The notes under the pieces were generated by a model, which was given only the letters and a program-made list of their open reading frames with translations, ran no database searches and was not told the origin of the DNA. A program made the translations under genes and the position numbers. 64,000 nucleotides of DNA from an uncultured Prevotellaceae bacterium (GTDB taxonomy: Bacteria; Bacteroidota; Bacteroidia; Bacteroidales; Bacteroidaceae): NCBI GenBank assembly GCA_902776475.1, contig CACYQD010000002.1, positions 62,001 through 126,000 on the forward strand, written 5' to 3'. Below are positions 1 through 64,000 of the stretch, piece by piece; positions within the stretch are counted from its first letter, which is position 1, and each line of letters starts with the position of its first letter.

Positions 1-22
1 ATGCGTGTCTCAAAAACGTATT

Positions 23-1315
23 TCATTTCTTCATGTATTCGTATCCGATGCGGCAATGCAGGCAGTCCTTTTTGTCGCAGTATTCTTTTTTCAGTTGGAT
101 GAGGGCCTGGCTGTCGCCGGCATTGTCCACGGTGAGTCCGCAGTCCTGCCACATCCTGACTATATGGTTGTTTTCCGCCCGGAGTTGTTCGAGCAGGTCA
201 AAGGCCCTGTCACACCATTTCTCATTGCCCTTGTAACGGCCGTAGGCAAAAAGCATGGGGACAGCCGTGTTGATGATCAGCAAGTTGATGGAGAAGGGCG
301 ACAGGTGCTTTCCGTTCTTCGCACTCTCGCTTCCGAAGACATAGTGTGTCTCCCAATAAGGTGTCACCTGTGTCGAGAGCGCGTCGGAGAGCGCCGCCAC
401 ATTGTCACACTCCACGAGTTGGCTTAGTCCTGCCCTCCGGGAATAATAGAGGTAAGCGAGTTGTGAGATGCGGATATGAGGGAAGTTCTGCGGTCTCATC
501 CGCAGAAATTTCCACAACTTGTGATCGATGGGAGTGAGGCCGAACTTATGGGCCAGGTAGAGATATTCGTTTCTCAGTCGGGCGAAATAGCCCTCATTGA
601 GCGCCGCCTGCTGATAGCGCTCCGGCACGGCCTGCAGGTCGAGCAGTCCGGCCTGTCCCATGAAGATCGCCTCCACCTGCAAGAGGTTGTCGCGGTGATG
701 ATCGACAGCGTGCAGGGGGATGCTCTTCGCCCATGCCTCAAAGGCATCGCTGTTGACGCCAAAACCGTAGTTTCGTGCCAAGGTGACGAAATAGCCCGCT
801 TCCCACGAACCGTCACAGAACTTCACCCTTTGTTTGATGGCCTCTATCTTCTGTTCCAGCCGTTCGGTCTGCAGGGCGCTCATCCAACTGTGAATGAGGA
901 GTTTCGACAGGTTGGGAATGATTCTATAGCAAGGCGGATAATGGTCGGTGCGGAGCAGTTCCTCATAATGTTCTGCGACATGCTGAGGCACACTGAGCTG
1001 CATCTGTGGAGGCACGAGCCCGCTGCTGGTCCTGGCCACGGCATCGATTTTCCCGCAGACATGGAGGACGACGTTGTCATAGGCTGGGTCATGGTCATGC
1101 CCGTGGGCGAACCAGTCGCTGGCCTTGTCATGGATCTCCACGTTGCCCACCCAGAGCGTCCCGTCGATCTTCACCTTGGCATTGAAGAAATCAGGTCCGG
1201 CATGCCGGTTGTGCAGTCCGGGGTCGATGACCTCCACGACCCTGTTGTCGGTGGTCGTGAGGATGGCGAGGGGGAAGAGCTTGTGCTTCCAGCAGTAGTG
1301 CAGCAATGCTTCCAT
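23..1315 (-). CDS. DUF2851 family protein
   Basis: A 430-residue protein that matches, from memory of the family, the Bacteroidetes DUF2851 proteins. The N-terminal part carries the conserved-looking stretches NRHAGPDFFNAKV and GNVEIH (about residues 36-62), and the C-terminus has a cysteine cluster CDKKDCLHC near residue 415. Such a cluster could bind metal, but that is inference. No signal peptide or membrane segment is visible, so it is probably cytoplasmic. The biochemical function is unknown to me. It is transcribed away from metG; a matching promoter lies at 1343-1374 on the same strand. The ATG at 1315 is chosen because it gives the conserved N-terminus and sits just inside that promoter. 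Confidence 0.85.
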   Translation of the reverse strand: MEALLHYCWKHKLFPLAILTTTDNRVVEVIDPGLHNRHAGPDFFNAKVKIDGTLWVGNVEIHDKASDWFAHGHDHDPAYDNVVLHVCGKIDAVARTSSGLVPPQMQLSVPQHVAEHYEELLRTDHYPPCYRIIPNLSKLLIHSWMSALQTERLEQKIEAIKQRVKFCDGSWEAGYFVTLARNYGFGVNSDAFEAWAKSIPLHAVDHHRDNLLQVEAIFMGQAGLLDLQAVPERYQQAALNEGYFARLRNEYLYLAHKFGLTPIDHKLWKFLRMRPQNFPHIRISQLAYLYYSRRAGLSQLVECDNVAALSDALSTQVTPYWETHYVFGSESAKNGKHLSPFSINLLIINTAVPMLFAYGRYKGNEKWCDRAFDLLEQLRAENNHIVRMWQDCGLTVDNAGDSQALIQLKKEYCDKKDCLHCRIGYEYMKK

Positions 1316-1342
1316 GGACGGTTGGTTTTGATATACAGCCTA

Positions 1343-1374
1343 CAAAAATAGGCAAAAAAGCTGATATGCACAAA
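1343..1374 (-). promoter_or_regulatory. Promoter of the DUF2851 gene
   Basis: On the minus strand a -33 element TTTG (1371-1374) is followed after 20 bases by the -7 element TATTTTTG (1343-1350), fitting the Bacteroidetes consensus TTTG-N19-21-TAnnTTTG. The start codon is 28 bases downstream of the -7 box. Confidence 0.7.
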
Positions 1375-1388
1375 GAGATTATCCAAAA

Positions 1389-1420
1389 TTTGGGATAATC
1401 AAATCTTTATGCTACTTTTG
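1389..1420 (+). promoter_or_regulatory. Promoter of metG
   Basis: The -33 element TTTG (1389-1392), a 20-base spacer and the -7 element TACTTTTG (1413-1420) fit the Bacteroidetes primary sigma consensus. The metG ATG follows 17 bases later. An imperfect palindrome with arms GATTATCC (1377-1384) and GGATAATC (1393-1400) straddles the -33 element and could be an operator. Confidence 0.75.
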
Positions 1421-1437
1421 CAGAAAATTTCAGAACC

Positions 1438-3501
1438 ATGCAACAGAAGAACTACAAACGGACGACCGTCACCGCCGCACTGCCCTATGCCAACGGAGGC
1501 GTGCACATCGGTCATCTTGCCGGAGTCTATGTGCCGGCCGACATTTACGTGAGATACCTTCGTCTGAAGAAACAGGACGTGATCTTCATCGGAGGCAGCG
1601 ACGAGCACGGCGTGCCCATCACCCTGCGTGCCCGCCAGGAAGGCATCACTCCGCAAGACGTGGTCGATCGCTACCACAAACTCATCAAAGACTCCTTCGA
1701 GCAGTTCGGCATCTCCTTCGACATCTACTCCCGCACCACCTCGAAGACCCACCACCAGTTTGCCGCGGAATTCTTCCGCAAACTCTACGACGAGGGCAAA
1801 CTTGTCGAGAAGACCAGCAAACAGTATTATGACGAAGAGGTGCAGGCCTTCCTCACCGACCGCGACATCGTGGGCGAATGTCCCTATTGCCACCATGAGG
1901 CTTACGGCAACCAGTGTGAGAACGGTTGCGGCCGCGACCTCTCTCCCGAGGAACTGATCAACCCGCGCAGCAAGCGCAGCGACTCCACCCCCGTGCTCCG
2001 CGACACCAAGAACTGGTATCTGCCGCTCAACGAGTATCAGGAGTGGCTCAAGCAGTGGATCCTCGAGGAACACAAAGAGTGGCGCCCGAATGTCTATGGC
2101 CAGTGCAAGTCGTGGCTCGACATGGACCTGCAGCCCCGTGCCATGACCCGCGACCTCGACTGGGGCATCCCCGTTCCCGTGGAGGGTGCCGAGGGCAAGG
2201 TGCTCTATGTGTGGTTTGACGCGCCCATCGGCTATATCTCCAACACCAAGGAGCTCTGCGAGCGCGAACCCGAGCGCTGGGGCAGCTGGCAGAAATGGTG
2301 GCAGGATGAAGACACCCGTCTGGTGCATTTCATCGGCAAGGACAACATCGTGTTCCACTGCATCATCTTCCCTGTGATGATGCATGCCCACGGCAAGTAT
2401 GTCATGCCCGACAACGTGCCTGCCAACGAGTTCCTCAACCTGGAGGACGACAAGATCTCCACCTCGAAAAACTGGGCTGTATGGCTTCATGAGTACCTCA
2501 CCGACCTGCCCGGCAAACAGGATGTGCTGCGCTACGTGCTCACCGCCAACGCTCCCGAGACCAAGGACAACAACTTCACCTGGAAGGACTTCCAGGACCG
2601 CAACAACAACGAACTTGTCGCCATCTACGGCAACTTCGTCAACCGCGCCCTGCAACTCACCAAGAAATACTGGGGCGGCGTGGTGCCCGCCTGCGGTGAA
2701 CTGACCGACGTGGACCGTGCCGCACTGGAAGAGTTTAAGGATGTGAAAAAGAATGTGGAGAGCCTGCTTGACGTCTTCAAGTTCCGCGAAGCACAGAAAG
2801 AGGCCATGAACCTGGCCCGCATCGGCAACCGCTACATCACGGAGTGCGAGCCTTGGAAGGTGTGGAAGACCGACCCGAAACGCGTGGAGACCATCCTCTA
2901 CATCTCGCTGCAACTGGTGGCCAACCTCGCCATCGCTTTCGAGCCTTTCCTGCCCTTCAGCAGCAAGCGCCTCAGAGAGATGCTCAACATCGACAGCTTC
3001 GAGTGGAACCAGCTCGGCAGCACCGACATCCTGCAGCCCGGACATCAGTTGGCAGAGCCCGCCCTGCTCTTCGAGAAAATTGAAGACGAGGTCATCGCCA
3101 CACAGCTCCAGAAACTGGAAGACACGAAGAAAGCCAACGAGGCCGCCAACTACAAGGCCAAGGACATCAAACCCGTCATCGACTTCTCCGACTTCGAGAA
3201 ACTCGACATCCGCGTGGCAAGGGTGAAGAACTGCGAGAAAGTGAAAAAGGCCAACAAACTGCTGAAGTTCACCCTCGACGACGGCAGCGGCACCGACCGC
3301 ACCATCGTCAGCGGCATCGCCAAGTTCTATAACCCCGAGGACCTTATCGGCAAGGATGTGCTCTTCATCGCCAACCTCGCTCCCCGCAAACTGATGGGCA
3401 TCGAGAGCCAAGGCATGATCCTCTCCGCCGAGAACTTCGATGGCGACCTAAGCGTCACCACCATCCTGCGTGAGGTGAAACCTGGCAGCCAAGTGTGCTA
3501 A
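1438..3501 (+). CDS. metG: Methionine--tRNA ligase with C-terminal tRNA-binding domain
   Basis: Cytoplasmic class I aminoacyl-tRNA synthetase charging tRNA-Met for initiation and elongation. The 687-residue protein has the HIGH signature around residue 23 (HIGH intact), a zinc-binding knuckle with CPYC and CENGC at about 148-164, and the KMSKS loop in the form KISTSK at about 339. The last 110 residues (from about 580) form the Trbp111-like oligonucleotide-binding domain ([13 protein letters not shown]...), giving the long dimeric form found in many bacteria. It has its own promoter just upstream and is followed by a palindromic terminator, so it is probably monocistronic. Confidence 0.97.
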
Positions 3502-3528
3502 ATCATAACATGATGTTATTAAATACGT

Positions 3529-3559
3529 AGAGACGCCACAGTGTGACGTCTCTTTTTTT
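3529..3559 (+). terminator. Palindromic terminator after metG (TAGAGACG repeat family)
   Basis: The arms AGAGACG and CGTCTCT (3529-3553) enclose an inner CACA/TGTG stem and are followed by a run of six T. This is a Rho-independent terminator shape. The same palindrome recurs at 10033-10059 and 38855-38883. Confidence 0.7.
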
Positions 3560-3603
3560 CATTAAAGCCCCCGCTCTCGGTCTTCTCACAATAGGTGGGC
3601 ATG

Positions 3604-4770
3604 TCACCTTACATTCTTCTTCCCATCCTGTATGAAAATTCCATGACTTTTTATAGTAGGCACTTTCCTGCCAGAAATATCGTATACAGCGTGGTCTTTT
3701 GGAGGAAGTAGGGTCTGAGACTCTATCTTGTCAATGTCTGAAATAGAAAAGACCCCCACGTTTGTCAGGAGAATTAATTCATCGCCCCAGAACACAGCAT
3801 CATAGAAGCTTTTCATACCCGATGGCAAGTCGCATTTGTAACAATGATTCCAAGAACCATCTTCATAGCGATACTGGTAAACCTGAAGCATTGTGGGTTC
3901 CGGTCCATACACAGGAGCGCGGCCGATAATATAGACTGTACCCTCATCTGACCCCTTGCTTGCCAATGTACCAAAAGTGCCAGGCAAACTTATCTCTTTC
4001 CATGTCTCTCCTCCATCTTTTGTGGATCCAAACGTCTCGAACGCACAATAGCAGCGCTGCCAGGAGTCTTCCATGTTGAAAATGAAATCACAGATGGGTT
4101 GGCAGACATCAGGAACATTGTATAAAGAAACTATTTCAAAGTTTTTAAGGGTGTGTATGGAACCTTCCTCTGTCATTTCTTCGCCATAACATACTACTTC
4201 TGATGGATCAGAGGGATTAATTGAAGTTCTGTAATAGTACAAAGCATCCATTTTTTTGAAGCATGGGGATTGTTCCCAACTATTACCAAAGTCGTAGCTG
4301 ACTAACAATCCTAAAGATGTGCTAAGAATTACTGTCTCCAGATGATCAAGAGGCTGGTCAAGAGAAAATGCAGGCAAATACGGGTTATGGTCAAAGCCAT
4401 GCAGCTCTTCTGGAGTCACGTCCATTGGGCTTCCACCCTTCTCACAGCGAACAATGAATGAAGGATCATCATCCGATGCATTGCTACCCAATCCCAATAA
4501 CTTGTCTCCGTTTTTCACGAAATCAAATATGCGGAGTCCCTTGAAAGCGCAGGGTTCCCATCCCATTTCTGTTTTCAAGTCCTTAGCGTAAACTCCATCC
4601 GGGCAGCAAACATACAGCGTGTCATCCAACAATTTCATAGTCGGTCTGTCATGAAACTGATAGCCTGTCATACTAACAGGAAAATCCAAGGAAACGCACT
4701 GGCCGTAAAACCTAATGCTCGAAAAAAGCACCATCAACAGCAAGATTAACTTGATTGTAGTTTTCATCAT
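3604..4770 (-). CDS. Secreted protein with short C-terminal sorting-like tail
   Basis: Unrecognised secreted protein of 389 residues. The start is placed at the MMKTT methionine pair (4770) because the next residues form a classic signal peptide ending near FYGQ; the frame extends further upstream without a signal-like start. The body is rich in short repeated beta motifs with sialidase/BNR-like character (SYDFGNSWEQSP, STKDGGETWKEIS), suggesting a beta-propeller; this is inference. The C-terminus reads VYDISGRKVPTIKSHGIFI followed by QDGKKNVR, the short tail common on Prevotella secreted proteins and reminiscent of type IX secretion signals. A -7 box TACTTTTG lies at 4808-4815 on the same strand, without an obvious -33 element. 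It stands alone between metG and the rpoN operon. Confidence 0.7.
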   Translation of the reverse strand: MMKTTIKLILLLMVLFSSIRFYGQCVSLDFPVSMTGYQFHDRPTMKLLDDTLYVCCPDGVYAKDLKTEMGWEPCAFKGLRIFDFVKNGDKLLGLGSNASDDDPSFIVRCEKGGSPMDVTPEELHGFDHNPYLPAFSLDQPLDHLETVILSTSLGLLVSYDFGNSWEQSPCFKKMDALYYYRTSINPSDPSEVVCYGEEMTEEGSIHTLKNFEIVSLYNVPDVCQPICDFIFNMEDSWQRCYCAFETFGSTKDGGETWKEISLPGTFGTLASKGSDEGTVYIIGRAPVYGPEPTMLQVYQYRYEDGSWNHCYKCDLPSGMKSFYDAVFWGDELILLTNVGVFSISDIDKIESQTLLPPKDHAVYDISGRKVPTIKSHGIFIQDGKKNVR

Positions 4771-4913
4771 CACAACATTTAGGGGTTGGACATGTGCTTG
4801 TATCACGCAAAAGTAAATAAAAAAATTGATTATCCTACAGAAAATAAGTCTCTTCCATCTTGCAAAAGATTTAAAAAATGTTAACCAAGAAAACAATCAA
4901 GGATTTTTGGTAT

Positions 4914-4921
4914 TAAATTTG
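4914..4921 (+). promoter_or_regulatory. Candidate -7 element for the rpoN operon
   Basis: TAAATTTG fits TAnnTTTG and lies 36 bases before the ATG at 4958. I see no convincing -33 TTG at the expected spacing, so the call rests on the -7 box and position alone. Confidence 0.45.
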
Positions 4922-4957
4922 TAGAGTTTATATTCATACTTTAAATTAGATTCGGAT

Positions 4958-5599
4958 ATGAAGCCCAGATGGAACGATGAATATTGGCTTTTGTTGATGC
5001 AAATCTACATCAAGAAACCAGCCGGAGTGAAACCCATTTATTCACGCGACATGGTGAATCTGGCACTTGAACTCCACCTTCCGCCCAAATACCTTTACCG
5101 CAAGATGTTCAGTCTGAGGAGTCTCGAGACTCCCCGTCTGGAACGGTTGTGGAACACTTACGCCAAAAGTCCCAGGAAACTGGCCAAGGGCGTCAACCTG
5201 CTCCGGCGGATGCATGGGTTCAACAATGCCGACCTTTTCTATGAAGGCGTGGAGGTCAACGAATCGTTTGAAACGGACTTCAAGCCCCTGCCCGAATGTC
5301 CCCAGCTCACCCCCATGATGCTGGTCATCATCCTTGACCTGTATTTCAGGCTGACCCCCAACACGATGGTGGCGTCCACCCCGGAAATCATCGACATGGC
5401 CAAAAAAATGAGCGTCACCCCCCAGTTGATCGTCGATGCGATGATCGCATTCCAGCATTGTGACCCTTACCTGAGGAAAAAGGACACCCCCGACCAATCC
5501 CTGAGCAAACCATGCAAGGCCATCTGGCAGCGCTACGGCAACAACGACCCCAGCGAACTCGCCTCCTATGCCGCGCAACTCATCGAATACTTCAAGTGA
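4958..5599 (+). CDS. Conserved-looking hypothetical protein upstream of rpoN
   Basis: A 213-residue protein that I do not recognise. It starts MKPRWNDEYWLLLMQIYIKK, is basic and mostly alpha-helical in character, and has no signal peptide or clear membrane segment, so it is likely cytoplasmic. The stop codon is separated from the rpoN ATG by a single base, so the two are almost certainly cotranscribed and translationally coupled. That arrangement suggests a role tied to sigma-54 or simply shared expression; no motif decides this. Codon use resembles its neighbours, giving no sign of transfer. Confidence 0.75.
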   Translation: MKPRWNDEYWLLLMQIYIKKPAGVKPIYSRDMVNLALELHLPPKYLYRKMFSLRSLETPRLERLWNTYAKSPRKLAKGVNLLRRMHGFNNADLFYEGVEVNESFETDFKPLPECPQLTPMMLVIILDLYFRLTPNTMVASTPEIIDMAKKMSVTPQLIVDAMIAFQHCDPYLRKKDTPDQSLSKPCKAIWQRYGNNDPSELASYAAQLIEYFK

Positions 5600-5600
5600 C

Positions 5601-7022
5601 ATGGCCAAACAAACACTAAAACAAGGCGCGAGACAGACACAGCGGCAGAGGCTCACCCCCCTGCAACTGCTCATTGGACAGATGATCGAGAAGCCCATCG
5701 ACCAATTGACGGAATACGTCAACCAACAACTGATCGACAATCCCGCCCTGGAGGCCAAGTCCAGCGAGGATGGGGAATGGGACGACTCGCCGGCAGACGA
5801 AAGCCTCCCCGATCCATTGCAGGACACGAGCCGAGACGACTATGATGACCATTATGACGAGGAGCGCATCCCCATGCAGGAACAGACACCCCGTCAGGAC
5901 CCGTCGGACAGCGTGTCGTTCTACGACAAGCTGAAAGAGCAAATGGGTGAGACCGAACTCGATGACCGACAGCGGCATATCATGGAATACCTCATCGGAT
6001 CGCTCGACAACGACGGACTGTTGCGCAAGGACATCGAGGCGATCAGCGACGAGATGGCCATCTACCATAACTTCGATGCCTCGACAGAGGAAATCGAAGA
6101 GGTGCTCCAGCTACTCCAACAATTCGACCCGCCAGGGGTAGGCGCGCAAAACGTGCAGCAATGCCTCCTCCTCCAAGTCAGGCGAAGGAAAGAGGGATGG
6201 ATGAAAGATGTCTTGACCAAAATCATCGACAACTATTTTGATGACTTGCTCAAAAACCATTGGAAAAAGATCCAGCGCTCCCTGCACCTCGATGATGAGG
6301 AAAAAGAAGCCGTGAGAAATGAGATCCGCAAGCTTAACCCCAAGCCAGGAGCAGCTCTCGGCGAGGTGCAAGGTATCAATATCCACCAGATCACCCCCGA
6401 CTTCGTCGTCGAGACCAATGAGGATGGAGAGGTGACCTTCACCCTGAAGCGAGGCCGGTTGCCCGACCTTGAGGTATCGGAAGCCTACATGGAAACCGTC
6501 AACAGCATCAAGAACCTCTCGCGCAAGGACAAGGAAGTGCTGCCCATGCTCAAGAAAGACATGGACAATGCCAAGATGCTCATCGATGCCCTGCTCCAAC
6601 GGCAGGTGACCCTCACCAAGACCATGGCGGCCATCATCCGCCGACAGAAGAAATTCTTCCTCGATGGCGACGAGGCCGACCTCACCCCCATGACCCTCAA
6701 GGACGTGGCTACTGACACGGGGCTCGACATCTCGACCATCTCGCGTGTGACCAATGAGAAATACGCCCAGACCCAATGGGGCATCTTCCGGCTCCGGTTC
6801 TTCTTCAGCGACCGCTACGACAACGACGGCGACGAAGTCTCGACCCGGAAAATCAAAAGTGCGCTCAAAGACATCATCGACCACGAGGACAAGAGCCACC
6901 CGCTCACCGACATGCAGTTGGAACAAGAAATCAAGAAGCGTGGGTTCCAGACCAAACGGCGCACGATCGTGAAATACCGCGAACAGATGAACATACCCAA
7001 ATCAACCCTGAGACGACAATGA
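5601..7022 (+). CDS. rpoN: RNA polymerase sigma-54 factor
   Basis: Alternative sigma factor that directs RNA polymerase to -24/-12 promoters and needs an AAA+ activator. The 473-residue protein begins MAKQTLKQGARQTQRQRLTP, the glutamine-rich region I that contacts activators; then an acidic linker (about 55-110); the core-binding domain (about 115-300, with LNPKPGAALGE); and the DNA-binding region with the HTH and the RpoN box near the C-terminus (KRRTIVKYREQMNIP at about 452-466, matching the ARRTVAKYRE-type signature). The start at 5601 is preferred over an upstream in-frame ATG because it matches the family N-terminus and directly follows the preceding stop. Its stop overlaps the next gene in ATGA. 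Confidence 0.96.
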   Translation: MAKQTLKQGARQTQRQRLTPLQLLIGQMIEKPIDQLTEYVNQQLIDNPALEAKSSEDGEWDDSPADESLPDPLQDTSRDDYDDHYDEERIPMQEQTPRQDPSDSVSFYDKLKEQMGETELDDRQRHIMEYLIGSLDNDGLLRKDIEAISDEMAIYHNFDASTEEIEEVLQLLQQFDPPGVGAQNVQQCLLLQVRRRKEGWMKDVLTKIIDNYFDDLLKNHWKKIQRSLHLDDEEKEAVRNEIRKLNPKPGAALGEVQGINIHQITPDFVVETNEDGEVTFTLKRGRLPDLEVSEAYMETVNSIKNLSRKDKEVLPMLKKDMDNAKMLIDALLQRQVTLTKTMAAIIRRQKKFFLDGDEADLTPMTLKDVATDTGLDISTISRVTNEKYAQTQWGIFRLRFFFSDRYDNDGDEVSTRKIKSALKDIIDHEDKSHPLTDMQLEQEIKKRGFQTKRRTIVKYREQMNIPKSTLRRQ

Positions 7023-7636
7023 GAGAAAAAGACATCATCCTGATGGCACGTATCCTGAGCGCCATCTTCTCACCCTTCTACCTGCCTGTGCTGGGACTGG
7101 TCGCGCTGTTCCTGTTCAGCTACCTGAGTTTCCTGCAATGGCCGGCCAAACTCTACATCTTCATCATCGTCTATACGCTCACCATCCTGCTGCCCACCAC
7201 GCTCATCCGCATCTACAGGCATTACCAGGGATGGAACCTGACCGAGATCGGACACAAGGACAAGAGGATCATCCCCTATATGATCTCCATCCTCTGCTAT
7301 ATCTTCTGCTACTGGATGCTCAGCGCCAACCACATCCCCTACTCCATCGGGAGCATTGTAGTGGCCGCGCTGATGATACAGATGGTCTGCGCCCTCATCA
7401 ACATCAAATGGAAAATCTCCACCCACTCCGCCGGCATCGGCGGCGTGGCCGGCGCTCTCATCGCATTCGCCGAGATCTTCGCCTTCAACCCCGTATGGTG
7501 GCTTTGCCTCGTACTGCTGCTCGCCGGACTGGTGGGTACCAGCCGCATGATCCTCCGCCAGCATACCCTGGCCCAGGTGGTCTGCGGATTCTTCGTCGGC
7601 ATGGTATGCTCCTTCATCGCCGTACTGTTTATCTGA
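7019..7636 (+). CDS. PAP2-like integral membrane protein
   Basis: A 205-residue protein with about six hydrophobic segments, starting at the ATG that overlaps the rpoN stop (ATGA). The segment THSAGIGGVAGALIA recalls motif C2 of the PAP2 phosphatase superfamily, and SRMILRQHTLAQVVCG recalls motif C3 (SR...H), though the usual aspartate after the histidine is glutamine here. PAP2 proteins dephosphorylate lipid pyrophosphates or phosphatidate at the membrane; with the altered C3 motif, catalytic activity is uncertain. It sits inside the rpoN-purE-ispG operon; as ispG makes isoprenoid precursors, an undecaprenyl pyrophosphate-related role is possible but speculative. Confidence 0.8.
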   Translation: MREKDIILMARILSAIFSPFYLPVLGLVALFLFSYLSFLQWPAKLYIFIIVYTLTILLPTTLIRIYRHYQGWNLTEIGHKDKRIIPYMISILCYIFCYWMLSANHIPYSIGSIVVAALMIQMVCALINIKWKISTHSAGIGGVAGALIAFAEIFAFNPVWWLCLVLLLAGLVGTSRMILRQHTLAQVVCGFFVGMVCSFIAVLFI

Positions 7637-7658
7637 ACCACACAACCAAACACAAAAT

Positions 7659-8168
7659 ATGAAACCCATCGTAAGCATCATCATGGGCAGCACCAGCGAC
7701 CTGCCCGTCATGGAAAAAGCCATGAAACAGCTGGAAGACCTGCAGATACCTTTTGAGGTGAACGCCCTCTCGGCCCACCGCACACCCGACGCCGTGGAAC
7801 AGTTTGCCAAGGAGGCACAACCACGTGGCATCAAGGTCATCATCGCCGCCGCCGGCATGGCCGCCGCCCTGCCTGGCGTGATCGCCGCATCCACCAGTGT
7901 GCCCGTCATCGGCGTACCCATCAAGGGCATGCTCGACGGCCTCGATGCCATGCTGAGCATCATCCAGATGCCGCCGGGCATCCCCGTAGCCACCGTAGGC
8001 GTCAACGCCGCACAGAACGCCGCCATCCTGGCCGCACAGATCATCGCCTTGGGCGATGCCGACGTGGCAAGGAGAGTGCAACAATACAAGGCCAGTCTGG
8101 GAGAGAAAATCAAGAAGGCCAACGAGCAGTTGGCCGGAATCAAGGACTACCAATACAAAACCAACTGA
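7659..8168 (+). CDS. purE: N5-carboxyaminoimidazole ribonucleotide mutase
   Basis: Cytoplasmic enzyme of de novo purine synthesis that converts N5-CAIR to CAIR. The 169-residue length is that of class I PurE. Family motifs are visible: IIMGSTSDLPVM near the N-terminus, the catalytic SAHRTP at about residue 42, and the glycine-rich AAGMAAALPGV. It sits 22 bases after the PAP2-like gene and directly before ispG, so it is probably read from the rpoN-operon promoter. Confidence 0.97.
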   Translation: MKPIVSIIMGSTSDLPVMEKAMKQLEDLQIPFEVNALSAHRTPDAVEQFAKEAQPRGIKVIIAAAGMAAALPGVIAASTSVPVIGVPIKGMLDGLDAMLSIIQMPPGIPVATVGVNAAQNAAILAAQIIALGDADVARRVQQYKASLGEKIKKANEQLAGIKDYQYKTN

Positions 8169-8169
8169 G

Positions 8170-10002
8170 ATGACCGACCTCTTCAACTACCACCGCCGCA
8201 CCGCCTCCACGACCCGGGTGGGTGACAAGCCCATGGGCACCGGATACCCCATCCGCGTGCAGTCGATGGCCACGGTATCGACCAACGACACCGAGGGATG
8301 CGTGGCCCAAGCCCGCCGCATCATCGACGCCGGAGGCGAATATGTGAGATTCACCACACAAGGCAAGCGGGAGGCGGAGAACATGCGCAACATCAACGCC
8401 GGACTGCGCTCCGAGGGCATCACCACGCCGCTGGTGGCCGACGTCCACTTCAATGCCAAGGTGGCTGAGGTGGCCGCCCTCTACTGCGAAAAGGTGCGCA
8501 TCAACCCCGGCAACTATGTCGATCCGGCCCGCACCTTTAAGCACCTCGAATATTCCGACGAGGAATATGCCCAGGAACTGCTGAAAATCGAAGACCGTCT
8601 CTTGCCACTTCTTCAGATCTGCCGCGAGCACCACACCGCCCTGCGCATCGGCGTCAACCACGGTTCTCTCTCCGACCGCATCATGTCGCGCTACGGCGAC
8701 ACACCAGAAGGCATCGTCGAGAGTTGCATGGAATTTCTCAGGATCTGCAAGCGTGAGCACTTCGACGACGTGGTCATCTCCATCAAGGCTTCCAACACCG
8801 TGGTGATGGTGCGGTCGATGCGACTGCTCATCGATCAGATGGACAAGGAAGACATGCACTACCCGCTGCATCTCGGCGTGACCGAGGCCGGCGAGGGTGA
8901 AGACGGACGTATCAAGAGCGCCGTGGGCATCGGTGCCCTGCTCGCCGACGGCATCGGCGACACCATCCGCGTGTCGCTCAGCGAAGAACCTGAGTGCGAG
9001 ATTCCCGTGGCGCGCCATCTCGTCGATTATGTCACCCGCCGCGAGAGTCATCCCCTGATACCGGGCAAGGTTTTTGAGGGTTTCGACTACCTGAGACCCG
9101 AGCGTCGCCCCACGGTCGCCGTGGAGAACATCGGCGGCACGCAGGTGCCCGTCGTCATCATCAACGGCACCGGGAAAGAGACCTTTGAGGGAGACCTGCG
9201 CCCCGACTTCATCTATACGGGCAGTCAAGTGCCGGAGACGACCGACGGAGAACAGCGGTATATCGTCGATTTCAACGTCTATGACGGCAGGCCCGGCACC
9301 TGTCCCATCTTCCCCTACAATGCGATGCCGTGGATCGGCAGCGTCGAGGCACCGCTGAAGTTCCTCGTCCTGCCCTACGGGACACCGATGGAGGAATACC
9401 AGGCTTGCCTGAAGGTGCATCCGGAAGTAGTGGTAGTCAGCGTGAGCCGCCATGCCAACCGGTTGGGCGAGCAACGCGCGCTGGTGCATGAGATGATGTC
9501 TGCCGGACTTGAAAACCCTGTGGTCTTCTGTCAGGCATATACCCATACGAAGGAAGAGAAAGGAGATTTGCAGATTGAGGCCGCAGCCGACATGGGTGCG
9601 CTGATGATCGACGGACTCACCGACGGTCTGTGGCTGATGAACGAAGGAGACATCACTGCGGGCGACCTGGCCGCCACCGCCTTCGGCATCCTGCAGGCCG
9701 CCCGTCTGCGCACCAGCAAGACCGAATACATCAGTTGTCCGGGATGCGGCCGCACGCTCTACGACCTGCAATCCACCATCGCCCGCATCAAGGAAGCCAC
9801 CCGCCACTTGAAAGGGCTCAAGATCGGCATCATGGGCTGCATCGTCAATGGTCCCGGTGAGATGGCCGACGCCGACTATGGATATGTGGGGGCTGGTCCA
9901 GGCAAGATCTCCCTCTACCGGAATAAAGTATGCGTGGAAAAGAACATTCCTGAGGAAGAGGCGGTGGCCAAACTGCTCCACCTCATTGAACAAGACCAGT
10001 AG
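8170..10002 (+). CDS. ispG: 4-hydroxy-3-methylbut-2-en-1-yl diphosphate synthase (long form)
   Basis: Iron-sulfur enzyme of the MEP isoprenoid pathway, converting MEcPP to HMBPP. The 610-residue protein is of the long form with an inserted central domain seen in Bacteroidetes, Chlamydiae and plants, rather than the roughly 370 residues of E. coli. The 4Fe-4S ligands are visible in the C-terminal domain: CPGC at about 524-527 and the cysteine of IMGCIVNGPGE at about 557. The TIM-barrel domain occupies the N-terminal part. ATG 8170 follows the purE stop by one base and gives the normal N-terminus; the frame stays open further upstream inside purE, which is not used. Confidence 0.96.
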   Translation: MTDLFNYHRRTASTTRVGDKPMGTGYPIRVQSMATVSTNDTEGCVAQARRIIDAGGEYVRFTTQGKREAENMRNINAGLRSEGITTPLVADVHFNAKVAEVAALYCEKVRINPGNYVDPARTFKHLEYSDEEYAQELLKIEDRLLPLLQICREHHTALRIGVNHGSLSDRIMSRYGDTPEGIVESCMEFLRICKREHFDDVVISIKASNTVVMVRSMRLLIDQMDKEDMHYPLHLGVTEAGEGEDGRIKSAVGIGALLADGIGDTIRVSLSEEPECEIPVARHLVDYVTRRESHPLIPGKVFEGFDYLRPERRPTVAVENIGGTQVPVVIINGTGKETFEGDLRPDFIYTGSQVPETTDGEQRYIVDFNVYDGRPGTCPIFPYNAMPWIGSVEAPLKFLVLPYGTPMEEYQACLKVHPEVVVVSVSRHANRLGEQRALVHEMMSAGLENPVVFCQAYTHTKEEKGDLQIEAAADMGALMIDGLTDGLWLMNEGDITAGDLAATAFGILQAARLRTSKTEYISCPGCGRTLYDLQSTIARIKEATRHLKGLKIGIMGCIVNGPGEMADADYGYVGAGPGKISLYRNKVCVEKNIPEEEAVAKLLHLIEQDQ

Positions 10003-10032
10003 AGACGCCACAGCGGGGTGTCGCAAAAAAAA

Positions 10033-10067
10033 TAGAGACGCCACACTGTGACGTCTCTACTTTTTTT
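10033..10067. terminator. Shared bidirectional terminator between ispG and rubredoxin
   Basis: Palindrome TAGAGACG...CGTCTCTA (10033-10059) with an inner CAC/GTG stem, T-tract to the right and A-tract to the left, so it can end transcripts from both converging genes. A second, decayed half-copy lies just before it at 10000-10026, beginning at the ispG stop codon. Confidence 0.7.
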
Positions 10068-10224
10068 ATTCCTCGGGGCTGAAATCCTCTTTGCCAACGC
10101 CGCAGATGGGGCATACCCAATCCTCGGGGAGGTCTTCAAATGCAGTACCCGGCTCAATGCCGTTGTCGGGATCACCCACAGCGGGATCATACACATACCC
10201 GCAAGTGTCACATACGTAGTTCAT
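10066..10224 (-). CDS. Rubredoxin
   Basis: Small electron-transfer protein of 52 residues, read on the minus strand from the ATG at 10224 ([20 protein letters not shown]...). Both iron-binding CxxCG knuckles are present, CDTCG at residues 5-9 and CPICG at 38-42, with the usual aromatic and acidic surface residues between; length matches the 52-54 residue family norm. Rubredoxins carry one iron coordinated by four cysteines and serve in oxidative stress defence of anaerobes. It lies 31 bases downstream of the GT9 gene on the same strand and ends in the bidirectional terminator. Confidence 0.95.
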
Positions 10225-10255
10225 GTTCTTTTGTTTTAGATGTTAATAATATCGT

Positions 10256-11320
10256 TCAACGTTTATTCTTTTGGTCGAGCACCAGCTCCACCTTATTGAT
10301 AATCATTTCCGGCGTGATGCCGTTCATGCATGCCATGTCGCCACGATAGCAGGGCTTGTTGCCAAACACGCTGCACGGACGGCAAGGCAGACTCAACTGC
10401 ACCATCGTGTCCTCTCCCTGGCGCCATCCCGCGAAGCCCGCATAAGGATGCGTTGCTCCCCAGACACTCACCACCGGCACATCCACCGCCGAGGCCAGAT
10501 GCATGTTGGCGCTGTCCATCGAGAGCATCACATCGAGATGGCTGATCAGAATCAGTTCCTCTGCCAACCCATTGAGCATGGAGGGCACATTGATGCAACG
10601 GGGATAACGCTCGCACCACTGGTCGAGCACCTTGCGCTCCCGTCGCCCTGCACCAAAGAGGAAAATCCGGGCGTTGGGATGCATCCCGAGCAACCGATCG
10701 ACCACCACCTCCAGTTTCTCCAGGGGATAAACCTTGCCCTGATGGGCGGCGAAAGGTGCTACGCCGATCCACTGCTGAAACGTCTTTTTCTCCTGCAGTT
10801 CACGCGGTCCGAGCAACCGGAGGTTGCCCCCCGTCACCGGGAAAATCGACTTGAACTCCAGTTTGATGGGATAGCCCAACTGCGCCAGCACGTCAGCATA
10901 GTTCTGAAAAGAAGTAGGCTGCTGCACCAGGCGCTTGTTGTCCTTAGCCACCAGGCGCCGTTTTCCCGAACGGTGCTTGTCGATGTGCGCCACCTGATAG
11001 CGGTCGATGCTGAACCGCATACGGAGGTATTTCGTGCGGAGCACCCCGTGCATGTCGGCGATGGCGGTGAAATGCTTTGCCTTCAGCCTCCTGTAGAGGG
11101 CGTTCAGTCCGGGAAGTCCCTTATACTCCTTGTTGACGTCGGCATCCATGAATCCCACGTTGGGGGCGAGACCATCGAACAATGGTCTTGCCTGTGCCCT
11201 GCTGAGCACGGTCACCCGCAGGTCAGGATATTGTGTGGCAAGTGAGTGGACCACAGGCACCAGCATGGCGATGTCGCCCAGAGCAGAAAGCCGGATGATC
11301 AGGATATGGGGGTTTCTCAT
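10256..11320 (-). CDS. Heptosyltransferase-like glycosyltransferase, GT9 family
   Basis: A 354-residue protein of the ADP-heptose:LPS heptosyltransferase superfamily, acting at the inner face of the inner membrane in lipopolysaccharide core or surface glycan assembly. The N-terminus MRNPHILIIRLSALGDIAML is the typical GT9 start, with the RLSALGD loop. In the C-terminal half, PFAAHQGKVYPLEKLEVVV and LISHLDVMLSMDSANMHLAS, followed by VSVWGATHP, match the nucleotide-sugar binding fold. The exact sugar donor is not readable from sequence. It is 22 bases downstream of the DUF4254 gene, a pairing that suggests a joint role in surface glycan synthesis. Confidence 0.88.
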   Translation of the reverse strand: MRNPHILIIRLSALGDIAMLVPVVHSLATQYPDLRVTVLSRAQARPLFDGLAPNVGFMDADVNKEYKGLPGLNALYRRLKAKHFTAIADMHGVLRTKYLRMRFSIDRYQVAHIDKHRSGKRRLVAKDNKRLVQQPTSFQNYADVLAQLGYPIKLEFKSIFPVTGGNLRLLGPRELQEKKTFQQWIGVAPFAAHQGKVYPLEKLEVVVDRLLGMHPNARIFLFGAGRRERKVLDQWCERYPRCINVPSMLNGLAEELILISHLDVMLSMDSANMHLASAVDVPVVSVWGATHPYAGFAGWRQGEDTMVQLSLPCRPCSVFGNKPCYRGDMACMNGITPEMIINKVELVLDQKNKR

Positions 11321-11342
11321 GAAAATTCTATTTCATCAAAGG

Positions 11343-11948
11343 TCAACCTTTCTTGTAGAGCACAGGATTGGTTGAAGGGTCATTATACATCTTCATTTGC
11401 CGGTAGGTCTTCATGTATTTCCTCCCAGAGGCGATGTCGTCGAGCAGTTGGTCGATGGCCGTGGAGAGGTCGCGCTGCTGTTCCAGCAGCACCGCAAGTT
11501 TCGACCGGCATCGCTCGCGGTGAGCCTCGTCAGCATCCACACGCTCCACCTGTTCCTTCATGTGGTAGATCTTGAGGGCGAGGATGGAGAGGCGGTCGAT
11601 GGCCCACGCCGGACTCTCGGTATTGATGCGGGCATCAGGCTGTACGTTGACATCGCTGTACTGATGCAGGAAATAGGAATCGATCTGTTCGACGAGGTCC
11701 GTGCGGTCTTGGTTGCTGCGGTCGATGCGCCGCTTGAGCGACAGTGCATCCAATGGGTTGATATGAGGATCACGGATCAGGTCCTCCAAGTGCCACTGCA
11801 CGGTGTCGATCCAGCATTTGAGATAAAGTCTGTTCTCCAAAGACTCCCGGTCGTAGGGATTATTGATTGGTGTATCGACATCATCCTTGATGTGGTAGTC
11901 GAGGATGGCCTTATTAAACACTTTGTTGTAGTCTTCCGTGTTTGACAT
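11343..11948 (-). CDS. DUF4254 domain-containing protein
   Basis: A 201-residue alpha-helical, charged protein without signal peptide or membrane segment, recognised as the Bacteroidetes DUF4254 family (IDTVQWHLEDLIRDPHINP, DALSLKRRIDRSNQDRTDLVE). Its function is not established; it is first in a minus-strand unit with the GT9 glycosyltransferase and rubredoxin, which suggests a link to LPS glycan assembly. A good promoter lies at 11980-12011. Confidence 0.85.
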   Translation of the reverse strand: MSNTEDYNKVFNKAILDYHIKDDVDTPINNPYDRESLENRLYLKCWIDTVQWHLEDLIRDPHINPLDALSLKRRIDRSNQDRTDLVEQIDSYFLHQYSDVNVQPDARINTESPAWAIDRLSILALKIYHMKEQVERVDADEAHRERCRSKLAVLLEQQRDLSTAIDQLLDDIASGRKYMKTYRQMKMYNDPSTNPVLYKKG

Positions 11949-11979
11949 ATTATCGAAATTTGGGTTGATATCAGTCTTG

Positions 11980-12011
11980 CAAATATAGCAAATAATAGAA
12001 TATACCGCAAA
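11980..12011 (-). promoter_or_regulatory. Promoter of the DUF4254-GT9-rubredoxin unit
   Basis: On the minus strand, TTTG (12008-12011), 20 bases, then TATATTTG (11980-11987), a perfect fit to the Bacteroidetes promoter consensus, 31 bases ahead of the start codon at 11948. Confidence 0.75.
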
Positions 12012-12099
12012 TTATTGACCGTATTTTTTACGATTGGCGGTTTTTTTTGCACACTTGGGGGTGGTTTGTGCAAGACTTATCGCTTTTTTTACCAAAATA

Positions 12100-12131
12100 T
12101 TTGCACACATAAATAAAAATTCGCACCTTTG
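12100..12131 (+). promoter_or_regulatory. Promoter of acpP-fabF-rnc
   Basis: A -33 TTTG (12100-12103) and a 20-base spacer lead to CACCTTTG (12124-12131), which matches TAnnTTTG except for the first base. It lies about 50 bases before the acpP ATG. TTGCACA motifs occur here and as an inverted pair at 12047-12053 and 12067-12073. Confidence 0.6.
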
Positions 12132-12183
12132 CACCCGAATTTCAAATGAAGATCATTTATAAACATTTTAAAATTAAAGTATT

Positions 12184-12426
12184 ATGTCAGAAATCGAGAA
12201 ACAAGTCAGGGATATTATTGTTGACAAACTTTGCGTAAACGAGAGCGAGATCAAGCTCGAGTCCAGTTTCCAGAACGACCTTGGCGCCGATTCTTTGGAC
12301 ACCGTGGAGTTGATCATGGAGTTCGAGCGTGTATTCGAGGTATCCATTCCCGATGACAAGGCTGAGAAGATTGCCACCGTGGGAGATGCCATCAAATACA
12401 TCGAGGACAACCTCAACAAGAATTGA
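12184..12426 (+). CDS. acpP: Acyl carrier protein
   Basis: 80-residue acidic carrier of growing acyl chains in type II fatty acid synthesis. The phosphopantetheine attachment serine lies in the [12 protein letters not shown] signature (serine at about residue 38), converted by holo-ACP synthase. Helical layout and length match the family. It is directly upstream of fabF and rnc, the usual grouping. A long hairpin between acpP and fabF (12444-12499) could allow acpP to be expressed in excess over the downstream genes. Confidence 0.98.
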
Positions 12427-12443
12427 TTCCTTCGATTCAACTG

Positions 12444-12499
12444 ATTTATGGTTTATAGTCATCGGCACGTGTTTTCGTCCGATGCTATAAACCATAAAT
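12444..12499 (+). terminator. Long intercistronic hairpin between acpP and fabF
   Basis: Left arm 12444-12465 pairs with right arm 12479-12499 through about 21 base pairs with a single bulged T. There is no T-tract immediately after it, so it may be a partial terminator, an RNase processing site or an mRNA-stabilising structure rather than a strong terminator. Confidence 0.6.
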
Positions 12500-12537
12500 T
12501 TAATTCCTAATTATCATTCATTTTTCAATTATTATAA

Positions 12538-13800
12538 ATGGAACTGAAAAGAGTTGTCGTAACCGGACTTGGTGCAGTCACCCCCGTAGGCAATACCGTA
12601 GAGGAAACATGGAACAACCTGATTGCCGGCAAGAGCGGAGCAGCTGATATCACATTGTTTGATTCGACAAAATTCAAGACACATTTCGCTTGTGAGGTGA
12701 AAAACCTCAACATCACCGACTATATTGACGGCAAGGAAGCCCGTAAGATGGACCGCTACACCCAATTTGCCATGGTCTCCGCCATCCAGGCTGTCCGCGA
12801 CAGCGGCATGAACCTGGAGACTGTTGACAAGGACCGCATCGGTGTGATTTTCGGTGTGGGAATCGGTGGCATCAACACCTTCCAGTCGGAAGTGGGCTAC
12901 TATGCTCAGCATGAGGCAGACGGTCCCAAGTTCAGTCCTTTCTTCATCCCCAAGATGATCGCTGACATCGCCGCCGGCCATATCTCCATCCATTTCGGAT
13001 TCCATGGTCCCAACTACACCACCACGTCAGCCTGTGCCTCGTCAAGCAACGCCCTGGCCGATGCCTTCAACATCATCCGCCTCGGCAAGGCCAACGCCAT
13101 CGTCGCCGGTGGCGCCGAGAGTGCCATCTGCGCCTGCGGTGTGGGAGGATTCAACGCCATGAAGGCCCTCTCCACCCGTAACGACGAACCGGCCCGCGCC
13201 TCCCGTCCGTTCAGCAAGAGCCGCGACGGTTTTGTGATGGCAGAAGGTGCCGGTTGCATCATCCTTGAGGAATTGGAGCACGCCAAGGCCCGTGGAGCCA
13301 AGATCTATGCCGAGATGGTGGGTGAGGGCATGAGTGCCGACGCCTATCACATCACCGCCTCCCACCCGGAGGGTCTGGGAGCCAAACTGGTGATGGAGAA
13401 TGCACTCCGGGATGCTGGTCTGCAACCCGAGGACATCGACTACATCAACGTGCACGGCACATCCACCCACGTGGGTGACATCTCCGAGGCCAAGGCCATC
13501 AAGGATGTGTTCGGCGAGTCTGCTTTCAAGCTCAACATCAGCAGCTCCAAGTCAATGACGGGTCACCTGTTGGGTGCCGCCGGTGCTGTGGAGGCCATGA
13601 TCACACTGCTGGCCGTCAAGAACGACATCGTACCTCCCACTATCAACCATGATGAGGATGACAAGGACGAAGAGATAGACTACAACCTGAATTTCACATT
13701 CAACAAGGCACAGAAGCGCACCGTGAGGGCCGCCCTGAGCAACACCTTTGGTTTCGGCGGGCACAACGCCTGTGTCGTTTTCAAGAAATATGCTGAGTAA
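12538..13800 (+). CDS. fabF: Beta-ketoacyl-ACP synthase II
   Basis: Condensing enzyme elongating acyl-ACP with malonyl-ACP. The 420-residue protein shows the catalytic triad: cysteine in TTSACASSSNA (C166), histidine in HGTSTHVGD, and histidine in SSKSMTGHLLGAAGA. The N-terminus KRVVVTGLGAVTPVGNT is the family signature. The C-terminal NTFGFGGHNACVVFK is the usual end. Its last 11 bases overlap the start of rnc, implying translational coupling. Confidence 0.98.
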   Translation: MELKRVVVTGLGAVTPVGNTVEETWNNLIAGKSGAADITLFDSTKFKTHFACEVKNLNITDYIDGKEARKMDRYTQFAMVSAIQAVRDSGMNLETVDKDRIGVIFGVGIGGINTFQSEVGYYAQHEADGPKFSPFFIPKMIADIAAGHISIHFGFHGPNYTTTSACASSSNALADAFNIIRLGKANAIVAGGAESAICACGVGGFNAMKALSTRNDEPARASRPFSKSRDGFVMAEGAGCIILEELEHAKARGAKIYAEMVGEGMSADAYHITASHPEGLGAKLVMENALRDAGLQPEDIDYINVHGTSTHVGDISEAKAIKDVFGESAFKLNISSSKSMTGHLLGAAGAVEAMITLLAVKNDIVPPTINHDEDDKDEEIDYNLNFTFNKAQKRTVRAALSNTFGFGGHNACVVFKKYAE

Positions 13801-14830
13801 TCTCATTGACAGGATAAGGCTCCCTTTCCGCAAGGACAAGGAGCTTTATTCGTCTCTGTACAACATCCTGGGGTTTTATCCCAAAGACATCAAATACTAC
13901 AAGCAGGCATTGATGCACAAGAGCATCATGCACCGCGAGAAGGGGAAACCCATCAACAACGAGCGGCTTGAGTTCCTCGGCGACGCCATTCTCGACGCCG
14001 TCGTGGGCGATATCGTGTACCAGCATTTCGAGGGAAAGCGCGAGGGGTTTCTCACCAACACCAGGAGCAAACTGGTGCAACGTGAGACACTCAACAAACT
14101 GGCCCGTGAACTGGGCATCACCAACCTCATCATGTCGTCGGGCAACTCCATGTCGCACAACAGCTACATGGGCGGCAATGCCTTTGAGGCCCTCGTGGGA
14201 GCCATCTATCTCGATCGCGGATATGATGCCTGCATGCGCTTCATGCGCCAGCGCATCCTCGGCCATTTCATCAATATCGACAAAGTGGCCTACAAGGAAG
14301 TCAATTTCAAGAGCAAGCTCATAGAATGGAGTCAGAAAAACCGCGTCGATGTGCAGTTCAAGCTCCTGGAACAGAAAAAGGACGACAATGGCAGTCCGAT
14401 GTTCCACTACCAGGTGATCATCGAAGGCATTGAGGGCGGCAAGGGCCGCGGCTACTCCAAGAAGGAAAGCCAGCAGACCGCCTCGAAGTTGACGCTGGAG
14501 CGCCTGCGCCGCGAACCTCAGTACATCGATGCCATCTTCGCCGCCAAAGCCAACCGCACCAAGATGGAAGAGATGCCTGTGCAGACCGTTCCTGACACCG
14601 AACAGAAAGAGGACTTCATCATCATTCAGGAAACAGAGGAACAAGTCACGAAGCCCCAACCCGCTCCCAAAAAGAACAACCGCAAAACCAACAACCAACC
14701 TTCACAAGCCTCAAAGAAAATCGAGGAAGAACTGGATGGTCTTGACCTGAGCGACATCACCGCCAATCCTGCGGAGGCCTCCAAGGAGGACATCATCGCA
14801 GCAGCGGAGGAAGCCGCTTTCGCCGAGTGA
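13790..14830 (+). CDS. rnc: Ribonuclease III with long C-terminal extension
   Basis: Double-strand-specific endoribonuclease for rRNA and mRNA processing. Of 346 residues, the first 240 or so are the conserved enzyme: RNase III domain with the signature NNERLEFLGDAILD (about 56-69) including the metal-binding acidic residues, then a double-stranded RNA-binding domain (about 165-240, with the GKGRGYSKKESQQTASK motif). Beyond it comes a tail of about 100 residues that is low-complexity and rich in Glu, Lys, Gln and Asn (KPQPAPKKNNRKTNNQ). Start 13790 lies inside fabF and gives MLSNLIDRIRLPF; an earlier in-frame GTG/ATG would only add fabF-overlapping sequence. Confidence 0.95.
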   Translation: MLSNLIDRIRLPFRKDKELYSSLYNILGFYPKDIKYYKQALMHKSIMHREKGKPINNERLEFLGDAILDAVVGDIVYQHFEGKREGFLTNTRSKLVQRETLNKLARELGITNLIMSSGNSMSHNSYMGGNAFEALVGAIYLDRGYDACMRFMRQRILGHFINIDKVAYKEVNFKSKLIEWSQKNRVDVQFKLLEQKKDDNGSPMFHYQVIIEGIEGGKGRGYSKKESQQTASKLTLERLRREPQYIDAIFAAKANRTKMEEMPVQTVPDTEQKEDFIIIQETEEQVTKPQPAPKKNNRKTNNQPSQASKKIEEELDGLDLSDITANPAEASKEDIIAAAEEAAFAE

Positions 14831-14867
14831 CACCAGAACTCCTCTCACTAAGAATCACACACCATTC

Positions 14868-14892
14868 AAAAAGCCCCGTCCCGGGGCTTTTT
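14868..14892 (+). terminator. Rho-independent terminator after rnc
   Basis: Perfect stem AAAAAGCCCCG / CGGGGCTTTTT around a three-base loop, a textbook intrinsic terminator that is A/T symmetric and so may work in both directions. The remaining part of the gap (14893-15135) holds the candidate promoter at 15037 and nothing else I recognise. Confidence 0.9.
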
Positions 14893-15036
14893 GCGTATGG
14901 TTGGATGCTTGCTGCTGAGGATACCCCGCACTCCTCGTGGCACTGTTGGCCGGCCTTGAGGTTCTTAAATCCGGACAAATCACACAACATAACTATTAAA
15001 AATAGTAAAAAGGGAGACTATTACAAAAGTTTGGAC

Positions 15037-15044
15037 TAATTTTG
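15037..15044 (+). promoter_or_regulatory. Candidate -7 element for the GH3-ArnT operon
   Basis: TAATTTTG matches TAnnTTTG and lies about 90 bases upstream of the first ATG; no clear -33 TTG at the right distance. Confidence 0.5.
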
Positions 15045-15135
15045 CACACAATGCGGAATAGGCTGCAGACGCAGCCCTCCCCGAGACGGATCCGCCAAGA
15101 CCATTGGTGGACAAAACAGACACAGACAATCAATC

Positions 15136-16644
15136 ATGGGCATAACATCCATAGCCAGAAGAATATTCCTTGCGCGACAGAAAGAACTCGAGCGCCACTA
15201 CTATGATGCCGCATCCATGCAGCAGGAGGTCATGCGACGCCTGCTCGACAGGGCCAAGGACACCGAATACGGTATCCGGCATCTCTTCAACATCACCAAA
15301 AACTACGACGACTTCTCCCATAACATCCCCCTCAACACCTACGAGGAACTGAAGGGCGACATCGACCGCATGCGCCACGGTGAGGAAAACGTGCTCTGGC
15401 CAGGCCGTGTGAGATGGTACGCCAAGTCATCCGGCACGACCAACGACAAGAGCAAGTTCATCCCGGTGAGCAGCGAAGGACTGCAACACATCCATTACGC
15501 CGGCGGCTTCGACGCCATGGCCATCTATCTGCGCAACAACCCCCAAAGCCGTATCTTTGACGGTAAGTCGCTGATCCTCGGCGGCAGCCACGCTCCCAAC
15601 TACGAGGCCAGCGACAGTCTGGTGGGTGACCTCAGCGCCATCCTCATCCAAAACATCAACCCGCTGGCCAACCTGTTCAGGGTGCCCAAGAAAAAAACCG
15701 CCCTGCTCTCCGACTTCGAGGTGAAGCGCGACCGCATCGCCCGCGAGACCATCGGCAAGAACGTCACCAACCTCTCCGGAGTGCCCTCCTGGATGCTCTC
15801 CGTGCTCACCCGCGTGCTGGAAATATCCGGCAAAAGCACCATCGACGAGGTGTGGCCCAACCTTGAAGTGTTCTTCCACGGTGGAGTGGCCTTCACGCCC
15901 TACCATCCTCAGTACAAGGAGATCATCCCCTCTGACAAGATGCACTACATGGAGACCTACAACGCCAGCGAGGGATTCTTCGGACTGCAGGACGACCCCG
16001 CTGACAACACCATGCTCCTCATGCTCGACTACGACATCTTCTACGAGTTCATCCCCATGGAGGACATCGAGAAAGAAAACCCCAGGGTCATACCCCTTGT
16101 CGATGTCGAACTGGGCAAGAACTACGCCATGGTCATCTCCACCTCCTGTGGACTGTGGAGGTATATCATCGGCGACACCATCTCCTTTACCTCCCGCGAC
16201 CCCTACAAATTCATCATCACCGGCCGCACCAAGCATTTCATCAACGCCTTCGGCGAGGAACTCATCGTCGATAATGCCGAGAAAGGCCTGGAATACGCCT
16301 GTCAGCAGACTGGAGCCGAAGTGCTGGAATACACCGCCGCCCCCGTCTTCATGGACAACCATGCCAAATGCCGCCATCAGTGGTTGATCGAGTTTACCAA
16401 ACAACCCGATGACCTCTCCCGCTTCGCCGACATCCTCGACCGCAAGTTGCAGGAAATCAACTCCGACTATGAGGCCAAGCGCTACAAGGACATCACCCTG
16501 CAGCACCTGGAGGTTTTCTCCGCCCGCCATGACCTCTTCAACGACTGGCTCAAGTCCAGGGGAAAACTCGGCGGCCAGCACAAAGTGCCCCGGCTGTCCA
16601 ACAACCGCCGGATCATCGATGAACTCCTTGAGATGAACAAATGA
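15136..16644 (+). CDS. GH3 auxin-responsive promoter family (acyl-adenylating) protein
   Basis: A 502-residue member of the GH3 branch of the ANL (adenylate-forming) superfamily; plant members conjugate amino acids to jasmonate or auxin through an acyl-adenylate. The phosphate-binding loop SSGTTNDKSKFIP is near residue 98, the adenine-pocket stretch YNASEGFFGLQ near 275, and the hinge region IIGDTISFTSRDPYKFIITGRTKHF near 340-365. The substrate of Bacteroidetes homologues is unknown to me. No signal peptide: cytoplasmic. First of four tightly packed genes; its stop overlaps the next start (ATGA). Confidence 0.88.
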   Translation: MGITSIARRIFLARQKELERHYYDAASMQQEVMRRLLDRAKDTEYGIRHLFNITKNYDDFSHNIPLNTYEELKGDIDRMRHGEENVLWPGRVRWYAKSSGTTNDKSKFIPVSSEGLQHIHYAGGFDAMAIYLRNNPQSRIFDGKSLILGGSHAPNYEASDSLVGDLSAILIQNINPLANLFRVPKKKTALLSDFEVKRDRIARETIGKNVTNLSGVPSWMLSVLTRVLEISGKSTIDEVWPNLEVFFHGGVAFTPYHPQYKEIIPSDKMHYMETYNASEGFFGLQDDPADNTMLLMLDYDIFYEFIPMEDIEKENPRVIPLVDVELGKNYAMVISTSCGLWRYIIGDTISFTSRDPYKFIITGRTKHFINAFGEELIVDNAEKGLEYACQQTGAEVLEYTAAPVFMDNHAKCRHQWLIEFTKQPDDLSRFADILDRKLQEINSDYEAKRYKDITLQHLEVFSARHDLFNDWLKSRGKLGGQHKVPRLSNNRRIIDELLEMNK

Positions 16645-18617
16645 GAAAGAGCATCTTCATCCTCCTGACCCTCAGCATCTTGCTGCTGACAGGTTGCGCC
16701 AGAATGGGGCAACCCGACGGCGGATGGTATGATGATACCCCACCTCATGTCGTGGCCTCCAATCCGGAAGACCTCTCCACCAACGTGCGCAGCAGGAAGA
16801 TCACCATCCTCTTCGACGAGTATATCAAACTCGACAACCCCACCGAGAAAGTGGTCATCTCGCCCCCGCAGTTGGAAGCCCCCGAGATCAAGGGAGCCGG
16901 CAACCGCATCACCGTGGAGATCAAGGACTCGCTGATCCCCAACACCACCTACACGGTGGATTTCTCCGATGCTATCTCCGACAACAACGAGGGCAACCCG
17001 ATGGGCAACTACACCTACAGTTTCTCCACCGGTGATGTGATCGACACGCTGGAAGTGGCAGGCTATGTCGTCGATGCCGAGACTCTCGAACCCATCAAGG
17101 GTATCCTCGTGGGACTCTATGACAACCTTTCCGACACCGCTTTCACCACCCTGCCCATGCTCCGTGTGGCACGCACCAACGAGGAGGGACGCTTCATCGT
17201 CAAAGGCGTGGCACCTGGTTCCTACCGCGCTTACGCCCTTCAGGATGTCGATGCCAACTACTACTTCTCGCAGAAGAGTGAACAGCTGGCTTTCAGTCCC
17301 GAAGTCATCGTGCCGTCCTGCAAGCCCGATGTCAGACAGGACACCATCTGGCGCGACTCCCTCCATATTGACAACATCACCCAGACGGGATACACCCATT
17401 TCCTGCCTGATGACATCGTGCTCAGAGCCTTCACCGAACCCCTCACCGACCGGTTTCTGGTGAAGAACGAGCGCTCCATTCCAGAGCGCCTCTCCTTCTT
17501 CTTCAGCTATGGCAGCAGCGAATTGCCCAAGATCCAAGGACTCAACTTCGACGAGCGCGACGCCTTCATCCTCGAATCCTCGGAGAAGGGCGACACCCTC
17601 AACTACTGGCTCCGCGACACCCTGCTCGTGAACCAGGACACGCTCAGGATGGCCTTCAGCTACCTCTTCACCGACTCTACAGGTATGCTCGTCTCGCATA
17701 CCGACACCCTTGAGCTCCTTGCCAAGACCTCTTACGAGAAACGCCAGAAAGAGAAGGCCAAGGAATATGAGAAATGGGTCAAGGCCCAGGAAAAGGCACG
17801 CAAGAAGGGCAATGACTACCAGGAAGAGATGCCCCCGGCCCCCCTCGAGATCAAGATAGACCTCAAGAGCGACATGCAGCCCGACGGTTTCATCACCATC
17901 ACCTCGCCCACCCCGCTGCTGTCGGTGGACACCACGAAGATCCACCTCTCGACCAAAGTCGATACCCTCTTCCAGCCCAAGGACTATATCCTGGCCGACT
18001 GGACCATCGTGGCCGACACAGCGATGGAAGCCGCGCGCCGCACCTACGTGCTGCGCCCCGACAGTGCCGGCAACCTATGGACCACCGGCAAGCAATACAG
18101 TCTGGAACTCGACTCCGCCGCCTTCATCGACATTTACGGGAAAGCCTCCCTCGCCACCAAGAAGTCACTCAGCGTGAAACCAGACGAAGACTTCACCACC
18201 ATCACCTTCCACGTGACCAAGATCGATGAGGCACCCTATGTGGGACAGTTGCTCGACAAATCAGGCAAACCCGTCAAGGAGGTCCTCTCCTCCACAGGCG
18301 ACCTCACCTTCACGTATGTGAGACCTGGCGAATACTTCCTGCGCCTCTTCTCCGATGCCAATGGCAATGGCATCTGGGACACCGGCGACTATGCCGAAGG
18401 CCTGCAGGCCGAGATGGTCTATTTCTATCCCGAGATGTTTGAATGCAAGGCCCGGTGGCCCTTTGAGGCCAACTGGAACCCCTCAAACGTGAGGGCAGAC
18501 AACCTGAAGCCTTCGGAGCTGACCAAACAAAAGAAAGACAACAAAAAGAGAAAGATGAACCGGAATATAGAGAGAGCCCGCAAGATGGGCATCACCTACA
18601 TTCCACAAACTCAATAA
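16641..18617 (+). CDS. Ig-like domain lipoprotein
   Basis: A 658-residue lipoprotein with signal peptide and lipobox LTGC (cysteine at about residue 19). Following it is a bacterial Ig-like (Big_5/SbsA type) domain at about 30-130 (PPHVVASNPEDLSTNV, ...NTTYTVDFSDAISDNNEGN). Next is a carboxypeptidase-regulatory-like fold at about 135-215 and further beta-rich domains; a charged helical stretch lies near 365-395. A short KKDNKKRKMNRNIERARKMG segment sits near the C-terminus. Function unknown; the family is common in Bacteroidetes envelopes. It overlaps the GH3 gene by four bases and precedes the DUF3108 gene by four. Confidence 0.85.
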   Translation: MRKSIFILLTLSILLLTGCARMGQPDGGWYDDTPPHVVASNPEDLSTNVRSRKITILFDEYIKLDNPTEKVVISPPQLEAPEIKGAGNRITVEIKDSLIPNTTYTVDFSDAISDNNEGNPMGNYTYSFSTGDVIDTLEVAGYVVDAETLEPIKGILVGLYDNLSDTAFTTLPMLRVARTNEEGRFIVKGVAPGSYRAYALQDVDANYYFSQKSEQLAFSPEVIVPSCKPDVRQDTIWRDSLHIDNITQTGYTHFLPDDIVLRAFTEPLTDRFLVKNERSIPERLSFFFSYGSSELPKIQGLNFDERDAFILESSEKGDTLNYWLRDTLLVNQDTLRMAFSYLFTDSTGMLVSHTDTLELLAKTSYEKRQKEKAKEYEKWVKAQEKARKKGNDYQEEMPPAPLEIKIDLKSDMQPDGFITITSPTPLLSVDTTKIHLSTKVDTLFQPKDYILADWTIVADTAMEAARRTYVLRPDSAGNLWTTGKQYSLELDSAAFIDIYGKASLATKKSLSVKPDEDFTTITFHVTKIDEAPYVGQLLDKSGKPVKEVLSSTGDLTFTYVRPGEYFLRLFSDANGNGIWDTGDYAEGLQAEMVYFYPEMFECKARWPFEANWNPSNVRADNLKPSELTKQKKDNKKRKMNRNIERARKMGITYIPQTQ

Positions 18618-18621
18618 CGCC

Positions 18622-19437
18622 ATGAACAGAATCAGAATATTCATTTTCTTGCTGACGATGCTCACAGCGACTTCGACTTCAGCACAATGCCCACTCACCA
18701 ACACCGCTTTCACGTCGGGTGAGTTTCTGTCCTACAACCTCTACTTCAACTGGAAATTCGTATGGGTGAAAGTCGGTACGGCCTCCCTGTCGACCGTCTC
18801 CTCCAACTATAAGGGAAAGCCTGCCTTCAGAAGCAGTCTCATCACCCGCGGCAACGGCAAGCTCGACAAGTTCTTCGTCATGCGCGACACGCTCATGGGC
18901 TATGTCACCCCCACCCTCTCGCCCCTATACTTCCGCAAAGGCGCTGAGGAAGGCAGCCGTTACACCGTCGATGAGGTGTGGTACTCATATCCCAACGGCA
19001 AGTGCAAGGTCAACATGCACCGGCAGAAAAACGACAAGAGCCACGAGCGCAGCGAGAAGACCCTCGACCAGTGTGTGTATGACATGCTCAACATCTTCAC
19101 ACGCGCCCGCAGTTTCAATTCCGCAGGCTGGAAGAAAGGCCACACCATCAAGTTTCCCGTGGCCGACGGCAACGGTGTGACCACCGCCCTGCTCAAATAC
19201 GAAGGCAAGGAAAACGTGCAAGGCGACAATGGGAAGAAGTACAGCTGTCTGCGGCTCTCCTACTCGGAATGGAGCGAGCGAAAGAACAAATACAGGCAAT
19301 ATGCCACCTTCTTCGTCACCGACGACAGCAACCATGTGCCCGTGCGCATTGATATCACGCTGAACTTCGGCAATGCCAAGGCCTTTGTCTCCAGCATGAA
19401 AGGCGTCAAGACCCCATCCTCAACAACGACCAAATAA
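18622..19437 (+). CDS. DUF3108 domain-containing exported protein
   Basis: A 271-residue protein with an N-terminal signal peptide ending near TSAQ, followed by the DUF3108 fold (GEFLSYNLYFNWKFVWVKVGTASL; VRIDITLNFGNAKAFV at the end). The family is periplasmic or outer-membrane-facing with unknown function. Sandwiched between an Ig-like lipoprotein and an ArnT-like glycosyltransferase with gaps of 4 and 14 bases, it is probably part of one envelope-modifying operon. Confidence 0.88.
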   Translation: MNRIRIFIFLLTMLTATSTSAQCPLTNTAFTSGEFLSYNLYFNWKFVWVKVGTASLSTVSSNYKGKPAFRSSLITRGNGKLDKFFVMRDTLMGYVTPTLSPLYFRKGAEEGSRYTVDEVWYSYPNGKCKVNMHRQKNDKSHERSEKTLDQCVYDMLNIFTRARSFNSAGWKKGHTIKFPVADGNGVTTALLKYEGKENVQGDNGKKYSCLRLSYSEWSERKNKYRQYATFFVTDDSNHVPVRIDITLNFGNAKAFVSSMKGVKTPSSTTTK

Positions 19438-19451
19438 GAGAAGGCCATCCC

Positions 19452-21179
19452 ATGACCGAATTGGTTAAGAACAAGACTTTCTGGATGCTGCTGGCGGCAT
19501 GCTGCCTCAGTGTCCTGCTGTTTCTCGACTTCGACTACAACACCAAGGGCGAGCCCCGCGAGTCGCTGGTCTCCTACTCCATGCTCCATTCCGGCAACTG
19601 GATTCTGCCCCGCAACAGTGTGGGAGAGATCGCCTATAAACCGCCGATGCTCCACTGGTGCATCGCAGCCGTCTCTGCCGTGGCGGGAGAGGTGACCGAA
19701 CAGACCTCACGCATCCCCTCGGCACTGGCCTTCATCGCACTGACCCTGGTCACCTATCTGTTCTTCCGCCGCCGCTGCGACGAGAAGACCGCACTCCTCA
19801 CCGCACTCCTCACCTTCACGGGATATGAGCTGCACCGCATGGGCTACAACTGCCGCGTCGATATGCTGCTCACCTTTTTCATCGTGGCCGCCCTCTACGG
19901 ACTGTACCGTTGGCATGAGAAAGGCATGAAGAGCCTGCCATTGACAGCCATCCTCATGATGAGTCTCGGCACGCTCACCAAGGGACCCATCGGAGCCCTG
20001 CTGCCCTGTCTGATCACAGGCGTCTATCTGCTGCTCCAAAAGGTCAACTTCTGGAAGGCCCTCCTGTGGATGATGGCCATCGGCCTGTTGTCACTCCTCC
20101 TTCCCTTCCTGTGGTATCTCGCCGCCTACCGACAGTCAGGCGATGAATTCATCCGCCTGATGATGGAGGAGAACGTCGGGAGGATGACGAATACCATGAG
20201 TTACAAGGTGCATGTCGAACCCTGGTACATCAATTTCCTCTACGTTCTCATGGGCATGGCTCCCTGGACCCTCCTTGGCCTCATCGCCCTGATTGCCCAT
20301 CCCCGCCAACTGGCCCTCACCACTCCCGGCAACTGGCGCTCCTGGCCCCGGCGTGTGGGCCGGTGGGTCACATCACTCTCTCCTATCACCCTCCACTCCA
20401 CCATCGTCGTCGTCGTCACCCTCGTTTTCTTCAGCATCCCCGAGTGCAAGCGGAGCGTCTACCTGATGCCCATCTATCCCTTTCTCTCCTATCTGACGGT
20501 CAAGTGGCTATTGGTCCTCGCCGACCGCAAATCACCCGCTATCGACATTTACGGCACCATCCTGGCCGTTTTTGGACTCCTCGCCGCCTTGGTGTTTATA
20601 GCCCTAAGGTTCATCCCCATCCCCCAAGACCTGTTTCATGGCCGCAAGGCCTACGACAACTGGGAGATGCTGCACAATGTCGCCACCTATAACGGTGTCC
20701 TCCCCTGGTTGATCATCCTATTGCTCCTGTCAGCCTCTTTCGTCTGGTGGCGGTGGCGCAAAGGCACCCATGGCCTGCGCGACCATCTGACGGCCGTGGC
20801 GATACTCACCTTCGTGTTTTACCTGGCCTTTGACGGTGTCTTCAAGCCCGCCATCCTCAACGCCAAGTCGGTGAAGCACATCGCCCAGCAAATCGGCACC
20901 CGCGTGGGCGACAGTCCGCTCTATGAGTATATCGAGAGCGGTGTCCAGGCCAAGGGAGACCCCATCCACTACTATGAGCTGAATTTCTATCTTCACGACC
21001 GCATCGACAATTTCCATCTGCGGCAGCCCGCCAACGGATACCTGCTCATCGGCGATGAAGATGCACAGCTCCGCCTGCCCGACTTCCAAAAACAAGGCTA
21101 TCACTTCGAGCGTGTCTATGATTCCGGACCGGAACCACTGTTGAAACAGACCCTCCATCTCTATCGTTTCTGGCGATGA
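19452..21179 (+). CDS. ArnT-like (PMT/GT83) membrane glycosyltransferase
   Basis: A 575-residue integral membrane protein of the dolichol-phosphate-mannose/ArnT family, which transfers a sugar from a polyprenyl phosphate donor to a lipid A or other acceptor at the periplasmic face. The first periplasmic loop carries DFDYNTKGEPRESLVSYSM (acidic residues at about 26 and 34 match the GT-C catalytic region) followed by the PRNSVGEIAYKPPMLHW family signature. About ten to eleven hydrophobic segments follow, then a soluble C-terminal part. Sugar and acceptor are not determined. It ends the operon and is followed by a strong terminator. Confidence 0.88.
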   Translation: MTELVKNKTFWMLLAACCLSVLLFLDFDYNTKGEPRESLVSYSMLHSGNWILPRNSVGEIAYKPPMLHWCIAAVSAVAGEVTEQTSRIPSALAFIALTLVTYLFFRRRCDEKTALLTALLTFTGYELHRMGYNCRVDMLLTFFIVAALYGLYRWHEKGMKSLPLTAILMMSLGTLTKGPIGALLPCLITGVYLLLQKVNFWKALLWMMAIGLLSLLLPFLWYLAAYRQSGDEFIRLMMEENVGRMTNTMSYKVHVEPWYINFLYVLMGMAPWTLLGLIALIAHPRQLALTTPGNWRSWPRRVGRWVTSLSPITLHSTIVVVVTLVFFSIPECKRSVYLMPIYPFLSYLTVKWLLVLADRKSPAIDIYGTILAVFGLLAALVFIALRFIPIPQDLFHGRKAYDNWEMLHNVATYNGVLPWLIILLLLSASFVWWRWRKGTHGLRDHLTAVAILTFVFYLAFDGVFKPAILNAKSVKHIAQQIGTRVGDSPLYEYIESGVQAKGDPIHYYELNFYLHDRIDNFHLRQPANGYLLIGDEDAQLRLPDFQKQGYHFERVYDSGPEPLLKQTLHLYRFWR

Positions 21180-21250
21180 AAAAGGAGCGGAAAACACATA
21201 GAAAAGTGTAGATTTTACACCAAAATTAAGGCGTTTTTGCCCACTTTCAC

Positions 21251-21289
21251 GTGGATGGAGTATTTATATTCCATCCACTTCTTTTTTTT
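21251..21289 (+). terminator. Rho-independent terminator after the ArnT-like gene
   Basis: Arms GTGGATGGA (21251-21259) and TCCATCCAC (21270-21278) followed by a T-rich tract with eight consecutive T. The gap from 21180 to 21480 holds this terminator and the susC promoter. Confidence 0.8.
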
Positions 21290-21373
21290 CTCCAAAAAGC
21301 CATATTTTACTAATTTTCAATTATTTACAGCATTTTGACCATTTTCAGAAATCCACTTTTTCGTTGTAAAGTA

Positions 21374-21404
21374 TTGATGCGACATTATAATTATTCTATC
21401 TTTG
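21374..21404 (+). promoter_or_regulatory. Promoter of the beta-glucan PUL
   Basis: TTG (21374-21376), 20-base spacer and TATCTTTG (21397-21404) give a full Bacteroidetes promoter about 77 bases upstream of the susC ATG. Confidence 0.75.
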
Positions 21405-21480
21405 CCACCGAAATGCTAACCACTGCATCGTAAAGCCTAAAAATCGAGATAACCTAAATAATAATTAATCCAATTTGGTA

Positions 21481-24400
21481 ATGAAAACAGGAAGATTTCT
21501 ACTGGTGTTATTGACATTATTGATGATGTCAATCAGCACATTTGCCCAGAAGCAAAACTTCTCGGGTACGGTGTTAGACGACAGCGGGATGCCCATCATC
21601 GGCGCCTCCGTCGTAGAGAAAGGATCGTCCAATGGAGCGATTACCGACATCGACGGCAATTTCACATTGTCGGTGGAGCCGGGAACCACCTTGGTCGTTT
21701 CCTATTTAGGATACAAGAGTGTGGAACTGAAAGCCAGTCCCAACATGCGCGTGGAGTTGCAGGAAGACTCCCAGACCCTCGACAACCTCGTGGTGATCGG
21801 TTACGGTGTGCAGAAAAAGAGCGTCGTGACCGCCTCTATCGCCAAGGTGAGCGCCGAAGACCTTGACGGCAAGACCCGTCTGCGCGCTGAGGATGCCCTC
21901 AAGGGACTCGCTGCCGGTATCAACGTCACCTCCTCCTCCGGTCAGCCCGGATCCAAGTCGATGATCCGCATCCGCGGTATCGGCACCATCAACAACTCCG
22001 AACCCCTCTACATCATTGACGGCATGCCCACCGACCAAAACGGTATGGAATCCGTCAACCCCAATGATATCGAGAGTATCGAGGTGCTGAAGGACGCCGC
22101 CTCAGGCGCCATCTACGGTGCCCGCGCCGCCAATGGTGTCATCCTCGTGACCACGAAGAAAGGCAAGATGGGCAAGGCCAACATCAACTACGGATTCTCC
22201 TATGGTTGGCAGAGTGCCTGGAAGAAACGCGACGTGACCGGAGCCACCGACTACGCCATCCTGCAGAACGAGCGCCGGATGGAGAATGGTCTCGCTCCCC
22301 TCTACAATGACCCCTACAATTTGATTGACGCCAACGGCGACGCCATTGTCGGTTTCGGAACCAACTGGCAGGACCTCCTCTTCAACGACAATGCACCCAT
22401 CGTGCAGCACGACCTGAGCATCAGCGGAGCCACGGAGAAAATCAACTACTACCTCTCCATGGGTTACTTCACCCAGGACGGTATTGTCGGCGGTAACTTC
22501 GGACATTCCAACTACGACCGTCTGACCATCCGTTCCAACAACCAGTTCAACCTGATTGACGCCACGAAAGAGCGTGACTTCCTCAACAAACTTGACCTTG
22601 GTGCCAACCTCTCCTATATGCGTGTGCACAACACTGGCATCGACGCCAACAGCACCTGGGGTTCACCATTGGGATCTGCTCTCTATCTGGCTCCTACCCT
22701 CCCCGTCACGCTGAGACACGGTTATGAACTGGACGAAAATGGACAGCCCAACTACTCAAAACCCCTGATTGGCCAGCAACAGATCGACCGCTACTATGCC
22801 TATGATCTCTACACCGATGCCAACGGCGACCCCTATACCATCCCCAATTTCATCGGCAGCTATCAGGAGCAGAACAACCCCATCGCCATGATGCAGGGCA
22901 ATCCCACTAAGAACTGGTCACATAAGTTCATGCCGAAATTCTCACTCGACCTGCAGTTGTGGGACGAACTGAGATACCATTTCACCTACAGTGCCGAACT
23001 CTCCTTCTGGGGCTACAACGCTGCCACCCTGCAGAAATTCTACCTCTCCGGCAACAACAATACCGACCATACCTCTGCCACCTCCTACAAAGGCAACAAC
23101 ACCACCTGGCAGATAGAGAATACCCTGACCTACGACAAGGTCTTCGGCAAGCACACCATCGGCGTGGTGCTCGGCCAGAGTGCTCTGAAATTCAAGGGCG
23201 ACGAACTGGGCGGTTCACACTGGAACCTGGTCAATCCCCAGAAACCCAGCATCAACTACACCACCGGCGGCGACCTTGAGCTTTCTACCGATGCCGACGG
23301 CAAGATCACTGGAGCCAAGAGTCTCGTCGGAGCCTGGGGCGGTCCCTATGTGGAACATCGCCTGTCATCCCTTTTTGCCCGTCTGAGCTACAACTACGAC
23401 GAGCGCTACATGTTGCAGGCCACCATCCGCCGCGATGGCAGCAGCCGTTTCGGCAGCAACAACAAATACGGTACGTTCCCCTCTTTCTCCGTGGGATGGA
23501 ACATCATGAACGAGTCCTTCATGGAGAGCAACCGCCATTGGCTCAACAACCTGAAGCTCCGTGCCAGTTGGGGAAAGAACGGTAACGACAACATCGGCGA
23601 CTTCGCCTACACCACCCTCACCGCCCTCGGTGCCAGCAGCAACTACTACTTCGGACAGACAGCTGCCATGATCTATGGTTCGAAAGCCAACCGTCTGGCC
23701 AACGAAGACCTGAAATGGGAAGAGAGCGAGCAGACCAACATCGGCCTCGACCTCGGTCTGTGGAGCAACAAACTCACCTTCAGTGTCGATTACTTCATCA
23801 AGAAGACCAACGGCATGATCATCGAGATGCCCATTCCGAGTTATGTCGGTGAGGCCCGTCCGCTGGCCAACGTCGGCGACATGGAGAACAGCGGCGTGGA
23901 GTTTGAACTGGGCTACAAGTGGAACATCTCCGATGCCCGCTTCGCCATCAAGGGCAACGCCTCCTACCTCAAGAATAAGTTGAAGAACCTCGGCAATGAC
24001 ACCGGTTTCATCAACTACGGCATCAGTCAGTTCTCCGACGGCGGTACCCGCGCTGAGAACGGTCAGCCCTTCCCCTTCTTCTATGGTTACAAGACCAACG
24101 GCATCTTCCAAAATGTCGCTGAGGTGCAAGCCTACACCAACCAAGATGGTAGTCTCATCATGCCCAATGCCCGTCCCGGCGACTTCCGTTTCGTAGATAT
24201 GAACGGTGACGGCAAAATCAACTCCGACGACCGCACCAACATCGGTAACGGCGTGCCCACATGGTCCTTCGGCCTCAACTTCGACGCAGAATGGAAAGGT
24301 TTCGACCTCAGCGTCTTCTTCCAGGGCGTGAGCGGCGCCGACGTGTTTGACGCCACCTACCGCCAGGACATCGCCTCCGGCAACTATCCCACCTGGGTGC

Positions 24401-24729
24401 TCCAGCGCTGGACCGGCGAAGGCACGAGCAACACCGTGCCCACCCTGGGTGACTCCAAGAACTGGGTTTGCAGCGATATGTACATCCAGGACGGCAGTTA
24501 CCTGCGCCTGAAGAACATCACACTCGGCTACTCCCTGCCGCGGAACCTCACCAGCCGTATCGGCATCAGCCACCTGCGTGTCTTTGCCCGTGCGGAGAAC
24601 CTCTTCACCTGGACCAAATACTGGGGATTTGACCCAGAAATCGGTTCCGGAGCCACCAATCTCGGTGTTGACTACGGAGTCTATCCTCAAGCCCGAACCT
24701 ATACCATCGGATTCAATGTCAACCTTTAA
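21481..24729 (+). CDS. SusC/RagA family TonB-linked outer membrane receptor
   Basis: A 1082-residue outer-membrane importer that, with a SusD lid, takes up oligosaccharides using TonB energy. Signal peptide ends near TFAQ; then a carboxypeptidase-regulatory-like domain (about 26-100), the TonB plug domain (about 115-225, with the SusC-typical IRGIGTINNSEPLYIIDGMP and AASGAIYGARAANGVILVTT) and a 22-strand barrel to the C-terminal aromatic-rich strand ending GFNVNL. ATG 21481 is chosen over an in-frame TTG six bases earlier. First gene of the PUL; the linked GH16 and GH3 enzymes indicate beta-glucan as substrate. Confidence 0.95.
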   Translation: MKTGRFLLVLLTLLMMSISTFAQKQNFSGTVLDDSGMPIIGASVVEKGSSNGAITDIDGNFTLSVEPGTTLVVSYLGYKSVELKASPNMRVELQEDSQTLDNLVVIGYGVQKKSVVTASIAKVSAEDLDGKTRLRAEDALKGLAAGINVTSSSGQPGSKSMIRIRGIGTINNSEPLYIIDGMPTDQNGMESVNPNDIESIEVLKDAASGAIYGARAANGVILVTTKKGKMGKANINYGFSYGWQSAWKKRDVTGATDYAILQNERRMENGLAPLYNDPYNLIDANGDAIVGFGTNWQDLLFNDNAPIVQHDLSISGATEKINYYLSMGYFTQDGIVGGNFGHSNYDRLTIRSNNQFNLIDATKERDFLNKLDLGANLSYMRVHNTGIDANSTWGSPLGSALYLAPTLPVTLRHGYELDENGQPNYSKPLIGQQQIDRYYAYDLYTDANGDPYTIPNFIGSYQEQNNPIAMMQGNPTKNWSHKFMPKFSLDLQLWDELRYHFTYSAELSFWGYNAATLQKFYLSGNNNTDHTSATSYKGNNTTWQIENTLTYDKVFGKHTIGVVLGQSALKFKGDELGGSHWNLVNPQKPSINYTTGGDLELSTDADGKITGAKSLVGAWGGPYVEHRLSSLFARLSYNYDERYMLQATIRRDGSSRFGSNNKYGTFPSFSVGWNIMNESFMESNRHWLNNLKLRASWGKNGNDNIGDFAYTTLTALGASSNYYFGQTAAMIYGSKANRLANEDLKWEESEQTNIGLDLGLWSNKLTFSVDYFIKKTNGMIIEMPIPSYVGEARPLANVGDMENSGVEFELGYKWNISDARFAIKGNASYLKNKLKNLGNDTGFINYGISQFSDGGTRAENGQPFPFFYGYKTNGIFQNVAEVQAYTNQDGSLIMPNARPGDFRFVDMNGDGKINSDDRTNIGNGVPTWSFGLNFDAEWKGFDLSVFFQGVSGADVFDATYRQDIASGNYPTWVLQRWTGEGTSNTVPTLGDSKNWVCSDMYIQDGSYLRLKNITLGYSLPRNLTSRIGISHLRVFARAENLFTWTKYWGFDPEIGSGATNLGVDYGVYPQARTYTIGFNVNL

Positions 24730-24780
24730 AATTGAAGATTGAAGATTGGAGATTAAAGATTGAAAATTGATAATTAGAGG
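24730..24780. repeat. ATTGAAG heptad repeats between susC and susD
   Basis: The gap holds ATTGA-type words spaced seven bases apart (ATTGAAG, ATTGAAG, ATTGGAG, ATTAAAG, ATTGAAA). The same words occur at 26359-26450, 38840 and 43755-43805. Confidence 0.7.
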
Positions 24781-24807
24781 ATAAAATAGAAAAATCAACC
24801 ATTAAAC

Positions 24808-26358
24808 ATGAAAATGATGAAGACCAAAATATATCAATTCTGCGCAGGACTCGTCTGCTTCGGTATGACCATGGCGATGACCTCATGCGGCGATGACTTC
24901 TTAGAGGTGAAGAATCCCACGGGAGAGCCTCTGGAGGAATACTATACCACTGAGGAGACCCTTAACGAGGCCCTCACCTCTGCTTATGCCCCGCTGCACT
25001 GGCCCGACTGGGACAACATAGCCTACAACGACCTGACCGTCGATGCCGAGATCATGGGTGACGACTTCTGGGTGGGCGGCAGCGACAACACCGACAATCA
25101 GCACTGGCACCGTCTGTTCAACTTCGCCGCCGACGGCAACAACACCCTTGCCACCCTCTGGGGCGACTTCTATAGCGGCATCAAGCGCTGCAACGACGCC
25201 ATCAAATATGCTGGCTGGGAGAGCAAGTCCACTCCGCAGTTCCGCCGTTCGATGGAGATGCAGGCCCGTCTGCTCCGCGTCTATTATTACAACATTCTCT
25301 GGCACTACTACGGCAATGTGCCCTTCTATCTGGAGAACCTCTCGCTGCCCTATACCGCTCCGCAGATGAAGGCCGACGAGATCTACGCCCAGTTGCTGCC
25401 CGAATTGGAAGAAATCATCTCCTCCGGCGTTCTTCCCATGCGCTGGCCGAATGCCGAGTCAGGCCGTGTGAGCCAGGCCTTCGCCTACATGCTCTATGCC
25501 GAGATGGTGATGTATCAGAACGACAACAGCCGCTATGCCAAGGCCCTTGGTTTCATGAAGGAACTGATCAACGACTCCAATTATGAACTCAACCCCAGTT
25601 ACGCCAACATCTGGGAAGAGAGCGGAGAGTGGTCGAAGGAGAGCATCTTTGAAATCAACTACAATGATGACCAGGCCCAGCGCGACTGGGGAGTCGCTGC
25701 CCTGAATGCCGGCGGTTCGATCCTCCCGACACTCATCTCGCCCAACGGCTTTGCTGATGACGAGTGGAGCGGTATGGACGGATGGGGCTTCCTGCCCATG
25801 CGCATAGAGACCTACAATATGTTTGCCGAGGGCGACGTGCGCCGGGACGCCACCTGCTGGGACGTGCGCGGCTCCAGTTACACCGAGCGCTATCAGGACA
25901 CCCATATGTGGTTGAAGAAATATCGTCCGACGCTTGACAACTGCAAGGACTGTCCGACATCGAAAAACCTCAACTACAACAACAACAAGCGCATCTACCG
26001 CTATGCAGAGACCCTGCTCAACGCAGCCGAACTGTTGCTGCAGACCGGCGGCAGTGCCACCGAGGCAGCAGGCTACGTGAACCAAGTGCGCGCCCGTGCC
26101 GGACTCGGCAACCTCTCCAGTGTCACCATCGACGACATCCTCAATGAGCGTCATCTGGAGTTCTGCGGTGAGGGCAAACGCTACTTTGACCTTGTCCGCG
26201 CCGAAGGCATCCCCGGTGTCACCCAGAAAGCCTCTACCGTCCTCGTGCCCGACACCTACGGTTACCGCACCAACTCATGGACTTCCAGCAAGAAGTATAT
26301 CCCTCTGGCACAATCCGAACTTGATGCCGACCCCACGCTGGTACAGAACAATTATTGA
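24808..26358 (+). CDS. SusD/RagB family nutrient-binding outer membrane lipoprotein
   Basis: A 516-residue surface lipoprotein that binds glycan and caps the SusC channel. The lipobox is in TMAMTSC (cysteine 27), followed by GDDFLE, an acidic stretch resembling the Bacteroidetes surface-export signal. The SusD fold with TPR-like helices is visible from YYTTEETLNEALTSAYAPLH onward, and the C-terminal RagB/SusD domain contains RYAETLLNAAELLL and ILNERHLEFCGEGKRYFDLVR, classical family motifs. Cotranscribed with susC. Confidence 0.95.
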   Translation: MKMMKTKIYQFCAGLVCFGMTMAMTSCGDDFLEVKNPTGEPLEEYYTTEETLNEALTSAYAPLHWPDWDNIAYNDLTVDAEIMGDDFWVGGSDNTDNQHWHRLFNFAADGNNTLATLWGDFYSGIKRCNDAIKYAGWESKSTPQFRRSMEMQARLLRVYYYNILWHYYGNVPFYLENLSLPYTAPQMKADEIYAQLLPELEEIISSGVLPMRWPNAESGRVSQAFAYMLYAEMVMYQNDNSRYAKALGFMKELINDSNYELNPSYANIWEESGEWSKESIFEINYNDDQAQRDWGVAALNAGGSILPTLISPNGFADDEWSGMDGWGFLPMRIETYNMFAEGDVRRDATCWDVRGSSYTERYQDTHMWLKKYRPTLDNCKDCPTSKNLNYNNNKRIYRYAETLLNAAELLLQTGGSATEAAGYVNQVRARAGLGNLSSVTIDDILNERHLEFCGEGKRYFDLVRAEGIPGVTQKASTVLVPDTYGYRTNSWTSSKKYIPLAQSELDADPTLVQNNY

Positions 26359-26450
26359 AAATTGATTTCGGCCAAGGCCGATTGAAAATTGAAAATTGAA
26401 AATTGAAGATTGAAAATTGATTTCGACCAAGGACGATTGAAAATTGAGAT
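26359..26450. repeat. Heptad repeats with GC palindrome between susD and the glycan-binding gene
   Basis: Two copies of a unit in which ATTGAAA heptads flank a palindromic core: TCGGCCAAGGCCGA (26368-26381, perfect) and TCGACCAAGGACGA (26423-26436, one mismatched pair). A related unit occurs at 43764-43800 after the ITPase gene. Confidence 0.7.
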
Positions 26451-26477
26451 TTTGGAATTTAGAATATATAAAGAGTT

Positions 26478-28898
26478 ATGATGACCAAAATATTTAAACT
26501 GTTTCTGGTGTGCTGTTGCTTCTCTGCAACAATCACCTCCTGCTCGCCCGATGAATTCGAAGGCGCAGATCCCAATGGCATTCCTACGGTCTCCGGCATC
26601 GACTTCCAGATGGCCGTTGATCAGGAAACCAACCAGATGGTAGCCTCCTACACCCCGGCTGCCGGCACCTATCCTGTCTGGATCCTCGATGGCACCTCCT
26701 ACTCCACCCTCAGTGAGGTAGGTTACAAAAACGACGAGGCAGGCACGCACACCGTGGAGTTGCGCCTCGGCAACCGCAACGGCATCAGCCAGACTGGCAT
26801 CAAGAAGGAATACACCTTCAATGAGACAAAGATAGACTACACTGCCGACTTCCGCCGCATCACCGGCAAGGAGTGGCGTTTCGACAACAAGGAAGTGGCC
26901 CACCTGGCCTGCGGCCCCGCCGGCACAGCCGGTACGGAATGGTGGTCAGCACAGCCCGATGAGAAGAAAGCCTTCGGTATGTATGACGACCGTATCTCCT
27001 TCACCGCCGACAACCGCAAGGGCGGCACCTTCACCTATGATGCCGGTCCCGACGGCAAGACCTATGTCAACACCGGTACGACGAAGTGGGGCCATGAAGA
27101 TGCCGACTGGGATGCCACCATCGGCAACCAGACCAGCACCTGGAGCTTTGAGGTCTATAACTGGGAAGACGCTGACGGGAATGTCACTCCCCAGCCCTAC
27201 ATCCAGTTGGCTTCCAACACGGCATTCCCCTACATCAGCAGCGATGCCCAGTATGAGAATCCCCGTTTCCGCATCGAGACCCTCACCGCCTCGAAGATGG
27301 TGCTCATCTATGAGACTCCTGAACGCTCGATTGCCTGGCGCTTCATCTTCACCAGCAAGGCTGAGGAGAAAGGCTTCGAAGGCTTCGATCCCAACAGCGA
27401 CTACAACATGTGGAAGAACGCCCAGTACAACATGTTCTTCTGGTATGCCCCGGGTTGGAACCAGATTGCTGATCCCACCTTCGAGGCCAGCGGCAACGAC
27501 TACACCGTGACCCTGCCCGAAGCCACCACCGACCAGTGGCAGGCACAGATGGCCTTCAAGACCACCAACATCTCCACCTCTGCCGCTCACAACTATGACT
27601 TCTCCTGCATCCTCAACAGCAGTCTCGACCTCAACGGAGTCACCGTGAAACTCGTGATGGACGGCGATGACAACGTCTTCTACTTCACCGACCGCGTCAA
27701 TCTGAAGGCAGGAGAGGACTACATCTTCTGGAAGAGCGACATGCCCGGCATCGACATGGAGCGCGTCAACCTCTTCTTCGACTTCGGCGGCTGCAAGGCA
27801 GGCACCGTGGTCAACATTCGCAACATCGTCCTCAAGGACCATGCCAACGACGATGGTACCGTATTGCCCAAGGATGACCAGGGCAGCGGCGTCAACTGGG
27901 TGGCCGTTGACTCCCCCGACAACCTCGGCCGCGGCTTCAACACCGCCGGTGAGATGCAGTTCTGGTGGGCTGACGGCGGCTGGCAGCAGATCGGTGATCC
28001 GAAGTTCTCCTACTCCGGCGGCATCTATACCATCACCGCTCTCTCCGCCACGGCATCCGAGTGGCAGGCTCAGAACTCCATCCACAACGTCAGTCTGCCC
28101 ATCGAGGCCGGTCAGCTCTACGACATCCGCGCCAAGATTGAGTCAAGCAGCGACCTCGGCCGCTACACCTTCAAGATCTGCGACGAAGGCGACGATAACA
28201 ACACCCTCGTGTATAACGGATCACTTACCCTGGAGGCAGGTGACAACATCCTCGAACTCGTCGGCGTGAAATGTCAGAAAGACGGTAAGGACAGTGGTTT
28301 CGAAACCGCCAAACTGTTCATCGACCTTGGAGGTTGTCCCGAGGGTCTGGAAATCCGTCTGAGCGACATCATCGTGCAGAAGCATGGTGAAGGCGGTGGT
28401 GGCGCCAGCAGCACCGTCGATTGGGACTGGACCTCCGACAAGAACCTCTGGAAATCCGTCTATGACAGTGGTCTGAAGCCCGCCTTCTGGTATGCCCCCG
28501 GCTGGAACCAGATCGCCGACCCCGCTTTCTCACAGAAGAACGATGTCTATACCGTGACCCTGCCCGAAGCCACCACCGACCAATGGATGGCCCAGATGCA
28601 CTTCGACACCAGTCTCTCCGCCAAACAAGGCGACAAGTACAACTTCTACTGCGTGCTGGAGTCTGACAGCGACCATCCCGGTGTGACCGTGAAACTCACT
28701 CAGAATGGTGATGACAACAACTACTTCTTTGCTCCCCGCGTGGCCCTGACCGCCGACGAGCCCTATATCTTCAAGCAGGAAGGCGTGACCTTGCCCCTCG
28801 GCGATGCCCCCGCCCTCAACCTGTTCTTCGACTTCGGAGGCAATGCTGCCGGTTCATCTGTCAGCATCAGCAAGATCTATTTTGAGAAAGTGCAATAA
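26478..28898 (+). CDS. Surface glycan-binding lipoprotein with three tandem CBM-like repeats
   Basis: An 806-residue outer-membrane lipoprotein (lipobox ATITSC, cysteine 22) in the position where PULs encode non-SusD glycan-binding proteins. After an Ig/PKD-like segment (about 30-115) and a beta-rich domain, three homologous units of about 150 residues follow at roughly 305-455, 475-635 and 655-806. Each has the pattern FWYAPGWNQIADP, QWxAQM, GVTVKLxxxGDDN, LFFDFGG; unit 2 is most diverged (FWWADGGWQQIGDP). The beta-sandwich pattern suggests carbohydrate-binding modules of the CBM4/16 kind; this is inference. Units 1 and 3 share 32 identical consecutive bases, pointing to recent duplication or conversion. 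Linked enzymes suggest beta-1,3/1,4-glucan as ligand. Confidence 0.85.
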   Translation: MMTKIFKLFLVCCCFSATITSCSPDEFEGADPNGIPTVSGIDFQMAVDQETNQMVASYTPAAGTYPVWILDGTSYSTLSEVGYKNDEAGTHTVELRLGNRNGISQTGIKKEYTFNETKIDYTADFRRITGKEWRFDNKEVAHLACGPAGTAGTEWWSAQPDEKKAFGMYDDRISFTADNRKGGTFTYDAGPDGKTYVNTGTTKWGHEDADWDATIGNQTSTWSFEVYNWEDADGNVTPQPYIQLASNTAFPYISSDAQYENPRFRIETLTASKMVLIYETPERSIAWRFIFTSKAEEKGFEGFDPNSDYNMWKNAQYNMFFWYAPGWNQIADPTFEASGNDYTVTLPEATTDQWQAQMAFKTTNISTSAAHNYDFSCILNSSLDLNGVTVKLVMDGDDNVFYFTDRVNLKAGEDYIFWKSDMPGIDMERVNLFFDFGGCKAGTVVNIRNIVLKDHANDDGTVLPKDDQGSGVNWVAVDSPDNLGRGFNTAGEMQFWWADGGWQQIGDPKFSYSGGIYTITALSATASEWQAQNSIHNVSLPIEAGQLYDIRAKIESSSDLGRYTFKICDEGDDNNTLVYNGSLTLEAGDNILELVGVKCQKDGKDSGFETAKLFIDLGGCPEGLEIRLSDIIVQKHGEGGGGASSTVDWDWTSDKNLWKSVYDSGLKPAFWYAPGWNQIADPAFSQKNDVYTVTLPEATTDQWMAQMHFDTSLSAKQGDKYNFYCVLESDSDHPGVTVKLTQNGDDNNYFFAPRVALTADEPYIFKQEGVTLPLGDAPALNLFFDFGGNAAGSSVSISKIYFEKVQ

Positions 28899-28915
28899 GA
28901 TACCAGAAAGAAGCC

Positions 28916-28963
28916 AAGGCGTGTCAGAACGATTTCATCCTGAAAAGGTTCTGACACTGCCTT
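28916..28963 (+). terminator. Intercistronic hairpin between glycan-binding and GH16 genes
   Basis: Ten-base perfect arms GTGTCAGAAC (28921-28930) and GTTCTGACAC (28948-28957), extended by AAGGC/GCCTT outside. No T-tract follows, so it may be an attenuator or mRNA-processing structure that sets expression of the downstream enzymes. Confidence 0.55.
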
Positions 28964-28979
28964 TGCTCAACCCCAAAAA

Positions 28980-30095
28980 ATGACAATATCCATGCGTAAA
29001 TATTTATATTTGATAGCCATGGTCTGCAGCACCACATTCGCTGCTTGCGGTGGTGACGACAACGACGACAAGCCTGTCAGTCAAGTGACCATCACCTGTC
29101 AGCCAGAGACGATCAACGCCTCTGCTGAGGGAGGCAGCTTCACCGTCGAGGTGAGTACCACGGGCACGGAGTGGGGTGCCTATACCGAAAGCAAATGGAT
29201 AGAGATATCCACCCGCAACACCGTTTCGAAACAAGGAACCATCCTCGTTGTGGTGACCCCCAACCCCACCACCGAAGCACGTACCGGCAGCATCAAGATC
29301 ATGTCGGGCTCAGGCCGCAAGACCATTGAGGTCAGCCAGAGAGCAGCCGAGAAAGCCGCCTATGATGCCCCCGAGGGCTATTCACTGGTGTGGCATGATG
29401 AGTTCAACAGCGGTACCGAACTCAATCCCGATGACTGGACCCACGAGGTGAAGAACTCAGGATGGGTGAACAATGAGTTGCAGAACTACGTCAACCACAA
29501 GACCCCCGACGGCAATCTGGTCACCGAGGTGAAAAACGGTTCGCTTCACATCAAATGCCTGAAAGAGAACGGCAAGATCTACTCCGGCCGCGTCTATGCC
29601 AAGGTCAAGGAAGGATGGACATACGGCTATATCGAGGCCTCCATCAAATTGCCGAAGGGCAAGGGCACCTGGCCCGCCTTCTGGATGATGCCTGTCAATT
29701 TCCGCTCATGGCCCGCCGATGGTGAGATAGACATCATGGAGGAAGTGGGCTACCATCCCAACTACGTGTCGTCGAGCCTTCACGCCAACGCCCATGTGCA
29801 CTCCAACGGCACCCAGGTGACCCATGAGATGTATTGCGAGGGCGCCGAGGGCGAGTTCCACACCTATGCCATCCTTTGGACCGCCAAGAACATCACCACT
29901 TTTGTTGACGGTAAGGTTCAGCTCAGTTATGACAACCGTGGCAAGGGCCGCGACGACTGGCCTTACGACGACCCGTTCTATGTCATCTTCAACCTCGCCT
30001 GGGGTGGAGACTGGGGCGGTGCGCAGGGTGTTGACGAAAGTGCGCTGCCTGCCGTCATGGAAGTCGATTATGTCCGTGTGTTTCAGAAAAAATAG
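28980..30095 (+). CDS. GH16 endo-beta-glucanase lipoprotein with BACON domain
   Basis: A 371-residue lipoprotein (lipobox FAAC, cysteine 23). A BACON domain (about 38-120: ITCQPETINASAEGGSFTVEV ... KTIEVSQ) precedes a glycoside hydrolase family 16 domain (about 130-371). The catalytic signature EIDIME is intact (nucleophile Glu249, acid/base Glu254), and WPAFWMMP and the terminal MEVDYVRVFQ are family landmarks. The laminarinase-like sequence suggests cleavage of beta-1,3 or mixed-linkage glucan at the cell surface. An alternative start at 28992 (MRKYLY...) would give a more typical signal peptide. Confidence 0.93.
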   Translation: MTISMRKYLYLIAMVCSTTFAACGGDDNDDKPVSQVTITCQPETINASAEGGSFTVEVSTTGTEWGAYTESKWIEISTRNTVSKQGTILVVVTPNPTTEARTGSIKIMSGSGRKTIEVSQRAAEKAAYDAPEGYSLVWHDEFNSGTELNPDDWTHEVKNSGWVNNELQNYVNHKTPDGNLVTEVKNGSLHIKCLKENGKIYSGRVYAKVKEGWTYGYIEASIKLPKGKGTWPAFWMMPVNFRSWPADGEIDIMEEVGYHPNYVSSSLHANAHVHSNGTQVTHEMYCEGAEGEFHTYAILWTAKNITTFVDGKVQLSYDNRGKGRDDWPYDDPFYVIFNLAWGGDWGGAQGVDESALPAVMEVDYVRVFQKK

Positions 30096-30104
30096 CGATA
30101 TCCC

Positions 30105-32333
30105 ATGAGAAAGCTCTTCTTTTTGGGTTTGATGGCGGCAGGATGGTTTGTCGCCCATGCCCAGCAACCCATCTACCTCGACGAGACGTGTCCCATGGAG
30201 CAGCGCATCGATGATGCCCTCCGCCGCATGACACTCGACGAGAAGATCGCTGTCATCCACGCCCAGAGCAAGTTTTCCTCGGCTGGTGTGAAGCGACTGG
30301 GTTTCCCCGACTTCTGGACTGACGACGGTCCACATGGTGTGCGTCCCGACGTGCTGTGGGACGAGTGGGAACAAGCCGGCCAGACCAACGACTCCTGTGT
30401 GGCCTTCCCTGCCCTCACCTGTTTGGCAGCCACCTTCAATCCCCAGATGTCTCGCCTTTATGGTGAGAGTCTCGGTGAGGAAGCCCTCTACCGCGGCAAG
30501 GACATGATCCTTGGTCCTGGTGTGAATATCTACCGCACCCCTCTCAACGGCCGCAACTTCGAGTATATGGGCGAAGACCCCTATCTTGCCAGCCGCATGG
30601 TGGTGCCCTATATCCAGGGCCTGCAGTCGAAGGGCATCGCGGCCTGCGTGAAGCACTACGCGCTGAACAATGACGAGAACAACCGCCATCAGGTGAACGT
30701 CGTCATTGACGACCGCACACTCCATGAGATTTACCTGCCCGCCTTCAAGGCCGCCGTCACCGAGGCAGGCACCTGGGGCATCATGGGCGCCTACAACCTC
30801 TACCGCGACCAGCACAATTGCCACAACGACATCATGCTCAACCAGATATTGAAGCGCGACTGGCGCTATGACGGCGTGGTCGTCTCCGACTGGGGCGGAG
30901 CCCATGACACCGACGAAGCCATCCGCAACGGCCTTGACATGGAGTTTGGCACCTGGACCGACGGTCTGACGATGGGCAAGACCAACGCCTATGACCTTTA
31001 TCACCTCGCCGCCGCCTACAAGCAGCGGATTCAGGAAGGCAAGGTGACGGAGAAAGAGCTCAACGACAAGGTACGCCGTGTGCTCCGTCTCTTCTTCCGC
31101 ACCACGATGAACCGCGGGCGCGGTTATGGTTTCCTCTGTTCCGAAGCCCATTATGCCGCCGCCCGTCAGATAGCCGAGGACGGCATCGTGCTCCTGCAGA
31201 ACAAAGGCAGTCTGCTGCCCCTCCAGCTCACCGGCAAGCGCCGCGTGCTTGTCGTGGGCGAGAACGCCATCAAGATGATGACCGTCGGCGGTGGCAGTTC
31301 GTCGCTGAAGGTACAGCGTGAGGTACTCCCCCTCGATGCCCTGGCATCCCGTCTTGCCGCTCTGGGCATCACCTGCGATTATGCCCGCGGTTATGTCGGC
31401 GACACCGTGCAGAGCTACAATGGTGTCACCGTAGGCCGCAGCATCGCCGAGAACCGTCCGGCCTCTGTGTTGATAGCCGAAGCCGTAGAGAAAGCCCGTG
31501 AGGCCGACTACGTCATCGTCTTCGGTGGTCTCAACAAGAGCGATTTCCAGGACTGTGAGGGTCATGACCGCAAGGAATATGGTCTGCCCTACGGTCAGGA
31601 TGAACTGATGAGGCAGTTGGCCGCCGTCAACCCCCGTCTCGTCTTCGTCAACATCTCCGGCAACGCCGTGGCAATGCCATGGGCCGACAAGGTGCCCGCC
31701 ATCTTACAGGGATGGTTCATCGGTTCGGTATCCGGCGAGGCCCTGGCCTCCGTCCTTTTGGGCGATGCCAACCCCTCCGGCAAGTTGCCTTTCACCTGGC
31801 CTGCCACGCTCAACGACGTGCCCGCCCATCGCCTGAATGCCTATCCTGGTGTGTGGCGCGCCGACCATCAGATCATCGACGAGGAATACAAGGAAGGACT
31901 CTATCTGGGATACCGTGGAGTCGATCAGTTCAAGACCCGCCCGCTCTTCGCCTTCGGTCACGGACTGAGCTACACCACATTCCGTCTGGGCAAGGTGACG
32001 GCCGACAAGTCGGTCATCAACCCGTCGGAGCCCATCACCTTCACCGTCAATGTCACCAATACCGGACAACGTGCCGGAGCCGAGGTCGTACAGCTCTATA
32101 TCAGCGACCTCAAGTCCAGCCTCCCCCGTCCGAAGAAGGAACTGAAGGGATTCAGCAAGGTGTATCTCCAGCCCGGCGAGAGCCGCGACGTGAGCATCAC
32201 CATCGGCAGCGATGCCCTGAGCTATTACGACGACACCAAGGGACAGTGGGTCTGTGAGCCAGGAGTGTTTGAAGCCCTGGTCGGCAACAGTTCCGGCAAC
32301 CTCACCACGAAAGTACGTTTCACAGTTAGATAG
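30105..32333 (+). CDS. GH3 beta-glucosidase
   Basis: A 742-residue periplasmic exo-hydrolase releasing glucose from beta-gluco-oligosaccharides produced by the GH16 enzyme. Signal peptide ends near VAHA. The N-terminal TIM barrel carries the nucleophile aspartate in VVVSDWGGAHD (Asp262) and KHYALNNDENNRH; the second alpha/beta domain follows (about 350-560); a fibronectin III-like domain closes the protein (about 640-735). It starts 9 bases after GH16. A 17-bp perfect hairpin follows at 32366-32402. Confidence 0.95.
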   Translation: MRKLFFLGLMAAGWFVAHAQQPIYLDETCPMEQRIDDALRRMTLDEKIAVIHAQSKFSSAGVKRLGFPDFWTDDGPHGVRPDVLWDEWEQAGQTNDSCVAFPALTCLAATFNPQMSRLYGESLGEEALYRGKDMILGPGVNIYRTPLNGRNFEYMGEDPYLASRMVVPYIQGLQSKGIAACVKHYALNNDENNRHQVNVVIDDRTLHEIYLPAFKAAVTEAGTWGIMGAYNLYRDQHNCHNDIMLNQILKRDWRYDGVVVSDWGGAHDTDEAIRNGLDMEFGTWTDGLTMGKTNAYDLYHLAAAYKQRIQEGKVTEKELNDKVRRVLRLFFRTTMNRGRGYGFLCSEAHYAAARQIAEDGIVLLQNKGSLLPLQLTGKRRVLVVGENAIKMMTVGGGSSSLKVQREVLPLDALASRLAALGITCDYARGYVGDTVQSYNGVTVGRSIAENRPASVLIAEAVEKAREADYVIVFGGLNKSDFQDCEGHDRKEYGLPYGQDELMRQLAAVNPRLVFVNISGNAVAMPWADKVPAILQGWFIGSVSGEALASVLLGDANPSGKLPFTWPATLNDVPAHRLNAYPGVWRADHQIIDEEYKEGLYLGYRGVDQFKTRPLFAFGHGLSYTTFRLGKVTADKSVINPSEPITFTVNVTNTGQRAGAEVVQLYISDLKSSLPRPKKELKGFSKVYLQPGESRDVSITIGSDALSYYDDTKGQWVCEPGVFEALVGNSSGNLTTKVRFTVR

Positions 32334-32365
32334 TTAGGATAACAAGAGTTAGGTTTAGAGTTTTA

Positions 32366-32402
32366 GGAACACAAAATAAATCGTGGATTTATTTTGTGTT
32401 CC
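32366..32402. terminator. Perfect 17-bp inverted repeat between GH3 and the DUF6377 regulator
   Basis: Arms 32366-32382 and 32386-32402 are perfectly complementary around the three bases GTG (core words AACACAAAATAAATC and its complement). It lacks a T-tract after the right arm. Its right arm contains the -33 TTG of the downstream promoter, so it can act as a terminator for the PUL, an operator for the regulator gene, or both. Confidence 0.65.
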
Positions 32403-32423
32403 ACTCGTTTCATCGTATCTTTG
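32394..32423 (+). promoter_or_regulatory. Promoter of the DUF6377 regulator
   Basis: TTG (32394-32396), 19-base spacer, TATCTTTG (32416-32423). The ATG at 32430 begins six bases after the -7 box, so the transcript would be leaderless or nearly so. Confidence 0.7.
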
Positions 32424-32429
32424 CATTTG

Positions 32430-34094
32430 ATGCGAAAGATACTGCTGTTTTTGTTTGTCTTATCCGGTTTGGGCGCTACGGCCCAGCCCGATCTGGATTC
32501 CCTCTACCACTGTCTGGATGAGGAAATCCTCCGTTTCCCCCAATACGTGGTGCAACGTGAACGCAGTATCGACTCCCTGCGCCAAGTCCTCCAACAGGCC
32601 ACCGACGACCAGCAGCGCTATCAGCTCGCCTATCAGTTGTATGAGCGCAATATCGCCTTTGTCAATGATTCCGCCATCCATTATCTGCGTCAGTGCATCA
32701 CGCTGGCCGAACAGATGGGGCAGCCCGTGCAGGCCAACGAATGCCGCTCTCAGCTCGCCGTGCGCTGCTCCAACACCGGCATGTATGACGAAGCTTTGGA
32801 GATCTTGCGTCATGTCAATCCGAGCGTCCTGAGCGGTGAGTCGCTCGGCAAATACTATGAAGCCTACAACCACGTTTACAATGAATTGGCCTATTACACG
32901 CATCTGGCCGACATGAAGGAAGAATACCTGCGTGAGGCCGGCCGTTATGAGCAGTTGATGCTCAGCATCCTTCCCGCCACGTCGGATGCTGTGTTCTTGC
33001 GCCGTGAGATGATTGCCCAGACCAGTGGTCACCTGAAGGAGTCGATGGCCATCAACGATGAGTGGCTCAAGACCGTGGAGCGCGGCAGTCACCGCTATGC
33101 CCTTGTGGCCCTCTACCGCTACCTGGAATACAAGGCCCAGAACGACACCACGATGATGATGTACTGGGTGGCAGAGTCTGCTTTGGCCGATGTGCGCAAT
33201 GCCACGCTCGATCAAGGCTCACTATGGGAGTTGGCCAACCAACTCATGCTCCAAGGCGACATCGACCGTTCCTACCGCTACATCAGTTTCACCAGTGAGT
33301 GCACCAACCGCTTTGGGTCACGTCAGCGCAACTGGCAGATAGCCCCGTTGCTCTCCGAGATTGCCAACAACTACAAGGTGAGCAGTGAGCGCAACCGCCA
33401 CCGTTTGCAACACACCATCATGGGCATCAGCATATTGGCCTTGTTGTTGCTGGCCACCCTTTTCTATGTCAACCGCCAGCGCAAACGGCTGTCACTGGCC
33501 CAGGCGAAACAGAAGAAGACCAATGCCATGCTGGCTACCGCCAATGCCCAGTTGTCGGAGAAAAACGAAGCCCTGTCGGATGTCAATGGCCAGCTGCAGG
33601 CCCTCAATGCCCAGTTGGCTGAGTCCAACCGTGTCAAGGAGGAATATGTGGGCCGTTTCATGCGGCTCTGTTCGATCTACATCGACAAGATGGATGTTTT
33701 CCGCAAGCGTGTCAACAAGATGATCAAGAACCGGGAGTACGAGGAACTCTACAACACCACCCGCGGCCAGGAATCCAAGACCCAGCAGTTGGAGGAACTT
33801 TTTGAGAGTTTTGACGCCGCCTTCCTTCATCTTTTTCCCAATTTCGTCAGTGAGGTCAATGCTCTCTTGAAACCAGAGGAACAGATGCAGTTGGAGAAAG
33901 GTCAGCGCATGAACACCAGTCTGCGCATCCTCGCCCTTATCCGCCTTGGCATCGATGACAGTTCAAAAATCGCAGAGTTCCTCAACTACAGCGTCAACAC
34001 CATCTACAACTACCGTGCCCGTCTGAAAAGCATCGCCACTACCGAGAGGGAAGAATTTGAGCATCAGGTCAAACTCATCGGCATGCCCAAATAA
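32430..34094 (+). CDS. DUF6377 family membrane-spanning transcriptional regulator
   Basis: A 554-residue sensor-regulator likely controlling the adjacent PUL. Signal peptide (ends near GATAQ), then a helical TPR-like periplasmic part (about 20-320), one membrane segment at about 326-347 (IMGISILALLLLATLFYV), a cytoplasmic coiled coil rich in Leu/Gln/Asn (about 350-405), and a C-terminal DUF6377 region ending in a LuxR-type helix-turn-helix (about 493-535: RILALIRLGIDDSSKIAEFL, then YSVNTIYNYRARLKS). Unlike hybrid two-component regulators it has no kinase or receiver domain. ATG 32430 is chosen because it begins the signal peptide and lies right after the promoter. Confidence 0.88.
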   Translation: MRKILLFLFVLSGLGATAQPDLDSLYHCLDEEILRFPQYVVQRERSIDSLRQVLQQATDDQQRYQLAYQLYERNIAFVNDSAIHYLRQCITLAEQMGQPVQANECRSQLAVRCSNTGMYDEALEILRHVNPSVLSGESLGKYYEAYNHVYNELAYYTHLADMKEEYLREAGRYEQLMLSILPATSDAVFLRREMIAQTSGHLKESMAINDEWLKTVERGSHRYALVALYRYLEYKAQNDTTMMMYWVAESALADVRNATLDQGSLWELANQLMLQGDIDRSYRYISFTSECTNRFGSRQRNWQIAPLLSEIANNYKVSSERNRHRLQHTIMGISILALLLLATLFYVNRQRKRLSLAQAKQKKTNAMLATANAQLSEKNEALSDVNGQLQALNAQLAESNRVKEEYVGRFMRLCSIYIDKMDVFRKRVNKMIKNREYEELYNTTRGQESKTQQLEELFESFDAAFLHLFPNFVSEVNALLKPEEQMQLEKGQRMNTSLRILALIRLGIDDSSKIAEFLNYSVNTIYNYRARLKSIATTEREEFEHQVKLIGMPK

Positions 34095-34123
34095 GAGACG
34101 GAAGAAAGTAGAGACGTCACATC

Positions 34124-34597
34124 TTATTTGATGACCACCTTTTGGCCGTTGTTGGCCTTGACACCGCTGGCGGGTGTTTGGGTGGTGCTTCTGTGAGAAG
34201 AGAGACTGGTGGCGCTTCTACGAGGAGCGTGGTTGGGGTTCAGGCCGAACACGATGTCCACGATGGTCATCACATCGGTCACCGTGACCACGTTATCGCT
34301 GTTAGCCACATTGGCATTGTAGAAGGCAAAACCATTGGGGTCAGAGTTGCCCAATACATAGTTGGCGGTCTTCATCACATCGACAATATTGACGGTGCCA
34401 TTGTCGTCGGCATCGCAAAGGACACCTTTCTTGAAATAGCCTTCCTTCCAAACGAAATAACCCTCACCATCGGTCTTGTCGAGTGTCATGTCGGCGGGAT
34501 AAATCAGCATGCAGGGATTCTCAGAAGTGCCCTGGCGGGAGATATCATTCCCACACTTCCCTCTCCCCTGGCGGGAGAGGTCAGGAGAGGGGGAAAT
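34124..34597 (-). pseudogene. Dockerin-like C-terminal remnant of a secreted protein
   Basis: The open frame reads NPCMLIYPADMTLDKTDGEG, then a pair of dockerin-like calcium-loop repeats (DADDNGTVNIVDVM and NVVTVTDVM) and a C-terminal tail ending GQKVVIK. There is no signal peptide, and the first 30 residues are a translation of a CTCTCC/GGGAGAG palindromic repeat, so the coding part is a truncated 3' end. Its putative ATG overlaps the stop of the upstream gene as TAATG, so it might still be translated. I treat it as a broken gene. Confidence 0.55.
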
Positions 34598-34599
34598 CA

Positions 34600-36519
34600 T
34601 TACTTCATATACTTCTTCCCGTCCAGGATATACACGCCCTTTTCGGGCGGCGAAGCGAGGCGGCGGCCATCAATGGTGTAAGATTCCGCTTTCACCATCT
34701 TTATGCCATCAACATTCTTGAGACCCGTGTGTTGGAGGTGTCGGTCGAGAACCTCCAGATACCATTCGTTGATGGTCGCGATTTCCTCTTCCAACTCCCC
34801 ATTGGTCAGCGTTCTTTCCTCGACAAGCTGACCGTATGTGGTGTCAAGCCATTCAAGAAGCTGGCAGGCCAGATCGTCATCTTCCATATCTGTTAAGGAA
34901 TGCACCACAAAACTGACCTCAGACCAGACCGAGGCGAGGTCTTTCCACAACTGGATGTTCCTGTCCAGACTGTCGCGGGCATTCTGGAAATCCCTCATGG
35001 CACCGATGGACGGCTCCTTGCCCACCGCCATGACAAGTCCGGCCACGGCTTCATTGTATGCACTCATGTAAGACCAAGTGATGACATCTGCCGTCGGGTC
35101 ATATCCCCCGGCATTTTTCTTGACTGACTCCAATAGCAACGTGTATGCGTCATCACCGTCACCGTAGTATATCAGCGAGAAGTCATCGAACATGGTCCAG
35201 TCGTCAGGAACCGTCATGTCCTTTCGGACTCCGATTCTCAGGTCACCTTTCTCTTCCACGTAGATGAACACGCTGTTGCCGTTGCAGTAGCCGGCTTTGA
35301 AGAACTCGTCGGCCGCCTCCATGTTGTTGGGAATAACAAACGTTTCTCCCGTCTCCGAATCGATGGCTGATCTCCAAGTCCCTGTGGCCATGTTCTCCGT
35401 CAACTTGGCCGTGAATGGAGAGACGATGCTGGCCGTCAGGCTGTCCTCCGAAGTCGAGGTATATAGTTTCGCATATCTTGACTCTCCGTTTTGTACCTTG
35501 AAATTGTCATAAGCTGGTTGCGGAATGCCAGCACGGTAGAAAGCGTTGACACTCAACACATAAACCCCTTCCTTCAAGCCTTCAATCCGCTGGTATGTGT
35601 CGTAGTTCATGTTGTAGCGCTCGGCGTTCTCCTTCGGCAGGTAGCCACCGAAACCTGTACCCTCCCAACCGTCGTAGCTGTTACCTGCGAAACTCGGGTT
35701 TGTAATGAACAACGGGGTTATGTCAGCGGGAGCCTCAGCGGTGGCGGTATCGTACCGCTCCCAGGCTATTTCCTCCTCACGTGCGGTGATGGCGGCCTTG
35801 GTTTCCTCGATAGCCTTCTGGATTTCCTCCAGCGTGCTGTTGGTGTTGTTATAGACGGCGATCTGGGCCGTCACATTGGTACCAATGGACTCTGCCTTGT
35901 TGAGCAAGTCTTTCAGTTCCATGGCTGCATCATAGATCATGAGGGCTGCCTCATAGACCTCATATGCGGCCTCCGGTACGAGCTTCCAGTCGATGTAGGC
36001 TCCGCTTTCCGCAGTAAGGCCGTAGTAGAGTGCGGTGTTCTCCGGATCAGCCGTCCTGTCAAGACCTACGAATTTCGTGTTGTCCCTGCAATTGGGGTTC
36101 AGGGAAGAAGGTGAAAGGCGGTACGTCAGGCCTCCCATATTCTTGATCTCCCAAAGGTAATCGGGCTGGTTGTTGTAATCGACGAACATAATGTTCTGAT
36201 TATTCACGAACCACCACATCTTCCATGCATTCTGGGTCCTCACGTAGTCGGTGAGTGTCCATGCGCCGTCGGCACGACGTTCGGCCCTTACCTTCAGGCC
36301 GTATATGCCCGCACTCGCCTGGGTGCCGTATGCATTGCCCTGGGTAAAGAAAAGATGGCAGTCTGGCAAGTAGAAGTAATACACCTCGCCTTCTGTCAGC
36401 TCTGCGAACTCGGTGACCGCCGGCTCCTGCCAGACGTTGCCGTCCACAGCCACGGCTGGAAGACTGGAAGCAAAGAGCAATACGCTTAGTAATAAAGTTG
36501 AAGTAATAGTCGTTTTCAT
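34600..36519 (-). CDS. Large secreted protein with sorting-like C-terminal tail
   Basis: A 639-residue secreted protein of unknown function. The start at 36519 gives MKTTITSTLLLSVLLFASS, a clear signal peptide (cleavage near AVAVDG). A middle segment (TPLFITNPSFAGNSYDGWEG ... EGVYVLSVNAFYR) looks like a carbohydrate-binding-type beta sandwich, flanked by helical, FIVAR-like stretches (LLNKAESIGTNVTAQIAVYN); these are inferences. The C-terminus YTIDGRRLASPPEKGVYILD followed by GKKYMK is the short Prevotella tail, encoded by DNA that is nearly identical to the remnant at 38960-39026. A -7 box TATATTTG lies at 36573-36580 on this strand. It would reach the surface or medium, possibly via type IX secretion. 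Confidence 0.7.
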   Translation of the reverse strand: MKTTITSTLLLSVLLFASSLPAVAVDGNVWQEPAVTEFAELTEGEVYYFYLPDCHLFFTQGNAYGTQASAGIYGLKVRAERRADGAWTLTDYVRTQNAWKMWWFVNNQNIMFVDYNNQPDYLWEIKNMGGLTYRLSPSSLNPNCRDNTKFVGLDRTADPENTALYYGLTAESGAYIDWKLVPEAAYEVYEAALMIYDAAMELKDLLNKAESIGTNVTAQIAVYNNTNSTLEEIQKAIEETKAAITAREEEIAWERYDTATAEAPADITPLFITNPSFAGNSYDGWEGTGFGGYLPKENAERYNMNYDTYQRIEGLKEGVYVLSVNAFYRAGIPQPAYDNFKVQNGESRYAKLYTSTSEDSLTASIVSPFTAKLTENMATGTWRSAIDSETGETFVIPNNMEAADEFFKAGYCNGNSVFIYVEEKGDLRIGVRKDMTVPDDWTMFDDFSLIYYGDGDDAYTLLLESVKKNAGGYDPTADVITWSYMSAYNEAVAGLVMAVGKEPSIGAMRDFQNARDSLDRNIQLWKDLASVWSEVSFVVHSLTDMEDDDLACQLLEWLDTTYGQLVEERTLTNGELEEEIATINEWYLEVLDRHLQHTGLKNVDGIKMVKAESYTIDGRRLASPPEKGVYILDGKKYMK

Positions 36520-36657
36520 GATTGTCTTATTATTGTTGTTTCTCACACTTCACACATCAGGGATGCTTCCTGCAAATATAATGAAAATATTTCAAAAGAA
36601 TGATTAACAAAAGTAAACATTTTCAAATTAAATGAAAATAAAAATAAATTTAATTAT

Positions 36658-36937
36658 TAATTATTGCTGTCCGATAAAAACTGAAAACTTCAGAAATTGG
36701 TTTGTAAGTAACTGAGAATCAGTAGTCGGACAAGCATATTCAAAAAGTAAGCCCCCTATGAACAAATTCGACTTTATAGACGAAAATATCTTCATCGAGG
36801 CATTTCAAGTCCCAAATACAGGGATTTAAGCTCGAAATTCGGCATTTTAGAGCCAAATTTGATAGGTTCCGCCCAACAATGAGGAAGCTAAGTTTCTGAC
36901 TCATCGGATTAAATTTTTTATCGGACAGCAATAATTA
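36658..36937. mobile_element. MITE-like or deleted IS element with 23-bp terminal inverted repeats
   Basis: Perfect 23-bp terminal inverted repeats occupy 36658-36680 and 36915-36937, containing ATTGCTGTCCGATAAAAA. The flanking 8-mers TTAATTAT and TTAATAAT differ at one position, which could be an 8-bp target duplication in A+T-rich DNA. The 280-bp body has no plausible transposase; the only frame (minus, TTG start inside the right repeat) is short. The rest of the gap 36520-37243 contains A+T-rich DNA, a -7 box for the minus gene, a TAGAGACG half-copy at about 37078 and a candidate promoter at 37137-37167 (TTTG, 19 bases, TATCTTAG). Confidence 0.7.
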
Positions 36938-37243
36938 TTAATAATAGTTAATTTAATATTTTATAATCATTATAAATATCTGATAATAAATAACTTATTA
37001 AATGCGTATTTTTGCGAAGTAAATATTATAAAACTCCAATGCGGGTTAGGCAAGCGTCCCTTCGGGCCGATAAAAATGTAGAGACGTCACGTAGTCAATT
37101 AAATACATTTCGGGTATCACAAAAATCAATTATTTCTTTGAAGGAACATTATTTTTCACTATCTTAGCGGCGGAAATGAGCCGGGAGCCATTCGTTCCCA
37201 GTGAAAAGAGAATATCGTGAACAGTCAAAATCAAGGAGCGACC

Positions 37244-38851
37244 ATGACCCACCTGAACAATCCCTATCCCGACGAGCGGCGCTACCCCGTCGGCATACAG
37301 ACTTTCTCTGAGATCATCAACAATGGTTATGTCTATATCGACAAGACCGACCTGATGTGGCGTATGACCCGTCTGAGCAAGTATATCTTCCTAAGCCGCC
37401 CGAGGCGGTTCGGCAAGTCGCTGCTCACCACCACGCTCTGCTCCTTCTTCCAGGGGCGGCGCGACCTCTTCGAGGGACTCAGGGTGATGGAGCTTGAGAA
37501 GGAGTGGAAACAGTATCCTGTGCTCCACATCGACGTGAGCATGGCAAAGGCGCAAGAAAACGAGGAATTTTTGTCGAATGCCTTGTTCCGGCAGCTTGAA
37601 CCTTACACGGAGACCTATGGGGCCAAAGCATCCGAGCTGACACCAGGTGCCGTGTTCAGCGGTCTCATCCGCCGTGCCTACGAGCAGACCGGCTCGCAGG
37701 TTGTGGTCGTCATCGACGAGTACGACGCACCGCTGCTGGAGGTGCTCCATGAGGACGAGCGCCTCGACGGTTACCGCCGCGTGATGCAGGAGTTCTACCA
37801 GTGCCTCAAGGCCAACGAGGCCATGATCCGCTTCTGCTTCATCACAGGTATCACCAAGTTCTCGCAGCTCAGCATCTTCTCCACCCTCAACAACATCACC
37901 AACATCTCGCTCCATCCCGACTTCGCCGCCATCTGCGGCATCACCGGAGAGGAGATCAACACCCAGATGCAGCCCGACGTGGAGCGGTTGGCCAAGGAGT
38001 ATGAAGTGTCTTCCCGGGAGATGCGTGAGATGCTCCGCGAGACCTACGACGGCTACCGTTTCTCACGCAAGTCACCCGACATCTACAACCCCTTCAGTCT
38101 GATGAAGGCATTCAACGAGTGCGAACTACGCAATTTCTGGTTTGAGAGCGGCACGCCGTCCTACCTCATCCGCCAGATGCGCCGGTTCCGCACCGACATC
38201 ACCAAACTCGACGGCCTCGAGGCTCCGGCCTCGGCCTTCGACCAGCCCACGGAAAACATGCGCAATGCCCTGCCCCTGCTCTACCAGAGCGGATACATGA
38301 CCATCAAAGACTATGATCCACGGGGGGGGATGTTCACTCTTGGTCTGCCCAACAAGGAAGTGCGCGTAGGATTCACAGAAGGGTTGCTACCCGCTATTTC
38401 AGGTATCGAGGGCAGTGACGTGCAGGCTGGTTTCGCCGTGCGCTTCTGGCGCGCCCTGCGTGCCGACGACACCGACCTGGCCCTGCGCGAGCTGCAGGCC
38501 TACCTGGAGGAGCTGCCCTACGTCGAGGGATTCAAGAAAAAGCTCGAGGAGGTCTCCACCGCGGAGGGGTTCTACGAGTGGTCGTTCTACCTCATCTTCT
38601 CCATGCTCAACGTCTACGTGCAGACACAGGTCAAGTGCGCACGGGGAAAGGCCGACATGGTGGTCTTCATGCCCGACACGATCTACGTGATGGAGCTCAA
38701 GATCAACGGAACGGCGCAGGACGCCCTCGACCAGATCAACGACAGGGGCTACGCCCTGCGCTACGCCACCGACGGCCGCCGCATCGTCAAGGCCGGCATC
38801 GGCTTCTCCGTCGAGAAGCGGGCAATGACGGGGTATATTATTGAAGATTGA
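37244..38851 (+). CDS. AAA-ATPase-like protein with C-terminal PD-(D/E)XK nuclease domain
   Basis: A 535-residue protein of the AAA-ATPase-like (PF09820) plus PD-(D/E)XK nuclease (DUF1703) family, which is strongly expanded in Bacteroides and Prevotella and has no proven role. Walker A is the unusual RPRRFGKSLLTT (about residues 49-60); Walker B is VVVVIDEYDAPLL (about 158-170). Near the C-terminus GKADMVVFMPDTIYVMELKI supplies the D and ExK of a nuclease core, apparently intact. The ATG at 37244 is preferred to an upstream GTG because GGAG lies 9 bases ahead of it. It stands alone between a mobile-element remnant and repeats, consistent with an accessory gene. Confidence 0.88.
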   Translation: MTHLNNPYPDERRYPVGIQTFSEIINNGYVYIDKTDLMWRMTRLSKYIFLSRPRRFGKSLLTTTLCSFFQGRRDLFEGLRVMELEKEWKQYPVLHIDVSMAKAQENEEFLSNALFRQLEPYTETYGAKASELTPGAVFSGLIRRAYEQTGSQVVVVIDEYDAPLLEVLHEDERLDGYRRVMQEFYQCLKANEAMIRFCFITGITKFSQLSIFSTLNNITNISLHPDFAAICGITGEEINTQMQPDVERLAKEYEVSSREMREMLRETYDGYRFSRKSPDIYNPFSLMKAFNECELRNFWFESGTPSYLIRQMRRFRTDITKLDGLEAPASAFDQPTENMRNALPLLYQSGYMTIKDYDPRGGMFTLGLPNKEVRVGFTEGLLPAISGIEGSDVQAGFAVRFWRALRADDTDLALRELQAYLEELPYVEGFKKKLEEVSTAEGFYEWSFYLIFSMLNVYVQTQVKCARGKADMVVFMPDTIYVMELKINGTAQDALDQINDRGYALRYATDGRRIVKAGIGFSVEKRAMTGYIIED

Positions 38852-38854
38852 AAA

Positions 38855-38883
38855 ATAGAGACTCCACGGTGTGGCGTCTCTAT
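38855..38883 (+). terminator. TAGAGACG-family palindromic terminator
   Basis: ATAGAGAC / GTCTCTAT outer arms, CCAC/GTGG inner arms, loop of three. It begins four bases after the stop codon. Same palindrome family as at 3529 and 10033, with differing inner bases. Confidence 0.65.
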
Positions 38884-38957
38884 TTCATTATTGTCCCAGT
38901 CATTCATCATCCCCACTTTTTTACATCCCCTCCTTCGGTGGGGCTTGGGGAGGTTAT

Positions 38958-39100
38958 TCACTTCACATACTTCTTCCCGTCGAGGATATACACCCCCTTG
39001 TCGGGCGGAGAGGCGAGGCGGCGGCCCTGGAGGTCGTGGATCACGCCAACTGTTTTCACTGCCGATGCATTCGCCTCGTTGATTCCCGAGACATCAACCT
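38958..39100 (-). pseudogene. C-terminal sorting-tail remnant of a lost secreted protein
   Basis: On the minus strand the translation EVDVSGINEANASAVKTVGV then IHDLQGRRLASPPDKGVYIL and DGKKYVK ends at a stop at 38958-38960, matching the tail of the protein at 34600-36519. No body of a protein precedes it: upstream of about 39100 the sequence becomes the repeated promoter-like element. The part 38960-39026 agrees with 34602-34668 at 61 of 67 bases by hand alignment. It is an orphan tail, left by deletion or deposited by conversion. Confidence 0.65.
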
Positions 39101-39121
39101 CGATGATCGAGAGACGCGCCG

Positions 39122-39341
39122 AAGGTACTTTCGCTCGGAAATGCTCAAATAAATTAGGCATTTCGCTCGCTTAATCGTACCTTGACTGCGTCGAAAGTAC
39201 TCAGCACTCGGCAGAGCAAAGAAAAATGATGTTTTTCTTTGCTCTGCTCTCGTTTTTTCCTTTGACTTCGTCGAAGGTACTATCGCTCGGATATAAAAAT
39301 GAATAAATTCATTTTGTATTTCGCTCGCTTAATCGTACCTT
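39122..39341 (+). repeat. Three tandem palindromic promoter-like elements upstream of leuS
   Basis: Copy 1 (39122-39183) and copy 3 (39274-39341) run from AAGGTAC to GTACCTT, both with the block TTTCGCTCGCTTAATCG before the right end; the middle copy (about 39189-39260) holds a 16-bp perfect hairpin (39211-39226 with 39232-39247). The central hairpin differs in sequence in every copy but is always present. Copy 3 carries the leuS promoter; copy 1 has decayed boxes. A fourth copy precedes ychF (53000-53050, minus). Confidence 0.7.
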
Positions 39342-39343
39342 TG
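39313..39343 (+). promoter_or_regulatory. Promoter of leuS
   Basis: TTTG (39313-39316), 19-base spacer, TACCTTTG (39336-39343), 24 bases before the leuS ATG. The spacer is the conserved TTTCGCTCGCTTAATCG block of the repeat element. Confidence 0.8.
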
Positions 39344-39367
39344 CAGGAAATTTTAAATTGAAGAAAA

Positions 39368-42220
39368 ATGGAATACAATTTCAGAGAGATTGAGAAAAAA
39401 TGGCAAAAGAAGTGGGTGGAGCAAAAAACCTACAAAGTGACTGAGGATGAGAGCAAGAAGAAATTCTATGTGCTGAATATGTTTCCCTATCCTTCTGGAG
39501 CTGGACTGCATGTGGGACACCCGCTCGGATATATCGCATCCGACATCTATGCACGCTACAAAAGACAACAAGGATACAATGTGCTCAACCCTATGGGATA
39601 TGATGCCTATGGACTGCCGGCTGAACAATACGCCATACAGACTGGACAACATCCCGCCATCACTACTGAAGCCAATATCAAAAGATATCGTGAACAGCTC
39701 GACAAAATAGGATTTTGCTTCGACTGGGACCGTGAGGTGCGCACCTGTGAACCGGGCTACTACCATTGGACACAATGGGCTTTCCAAAAAATGTTTGATT
39801 CCTATTACTGCAACAAGACGCAGAAAGCATTGCCCATCTGTCAACTGACCGAAATCTTCGCTCAACATGGTACTGATGGTATCGACGCTGCCTGTTCAGA
39901 AGAACTGTCCTTCACCGCAGAGGAATGGAACAGTTGGGACGAGAAAAAACAGCAGGAGGTGCTCATGAACTACCGCATCGCCTACCTCGGTGAAACCATG
40001 GTGAACTGGTGCGCCGGACTGGGTACGGTGCTCGCCAACGATGAGGTGGTGGACGGCGTGAGCGTCAGAGGCGGATTCCCTGTGGTGCAAAAGAAAATGA
40101 GACAGTGGTGCCTGCGCGTCTCTGCCTACGCTCAGAGACTGCTCGACGGACTGGACCATATCGACTGGACCGACTCACTCAAAGAGACACAACGCAACTG
40201 GATTGGACGCTCGGAAGGTACGGAAATGCAGTTTAACGTGAAAGACAGCGACATCGCATTCACCATCTTCACCACCCGTGCCGACACCATCTTCGGCGTC
40301 ACCTTCATGGTGCTGGCTCCCGAGAGTGAACTGGTGCAGCAACTCACCACTCCAGAACAGAAAAAGGAAGTAGACGAATACCTGGCCTACGTGAAGAAAC
40401 GCACCGAGCGCGACAGACAGATGGATCATAAAGTGACCGGCGTCTTCTCTGGGTCGTATGCCATCAACCCACTGACCAAAGAAGCTATTCCCATCTGGAT
40501 TGCTGAATATGTATTGGCAGGATATGGTACGGGTGCCATCATGGCCGTACCCGCTCACGACAGCCGCGACTATGCTTTCGCCAAGCATTTCAACCTGCCC
40601 ATCATCCCGCTCATCGAAGGAGCTGACATCTCAGAGGAGAGTTTTGATGCCAAAGAGGGTATCGTCATGAACAGTTCAAACGGGGAGTTCTCACTCAACG
40701 GACTGACCGTGAAAGAGGCCATCGAAAAAACCAAACAATACGTCACTGAACAAAACCTCGGACGGGTGAAAGTCAACTACCGTCTGAGAGACGCCATCTT
40801 CTCACGTCAGCGCTACTGGGGTGAGCCATTCCCCGTGTATTACAAAAATGATATGCCATACATGATTCCAGAGGAATGTCTGCCACTCGAATTGCCGGAA
40901 ATCAGCCAATATAAACCCACTGAAGACGGACAACCCCCTCTCGGACATGCCACGAAATGGGCCTGGGACACAAAAAACAATGCCGTCGTTGAGAAAAACC
41001 TCATCGACAATGTCAGCATCTTCCCGCTTGAACTGAACACCATGCCGGGTTTTGCCGGGTCGAGCGCCTACTATCTGCGCTACATGGATCCACATAATGA
41101 CAAGGCCCTGGTGGATCAGAAAATCGATGAATACTGGCAAAACGTGGATCTCTATGTGGGCGGTACGGAGCATGCCACCGGACACTTGATCTACAGCCGG
41201 TTCTGGAACAAATTCCTCCATGACTACGGATACAGCTGCAAAGAAGAACCCTTCCAGAAACTCGTCAACCAAGGCATGATCCAGGGACGAAGCAACTTCG
41301 TCTATCGTGACAACGTAGCCAGTCAGGAAAAAGGACATCCCGTCTTCGTCAGTCTCGGACTCAAAGACCAATACCAGGACACGACGCCCATCCATGTGGA
41401 TGTCAACATCGTGGCCAATGACATCCTCGACATCGAAGCCTTCAAGGCATGGAGACCGGAATATGAAAATGCTGAGTTTGTGCTTGAGGATGGAAAATAT
41501 ATCTGTGGATGGGCCATCGAGAAAATGTCGAAATCGATGTTCAACGTGGTCAATCCCGACATGATCGTAGAGCGTTATGGTGCCGACACGCTGCGCCTCT
41601 ATGAGATGTTCCTCGGACCCGTGGAACAAAGCAAGCCATGGGACACCAACGGCATCGACGGTTGCCACAGATTCCTGAAGAAATTCTGGGCTCTCTTCTT
41701 CGGTAGCGGCAAAGAGAGCAGTGACACCCTACTCGACCTCAACGGAGATGCCACTCCGGAGATGCTCAAGAGCGTTCACAAACTCATCAAGAAAGTATCG
41801 CAGGATATCGAGAGTTTCTCCTACAACACTTCTATTTCGGCCTTTATGATCTGTGTCAATGAACTGTCGCAGATGAAATGCCGCAACCATGAATTGCTCA
41901 AGACCCTCGTCGTGCTCATCGCTCCTTTCGCGCCCCATATCGCTGAAGAACTCTGGGAGACGTTGGGTGAAGAAAGTTCGGTGTGTGATGCCACTTGGCC
42001 CACATACAATGAGCAATATCTGGTGGAAAGTCAGATGCAACTCACCATCTCCTTCAACGGAAAAGCACGCTATCAGATGCTCTTCGACATCAATGCTGAT
42101 AATGCCACCATTGAGAAAGCGGTGCTCGAAGATGAAAGGGCTGCCAAATACATCGGTGACAAACGGGTGGTGAAGGTCATCATCGTACCCAAGAAAATCG
42201 TCAATGTCGTCATCAAATAG
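39368..42220 (+). CDS. leuS: Leucine--tRNA ligase
   Basis: Class I aminoacyl-tRNA synthetase of 950 residues charging tRNA-Leu, with the CP1 editing domain that removes mischarged amino acids. The HIGH motif is [10 protein letters not shown] (about residues 44-53), the editing-domain threonine-rich segment includes [16 protein letters not shown] (about 300), and the KMSKS loop is intact at about 719-723. The C-terminal anticodon-binding domain is complete. First gene of a likely operon with YitT and ITPase genes, at 7-base and overlapping spacing. Confidence 0.97.
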
Positions 42221-42227
42221 TTAGCTC

Positions 42228-43178
42228 ATGACCATTGAGAGACGCAGAATACTTAACGAAGCCAAGGATTATATTTTCATAACCCTTGGCCTTCTGCTCT
42301 ATACGGTGGGATGGACCGTCTTCCTGCTGCCCTACGAAATCGTGACAGGCGGTGTGACAGGTGTCTCGGCTATCATCTTCTACGCTACCAATGCCAATGG
42401 ACATGGAATACCCATCATGTATTCCTACTTCATCATCAACTTCCTGCTCTTGGTGCTGGCCCTGAAAATCCTGGGATGGAGATTTCTCATCAAGACCATC
42501 TATGCCATCTTCATGCTTTCTGCCATGCTCGGTGTCATGCAGGATGTGGTGACCCATCCAGATGGTACTATGACCAAATTGCTCGGCGACCAGGACTTCA
42601 TGTCGCTCATCATTGGTTGTTGTATGACCGGTACGGCACTGGCCATCGTCTTCCTGCACAACGGCAGTACGGGTGGCACGGATATCGTAGCGGCAGTAGT
42701 CAACAAGTACAAGAACATGTCACTGGGAACGGTGCTCATCATCGTCGATCTGTTTATCATCGGCAGCAGTTTCCCCATCTTCATCCTCGCACGCGACTTC
42801 ACCATCACCGATGCCCTCTACAAAATTGTCTTCGGTCTTTGTACGATGGTGGTGGAGAACTTCATGCTCGACTATGTGATGAACTCCCGGCGGGAGTCGG
42901 TGCAGTTTTTCATCTTCTCCAAAAAATACCAGGAAATCGCCAATGCCATCGGTACGGAGATGGAGCATGGCGTGACCATCCTCGATGGTCACGGCTGGTA
43001 CACTGGACAGGAGATGAAGGTGCTCTGTATTCTGGCCCGCAAGAGAGAAAGTGTGAGCATGTTCAGACTCATCAAATCCATCGACCCCAACGCCTTCGTC
43101 AGTCAGAGCAGCGTCATCGGTGTCTATGGAGAGGGTTTTGATGAAATGAAAGTAAAAGTAAAAGAAAAAAAGTCATGA
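42228..43178 (+). CDS. YitT family membrane protein
   Basis: A 316-residue protein with five to six hydrophobic segments in the first 190 residues ([20 protein letters not shown], GLxxTGGVTG-type loop read here as [30 protein letters not shown]) followed by a cytoplasmic DUF2179 domain (about 225-310: [20 protein letters not shown]). The family is widespread; the transported substrate is not established. Its stop overlaps the ITPase start in ATGA. Confidence 0.92.
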
Positions 43179-43759
43179 GAATCGTTTTCGCCACCAATAA
43201 CGCCCATAAACTATCTGAAATCAGGCAGATCCTGGGTGATTCTGTCGAGGTTCTTTCATTGGCAGACATCGGATGCCATGTGGATATCCCTGAAACCGCC
43301 GACACCCTGGAGGGTAATGCCCTGCAGAAAGCACAGTATGTGGTTGACCATTATCACATCAGCTGTTTCGCCGATGACACTGGTCTGGAAGTGGACGCAC
43401 TCAACGGTGAACCTGGCATTTACTCCGCTCGTTATGCCGGAGAAGGACATGACAGTGAGGCCAATATGACCAAACTTCTGAATAAATTAGGAGAAAATAA
43501 CAATCGGAAGGCACGATTCCGCACTGTTATTGCGTTATTATTGGTGAAAGGGGATGAAATCGAACAGCATCTCTTCGAAGGTATCGTCAACGGTACCATC
43601 ATCCGTGAGCGCAAAGGAACAGCGGGTTTCGGATATGACCCCATCTTCCAACCCGACGGATACGAGGCTACATTCGCCGAACTGGGCAATGACATCAAAA
43701 ACAAAATCTCACACCGCGCGAAAGCAGTGGAAAAACTGAAAGCGGCCTTCGCCGATTGA
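43175..43759 (+). CDS. rdgB: Non-canonical purine NTP pyrophosphatase (ITPase, RdgB/HAM1)
   Basis: Cytoplasmic house-cleaning enzyme of 194 residues hydrolysing ITP, dITP and XTP to monophosphates. Family motifs are visible: [12 protein letters not shown] at the N-terminus, [27 protein letters not shown] (active-site aspartates at about 69-70), and [13 protein letters not shown] with the [10 protein letters not shown] end motif. Overlaps the YitT gene by four bases. Confidence 0.96.
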
Positions 43760-43808
43760 AGATTGATGGCGGCCTTTGGCCGATTGAAAATTGAAGATTA
43801 AAAATTAA

Positions 43809-43827
43809 CTCAACTTTTCAAGTTGAG
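43809..43827 (+). terminator. Hairpin downstream of the ITPase gene
   Basis: CTCAACTT / AAGTTGAG arms around a three-base loop, 50 bases after the stop codon and following ATTGAAA heptads; no T-tract, so weak evidence as a terminator. Confidence 0.4.
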
Positions 43828-43850
43828 AGGAGTGTTGGAGACTAAGCATA

Positions 43851-44040
43851 CTTATCCCTCTCCCTATGGGAGAGGTTAGGTGAGGGAGTGAGAGTCAAGG
43901 TCCCCAACAAGAAGAGCAAACTTATCCCTCTCCCTATGGGAGACAAAACAAACTTATCCCTCTCCTTTGGGAGACAAAACATACTTATCCCTCTCCCTTT
44001 GGGAGAGGTTAGGTGAGGGAATTGAGGTTAGGTGAGGGAA
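43851..44040. repeat. Array of CTCTCCC/GGGAGAG palindromic repeats
   Basis: Four units each starting CTTATCCCTCTCC at 43851, 43921, 43953 and 43984. The first two are exactly 70 bases apart, the others are shortened units of about 32 bases. Each unit contains a self-complementary CTCTCCCTATGGGAGAG-type core and most contain AGGTTAGGTGAGGGA. The gap 43760-44077 consists of ATTGAAA heptads, a small hairpin and this array. Confidence 0.85.
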
Positions 44041-44077
44041 GTAACAAGGGAATTAACAAAAACTCAGTTTTATATTT

Positions 44078-46363
44078 GTGTTACGACTATTGTTTATCTT
44101 GCTGATGACGGTTTGTTCCGTTGGTGCCCGTGGTGCAGCCATTGGGACCTGGAACTGTTTTCTGGCCTATAGCGACATCACTGAGATACAACCTACAGGC
44201 AACAAGGTGTATGTGCTCAGTTCAAAAGGACTGTTCTCTTACCAACTCTCTGACCAGAGCGTGCAGACGTATCACAAGATGAACGTGCTCAACGACTGCA
44301 ACATCGCTCACATCACCTACTGTAAAGCTGCCCACAGGCTCATCATCGTCTATGAGAACCAAAACATCGACCTGCTTGATGACAATGGAGACGTGGTCAA
44401 TATCTCTGACTACTACAACAAGTCGATGACCGCCGATAAAACCATCAATGAGGTCAAAGTGATGGGCAGCAATGCTTTTGTGGCCACCAATTTCGGCATC
44501 CTCAAAATCAATGTCGCTGACGCAGAGATCACCGCCACTTACAACCTGGGCAGAAAGGTGATGTCAACCACTGTTTTTGAGGATGAACTCTACGCCGCAT
44601 GTGGGTCGGAAGGTATTTTCAAGGCAAAGCTCTCCGACAACCTGCTCGACAAGAAAAACTGGACAAGAGAGAGCAACGTCAGCGCCAACCATATCTACAC
44701 TTTCGACAATGGTCTCATGGCGGCTGTCAATGGCGTCATCTACAGGAAAGACCAACAAGAATGGAAAAAAATCTTCGACCGTTACTTTGACTTCTGTCAC
44801 CTCACAGGAGAAAAACTGATTTTCGGAGAGGCTAATTCCGTTTGGATCTTTGAAAAAGCCACCAACCCACAGATCATCAAAAAAGGTGACGCTGATATCA
44901 AAGCCTTCTCCTACGATGTGACCAATGACTGTTTCTGGAGCAATCAGGCCGACGGAAAACTCTACTCCCTCACCCTCGAAGACAAGACCATCGTACCGAA
45001 AATCACCAACATTAACCCCGACGGACCGAAATACAACTATTTCGGATTCCTGACATACGGCAACAACACGCTGTACTCCTGCGGTGGTGGTTTTGATGCT
45101 TTTGCCGAACTCTTCAGGGAGGCTACCGTACAGACCTACAGCGAGGACGAATGGACCATCTATCAAGATGACATCAAAGCCACCGTGGGCAACCTCTTCC
45201 AGGACATGACCTGTCTGGACTTTGACCCAAAGAACCCCGCACACGTCTTTGTGGGCAGTAGGGCCGGTCTCTATGAATATCTCAACGGACGGTTTGTCAA
45301 GTACTACAACTGCGAAAACAGTCCACTGATGTATTCCACAGCGGACAACAACCCCAACTATATCCTCACCCTCGGTGTGAAATTCGACAAAAACGGCAAC
45401 CTCTGGTGCCTCAACAGTCTGGCAGAAGCAAGATCCATCCTGGAACTCAAGACCGACGGCACCTGGGAAGACCATCACCAGGAAATCCTCATGGACGACA
45501 ACCTCAGAAGCCTGCCCAACATGAAGTCGCTCATCATCGACAGCCGGGGACTGCTGTGGTTTGCCAACAACCATTGGTCGGTGCCGGGATTCTATTGCTT
45601 CGATCCCAAAACGGAAGCCATCAACCACTATACTTCCTTCATCAATGAGGATGGTACACGACTGACTCCCAACGGCATCCGATGCGTGGCGGAAGACAAG
45701 GAAGGAAACATCTGGATCGGATCGAGCGTGGGTCCACTGCTCCTGCCTGCAGAAGATATCAATGACGGCTCCAATGCCGTGCTCCAACAAGTGAAAGTAC
45801 CGCGCAACGACGGCACCAATTTCGCTGACTACCTGCTCAGCGGTGTGGATATCACCTGCATCGCCGTGGATGGCGGCAACAGAAAATGGTTTGGCACCAA
45901 CGGCAACGGCGCCTACCTCATCAGCGACGACAACATGTCGCAGATCCACCATTTCCTTTCCAGCAACAGCATGCTGCTCTCCGACAACATCGAGTCGATC
46001 GCCATCAATGACCAGACAGGAGAGGTGTTCTTCGGCACCGACAACGGCTTGTGCTCATTCATGAGCGACGCCACCGCCACCAATGAGACGATGACCAAAG
46101 ACAACGTCTATGCCTATCCCAATCCGGTGAGACCGGACTATACCGGACTCATCACCGTCACCGGACTCACCATGGATGCCGACGTCAAAATCGTCACCGC
46201 CAACGGCACCCTCGTGGCTGAGGGAAGGAGCAACGGCGGCACCTTCACCTGGGACGGTTGCGACGAAGGCGGAAAACGAGTGGCCTCCGGCGTGTATATG
46301 GTCCAGACAGCCACCAGCGACGGTAAGAAAGGTACGGTTTGCAAAATAGCCATCGTCAGGTAA
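44078..46363 (+). CDS. porZ: Type IX secretion system protein PorZ (two beta-propellers plus sorting domain)
   Basis: A 761-residue exported protein matching the architecture of PorZ of Porphyromonas gingivalis: signal peptide (MLRLLFILLMTVCSVGARG), beta-propeller repeats across about 25-670 (GLFSYQLSDQSVQTYHKMN..., ENGNLWCLNS-like and GNIWIGSSVGPLLLP blades) and a C-terminal type-A sorting domain at about 677-761 (AYPNPVRPDYTG ... GVYMVQTATSDGKKGTVCKI). PorZ sits on the cell surface and supports the A-LPS attachment step of type IX cargo. The start codon is GTG (44078), which overlaps the last base of a TATATTTG sequence that looks like a -7 box; if that box is real, translation must begin further in, for example at the TTG at 44090. 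The absence of a -33 makes the GTG start more likely. Confidence 0.85.
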   Translation: MLRLLFILLMTVCSVGARGAAIGTWNCFLAYSDITEIQPTGNKVYVLSSKGLFSYQLSDQSVQTYHKMNVLNDCNIAHITYCKAAHRLIIVYENQNIDLLDDNGDVVNISDYYNKSMTADKTINEVKVMGSNAFVATNFGILKINVADAEITATYNLGRKVMSTTVFEDELYAACGSEGIFKAKLSDNLLDKKNWTRESNVSANHIYTFDNGLMAAVNGVIYRKDQQEWKKIFDRYFDFCHLTGEKLIFGEANSVWIFEKATNPQIIKKGDADIKAFSYDVTNDCFWSNQADGKLYSLTLEDKTIVPKITNINPDGPKYNYFGFLTYGNNTLYSCGGGFDAFAELFREATVQTYSEDEWTIYQDDIKATVGNLFQDMTCLDFDPKNPAHVFVGSRAGLYEYLNGRFVKYYNCENSPLMYSTADNNPNYILTLGVKFDKNGNLWCLNSLAEARSILELKTDGTWEDHHQEILMDDNLRSLPNMKSLIIDSRGLLWFANNHWSVPGFYCFDPKTEAINHYTSFINEDGTRLTPNGIRCVAEDKEGNIWIGSSVGPLLLPAEDINDGSNAVLQQVKVPRNDGTNFADYLLSGVDITCIAVDGGNRKWFGTNGNGAYLISDDNMSQIHHFLSSNSMLLSDNIESIAINDQTGEVFFGTDNGLCSFMSDATATNETMTKDNVYAYPNPVRPDYTGLITVTGLTMDADVKIVTANGTLVAEGRSNGGTFTWDGCDEGGKRVASGVYMVQTATSDGKKGTVCKIAIVR

Positions 46364-46370
46364 ACTCATC

Positions 46371-47375
46371 ATGGAGGAAGAACGTAGAATCGGTTGGGTG
46401 GATATGGCCAGAGGCATTTGCATGATGGCCATCCTGTTCTTCCACGCTGAGAAATATGATGTCGGTGAGGAAATCATCCCCTACGCCTGTTACGTCAACA
46501 ATGCCATCATCTTTTTCTTCTTCGTTTCAGGTTATCTCTTCAAGAAACCCCAAAAGGCCTTTTCCCTGCGCCACAAGCTGCGTTCCATCCTTCGGACGAT
46601 GATCATCCCCTATTTTGTCTTTACGTTGATTCTGGCGCTTCCTAAGGCCTTTGTACACGATGACATGAGCATCACTGAGGTGTTGACGCTCATCCTCACG
46701 GGACATGCGTCATGGTTTATCGCAGCCCTGATCGTGTGTGAACTGTTTTTTGCCTTCCTGCTTCATGTCACGGAAGGAAAAGGAAAATGGCTTTTCATCT
46801 GCTCTGCCCTACCCTATTTCCTCATCGCCTCGTGTTACCATTTCCTGTCTGCCGACGCCTTGCGGAACATCAATGTGTGGTGCTGGCAGAACGCGTGTCT
46901 GCTGTTGTTTTTCATGTATGCCGGATATCATTACCGGAAAATGGAACCACAGTTGCATTCCATCCATCCTGCCTTCTATGGTGGGATGGTCATCCTGCTG
47001 ATTGTCTTGAAATATCTCCAGCAGATGAACGGCATGCTGTTGACGCTTGAACCCATCACGGTTTCCTCATTCACCCTGTTGCTCATCGACGGATGCTTGG
47101 GCATCATGGTGCTCCTGGTCATATTCCGCCGGATGCCACAAGTCAGACTGGTGGAGTGGACAGGCAAGAACTCCTTGTTTTATTATTTTATCTGCGGCGG
47201 CGTGCCTTTCATGGTCAGCAAAGGACTCCAATTGATAGGTTTTCCCTATCAAGGCATCTATGTTCAAGTGATTGTCGCCTTTCTCCTGGTTTATATCTTT
47301 TCCACCATCATCGTTTACGGGTTGAATCATTTATATTCTTTTTTGTTTTTAAAAAATAAAAGAAAAAAAGAATAG
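46371..47375 (+). CDS. Acyltransferase 3 family membrane protein
   Basis: A 334-residue integral membrane acyltransferase with about ten hydrophobic segments. The N-terminal RIGWVDMARGICMMAILFFH is the family hallmark, in which the catalytic arginine-histidine region lies (His25). Such proteins O-acylate surface polysaccharides or lipids. It starts 8 bases after porZ and may share its transcript. The 3' end is extremely A+T-rich (encoding FLFLKNKRKKE) and adjoins the putative replication origin. Confidence 0.9.
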   Translation: MEEERRIGWVDMARGICMMAILFFHAEKYDVGEEIIPYACYVNNAIIFFFFVSGYLFKKPQKAFSLRHKLRSILRTMIIPYFVFTLILALPKAFVHDDMSITEVLTLILTGHASWFIAALIVCELFFAFLLHVTEGKGKWLFICSALPYFLIASCYHFLSADALRNINVWCWQNACLLLFFMYAGYHYRKMEPQLHSIHPAFYGGMVILLIVLKYLQQMNGMLLTLEPITVSSFTLLLIDGCLGIMVLLVIFRRMPQVRLVEWTGKNSLFYYFICGGVPFMVSKGLQLIGFPYQGIYVQVIVAFLLVYIFSTIIVYGLNHLYSFLFLKNKRKKE

Positions 47376-47753
47376 GATGATGTCGCTTGGAAAAGTGGAT
47401 AACTTTGAACGGTTGGTGTGATGTTGAAGTTATGATCAGATAGATGGATTTATCCACATTCTTGTGAATTCTTATATCTTTGATTATCAATAGTTTATTA
47501 AGTTATCCACACTTTTAAGAAGTGGTTGATAAGTGATATGTGGATAACAGTTGACTGGGATAGAGTGTGGAAAACAGGTTGAAAAAAAGAGATTTTTAGA
47601 GGGGATTATGCACAAAAAATGGGATATGATCAGGGATTGTGGATATCAATAGGGTTTTTTATACACTTATTCACAAGTTTTCCACAATCTTTTCCACAAA
47701 AATTTTTCCAAGTGATGGAAAAAGGTTATTTTTGTGAGCAAAACAGTCTGACC
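47376..47753. other. Candidate chromosomal replication origin (oriC)
   Basis: Non-coding region with ten DnaA-box-like 9-mers in about 305 bp. Perfect TTATCCACA: 47450-47458 (+), 47503-47511 (+), 47539-47547 (-). Matching TTWTNCACA: 47566-47574 (-), 47606-47614 (+), 47667-47675 (+), 47678-47686 (+), 47690-47698 (+). One mismatch: 47394-47402 (-) and 47638-47646 (-). An A+T-rich, A-tract-rich stretch (47339-47376) borders it and could be the unwinding element. Supporting context: parS sites to the right and an apparent change of G/C bias. dnaA itself is not in the window. Confidence 0.75.
47727..47734 (+). promoter_or_regulatory. Candidate -7 element of mutS
   Basis: TATTTTTG lies 20 bases before the mutS ATG, next to the last DnaA box; no clear -33 element. 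DnaA binding could influence this promoter. Confidence 0.45.
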
Positions 47754-50381
47754 ATGGCAAAGAAGGAAAATGGACTCACACCGATGATGAAGCAGTTTTT
47801 CACGTTGAAGGCGAAACATCCTGATGCGCTGATGCTTTTCCGTTGTGGTGACTTCTATGAGACCTATTGTGAGGATGCCATCGCTGCCTCGAAGATATTG
47901 GGCATCACGCTGACGAAGCGCAACAATGGTGGCATCTCGGGTTCGGCGGAGATGGCAGGTTTTCCCCATCATGCACTGGATACCTATCTGCCGAAACTGA
48001 TCCGGGCAGGACGGCGTGTGGCCATCTGCGACCAACTGGAAGATCCGAAACTCACCAAGACATTGGTGAAGCGGGGCATCACGGAGTTGGTGACTCCTGG
48101 CGTGGCACTCAATGACAATGTGCTCAACTACAAGGAGAACAATTTCCTGGCGGCCGTGCATTTCGGAAAGGTGGCTTGTGGTGTGGCTTTCCTGGATATC
48201 TCCACCGGTGAGTTTATCACTGGCGAGGGAACCTATGACTATGTGGAGAAACTGTTGGGCAATTTCCAACCCAAGGAAGTGTTGTATGACCGGTCGAGAA
48301 AGGCTGATTTTGAGAAGTTTTTCGGCACGAAAATGTGTGTGTTTGAGTTGGATGACTGGGTTTTCACCGAACAGACCGCCCGGCAAAAGTTGTTGAAGCA
48401 TTTTCGTACGAAAAACCTGAAAGGATTCGGTGTCGATCATATCGTCAATGGAGTGGTGGCGGCAGGAGCCATCCTGCAGTATCTGGAGATGACCCAGCAC
48501 ACCCAAATCGGGCATATCACATCTATTTCACGCATTGAGGAAGAAAAATATGTCAGGCTCGATAAATTCACAATCCGTTCGCTGGAGTTGGTCGAACCCA
48601 TGCAGGATGAGGGAAAGTCCTTGTTGAATGTCATCGACAAGACGATAACCGCCATGGGAGGCCGTTTGCTCCGGCGTTGGGTGATGTTTCCGCTCAAGGA
48701 TGAGAATCCCATCAACCAACGGTTGGATATTGTGGATTATTTCTACCGTGAACCATCGTTCAGGGAGTGTGTCGATGAGCAGTTGCACTTGATCGGCGAT
48801 TTGGAGCGTATCATCTCAAAAATCGCCACTGGCCGTGTGTCACCCCGTGAGATGATGCAGTTAAAAGTGGCCTTACAAGCGATGGAACCTGTCAAGACGG
48901 CTTGTATGAGTGCCGATAATGCGGTCTTGAAACGACTGGGCGAGCAAATCAATATCTGCCGGACAATCAGGGACCGTATCGCCCGTGAGATACAAAATGA
49001 CCCTCCATTCCAAGTCAACAAAGGCAACGTGATCCGCAGTGGAGTCAATCCACAGTTGGATGAGTTGCGCGACATCGCCTACAGCGGCAAGGACTATTTG
49101 TTGAAGATACAGGAGCGCGAGGCTGAAATCACAGGTATCTCCTCTTTGAAAATAGGCTATAACAATGTGTTTGGCTATTATCTGGAGGTGCGCAACACTT
49201 ACAAAGACAAGGTGCCGGCCGAATGGGTCAGAAAACAGACATTGGCCCAGGCTGAGCGGTATATCACTCAGGAACTGAAGGAATATGAGGAAAAAATTCT
49301 GGGTGCCGAGGATAAAATCCTGTCGTTGGAAACCCAACTTTTCAATGAACTGGTGAGTGCTGTGCAGGAGTATATCCCCGCTATCCAGATCAATGCCAAT
49401 CTCGTGGCACAGCTCGACTGTCTGTTGTCGTTTGCCATGGTCTCTGAGGAGAATCATTACATGCGGCCGGTCATTGACACCTCGGAAGTCATAGACATCA
49501 AGGCAGGCAGGCATCCTGTCATCGAGACCCAACTGCCCCTTGGAGAGCGGTATGTGCCCAATGATATCCTGCTTGACAATGAGCGTCAGCAGATCATCAT
49601 CATCACGGGTCCCAATATGGCCGGTAAATCGGCTCTGCTGAGACAGACAGCCCTCATCGTACTCATGGCCCAGATCGGTTGTTTCGTGCCGGCAGAACAA
49701 GCGAGAATCGGTCTGGTGGATAAGATTTTCACCCGTGTGGGAGCGTCAGACAACATCTCCGTGGGAGAATCTACTTTTATGGTGGAGATGACGGAGGCTT
49801 CCAATATCCTCAACAATGTGTCGTCGCGCTCATTGGTGCTCTTCGATGAGTTGGGACGTGGCACTTCCACCTACGATGGTATCTCCATTGCCTGGGCCAT
49901 CGTGGAATACCTGCATGAGCATACCCGGGCACGCGCTCGTACGCTCTTCGCCACCCATTATCATGAACTGAATGAGATGGAGAAGAATTTCTCGCGTATC
50001 AAGAATTATAATGTGAGCGTGAAGGAAATCGACGGAAAGGTTATTTTCCTGCGCAAACTGATGCGGGGAGGTTCGGAACATTCCTTCGGTATCCATGTGG
50101 CGGAAATCGCCGGTATGCCGAAAAGCATAGTGCGGCGTGCGAATGTCATTCTCAAACAGTTGGAGGCAGACAACAGCAGTGTCGGCAGCGTGGGCAAACC
50201 ATCTGCGCAATCCATCCAACAGTCAAGGGAAGGCATGCAACTCAGTTTCTTCCAGCTTGATGATCCTGTGCTGATGCAGGTGAGGGATGAGATTTTAGGC
50301 CTTGACATCAATCATCTCACCCCTGTGGAAGCTCTCAACAAACTCAACGAAATCAAGAAAATAGTGAGTGGGAAGTCTTGA
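47754..50381 (+). CDS. mutS: DNA mismatch repair protein MutS
   Basis: Mismatch-recognition ATPase of 875 residues. The N-terminal domain starts [15 protein letters not shown] and carries the mismatch-wedge motif, here [10 protein letters not shown] (FxxGxFYE, about residues 27-36). The Walker A loop [13 protein letters not shown] lies at about 618-630, with the ABC-type signature and Walker B ([16 protein letters not shown]) around 690-705. The frame remains open upstream through the origin region, but ATG 47754 gives the family N-terminus and avoids the DnaA boxes. Followed by repeat-rich DNA. Confidence 0.97.
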
Positions 50382-50384
50382 ATG

Positions 50385-50521
50385 CCCCTACCCAACTTTC
50401 TCAAATTGAAAGGAGTGTAGGAGTTTGGTAGTATAGGAGTTTAGACAAGTCTTAAACTCCCCTACCCAACTTTCTCAAATTGAAAGGAGTTTAGGAGTTT
50501 GGTAGTATAGGAGTTTAGACA
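50385..50521. repeat. Two 63-bp direct repeats downstream of mutS
   Basis: Copies at 50385-50447 and 50459-50521, 74 bases apart, agree except at about one base. Each begins CCCCTACCCAACTTTCTCAA and contains the small hairpin CTTTC/GAAAG and GGAGTTTGGTAGTATAGGAG. Unlike the nearby palindromic array, I see this unit only here; related CTCAA..TTGAG words appear near 43809 and 50909. Confidence 0.8.
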
Positions 50522-50585
50522 TTACTCTTGCAAGTCATAGCCTATACTGACGATAAATTATCAGTGTTATGGGTTTCGCCGATAG

Positions 50586-50790
50586 TTCTCTCCCTTTGGG
50601 AGACAAAACATACTTATCCCTCTCCCTTTGGGAGAGGTTAGGTGAGGGATTGAGAGTCATGGTTCCCAACAAGAAGAGCAAACTTATCCCTCTCCCTTTG
50701 GGAGAGGTTAGGTGAGGGAGTGAGAGTCATGGTCCCCAACAAGAAGAGCAAACTTATCCCTCTCCCTTTGGGAGAGGTTAGGTGAGGGAA
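50586..50790. repeat. 70-bp periodic array of CTCTCCC/GGGAGAG repeats
   Basis: Three full units start CTTATCCCTCTCC at 50613, 50683 and 50753, exactly 70 bases apart, preceded by a partial unit at 50586. Each unit has the palindrome CTCTCCCTTTGGGAGAG, then GTTAGGTGAGGGA and a linker ending CCCAACAAGAAGAGCAAA. Together with the 63-bp repeats it fills most of the gap 50382-50949; the remaining 150 bases show no further feature. Confidence 0.88.
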
Positions 50791-50949
50791 TTAACAAAAC
50801 TCAGTTTCCTTCTCCTCTCACTCAATCGAACTATTGTTTTCACCAATAGTTCTCATGCTCAGGAGAGAAAAAGTACTATTGTTCAAACTCCAAATCTCCT
50901 AAACTCTCAAAAGTTGAGCAAATGCGAAACTTGAACTCCCCTACCCTAT

Positions 50950-51801
50950 TCAATGAATCTTCTTCATCCATTTTCCTCCGATCATACAGAGAATTCCGAT
51001 GATGACGAAGGGGATGCTGAGCAGTTGTCCCATATCGAGGGGCAAGCTGTCCTCGAAATCCACCTGATTGATTTTGGTGAATTCAATGAAGAAACGAGCT
51101 GTGAAAATCAGCGTGAGGCACAGACCGAAGAAAAAGCCGGTACCCACTTTCTCAGGTCTGCGGCGGTAGATGAACCATCCCACGAAGAAAAAGATAAAAT
51201 AGACTATAGCCTCATAGAGTTGTCCGGGATGTCGTGGTTCGGTGGCCAACGAGGGTTCTGCAGCCTGGAAGATGAATGCCCAGGGCACGTCAGTCACCTT
51301 GCCGATGATTTCCGAATTCATGAGATTGCCAAGACGGATAAAACAGGCGGTGACGGGTGTGGCAATGGCAATATTGTCGAGGACCTGCCAGAGGCTAAGG
51401 TGCGTTTTCTTGAAATACAGATAGAGTGCTATCATCAGTCCCAATGTTCCACCATGTGATGCAAGTCCCTCATAACCAGTGAATTTCCATGAACCATCCG
51501 CCATTTTATGGATGGGCAGGATCATTTCGATGACATGATTGAAACTGCTCAGGAAATAGCCTGGTTCGTAGAAAAGGCAATGTCCTAAGCGGGCACCGAT
51601 CAAGATACCTAAGAAACAGTAGATAAAGAGTGGATCAAATAGCTCGTCTTTGATTTTCTGTTCCTTATATAGTTTTTTCACGATAAAATAGGCCAGGACC
51701 AGTCCGATCAGCCAACAGAGGGAATACCATCTGATGCCGAAGTGACCGATGGTGAATGCCATCTCATCGGGATTCCATACGATATAGAGCAATGTATTCA
51801 T
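50950..51801 (-). CDS. lgt: Prolipoprotein diacylglyceryl transferase
   Basis: Inner-membrane enzyme adding diacylglycerol to the lipobox cysteine of prelipoproteins; first step of lipoprotein maturation, used by the SusD, GH16 and other lipoproteins encoded here. The 283-residue protein has seven hydrophobic segments, the conserved [10 protein letters not shown] and SHGGTLGL motifs, and the Lgt signature [13 protein letters not shown] at about 160 (the glycine-asparagine-x-x-asparagine-x-glutamate pattern). Downstream of ychF by 60 bases on the same strand. Confidence 0.96.
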
Positions 51802-51861
51802 GGAAATGACGGGTTGAAAAACAACGATTTTATGGGGTGATTTTATGGGGTCTGTATCAAA

Positions 51862-52962
51862 TCAGACATTGAAACGGAAATGCATGATGTCACCATCCTG
51901 GACGACGTAGTCCTTGCCTTCAATGCCCATTTTTCCAGCTTCGCGAACAGCAGCTTCAGAACCATATTTGATATAGTCTTCGTATTTGATGACTTCCGCG
52001 CGGATAAAACCTTTCTCAAAGTCGGTATGGATGACTCCAGCACACTGTGGTGCTTTCCACCCTTTGTGGTAGGTCCATGCCTTCACCTCCATCTCGCCAG
52101 CGGTGATGAAGGTCTCCAGATTGAGCAGTGAATAGGCTTTCTTGATCAGACGGTTGACACCGCTTTCTTCCAATCCCAGTTCATCGAGAAACATTTTCTT
52201 GTCCTCATAACTCTCGAAACTGGCGATGTCTTCTTCTGTCTTGGCAGCGATGACCAGTACTTCGGCACCCTCTTCGCGTGCAGCTTCTTCGATGCGATGG
52301 GAATAATCATTGCCGTTCAAAGCACTCGACTCATCGACGTTGCAGACATAGAGCACAGGTTTGGCGGTGAGCAGGAAAAGGTCGTGGGCAGCCTGCTGTT
52401 CATCCTTGGTTTCAAAAGTCACAATACGGGCATTCTGGCCTTTCTCGAGTACTTCTTTATAGGCTGTGAGGACCGACACTTCTATCTTGGCTTCCTTATT
52501 GCCAACGGAGGCTGCTTTCTGTTGTTTGGCCAGGCGAGACTCGATGGTTTCAAGGTCTTTCAGTTGCAGTTCGGTATCAATGATTTCCTTGTCACGGATG
52601 GGGTCGATGGTACCATCAACATGGGTGATGTTGTCATCATCGAAACAGCGCAGCACATGGATGATGGCATCAGTCTCACGGATATTACCCAGGAATTTGT
52701 TGCCTAACCCCTCCCCTTTCGATGCACCTTTGACAAGACCGGCGATATCCACGATTTCACAGGTAGCTGGGACAATCCGTCCAGGATGCACCAGTTCAGC
52801 AAGACGGGTGAGTCTTTCGTCGGGCACAGTGATGACACCCACATTGGGTTCGATAGTACAGAAAGGGAAATTGGCTGCCTGTGCCTTAGCACTCGACAAA
52901 CAATTGAACAAGGTGGACTTACCCACATTGGGCAGTCCGACAATACCGCATTTCAATGCCAT
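51862..52962 (-). CDS. ychF: Ribosome-associated ATPase/GTPase YchF
   Basis: A 366-residue Obg-family P-loop protein that prefers ATP and is linked to ribosome function and oxidative stress. G1 is GLPNVGKSTLFN (residues 8-19), G3 is DIAGLVKGASKGEGLGNKFL, and the usual NKxD is altered to NVDE (YVCNVDESSA), as expected for YchF. A coiled coil (about 125-165) and a C-terminal TGS domain (from about 280) complete it. Promoter at 53000-53031. Confidence 0.97.
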   Translation of the reverse strand: MALKCGIVGLPNVGKSTLFNCLSSAKAQAANFPFCTIEPNVGVITVPDERLTRLAELVHPGRIVPATCEIVDIAGLVKGASKGEGLGNKFLGNIRETDAIIHVLRCFDDDNITHVDGTIDPIRDKEIIDTELQLKDLETIESRLAKQQKAASVGNKEAKIEVSVLTAYKEVLEKGQNARIVTFETKDEQQAAHDLFLLTAKPVLYVCNVDESSALNGNDYSHRIEEAAREEGAEVLVIAAKTEEDIASFESYEDKKMFLDELGLEESGVNRLIKKAYSLLNLETFITAGEMEVKAWTYHKGWKAPQCAGVIHTDFEKGFIRAEVIKYEDYIKYGSEAAVREAGKMGIEGKDYVVQDGDIMHFRFNV

Positions 52963-52999
52963 TTTTCAGAATTTTAATGATATACGTATGATTTGACGG

Positions 53000-53031
53000 C
53001 AAAGTTACGATTAAGCGAGCGAAAAGCCAAA
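53000..53031 (-). promoter_or_regulatory. Promoter of ychF within the dispersed palindromic element
   Basis: On the minus strand TTTG (53028-53031), 20-base spacer containing TTTCGCTCGCTTAATCG, and TAACTTTG (53000-53007), 37 bases before the ychF ATG. The element extends to about 53050 with a hairpin (GAAAAG...CTTTTC), resembling the copies upstream of leuS. Confidence 0.8.
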
Positions 53032-53057
53032 TTTATTTGAACTTTTCCGACATTATA

Positions 53058-53390
53058 CCCCTCTCCCTGAGGGAGAGGACGGGTGAGGGGGTTCTTTTCT
53101 CCAGTGTTATTGATATTATCCCATCACCTAGCCTCTCCCACAGGGAGAGGGATAGGTTTGCTTTGTCTCCCAAAGGGAGAGGAATAGGTTTGCTTTTTCT
53201 CCGTCAGGGATACAAATTATATTCATAAAGGAAACAGCCCCTCTCCCTGAGGGAGAGGACGGGTGAGGGGGTTCTTTTCTCCAGTGTTATTGATATTATC
53301 CCCTCACCTAACCTCTCCCACAGGGAGAGGGATAGGTTTGCTTTTTCTCCCACAGGGAGAGGGATAAGTTTGCTTTTTCTCCCAAAGAAT
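53058..53390. repeat. 180-bp spaced direct repeats of CTCTCCC/GGGAGAG type
   Basis: Two copies of about 107 bp, 53058-53164 and 53238-53344, begin CCCCTCTCCCTGAGGGAGAG and differ at a few positions. Each holds two palindromes (CTCTCCC...GGGAGAG) plus a conserved linker TTCTTTTCTCCAGTGTTATT. Further partial units extend each copy (53165-53195, 53345-53390). They fill most of the gap 52963-53432 between ychF and polA. Confidence 0.85.
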
Positions 53391-53432
53391 AATTTTTATA
53401 ATGATTTTTTCTCCTGTGAGGGAAAAAGTATT

Positions 53433-56198
53433 TTAATGAGCTTCGAGCCAGTTACTCCCCCACCCTGCGTCAGCCACGAGGGGAACTTTCAGTTGATATG
53501 CATTTTCCATCTCTTGGAGGACGATGCGCTCCACGGTTTCTTTTTCCTCTGGAAAGACACTGAAATTGAGTTCGTCGTGTACTTGAAGGATCATTTTGGA
53601 TTTCAGGTTTTCTGCTTTAAACCGTTCAAAGATGCGGATCATGGCCACTTTGATGATGTCTGCTGCTGATCCTTGTATCGGTGCATTGATGGCATTGCGC
53701 TCTGCAAATCCCCTGACGGTGGCATTCCGGCTGTTGATGTCAGGCAGATATCTTCTGCGTTTGAAGAATGTCTCCACATACCCTTTTTCGCGAGCCACCT
53801 CTTTGCAGGCTTCCATGTAGGATTTCACTTTTGGGAACGATTCGAAATAGCCATCGATGAGTTGACGGGCTTCAGCGCGCTCGATTTCCAGTCTTTCAGC
53901 CAGACCGAATACGGTGATGCCATAGATGATGCCGAAATTGGCTCTTTTGGCCTTTCGCCGCTGGTCGCTGGTCACATCTTCTATCTTTTCCTTATAGATA
54001 TTGGCAGCTGTGGCGGCATGGATATCATGCCCTTCTTTGAAGGCTTGAATCATATTCTCATCGTCGCTGAGATGAGCCATGACCCTCAGTTCTATCTGAC
54101 TGTAGTCAGCGGAGAAGAAGAGACATCCATCTTCCGGAATGAAGGCTTTACGGATTTCCTTTCCGTCCTCCCCTCTTACGGGGATGTTTTGCAGATTGGG
54201 ATCACTTGATGACAGTCTGCCAGTGGCCGTCACAGTTTGGTTGAAAGAAGTATGGATATGTCCGGTTTTGGGATTGATGAGTTCGGGAAGGTTGTCAATA
54301 TAGGTACTGAGGAGTTTTTTCAAACCCCTGAATTGAAGAATTTTTTCAACAATCTCATGTTTACCTCTGAGGGTTTGCAGTACTTCCTCCGAGGTAACAT
54401 ATTGTCCGGTTTTGGTCTTTTTTGGCTTTTCGATGATTTTCATTTTATCGAAAAGGATGTCGCCGACCTGTTTTGGAGAAGAGATATTGAATTGTTCTCC
54501 AGCGAGTGAGTATATTTGCTCTTCGATCTCATTCAGGCGCTGCGTGAAGGTGCGTGAGGTCTCAGCCAGCGACTCTGTATCGATGCGCACGCCGTTGCGC
54601 TCCATCTCGGCCAGTACTCTGACGAGTGGCATTTCGATGTCATGGAAAAGCTGTCTTGCCCCCACCTCATCGAGTTTGGGATCCAGGATGTTTTTCAGTT
54701 TGAGGGTGACGTCGGCATCCTCAGCTGCATATTCATACACTTCTGCAGGTTTCAGATCGCGCATGCTTTTTTGGTTTTTGCCTCGGGGTCCGATGAGTTC
54801 ATCAATATGGATGGTTTTGTAATTGAGATAGGCTTCGGCCATGAAATCCATGTTGTGTCTCAATTCGGGTTGAATGAGATAGTGAGCGATCATGGTGTCC
54901 CACAATTCACCTTTGAGTTCGATGCCGTAGTTGGCGAGTACTTGGAGGTCGTATTTGATGTTTTGTCCGATTTTAGTGATTTTCGGATTTTCGTAGAGCG
55001 GTCTGAAGATTTCGATGATTTTTTGCGTTTCTTCCCTTTTTGGAGACAGAGGAACATAAAACGCCTGATTTTCCTTGACGGAGAAGCTGATTCCCACCAG
55101 TTCTGCCTCAATGGGAGAAGTAGAAGTCGTTTCCGTGTCTAAACTCAAAAAATCGAATGTCAATAAAAAATCACATAATTTTTGGATATCTTCTTCTTTT
55201 TCAATGAGTTGATAATCGTGAGGTATGGTTTTTAAGCTCTCAAAACTCGATTTTTTGTCGGCTTCCGTATCCTCGGACGGAAAATCTCCGAATAAATCGA
55301 GTTGATAAGCAGGCTTTTTAACATTTTTTTGGGTTTGTCCCAAAAATTTTTCCGTCAGGCTTTTGAACTCCAATTCGGTAAAGATTTCCTTGAGTTGCTT
55401 TTCATCGGGTTGGGTGTAGAGCAGTTCATCGAGATGGAGTGTGACAGGCACGTCGGTTTTGATGGTTGCGAGGAAGTGTGACATCTTGATGTCCTCGACA
55501 TGTTCTTCCACTTTTTTCTTTAGAGCCCCTTTCAGTTGATCAGTATGATTGAGCAGGTTGTTGACCGAACCGAATTCAGCGATCAGTTTGACGGCGGTCT
55601 TCTCCCCCACCCCAGGACATCCTGGGAAATTGTCGGCGGAGTCACCCATCAGGGCGAGCAGTTCCACCACCTGTTCTGGTGTGTCGATGCCGTATTTTCC
55701 TTTGATCTCATTCGTTCCGAGGATTTCATATCCTCCTCCGTGTCTTGGCCGGTACATCAGCACATTGTCACGAATCAATTGACCATAGTCTTTATCAGGT
55801 GTCAACATATAGGTCATCACGTTCTCGCGTGAAGCCTGCATGGCCAGGGTTCCGATGATATCATCAGCTTCATAGCCATCTACGAGCAGAACGGGAATAC
55901 GGAGGGCTTTGAGGATATTCTTGATGATAGGTACGGCAAGAAGGATATCCTCAGGTGTTTTCTCCCGTTGTGCTTTATATTCTGGAAAAGCCTCGCTTCT
56001 GAATGTAGGTCCGTGAGGATCGAAGGCCACGCCGATATATTTGGGTTTTTCCTTGTTGAGAATCTCATGCAATGTGTTGCAGAACCCTAAGATGGCTGAG
56101 GTATTCAACCCTTTTGAATTGATTCTTGGATTCTTGATGAAGGCATAATATGACCTATAGATCAAGGCGTAGGCATCAATGAGAAACAGTTTTTCCAT
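53433..56198 (-). CDS. polA: DNA polymerase I
   Basis: A 921-residue polymerase for Okazaki fragment maturation and repair. The N-terminal 5' nuclease (about 1-290) shows LIDAYALIYRSYYAF and GYEADDIIGTLA; the 3'-5' exonuclease (about 340-510) retains the metal-binding DTETTS motif, so proofreading is likely intact; the polymerase domain has motif A DYSQIELRVMAHLS, motif B RRKAKRANFGIIYG and motif C VHDELNFSV. Minus strand, preceded by A+T-rich DNA shared with the diverging polyprenyl synthase gene. Confidence 0.97.
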   Translation of the reverse strand: MEKLFLIDAYALIYRSYYAFIKNPRINSKGLNTSAILGFCNTLHEILNKEKPKYIGVAFDPHGPTFRSEAFPEYKAQREKTPEDILLAVPIIKNILKALRIPVLLVDGYEADDIIGTLAMQASRENVMTYMLTPDKDYGQLIRDNVLMYRPRHGGGYEILGTNEIKGKYGIDTPEQVVELLALMGDSADNFPGCPGVGEKTAVKLIAEFGSVNNLLNHTDQLKGALKKKVEEHVEDIKMSHFLATIKTDVPVTLHLDELLYTQPDEKQLKEIFTELEFKSLTEKFLGQTQKNVKKPAYQLDLFGDFPSEDTEADKKSSFESLKTIPHDYQLIEKEEDIQKLCDFLLTFDFLSLDTETTSTSPIEAELVGISFSVKENQAFYVPLSPKREETQKIIEIFRPLYENPKITKIGQNIKYDLQVLANYGIELKGELWDTMIAHYLIQPELRHNMDFMAEAYLNYKTIHIDELIGPRGKNQKSMRDLKPAEVYEYAAEDADVTLKLKNILDPKLDEVGARQLFHDIEMPLVRVLAEMERNGVRIDTESLAETSRTFTQRLNEIEEQIYSLAGEQFNISSPKQVGDILFDKMKIIEKPKKTKTGQYVTSEEVLQTLRGKHEIVEKILQFRGLKKLLSTYIDNLPELINPKTGHIHTSFNQTVTATGRLSSSDPNLQNIPVRGEDGKEIRKAFIPEDGCLFFSADYSQIELRVMAHLSDDENMIQAFKEGHDIHAATAANIYKEKIEDVTSDQRRKAKRANFGIIYGITVFGLAERLEIERAEARQLIDGYFESFPKVKSYMEACKEVAREKGYVETFFKRRRYLPDINSRNATVRGFAERNAINAPIQGSAADIIKVAMIRIFERFKAENLKSKMILQVHDELNFSVFPEEKETVERIVLQEMENAYQLKVPLVADAGWGSNWLEAH

Positions 56199-56303
56199 AA
56201 ATAATAGTTATAATAGTCTTTTTGGATGTCGTCTGGCTTGTTGGAGACTCATCACGTCATAGGTGAGACAACAACATTTTTCTGTGTAAAAGTACGAATT
56301 ATT

Positions 56304-56335
56304 TTTGATTATTACGAGATAAAAGCGTAATTTTG
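56304..56335 (+). promoter_or_regulatory. Promoter of the polyprenyl synthase gene
   Basis: TTTG (56304-56307), 20-base spacer, TAATTTTG (56328-56335), 17 bases before the ATG at 56353; a full consensus match. Confidence 0.8.
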
Positions 56336-56352
56336 TATCAAAATTCTTTGCA

Positions 56353-57330
56353 ATGGATTATCTATCACTGATTAAGAAACCTATCGATCATGATTTGTCG
56401 GACTTCATTAGGTTGTTTGACGAGTCATTATCACATACTGATGGGCTGCTTTCTGATACCTTGCAACACATCCGTAAGCGAGGCGGTAAGCGTATGCGAC
56501 CAATATTGACCCTGTTGGTGGCAAAAAACTATGGTGAGGTAAACTCTACGACTCAGCAAGCAGCATTGGGCTTGGAGTTATTGCATACAGCCAGTTTGGT
56601 GCATGACGATGTGGTGGATGAGAGTACGGAACGCAGAGGACAGCCTTCGGTGAATGCCTCATTCAACAATAAAGTCGCTGTGTTGGTGGGAGATTATATC
56701 CTTTCTACCGCTCTTTATCATGTTTCTCTGACTTCAAATGACGAGATTATCACCAGTTTGGCTCAACTGGGCCGCACACTTTCAAGTGGTGAGTTGCTTC
56801 AGATGAACAATTTCAGAGAACAAGGCATTTCTGAGGAGGTTTATTATGAAGTGATCAGTAAAAAGACTGCCTCTTTGTTTGCTACCTGTGCCCAGAACGG
56901 TGCCTTATCCGTTGGTGCTTCGGCCGATGAAGTGAATGCAGCCCGTGATTTTGGTCATGCCATCGGTATGATTTTCCAAATCAGAGATGACATTTTTGAT
57001 TATTTTGATTCCAAAGAGATCGGCAAACCAACCGGCAATGATATGGCAGAGGGAAAATTGACCCTTCCGATTATCTATGCATTGAAGAATTATGGTTATG
57101 ATTCGATGTTGAATCTTGCCCGGAAGGTCAAAAACGGCAGTATTAACCATGATGAAATTGCCGTTTTGGTGGATTTTGCCAAGGAACGTGGTGGTATCGA
57201 CTATGCTGAGCAGAAAATGAATGAATTTAGTGAGAAAGCTCAACAGTATATTGATTTTCACGTGAAACAATCGGAAGTTCGTGAAGCCCTTTCCAATTAT
57301 CTCTCATTTGTGGCTTTAAGGGATAAATAA
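56353..57330 (+). CDS. Trans-polyprenyl diphosphate synthase
   Basis: A 325-residue isoprenyl chain-elongating enzyme, probably making the side chain of menaquinone. The first aspartate-rich motif is LVHDDVVDES (about residues 81-90) and the second is IRDDIFDYFD (about 209-218), both intact; the RGGKRMRPILTLL segment at about 43-55 is the substrate-binding signature. Product chain length cannot be read reliably; octaprenyl or longer is typical of this group. It uses the precursors supplied by the MEP pathway enzyme IspG. Contains within its 3' end a parS-like sequence (57254-57269). Confidence 0.93.
   Translation: MDYLSLIKKPIDHDLSDFIRLFDESLSHTDGLLSDTLQHIRKRGGKRMRPILTLLVAKNYGEVNSTTQQAALGLELLHTASLVHDDVVDESTERRGQPSVNASFNNKVAVLVGDYILSTALYHVSLTSNDEIITSLAQLGRTLSSGELLQMNNFREQGISEEVYYEVISKKTASLFATCAQNGALSVGASADEVNAARDFGHAIGMIFQIRDDIFDYFDSKEIGKPTGNDMAEGKLTLPIIYALKNYGYDSMLNLARKVKNGSINHDEIAVLVDFAKERGGIDYAEQKMNEFSEKAQQYIDFHVKQSEVREALSNYLSFVALRDK
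57254..57269. other. parS-like site (14 of 16) inside the polyprenyl synthase gene
   Basis: ATTTTCACGTGAAACA compared with the consensus TGTTTCACGTGAAACA: mismatches only at the first two positions. It lies in codons for DFHVKQ. Together with 61391 and 62322 it forms a cluster to the right of the putative origin. Confidence 0.4.
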
Positions 57331-57430
57331 GTAATTTCCTTCGGATTTTTGCTTATTACTATGATGTAATTTCCCTCGGATTTTGCTTTTAGCTATGATG
57401 TAATTTCCCTCGAATTTTTACTTTTAGCTA
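57331..57430. repeat. Three tandem 34-35 bp repeats downstream of the polyprenyl synthase gene
   Basis: Units starting GTAATTTCC at 57331, 57366 and 57400, each continuing CTCGGATTTTTGCTT... with slight variation. The first begins at the gene's stop codon. Confidence 0.75.
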
Positions 57431-57438
57431 TTCAATAA

Positions 57439-57520
57439 ATCGGGATTGCAAATCATCATGGATGAACGATGCTTTGTTGCATCTGGATAAAATCCTTTCA
57501 TCCGTATTTGCAATCCCGAT
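57439..57520. terminator. Long hairpin between convergent genes
   Basis: Arms ATCGGGATTGCAAAT (57439-57453) and its complement (57506-57520) are perfect over 15 bp, enclosing 52 bases with an inner GGATGAA/TTCATCC pairing. Placed between the polyprenyl synthase (+) and deoC (-) genes, it can serve as a bidirectional terminator; a MITE-like origin is also possible. Confidence 0.55.
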
Positions 57521-57586
57521 TGTTTATTGGGCTTCATTCAGGTCAGTAAGATTGCTTCAAATGAAGTATTCTTACTATACGATACC

Positions 57587-58501
57587 TTAGAAGAATTTGG
57601 TTTCCTGTCCGGTGACTTCACTCAGGAGCATATTAGCCAGGCGGCTTGTTCCCAGTCTGAACCATTTATTGGTCAGCCATTTCTCACCCAAGATTTCCTT
57701 GACAATCGTATAATAGATGAGGGCATCATTGACGGTATTGAGGCCACCAGCCGGCTTGAAACCGATTTGAATGCCTGTTTCATCATAATATTCCTTGATG
57801 GCCTGGCACATGACATAGGCAGCTTCTGGAGTGGCGGCAGGACTGAGTTTTCCGGTTGATGTCTTGATATAGTCAGCTCCGGCATACATGGAAAGGATAG
57901 ACGCTTTTTTGATGTTGGAAGCTGTTTTGAGACATCCAGTTTCCAGGATTACCTTCATGGCTTTATCGCCACAGGCTTGTTTGAGTTCGCTGATGTCATC
58001 GCAGACGCCTTCATAGTCTCCGCACAGGAATTTACCAACGGGCATGACGATATCGATTTCGGTAGCACCGTCTTTGACAGCCAGGGCTGTTTCTGCCACT
58101 TTTACCTCAATGAGAGCCTGTGATGAGGGGAAACTGCCCGATACGCAAGCTATCTCCACGCCTTCCACATCGAGGGTGTTGCTGACGACGCTGGCGAAGC
58201 AAGGATAGACGCAGATGGTAGCCACATGGGGTAGGAGAGGGTAAGCTTCGTCGAATTGGTTGACTTTTTCGGTGAAAGCCATGATGCTTTGATCAGAATC
58301 GGTGGTACTGAGTGAGGTGAGTTCCACACTTCCCATGAGAAATTTTTTGATCTCGAGGGTGTCGTTTTCAGGCACTTTTTCTGAGATGATGCGTTTTACT
58401 TCCTCTTCGACGGTTTTGTCATCGAGTTGGGTGTTGTACTTGGCCAGTACTTCTTCGTATTTGCTCTTTGGAAGAGCGGGGTCTTTTTTGATTTCCATCA
58501 T
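57587..58501 (-). CDS. deoC: Deoxyribose-phosphate aldolase
   Basis: Class I aldolase splitting 2-deoxyribose 5-phosphate to glyceraldehyde 3-phosphate and acetaldehyde in nucleoside catabolism. About 304 residues with the N-terminal extension typical of the longer DeoC group. Catalytic features are visible: the Schiff-base lysine in ADYIKTSTGK, the proton-relay lysine in GFKPAGGLNT, and VCVYP-like TICVYPCF at about 105. Two adjacent methionines (58501, 58498) begin MMEIKKDPALPKSK; an alternative ATG at 58525 would add MFNQNNKK. Confidence 0.94.
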   Translation of the reverse strand: MMEIKKDPALPKSKYEEVLAKYNTQLDDKTVEEEVKRIISEKVPENDTLEIKKFLMGSVELTSLSTTDSDQSIMAFTEKVNQFDEAYPLLPHVATICVYPCFASVVSNTLDVEGVEIACVSGSFPSSQALIEVKVAETALAVKDGATEIDIVMPVGKFLCGDYEGVCDDISELKQACGDKAMKVILETGCLKTASNIKKASILSMYAGADYIKTSTGKLSPAATPEAAYVMCQAIKEYYDETGIQIGFKPAGGLNTVNDALIYYTIVKEILGEKWLTNKWFRLGTSRLANMLLSEVTGQETKFF

Positions 58502-58534
58502 TTTTTTATTATTTTGGTTAAACATTTTTTGAGG

Positions 58535-58640
58535 ATTTTTTAATGAAAGGTCTTTAAGGTCTTTAAGGTCGATTAAGGTCTTTAAGGTCTTTAAGGTCGG
58601 TTAAGGTGCTTAAGGTCTTTAAGGTCGGTTAAGGATATTA
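58535..58640. repeat. AAGGTC short tandem repeats
   Basis: String of about ten AAGGT(C) words in TTAAGGTCTT and TTAAGGTCGG contexts, spaced mostly 10 bases apart, upstream of deoC and after MazG. The same words occur at 61413-61455 and 61701-61712. Confidence 0.8.
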
Positions 58641-58691
58641 ATGATGTATTTGGTGTTGTGGGGAGGGGTGATGGTGTTTTTTTGGAGTATT

Positions 58692-59033
58692 TTATGTTTT
58701 GAGTTTGGGGTTTGCGATATGGCGAAGGCTGTCTCTATTGGTCTTTTTTTGCATGTTTTTGGTGAATTCTTCAGTCAGATTGACGCCTGTTTGGTTGGCT
58801 AAGCAGACCAGGACGAACAGGACGTCTGCCATTTCTTCGCCGAGGTTTTCTTTTTCACCTGCTTTGAAACTTTGGTCACCATATTTGCGGGCCATGACTC
58901 TGGCTAGTTCTCCCACTTCTTCGGTGAGACAGGCCATATTGGTCAGTTCTGAGAAATATCTGACTCCATATTCATGTATCCATTTGTCTACGATGCGTTG
59001 GATTTCTTTCAATGTAAGGTCTTGTGCGCTCAT
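58692..59033 (-). CDS. MazG-like nucleotide pyrophosphohydrolase
   Basis: A 113-residue all-alpha NTP pyrophosphohydrolase of the MazG superfamily. Metal-binding motif EEVGELAR (about residues 38-45) and EEMADVLFVLVCLAN (about 67-81) give the EExxE...ExxD pattern. Such enzymes cleave non-canonical dNTPs. Start is directly adjacent to the dtd stop, so the two are coupled. Confidence 0.92.
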   Translation of the reverse strand: MSAQDLTLKEIQRIVDKWIHEYGVRYFSELTNMACLTEEVGELARVMARKYGDQSFKAGEKENLGEEMADVLFVLVCLANQTGVNLTEEFTKNMQKKTNRDSLRHIANPKLKT

Positions 59034-59486
59034 TTATTCTTTGTTTTTGCTGTCCATACAGATGGTGACCGGTCCATCGTTCAGAAGTTCTACTTTCATG
59101 TCAGCACCGAAATCGCCTGTGGCTATATTTTTGCCCAATGCTGTTTTGAGATGGCTGCAAAATTCGAGGTAGAGTGGGGTAGCGATGTCCGGTTTGGCTG
59201 CTTTGATCCATGAGGGTCTGTTTCCTTTTTTATAAGAGGCATAGAGTGTGAACTGGCTTATAACCATGATTTCCCCATTGATTTCGAGGATACTTTTGTT
59301 CATCACACTGTTTTCGTCATCGAAGATTCTTAGATTGATGATTTTTTTCACCAACCAGTCGATGTCTTCAGCGTTGTCTTCTTCGCATATACCCAATAAT
59401 ATCAGTAATCCGTATTGGATTTCTGCTTTTTTCTTGCCATTGATGGTCACAGAGGCTTTGCTCACGCGTTGTAGAACAGTTCTCAT
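59034..59486 (-). CDS. dtd: D-aminoacyl-tRNA deacylase
   Basis: A 150-residue editing enzyme removing D-amino acids from tRNA. The dimer-interface active-site motifs are SQFTLYA (about 77-83) and the C-terminal LLNDGPVTI, the cross-subunit GP motif (here DGPVT). Sits between uvrC and the MazG gene on the minus strand, 56 bases after uvrC. Confidence 0.96.
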   Translation of the reverse strand: MRTVLQRVSKASVTINGKKKAEIQYGLLILLGICEEDNAEDIDWLVKKIINLRIFDDENSVMNKSILEINGEIMVISQFTLYASYKKGNRPSWIKAAKPDIATPLYLEFCSHLKTALGKNIATGDFGADMKVELLNDGPVTICMDSKNKE

Positions 59487-59542
59487 GAGGTGTTTTTTCT
59501 GATTTCGATTTCAAAGATAGTATTTTTTTGTGAAATCTCCAA

Positions 59543-61381
59543 CTATTGGTCAGATTTGTGGAAATATTCATGTATCATTGAGGCTTTTGATGCCCCTATG
59601 ATTTCGGTGAGTTGTTCGAGAGATGCTTCTTTGATCTTTTTGACGGACTTCAGTTGTCGTATCAGGATATCTTTTGTCTTTGGTCCGATGCCTTTGATAT
59701 CATCCAATTCAGAATGCAAAGCATGTTTGCTTCGTTTTTCACGGTGGAAAGAGATAGCGAACCGATGAACTTCGTCTTGAATTTGAGTAAGGACATGAAA
59801 CAATTCGCTGTCTGTTTTCATGCCGATAACAACAGGAGGAAATCCGTAGAGCAGTTCGTTTGTGCGGTGGCGGTTATCCTTTGCCAGTCCGGCGATGGGG
59901 ATATCGAGGTGTAATTCATCTTCTACGATCTGTCTGACCACTTCCATTTGACCTTTTCCGCCGTCGGTGATGATGAGGTCGGGTAGGGGAGTGTCTTCTT
60001 CCATCATCCTACTGTATCTGCGTCTCACGACTTCTTTCATGGAGGCGTAATCATCCGGTCCGACCACACTTTTTATATTGTATTTCCGATAGTCTTTTTT
60101 GCTTGGTTTCATGCCTTTGAAGACCACGCATCCCGCCACAGCGTCTGTTCCACTGATATTGGAATTGTCGAAACATTCAATCTGATATGGTATTTTGGGC
60201 AGTTTGAGTGCTTCCTGCAGTTCTTTCATGAGTCGTGTCTGGCGCTGTTCGGGGTTGAGTTTCTCGGTTTGTTTGAGTCGATCGACCTTGTATTGTTTGC
60301 CATTCATTTCAGAGAGGTCGAGCAAATGTTTTTTGTCTCCTCGTTGTGGAATGGTGAAAGTTACTCCTTCAAGAGTCCATTCTATTTCTTGCGGAAGGAT
60401 GATTTCTTTGGCATCGCTATTGAAGCGTTTTCTGATTTCCGGGATGGCCAGCGCCAGCAATTCCTCGTCGCTTTCATCCAGTTTGCGTTTATATTCTATG
60501 GTGAAAGCCTGGTTGATACTTCCGTTGGTGACGTGCATATAATTGATGAAAGCCGATTTTTTGTGGTCATCATTGGTAATGCTGAACACATCGACGTTGT
60601 GGATCGTATGGCTGACGACTTCGCTTTTGGCGCAGTAGTTCTCAATCATTGCGATCTCTCGTTTGATCATTTCCGCTTCCTCGAATCTCAGTTGAGCAGC
60701 CAAAGACATCATTTCCTCTTGCAGTTGGAGGATGAGTTCGCGCGTGTTGCCTTTGAGGATTTGACGCGCCTTTTGAATGTTTTCTAGATATACTTCCTGG
60801 GATTGTCTTCCGACACAGGGAGCATCGCAGAGGTGAAGGTGGTATTTCAGGCATGTTTTGTATTTTCCTTCTCTGATCCGTTCGGCCGTCATGGGCATGT
60901 TGCAGGCTCTTGGCTTGAAGATTTTCCTGATGAGGTCGAGTACGGCGAACATAGGTCCTTGGTTGCTGTAGGGACCATAGTAGGTGCCTGTTTTGCGATT
61001 GATGTTGCGTGTTTTGAAGATGCGTGGAAAGGGTTCGCTGGTCACGCAGATGCTGGGGTATGTTTTTCCGTCTTTGAGGAGGACGTTGTATCGAGGTTTG
61101 TATTTTTTGATGAGGCTGTTTTCCAGGAGTAGGGCATCTTCCTCGCTGTTGACAACGGTGTAGGAGATGTCGTGGATTTTACTCACCAGTACCTTGGTTT
61201 TGAACCGGTCAACTTCTTTATGGAAATAAGAGGAGACACGCCGTTTGAGGTTCTTGGCTTTACCGACATAGATGATGGTGCCGTCAGCGTCCCAGAACTG
61301 GTAGCTGCCCGGTTGCTCAGGCATGTTGGCGACGATGTTTTTGAGTTTTTCGGTGAGTAGGTCCTTCTCCTTGCTTTTCAT
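59543..61381 (-). CDS. uvrC: Excinuclease ABC subunit C
   Basis: Nucleotide excision repair nuclease of 612 residues making both incisions. The N-terminal GIY-YIG domain starts at GSYQFWDADGTIIYVGKAKN (about 21-40) with the conserved arginine; the UVR motif binding UvrB is LAAQLRFEEAEMIKREI (about 209-225); the C-terminal endonuclease RNase H-like domain contains CFDNSNISGTDAVAGCVVF with the DGG (ITDGGKGQME) motif; tandem HhH follows (about 555-605, DDIKGIGPKTKDILI). The cluster order mnmG, apt, uvrC, dtd, MazG, deoC on the minus strand is what I recall for Bacteroidales. Confidence 0.97.
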   Translation of the reverse strand: MKSKEKDLLTEKLKNIVANMPEQPGSYQFWDADGTIIYVGKAKNLKRRVSSYFHKEVDRFKTKVLVSKIHDISYTVVNSEEDALLLENSLIKKYKPRYNVLLKDGKTYPSICVTSEPFPRIFKTRNINRKTGTYYGPYSNQGPMFAVLDLIRKIFKPRACNMPMTAERIREGKYKTCLKYHLHLCDAPCVGRQSQEVYLENIQKARQILKGNTRELILQLQEEMMSLAAQLRFEEAEMIKREIAMIENYCAKSEVVSHTIHNVDVFSITNDDHKKSAFINYMHVTNGSINQAFTIEYKRKLDESDEELLALAIPEIRKRFNSDAKEIILPQEIEWTLEGVTFTIPQRGDKKHLLDLSEMNGKQYKVDRLKQTEKLNPEQRQTRLMKELQEALKLPKIPYQIECFDNSNISGTDAVAGCVVFKGMKPSKKDYRKYNIKSVVGPDDYASMKEVVRRRYSRMMEEDTPLPDLIITDGGKGQMEVVRQIVEDELHLDIPIAGLAKDNRHRTNELLYGFPPVVIGMKTDSELFHVLTQIQDEVHRFAISFHREKRSKHALHSELDDIKGIGPKTKDILIRQLKSVKKIKEASLEQLTEIIGASKASMIHEYFHKSDQ

Positions 61382-61390
61382 GGGTGGGGG

Positions 61391-61406
61391 TGTTTCACGT
61401 GGAACT
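61391..61406. other. parS-like site upstream of uvrC
   Basis: TGTTTCACGTGGAACT: 14 of 16 match to TGTTTCACGTGAAACA; read on the other strand it is AGTTCCACGTGAAACA, 15 of 16 to the TGTTNCACGTGAAACA consensus with a single mismatch. Lies 931 bases from the perfect site. Confidence 0.6.
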
Positions 61407-61723
61407 TTTGGGTTAAGGTCTTAAGGTTGGTTAAGGTCTTTAAGGTCTTAAGGCCTTTCGAAAATGATGGGGGTTTTGTTTGTTCTTGGTGGATTTTGAA
61501 TTGGTTTTTTTGAGAGGGGTGGGGCTTGGGGTTGAGGGGTGGATTTTGGAGATTTTTGGAATTGGGTTTTGGGGATATGCGGAATTGGATTTTGGCGATT
61601 TTTGGAATTGAGGTTTGGAGGATTGAGGGTTCTGGGGGTGAATTTTGGATTGGGTATTTGCGAAGGGAGAGTTCTGGGGTATTCTGGATTTTGGAAATAG
61701 GTCTTAAGGCCTTTGGAAAATGA
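61407..61723. repeat. AAGGTC words and G/T-rich non-coding DNA upstream of uvrC
   Basis: AAGGTC words at about 61413-61455 are followed by some 240 bases that are strikingly G and T rich on the plus strand, with recurring TTTTTGGAATTG and TTTTGGGGAT-type words. No plausible gene: the open frames here have compositions unlike the neighbours. Confidence 0.6.
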
Positions 61724-61761
61724 TGTCAGATGGTGAGGAAAAAATGCCTCACCATCTGACA
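61724..61761 (-). terminator. Terminator of apt
   Basis: Perfect 15-bp stem (61724-61738 with 61747-61761; word GTCAGATGGTGAGG) around an 8-base loop, six bases beyond the apt stop on the minus strand. The T-rich ATCATTTTCC follows. Confidence 0.7.
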
Positions 61762-61767
61762 GCGTGG

Positions 61768-62298
61768 TTATACCTCCAGGAGGGTGGTGATTTCAATGGA
61801 GTCGCCGAAGGCCTCGCGTCCGTTGAGTCCCTCGTTGACGATTTCGATGAGGAAATTCATGTAGGTCTTTTTGGGGTGGAATTTGTTGACCAGGTTGAGT
61901 GCGGCCTTCATGGTTCCACCTGTGGCGAGGAGATCATCGTGGAGGAGGACGACGTCATTCTCGTCGATGGCGTCCTCATGGATTTCGATGGTGTCGATGC
62001 CATATTCCTTGGTGTAGGATTCTTGAACTGTTTTGGCGGGGAGCTTTCCCGGTTTGCGGCAGAGCACGATGCCTGCACCGAGTTTCACCGCAAGGGCAGA
62101 AGCCATGACGAATCCCCGGCTTTCTATGCCGACGATTTTTGTGATGCCTTTGTCTTTGTAGAGTTCATAGAGTTCGTCGAGCATGATCTTGACGCATTCC
62201 GGGTTCTTGAAGAGTGTTGTCACGTCTCTGAAGTTGATTCCCTTGACGGGGAAGTCAGGGATACTTCTCAGGTTGTCCAGTAAAAATTGGTTATTCAT
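61768..62298 (-). CDS. apt: Adenine phosphoribosyltransferase
   Basis: Purine salvage enzyme of 176 residues forming AMP from adenine and PRPP. The PRPP-binding loop is VVLLHDDLLATGGTMKAAL (about 117-135), with the usual DDLLATGGT core intact; N-terminal IPDFPVKGINFRDVTTLF is the family start. Lies downstream of mnmG on the same strand; a parS palindrome occupies the gap between them. Confidence 0.96.
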   Translation of the reverse strand: MNNQFLLDNLRSIPDFPVKGINFRDVTTLFKNPECVKIMLDELYELYKDKGITKIVGIESRGFVMASALAVKLGAGIVLCRKPGKLPAKTVQESYTKEYGIDTIEIHEDAIDENDVVLLHDDLLATGGTMKAALNLVNKFHPKKTYMNFLIEIVNEGLNGREAFGDSIEITTLLEV

Positions 62299-62321
62299 AT
62301 TGTGTTGTATTTAGTATGTTT

Positions 62322-62337
62322 TGTTTCACGTGAAACA
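62322..62337. other. parS centromere site (perfect palindrome)
   Basis: TGTTTCACGTGAAACA, a 16-bp perfect palindrome identical to the chromosomal ParB-binding consensus TGTTNCACGTGAAACA. It lies in the gap between mnmG and apt, about 14.7 kb from the putative oriC. Confidence 0.9.
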
Positions 62338-62371
62338 TGATTTTTATTTTACAATTTTAGAAGGAGACTTT

Positions 62372-64000
62372 TTAGCGTCCTATCATCACGAGCATGGCAT
62401 TGATGTCGCTTGGTGACACGCCAGGGATACGACTTGCCTGTGCCAGTGTTTCGGGGTTGATGCGCTGTAGTTTTTGCCGAGCCTCGATGGAAATCTGAGT
62501 CATGTTTTGGTAGTCGAAGTGTCCGCGGATGTGGATATCTTCCAGTCGGTGCATTTTGTCGGCGATGATGCGCTCACGGTCGATGTAGCCTTTGTATTTC
62601 ATCAGCACCTCGGCGGCCTCGGTGATTTCCTCCTGGCGGTTGGGCAGTGCCATGATGGTTTCTTTGAGAGCGGGAACCATTTCCATGAGTACGGACATAT
62701 TGATCTGTGGTCGTCCGAGCAAGTCGATGGCTTTGCATCCGTAGTGGAGTGGGGTAGTGCCGAGATGTTCGAGGGAGCCGTTGACCTCTTTGGGCCGGAT
62801 GGGTGTTTTTTGGCAGAGTTGGATGAGTCGGTTGACGGCTTCCTTTTTCTGCATCCACCAGTCGTAGCGTTCCCGGGTGGCGATGCCGAGTTGGTAGGCC
62901 TTCTCGGTGAGTCGTGCATCGGCATCGTCCTGTCGCAGCAGGATGCGGTATTCCGCTCTGGACGTAAACATGCGGTAGGGTTCATCGACCCCTTTGGTCA
63001 CGAGGTCATCGATGAGAACGCCGATATAACTTTCGTCGCGGTGCATGACGAAGGGTTGTCCGCCTCCGCAGTGAATGGCGGCGTTGATGCCCGCCACGAG
63101 ACCCTGTCCACCCGCTTCCTCGTAACCGGTGGTGCCGTTGACCTGTCCGGCCAGGAAGAGGCCGCTGATGATTTTCGACTCCAGGGAATGTTTGAGTTGG
63201 GTGGGGTCGAAGAAATCATATTCTATGGCGTACCCCGGTCGATAGACTTTGACGTCGCGCAGTGCGGGAATTCTCCGTAGAGCTTCAATCTGCACGTTCA
63301 TGGGCATGCTCGACGAGAAGCCGTTGAGGTACATCTCGTTGGTCGTCTCACCTTCGGGTTCGAGAAAGAGCATGTGCTGTTCACGTTCCGGGAAGGTGAC
63401 GAGTTTGGTTTCGATGGAAGGGCAGTATCTTGGTCCGATGCTTTGGATTTGTCCATTATAGAGGGGTGAGTCGTCGAGTCCACTGCGCAGCACTTCGTGC
63501 ACCTCGTTGTTGGTGTAGCAGATCCAGCAGGTCAATTGTTTCAGCGGACGGTCGCTGCCCATGAAACTGAAGCGGTGGAAGTCATGTTCACCGTCTTGGA
63601 TTTCCATATCTTCGAAATGGACGGACCGGCGGTCGATGCGCACGGGGGTGCCCGTCTTCATCCTTGCGGTAGAGATGCCATGGCGGGTGATGCTGTCGGT
63701 GAGGTGTGTCACGGCAGGTTCGGCAATGCGTCCTCCGGGAATTTTGCATCGTCCGATGTGCAGCAGTCCATTGAGGAAGGTGCCGGCGGTGATGATGATG
63801 CTTTTGGCATGGATTTCCACACCCCACATGGTTTTCACACCGACGGCGGTACCGTTCTCTACGATGAGTTCCTCCACCTGGTCCTGCCAAATGTCGAGGC
63901 CGATGGTCTGGTCAAGCATTTCCCTCCATTTCCAGATGAATTTTCCACGGTCGCATTGAGCACGTGGACTCCACACAGCCGGTCCTTTCGAACGGTTGAG
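62372..64000 (-). CDS. mnmG: tRNA uridine 5-carboxymethylaminomethyl modification enzyme MnmG (5' part outside window)
   Basis: FAD-dependent enzyme which with MnmE modifies the wobble uridine of several tRNAs. About 540 residues are inside the window and the start lies beyond 64000: the frame continues to the edge (…LNRSKGPAVWSPRAQCDRG). Family motifs visible are the GPAVWSPRAQ loop, IIITAGTFLNGLLHIG, RMKTGTPVRIDRRSV, YCPSIETKLVTFPEREQH, GQVNGTTGYEEAGGQGLVAG and the C-terminal helical MnmE/tRNA-binding domain ending RIPGVSPSDINAMLVMIGR. It is normally about 620 residues, so some 80-90 residues are missing. Confidence 0.97.
   Translation of the reverse strand, partial: LNRSKGPAVWSPRAQCDRGKFIWKWREMLDQTIGLDIWQDQVEELIVENGTAVGVKTMWGVEIHAKSIIITAGTFLNGLLHIGRCKIPGGRIAEPAVTHLTDSITRHGISTARMKTGTPVRIDRRSVHFEDMEIQDGEHDFHRFSFMGSDRPLKQLTCWICYTNNEVHEVLRSGLDDSPLYNGQIQSIGPRYCPSIETKLVTFPEREQHMLFLEPEGETTNEMYLNGFSSSMPMNVQIEALRRIPALRDVKVYRPGYAIEYDFFDPTQLKHSLESKIISGLFLAGQVNGTTGYEEAGGQGLVAGINAAIHCGGGQPFVMHRDESYIGVLIDDLVTKGVDEPYRMFTSRAEYRILLRQDDADARLTEKAYQLGIATRERYDWWMQKKEAVNRLIQLCQKTPIRPKEVNGSLEHLGTTPLHYGCKAIDLLGRPQINMSVLMEMVPALKETIMALPNRQEEITEAAEVLMKYKGYIDRERIIADKMHRLEDIHIRGHFDYQNMTQISIEARQKLQRINPETLAQASRIPGVSPSDINAMLVMIGR

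What the first reader, a model, noticed from the sequence alone, without database searches (positions are those of the whole stretch)
47376..47753. Dense DnaA-box cluster: probable chromosomal origin between an acyltransferase gene and mutS
Ten DnaA-box-like 9-mers (three perfect TTATCCACA, five more fitting TTWTNCACA, two with one mismatch) fall within about 305 bp of non-coding DNA, on both strands, next to an A+T-rich A-tract stretch at 47339-47376. The site is not beside dnaA, so gene-order annotation would miss it. Box positions are read directly; function as oriC follows from known DnaA binding and is inference here.
Basis: partly seen in the sequence, partly recalled or inferred. Interest (0 to 1): 0.82.

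Follow-up and report, generated by a model that had tools for sequence, protein, structure and literature searches.

The report
Chromosomal replication origin beside mutS
This stretch is very probably where a Prevotella-like bacterium starts copying its chromosome; in relatives the same kind of site lies far from the gene for its starter protein, an arrangement already reported for this group of bacteria.

Summary
The genome is a 55-contig draft, so I tested relatives. A cluster of 5-10 boxes lies near mutS in 17 of 23 congeneric neighbourhoods that I chose. In two single-contig chromosomes sampled skew is mostly negative on one side and positive on the other, and all nine placed 16S matches in three genomes point away from the cluster. 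A terminus is therefore very unlikely. Weaker points: the local skew minimum is within 1 kb of the cluster in only 5 of those 17, and one complete relative (G016) fits poorly. dnaA is 0.8-1.2 Mb away in three relatives and not found in this draft. A Prevotella intermedia paper reports such an oriC and calls it common in Bacteroidetes (PMC4755523). So: an ordinary oriC, newly located. An oddity: nearby genes mostly point towards it.

The parts
47376..47753 (.). Region holding the predicted oriC (378 bp, 67% A+T), between acyltransferase and mutS
   Evidence: Acyltransferase ORF ends at 47375; mutS ATG taken at 47754 (relatives); composition and boxes
47394..47698 (.). Ten-box DnaA-box cluster (3 perfect TTATCCACA, 5 further TTWTNCACA, 2 other one-mismatch boxes; 6 on +, 4 on -)
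47325..47374 (.). Candidate duplex-unwinding stretch, A+T-rich, inside the 3' end of the acyltransferase ORF; role inferred
   Evidence: Fourth least stable 50-mer of the window
47461..47510 (.). Second, weaker A+T-rich stretch inside the cluster (76% A+T); role inferred
   Evidence: Profile
47312..47312 (.). Minimum of cumulative GC skew of the window and of the whole 195-kb contig
46371..47375 (+). Left neighbour: acyltransferase (PF01757 Acyl_transf_3)
47754..50381 (+). Right neighbour: mutS
39368..46363 (+). leuS-yitT-rdgB-porZ block, pointing towards the origin
   Evidence: leuS points towards the cluster in 13 of 17 cluster-bearing genus genomes with leuS in range

Best explanation
The region 47376-47753 is the chromosomal origin of replication (oriC) of this Prevotella-like bacterium. 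DnaA is expected to bind the ten boxes, form an oligomer, and open the duplex at an adjacent A+T-rich stretch, either 47325-47374 or 47461-47510. Helicase would then load and two forks would leave left and right. Shown here: the box cluster, its rarity, the contig skew minimum, similar clusters in relatives, and chromosome-scale skew and 16S orientation in complete or near-complete relatives. Inferred: DnaA binding, the site of opening, and initiation.
For: Ten boxes in 305 bp against a maximum of 3 in 1000 shuffles. Contig-wide GC-skew minimum at C2:109312 = window 47312. G049, the relative with the most similar MutS, has ten boxes at -408 to -122 from mutS. Clusters of 5-10 boxes in 17 of 23 other genus neighbourhoods; 17 of 19 clusters checked overlap no ORF of 150 aa or more, the exceptions being one box at an ORF end in G007 and the upstream-extended mutS frame in this genome. 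In 48 scattered control stretches (725 kb) no 500 bp held more than 2 boxes. In single-contig G024 sampled skew is negative in 7 of 9 stretches of the left replichore and positive in 8 of 10 of the right; in G045, 8 of 9 and 9 of 11 (values; I assigned replichores by hand around the clusters near 1.510 and 2.764 Mb, leaving out the one G024 stretch that holds the cluster). All 9 16S matches placed in G024, G045 and contig C3 of G010 point away from the cluster, three of them partial. P. intermedia oriC was predicted at a skew transition with multiple DnaA boxes and not near dnaA (PMC4755523, passages read).
Against: No DnaA binding, coverage or initiation data. dnaA was not found in the draft, so no cognate initiator could be examined. 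The minimum of skew over the fetched 20-133-kb stretch is within 1 kb of the cluster in only 5 of the 17 relatives (G028, G016, G045, G004, G034); in G049 it is 1.0 kb off and in the other 11 it is 2.5-14 kb off. G016 has a cluster and a local minimum 453 bp from it, but its chromosome-wide samples do not switch cleanly there, and one of its two 16S matches (a shortened one) points towards the cluster. 6 of 23 neighbourhoods show no cluster of 4 or more in the stretch fetched. Coding sequence within 15 kb is mostly head-on (0.72 here). No DnaA-trio repeat passed my scan.
Confidence: 0.92

Rival explanations
1. The cluster is a DnaA-titrating or DnaA-regulatory site (datA- or DARS-like; these names are recalled) or a DnaA-controlled mutS promoter, not the origin.
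For: It lies directly upstream of mutS, and a mutS promoter may well lie in the same 378 bp (inference; no promoter scan was run).
Against: Contig-wide skew minimum at the site. In 16 of the 18 cluster-bearing genus genomes the cluster is not directly next to mutS. Chromosome-scale skew (G024, G045) and 16S orientation (G024, G045, G010) fit an origin at it. No other dense cluster in the rows seen.
Confidence: 0.05
2. The skew switch marks the terminus, and the boxes are incidental.
For: Most coding sequence within 15 kb points towards the site (0.72 here, 0.64 summed over 19 genomes), as expected around a terminus.
Against: The skew is a minimum, the sign of an origin. 9 of 9 placed 16S matches in G024, G045 and G010 point away. 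In scattered stretches only 0.46 (G024) and 0.41 (G045) of coding sequence points towards it. Dense DnaA boxes are an origin feature (established knowledge).
Confidence: 0.01
3. It is the origin of an integrated plasmid or mobile element.
For: It is placed beside different genes in different species.
Against: The nine neighbouring proteins scanned are house-keeping, envelope or membrane proteins (LeuS, Ham1/RdgB, PorZ, MutS, Lgt, YchF, PolA, YitT, an acyltransferase). Clusters recur in the same part of the chromosome in 17 of 23 genus neighbourhoods. The skew of a 195-kb contig turns on it. I did not search the window for mobile-element genes.
Confidence: 0.02

Closest known systems
Predicted oriC of Prevotella intermedia OMA14 chromosome I (PMC4755523)
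   Same: Multiple DnaA boxes at a GC-skew transition, 476 bp, not near dnaA; the paper says oriC is commonly far from dnaA in Bacteroidetes (passages read)
   Different: Its flanking genes are not given in the passages I read (mutS occurs 0 times in its main text); its sequence was not compared
Classical bacterial oriC with DnaA boxes and an unwinding element (general knowledge; BUS model in PMC8287927, passages read)
   Same: Clustered DnaA boxes on both strands next to A+T-rich DNA
   Different: dnaA far away in the relatives where distance could be measured; no DnaA-trio array passed my scan

Membership tests
Bacterial chromosomal oriC (DnaA-dependent) | Dense cluster of DnaA boxes between genes | tested here: met
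   four boxes fall in an upstream extension of the mutS frame if that is used
Bacterial chromosomal oriC (DnaA-dependent) | Cumulative GC-skew minimum at the site | tested here: met
   Met on the 195-kb contig; chromosome-scale sign change in sampled G024 and G045; not clean in G016; local minimum within 1 kb in 5 of 17 relatives. Not testable over this 55-contig draft as a whole
Bacterial chromosomal oriC (DnaA-dependent) | rRNA operons oriented away from the site | tested here: met
   In relatives only: 10 of 11 placed 16S matches in four genomes (9 of 9 without G016); a twelfth, on another G010 contig, could not be placed; none found in this draft
Bacterial chromosomal oriC (DnaA-dependent) | A+T-rich unwinding element beside the boxes | tested here: inconclusive
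   47325-47374 is the fourth least stable 50-mer of the window but lies in the end of an ORF; opening not testable
Bacterial chromosomal oriC (DnaA-dependent) | DnaA-trio repeats at a short spacing from a box | tested here: inconclusive
   No run passed my own stricter filter; the published program was not run
Bacterial chromosomal oriC (DnaA-dependent) | Adjacency to dnaA (common in bacteria, not obligatory) | tested here: not met
   No DnaA domain found in the draft, so untestable here; in relatives dnaA is about 0.84 (G024), 0.79 (G045) and 1.24 Mb (G016) from the cluster. Reported as usual in Bacteroidetes (PMC4755523)
Bacterial chromosomal oriC (DnaA-dependent) | DnaA binding, autonomous replication, coverage maximum | not testable with these tools
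   Needs reads or bench work

The most novel reading that the evidence does not exclude
In this genus the origin behaves as a locally mobile, fast-evolving module. Its boxes turn over even between this species and G049, and the nearest marker genes change (mutS, polA, or nrdB/DUF3108), while it stays within tens of kilobases of one chromosomal region. In most of the genomes examined the genes around it point into it, so that essential genes such as leuS would be transcribed against the departing forks.
Probability: 0.3. Interest if true: 0.5.

Novelty: new member of a known kind. Interest (0 to 1): 0.3.

Why it matters
Locating oriC in a Prevotella-like genus where it is not beside dnaA gives the coordinate needed to orient chromosomes and to read growth rates from metagenome coverage. 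The comparison also shows that in this genus neither mutS nor leuS adjacency by itself marks the origin, and it points to a testable local excess of head-on genes around it.

Tried and rejected
Position 5' of mutS as a conserved landmark: rejected. None of 80 named mutS loci has three or more boxes within 800 bp upstream, though 11 of the 80 contigs end sooner than that; 4 of the 80 (L007 9 boxes, L011 10, L015 5, L027 4) have a cluster elsewhere in the fetched flanks of at most 10 kb. Of 24 genus neighbourhoods only this genome and G049 have the cluster there.

leuS as a landmark for the whole family: rejected. I fetched the stretch downstream of leuS in 20 of the 61 genomes (five stretches under 20 kb; 18 of the 20 outside the genus). 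Only G062 (same genus, 7 boxes) and G069 (another genus, 6) have a cluster of 5 or more; G086 and G106 have 4; G077, same genus, has 3.

Alignment of the region with G049: 68% mean column identity, poorly anchored; one box (47503) matches perfectly and one (47450) with one change. Rfam: no match in the window at gathering score.

Literature: one search for oriC + Prevotella + 'DnaA box' + mutS held no paper. Searches gave listings; the one directly relevant paper was PMC4755523 (passages read). PMC6323995, PMC8287927 and PMC5771137 were read as passages only; PMC5771137 simply sets oriC at dnaA in its P. gingivalis maps. The rest were seen as listings only.

Full report
What was checked. The region lies between an acyltransferase ORF that ends at 47375 and mutS, whose ATG I take at 47754 (families). 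The mutS frame is open from 47619, but in relatives L007 and L011 the ORF begins at the residue matching 47754. The region holds ten 9-mers within one mismatch of TTATCCACA over 305 bp, three perfect and eight fitting TTWTNCACA. Dinucleotide-keeping shuffles reached at most 3. The rest of the window has no 400-bp stretch with two such boxes; the rest of contig C2 has one with three. In the whole draft (3.64 Mb, 55 contigs, 93.6% complete) the 26 perfect boxes and the 75 TTATNCACA sites show no other close group. The TTWTNCACA list of 223 was shown only to row 100, so a cluster made mainly of TTTTNCACA on later contigs is not excluded.

GC skew. In the window the cumulative GC skew falls to a minimum at 47312 and then rises. 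Adding the rest of contig C2 gave a minimum over all 195,226 bases at 109312, the same base, 82 bp left of the first box. Because the other 54 contigs are unordered, the chromosome-wide minimum cannot be computed here.

Relatives. MutS was found at E <= 1e-200 in 53 of 60 genus genomes, this one included. I fetched mutS neighbourhoods of 23 of the other 52, chosen by me for similarity and contig length, not at random. Two choices were guided: the G010 stretch by perfect boxes seen, and the G045 stretch was extended by 53 kb towards its skew change after the first 80 kb showed no cluster. The G054 stretch covers the upstream side only. A cluster of at least five boxes in 500 bp was present in 17 of the 23 (G049, G007, G050, G055, G028, G035, G019, G024, G016, G045, G010, G003, G026, G004, G037, G034, G054). 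It was not seen in the stretches of G018, G020, G058, G044, G059 and G051, of which G020 and G059 have three boxes. G062, fetched through leuS, has seven; G077 has three. As a control, 48 scattered stretches of G024, G016 and G045 (725 kb) never held more than two boxes in 500 bp. Of the 19 clusters (this genome, the 17, G062), 17 overlap no ORF of 150 aa or more; in G007 one box lies at an ORF end, and here four boxes lie in the upstream extension of the mutS frame.

Origin or terminus. In single-contig G024 sampled skew is negative in 7 of 9 stretches of the left replichore and positive in 8 of 10 of the right, around the cluster near 1.510 Mb (the stretch containing the cluster is left out). 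In single-contig G045 the counts are 8 of 9 and 9 of 11 around the cluster near 2.764 Mb, and the sign changes again between the samples at 1.0 and 1.2 Mb, which is the opposite side. I assigned the replichores by hand. 16S matches point away from the cluster in all nine cases placed in G024, G045 and contig C3 of G010, three of them partial; in G016 one of two points away; one G010 match lies on another contig. G016 also lacks a clean chromosome-wide switch in the samples. On the fine scale the fit is weaker: the skew minimum of the fetched stretch is within 1 kb of the cluster in 5 of 17 relatives (G045 202 bp, G004 148, G034 225, G016 453, G028 833), 1.0 kb off in G049, and 2.5-14 kb off in the other 11, G024 included (10.9 kb); in G062 it is 8.6 kb off. 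On balance the site is an origin, not a terminus.

dnaA. Neither the DnaA ATPase domain nor its C-terminal domain was found in the draft, while 11 of 11 relatives tested have dnaA; it is most likely missing from the assembly (inference). In G024, G045 and G016 it is about 0.84, 0.79 and 1.24 Mb from the cluster. This fits the published statement that oriC is commonly far from dnaA in Bacteroidetes (PMC4755523, passages).

Neighbours. I traced 20 marker proteins by tblastn; the names of nrdA, nrdB, DUF3108, ispB, deoC, dtd, uvrC, apt and mnmG are recalled from the sequences and come from no call. leuS points towards the cluster in 13 of the 17 cluster-bearing genus genomes with leuS in range (this one included) and away in 4 (G024, G010, G003, G026); G016 has no leuS in the stretch. 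The nearest marker on the other side is mutS (this genome, G049, G019), polA (G035, G055, G037) or nrdB and DUF3108 (G003, G026, P. jejuni L007; DUF3108 also in G010); unmarked genes may lie between. Outside the genus the leuS link is mostly not seen. The region aligns poorly between this genome and G049 although both have ten boxes.

Mechanism. From established knowledge of DnaA-dependent initiation, DnaA fills the boxes and opens nearby A+T-rich DNA. Candidates are 47325-47374, inside the end of the acyltransferase ORF, and 47461-47510. This step is inferred. My scan did not find a DnaA-trio array; the published search rules (PMC8287927, passages) are laxer and were not reproduced in full.

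Oddity. Within 15 kb of the cluster, 0.72 of coding sequence in ORFs of 150 aa or more points towards it here, and 0.64 summed over 19 genomes; 17 of 19 are above 0.5, while G010 (0.37) and G003 (0.47) are below. In scattered stretches of G024 and G045 only 0.46 and 0.41 do. The ORF caller was crude and the genomes share ancestry, so these are not 19 independent cases. An excess of head-on genes at an origin is not expected and would be worth a proper study.

Verdict.

Noticed in passing
window 39368-63976: Most genes on both sides of the origin point towards it (0.72 of coding bases within 15 kb), so leuS, polA and others would be transcribed head-on to the forks; above 0.5 in 17 of 19 genus genomes, against 0.46 and 0.41 in scattered stretches of two complete relatives.
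   Followed up: partly
L001, L002, L003, L006, L013: Contigs of several close relatives begin 18-590 bp before the mutS match; whether the origin region itself breaks assemblies was not tested.
   Followed up: no
whole draft genome G000: No DnaA domain and no 16S rRNA match in a 93.6% complete draft, most likely missing from the assembly.
   Followed up: partly
window 1-38000 versus 46000-64000: G+C is 0.45-0.60 left of about 38 kb and 0.41-0.53 right of the origin; further along the contig it rises to mostly 0.51-0.56.
   Followed up: partly
G016: A single-contig relative whose sampled skew and one of two 16S matches disagree with its box cluster; rearrangement or misassembly is possible.
   Followed up: no
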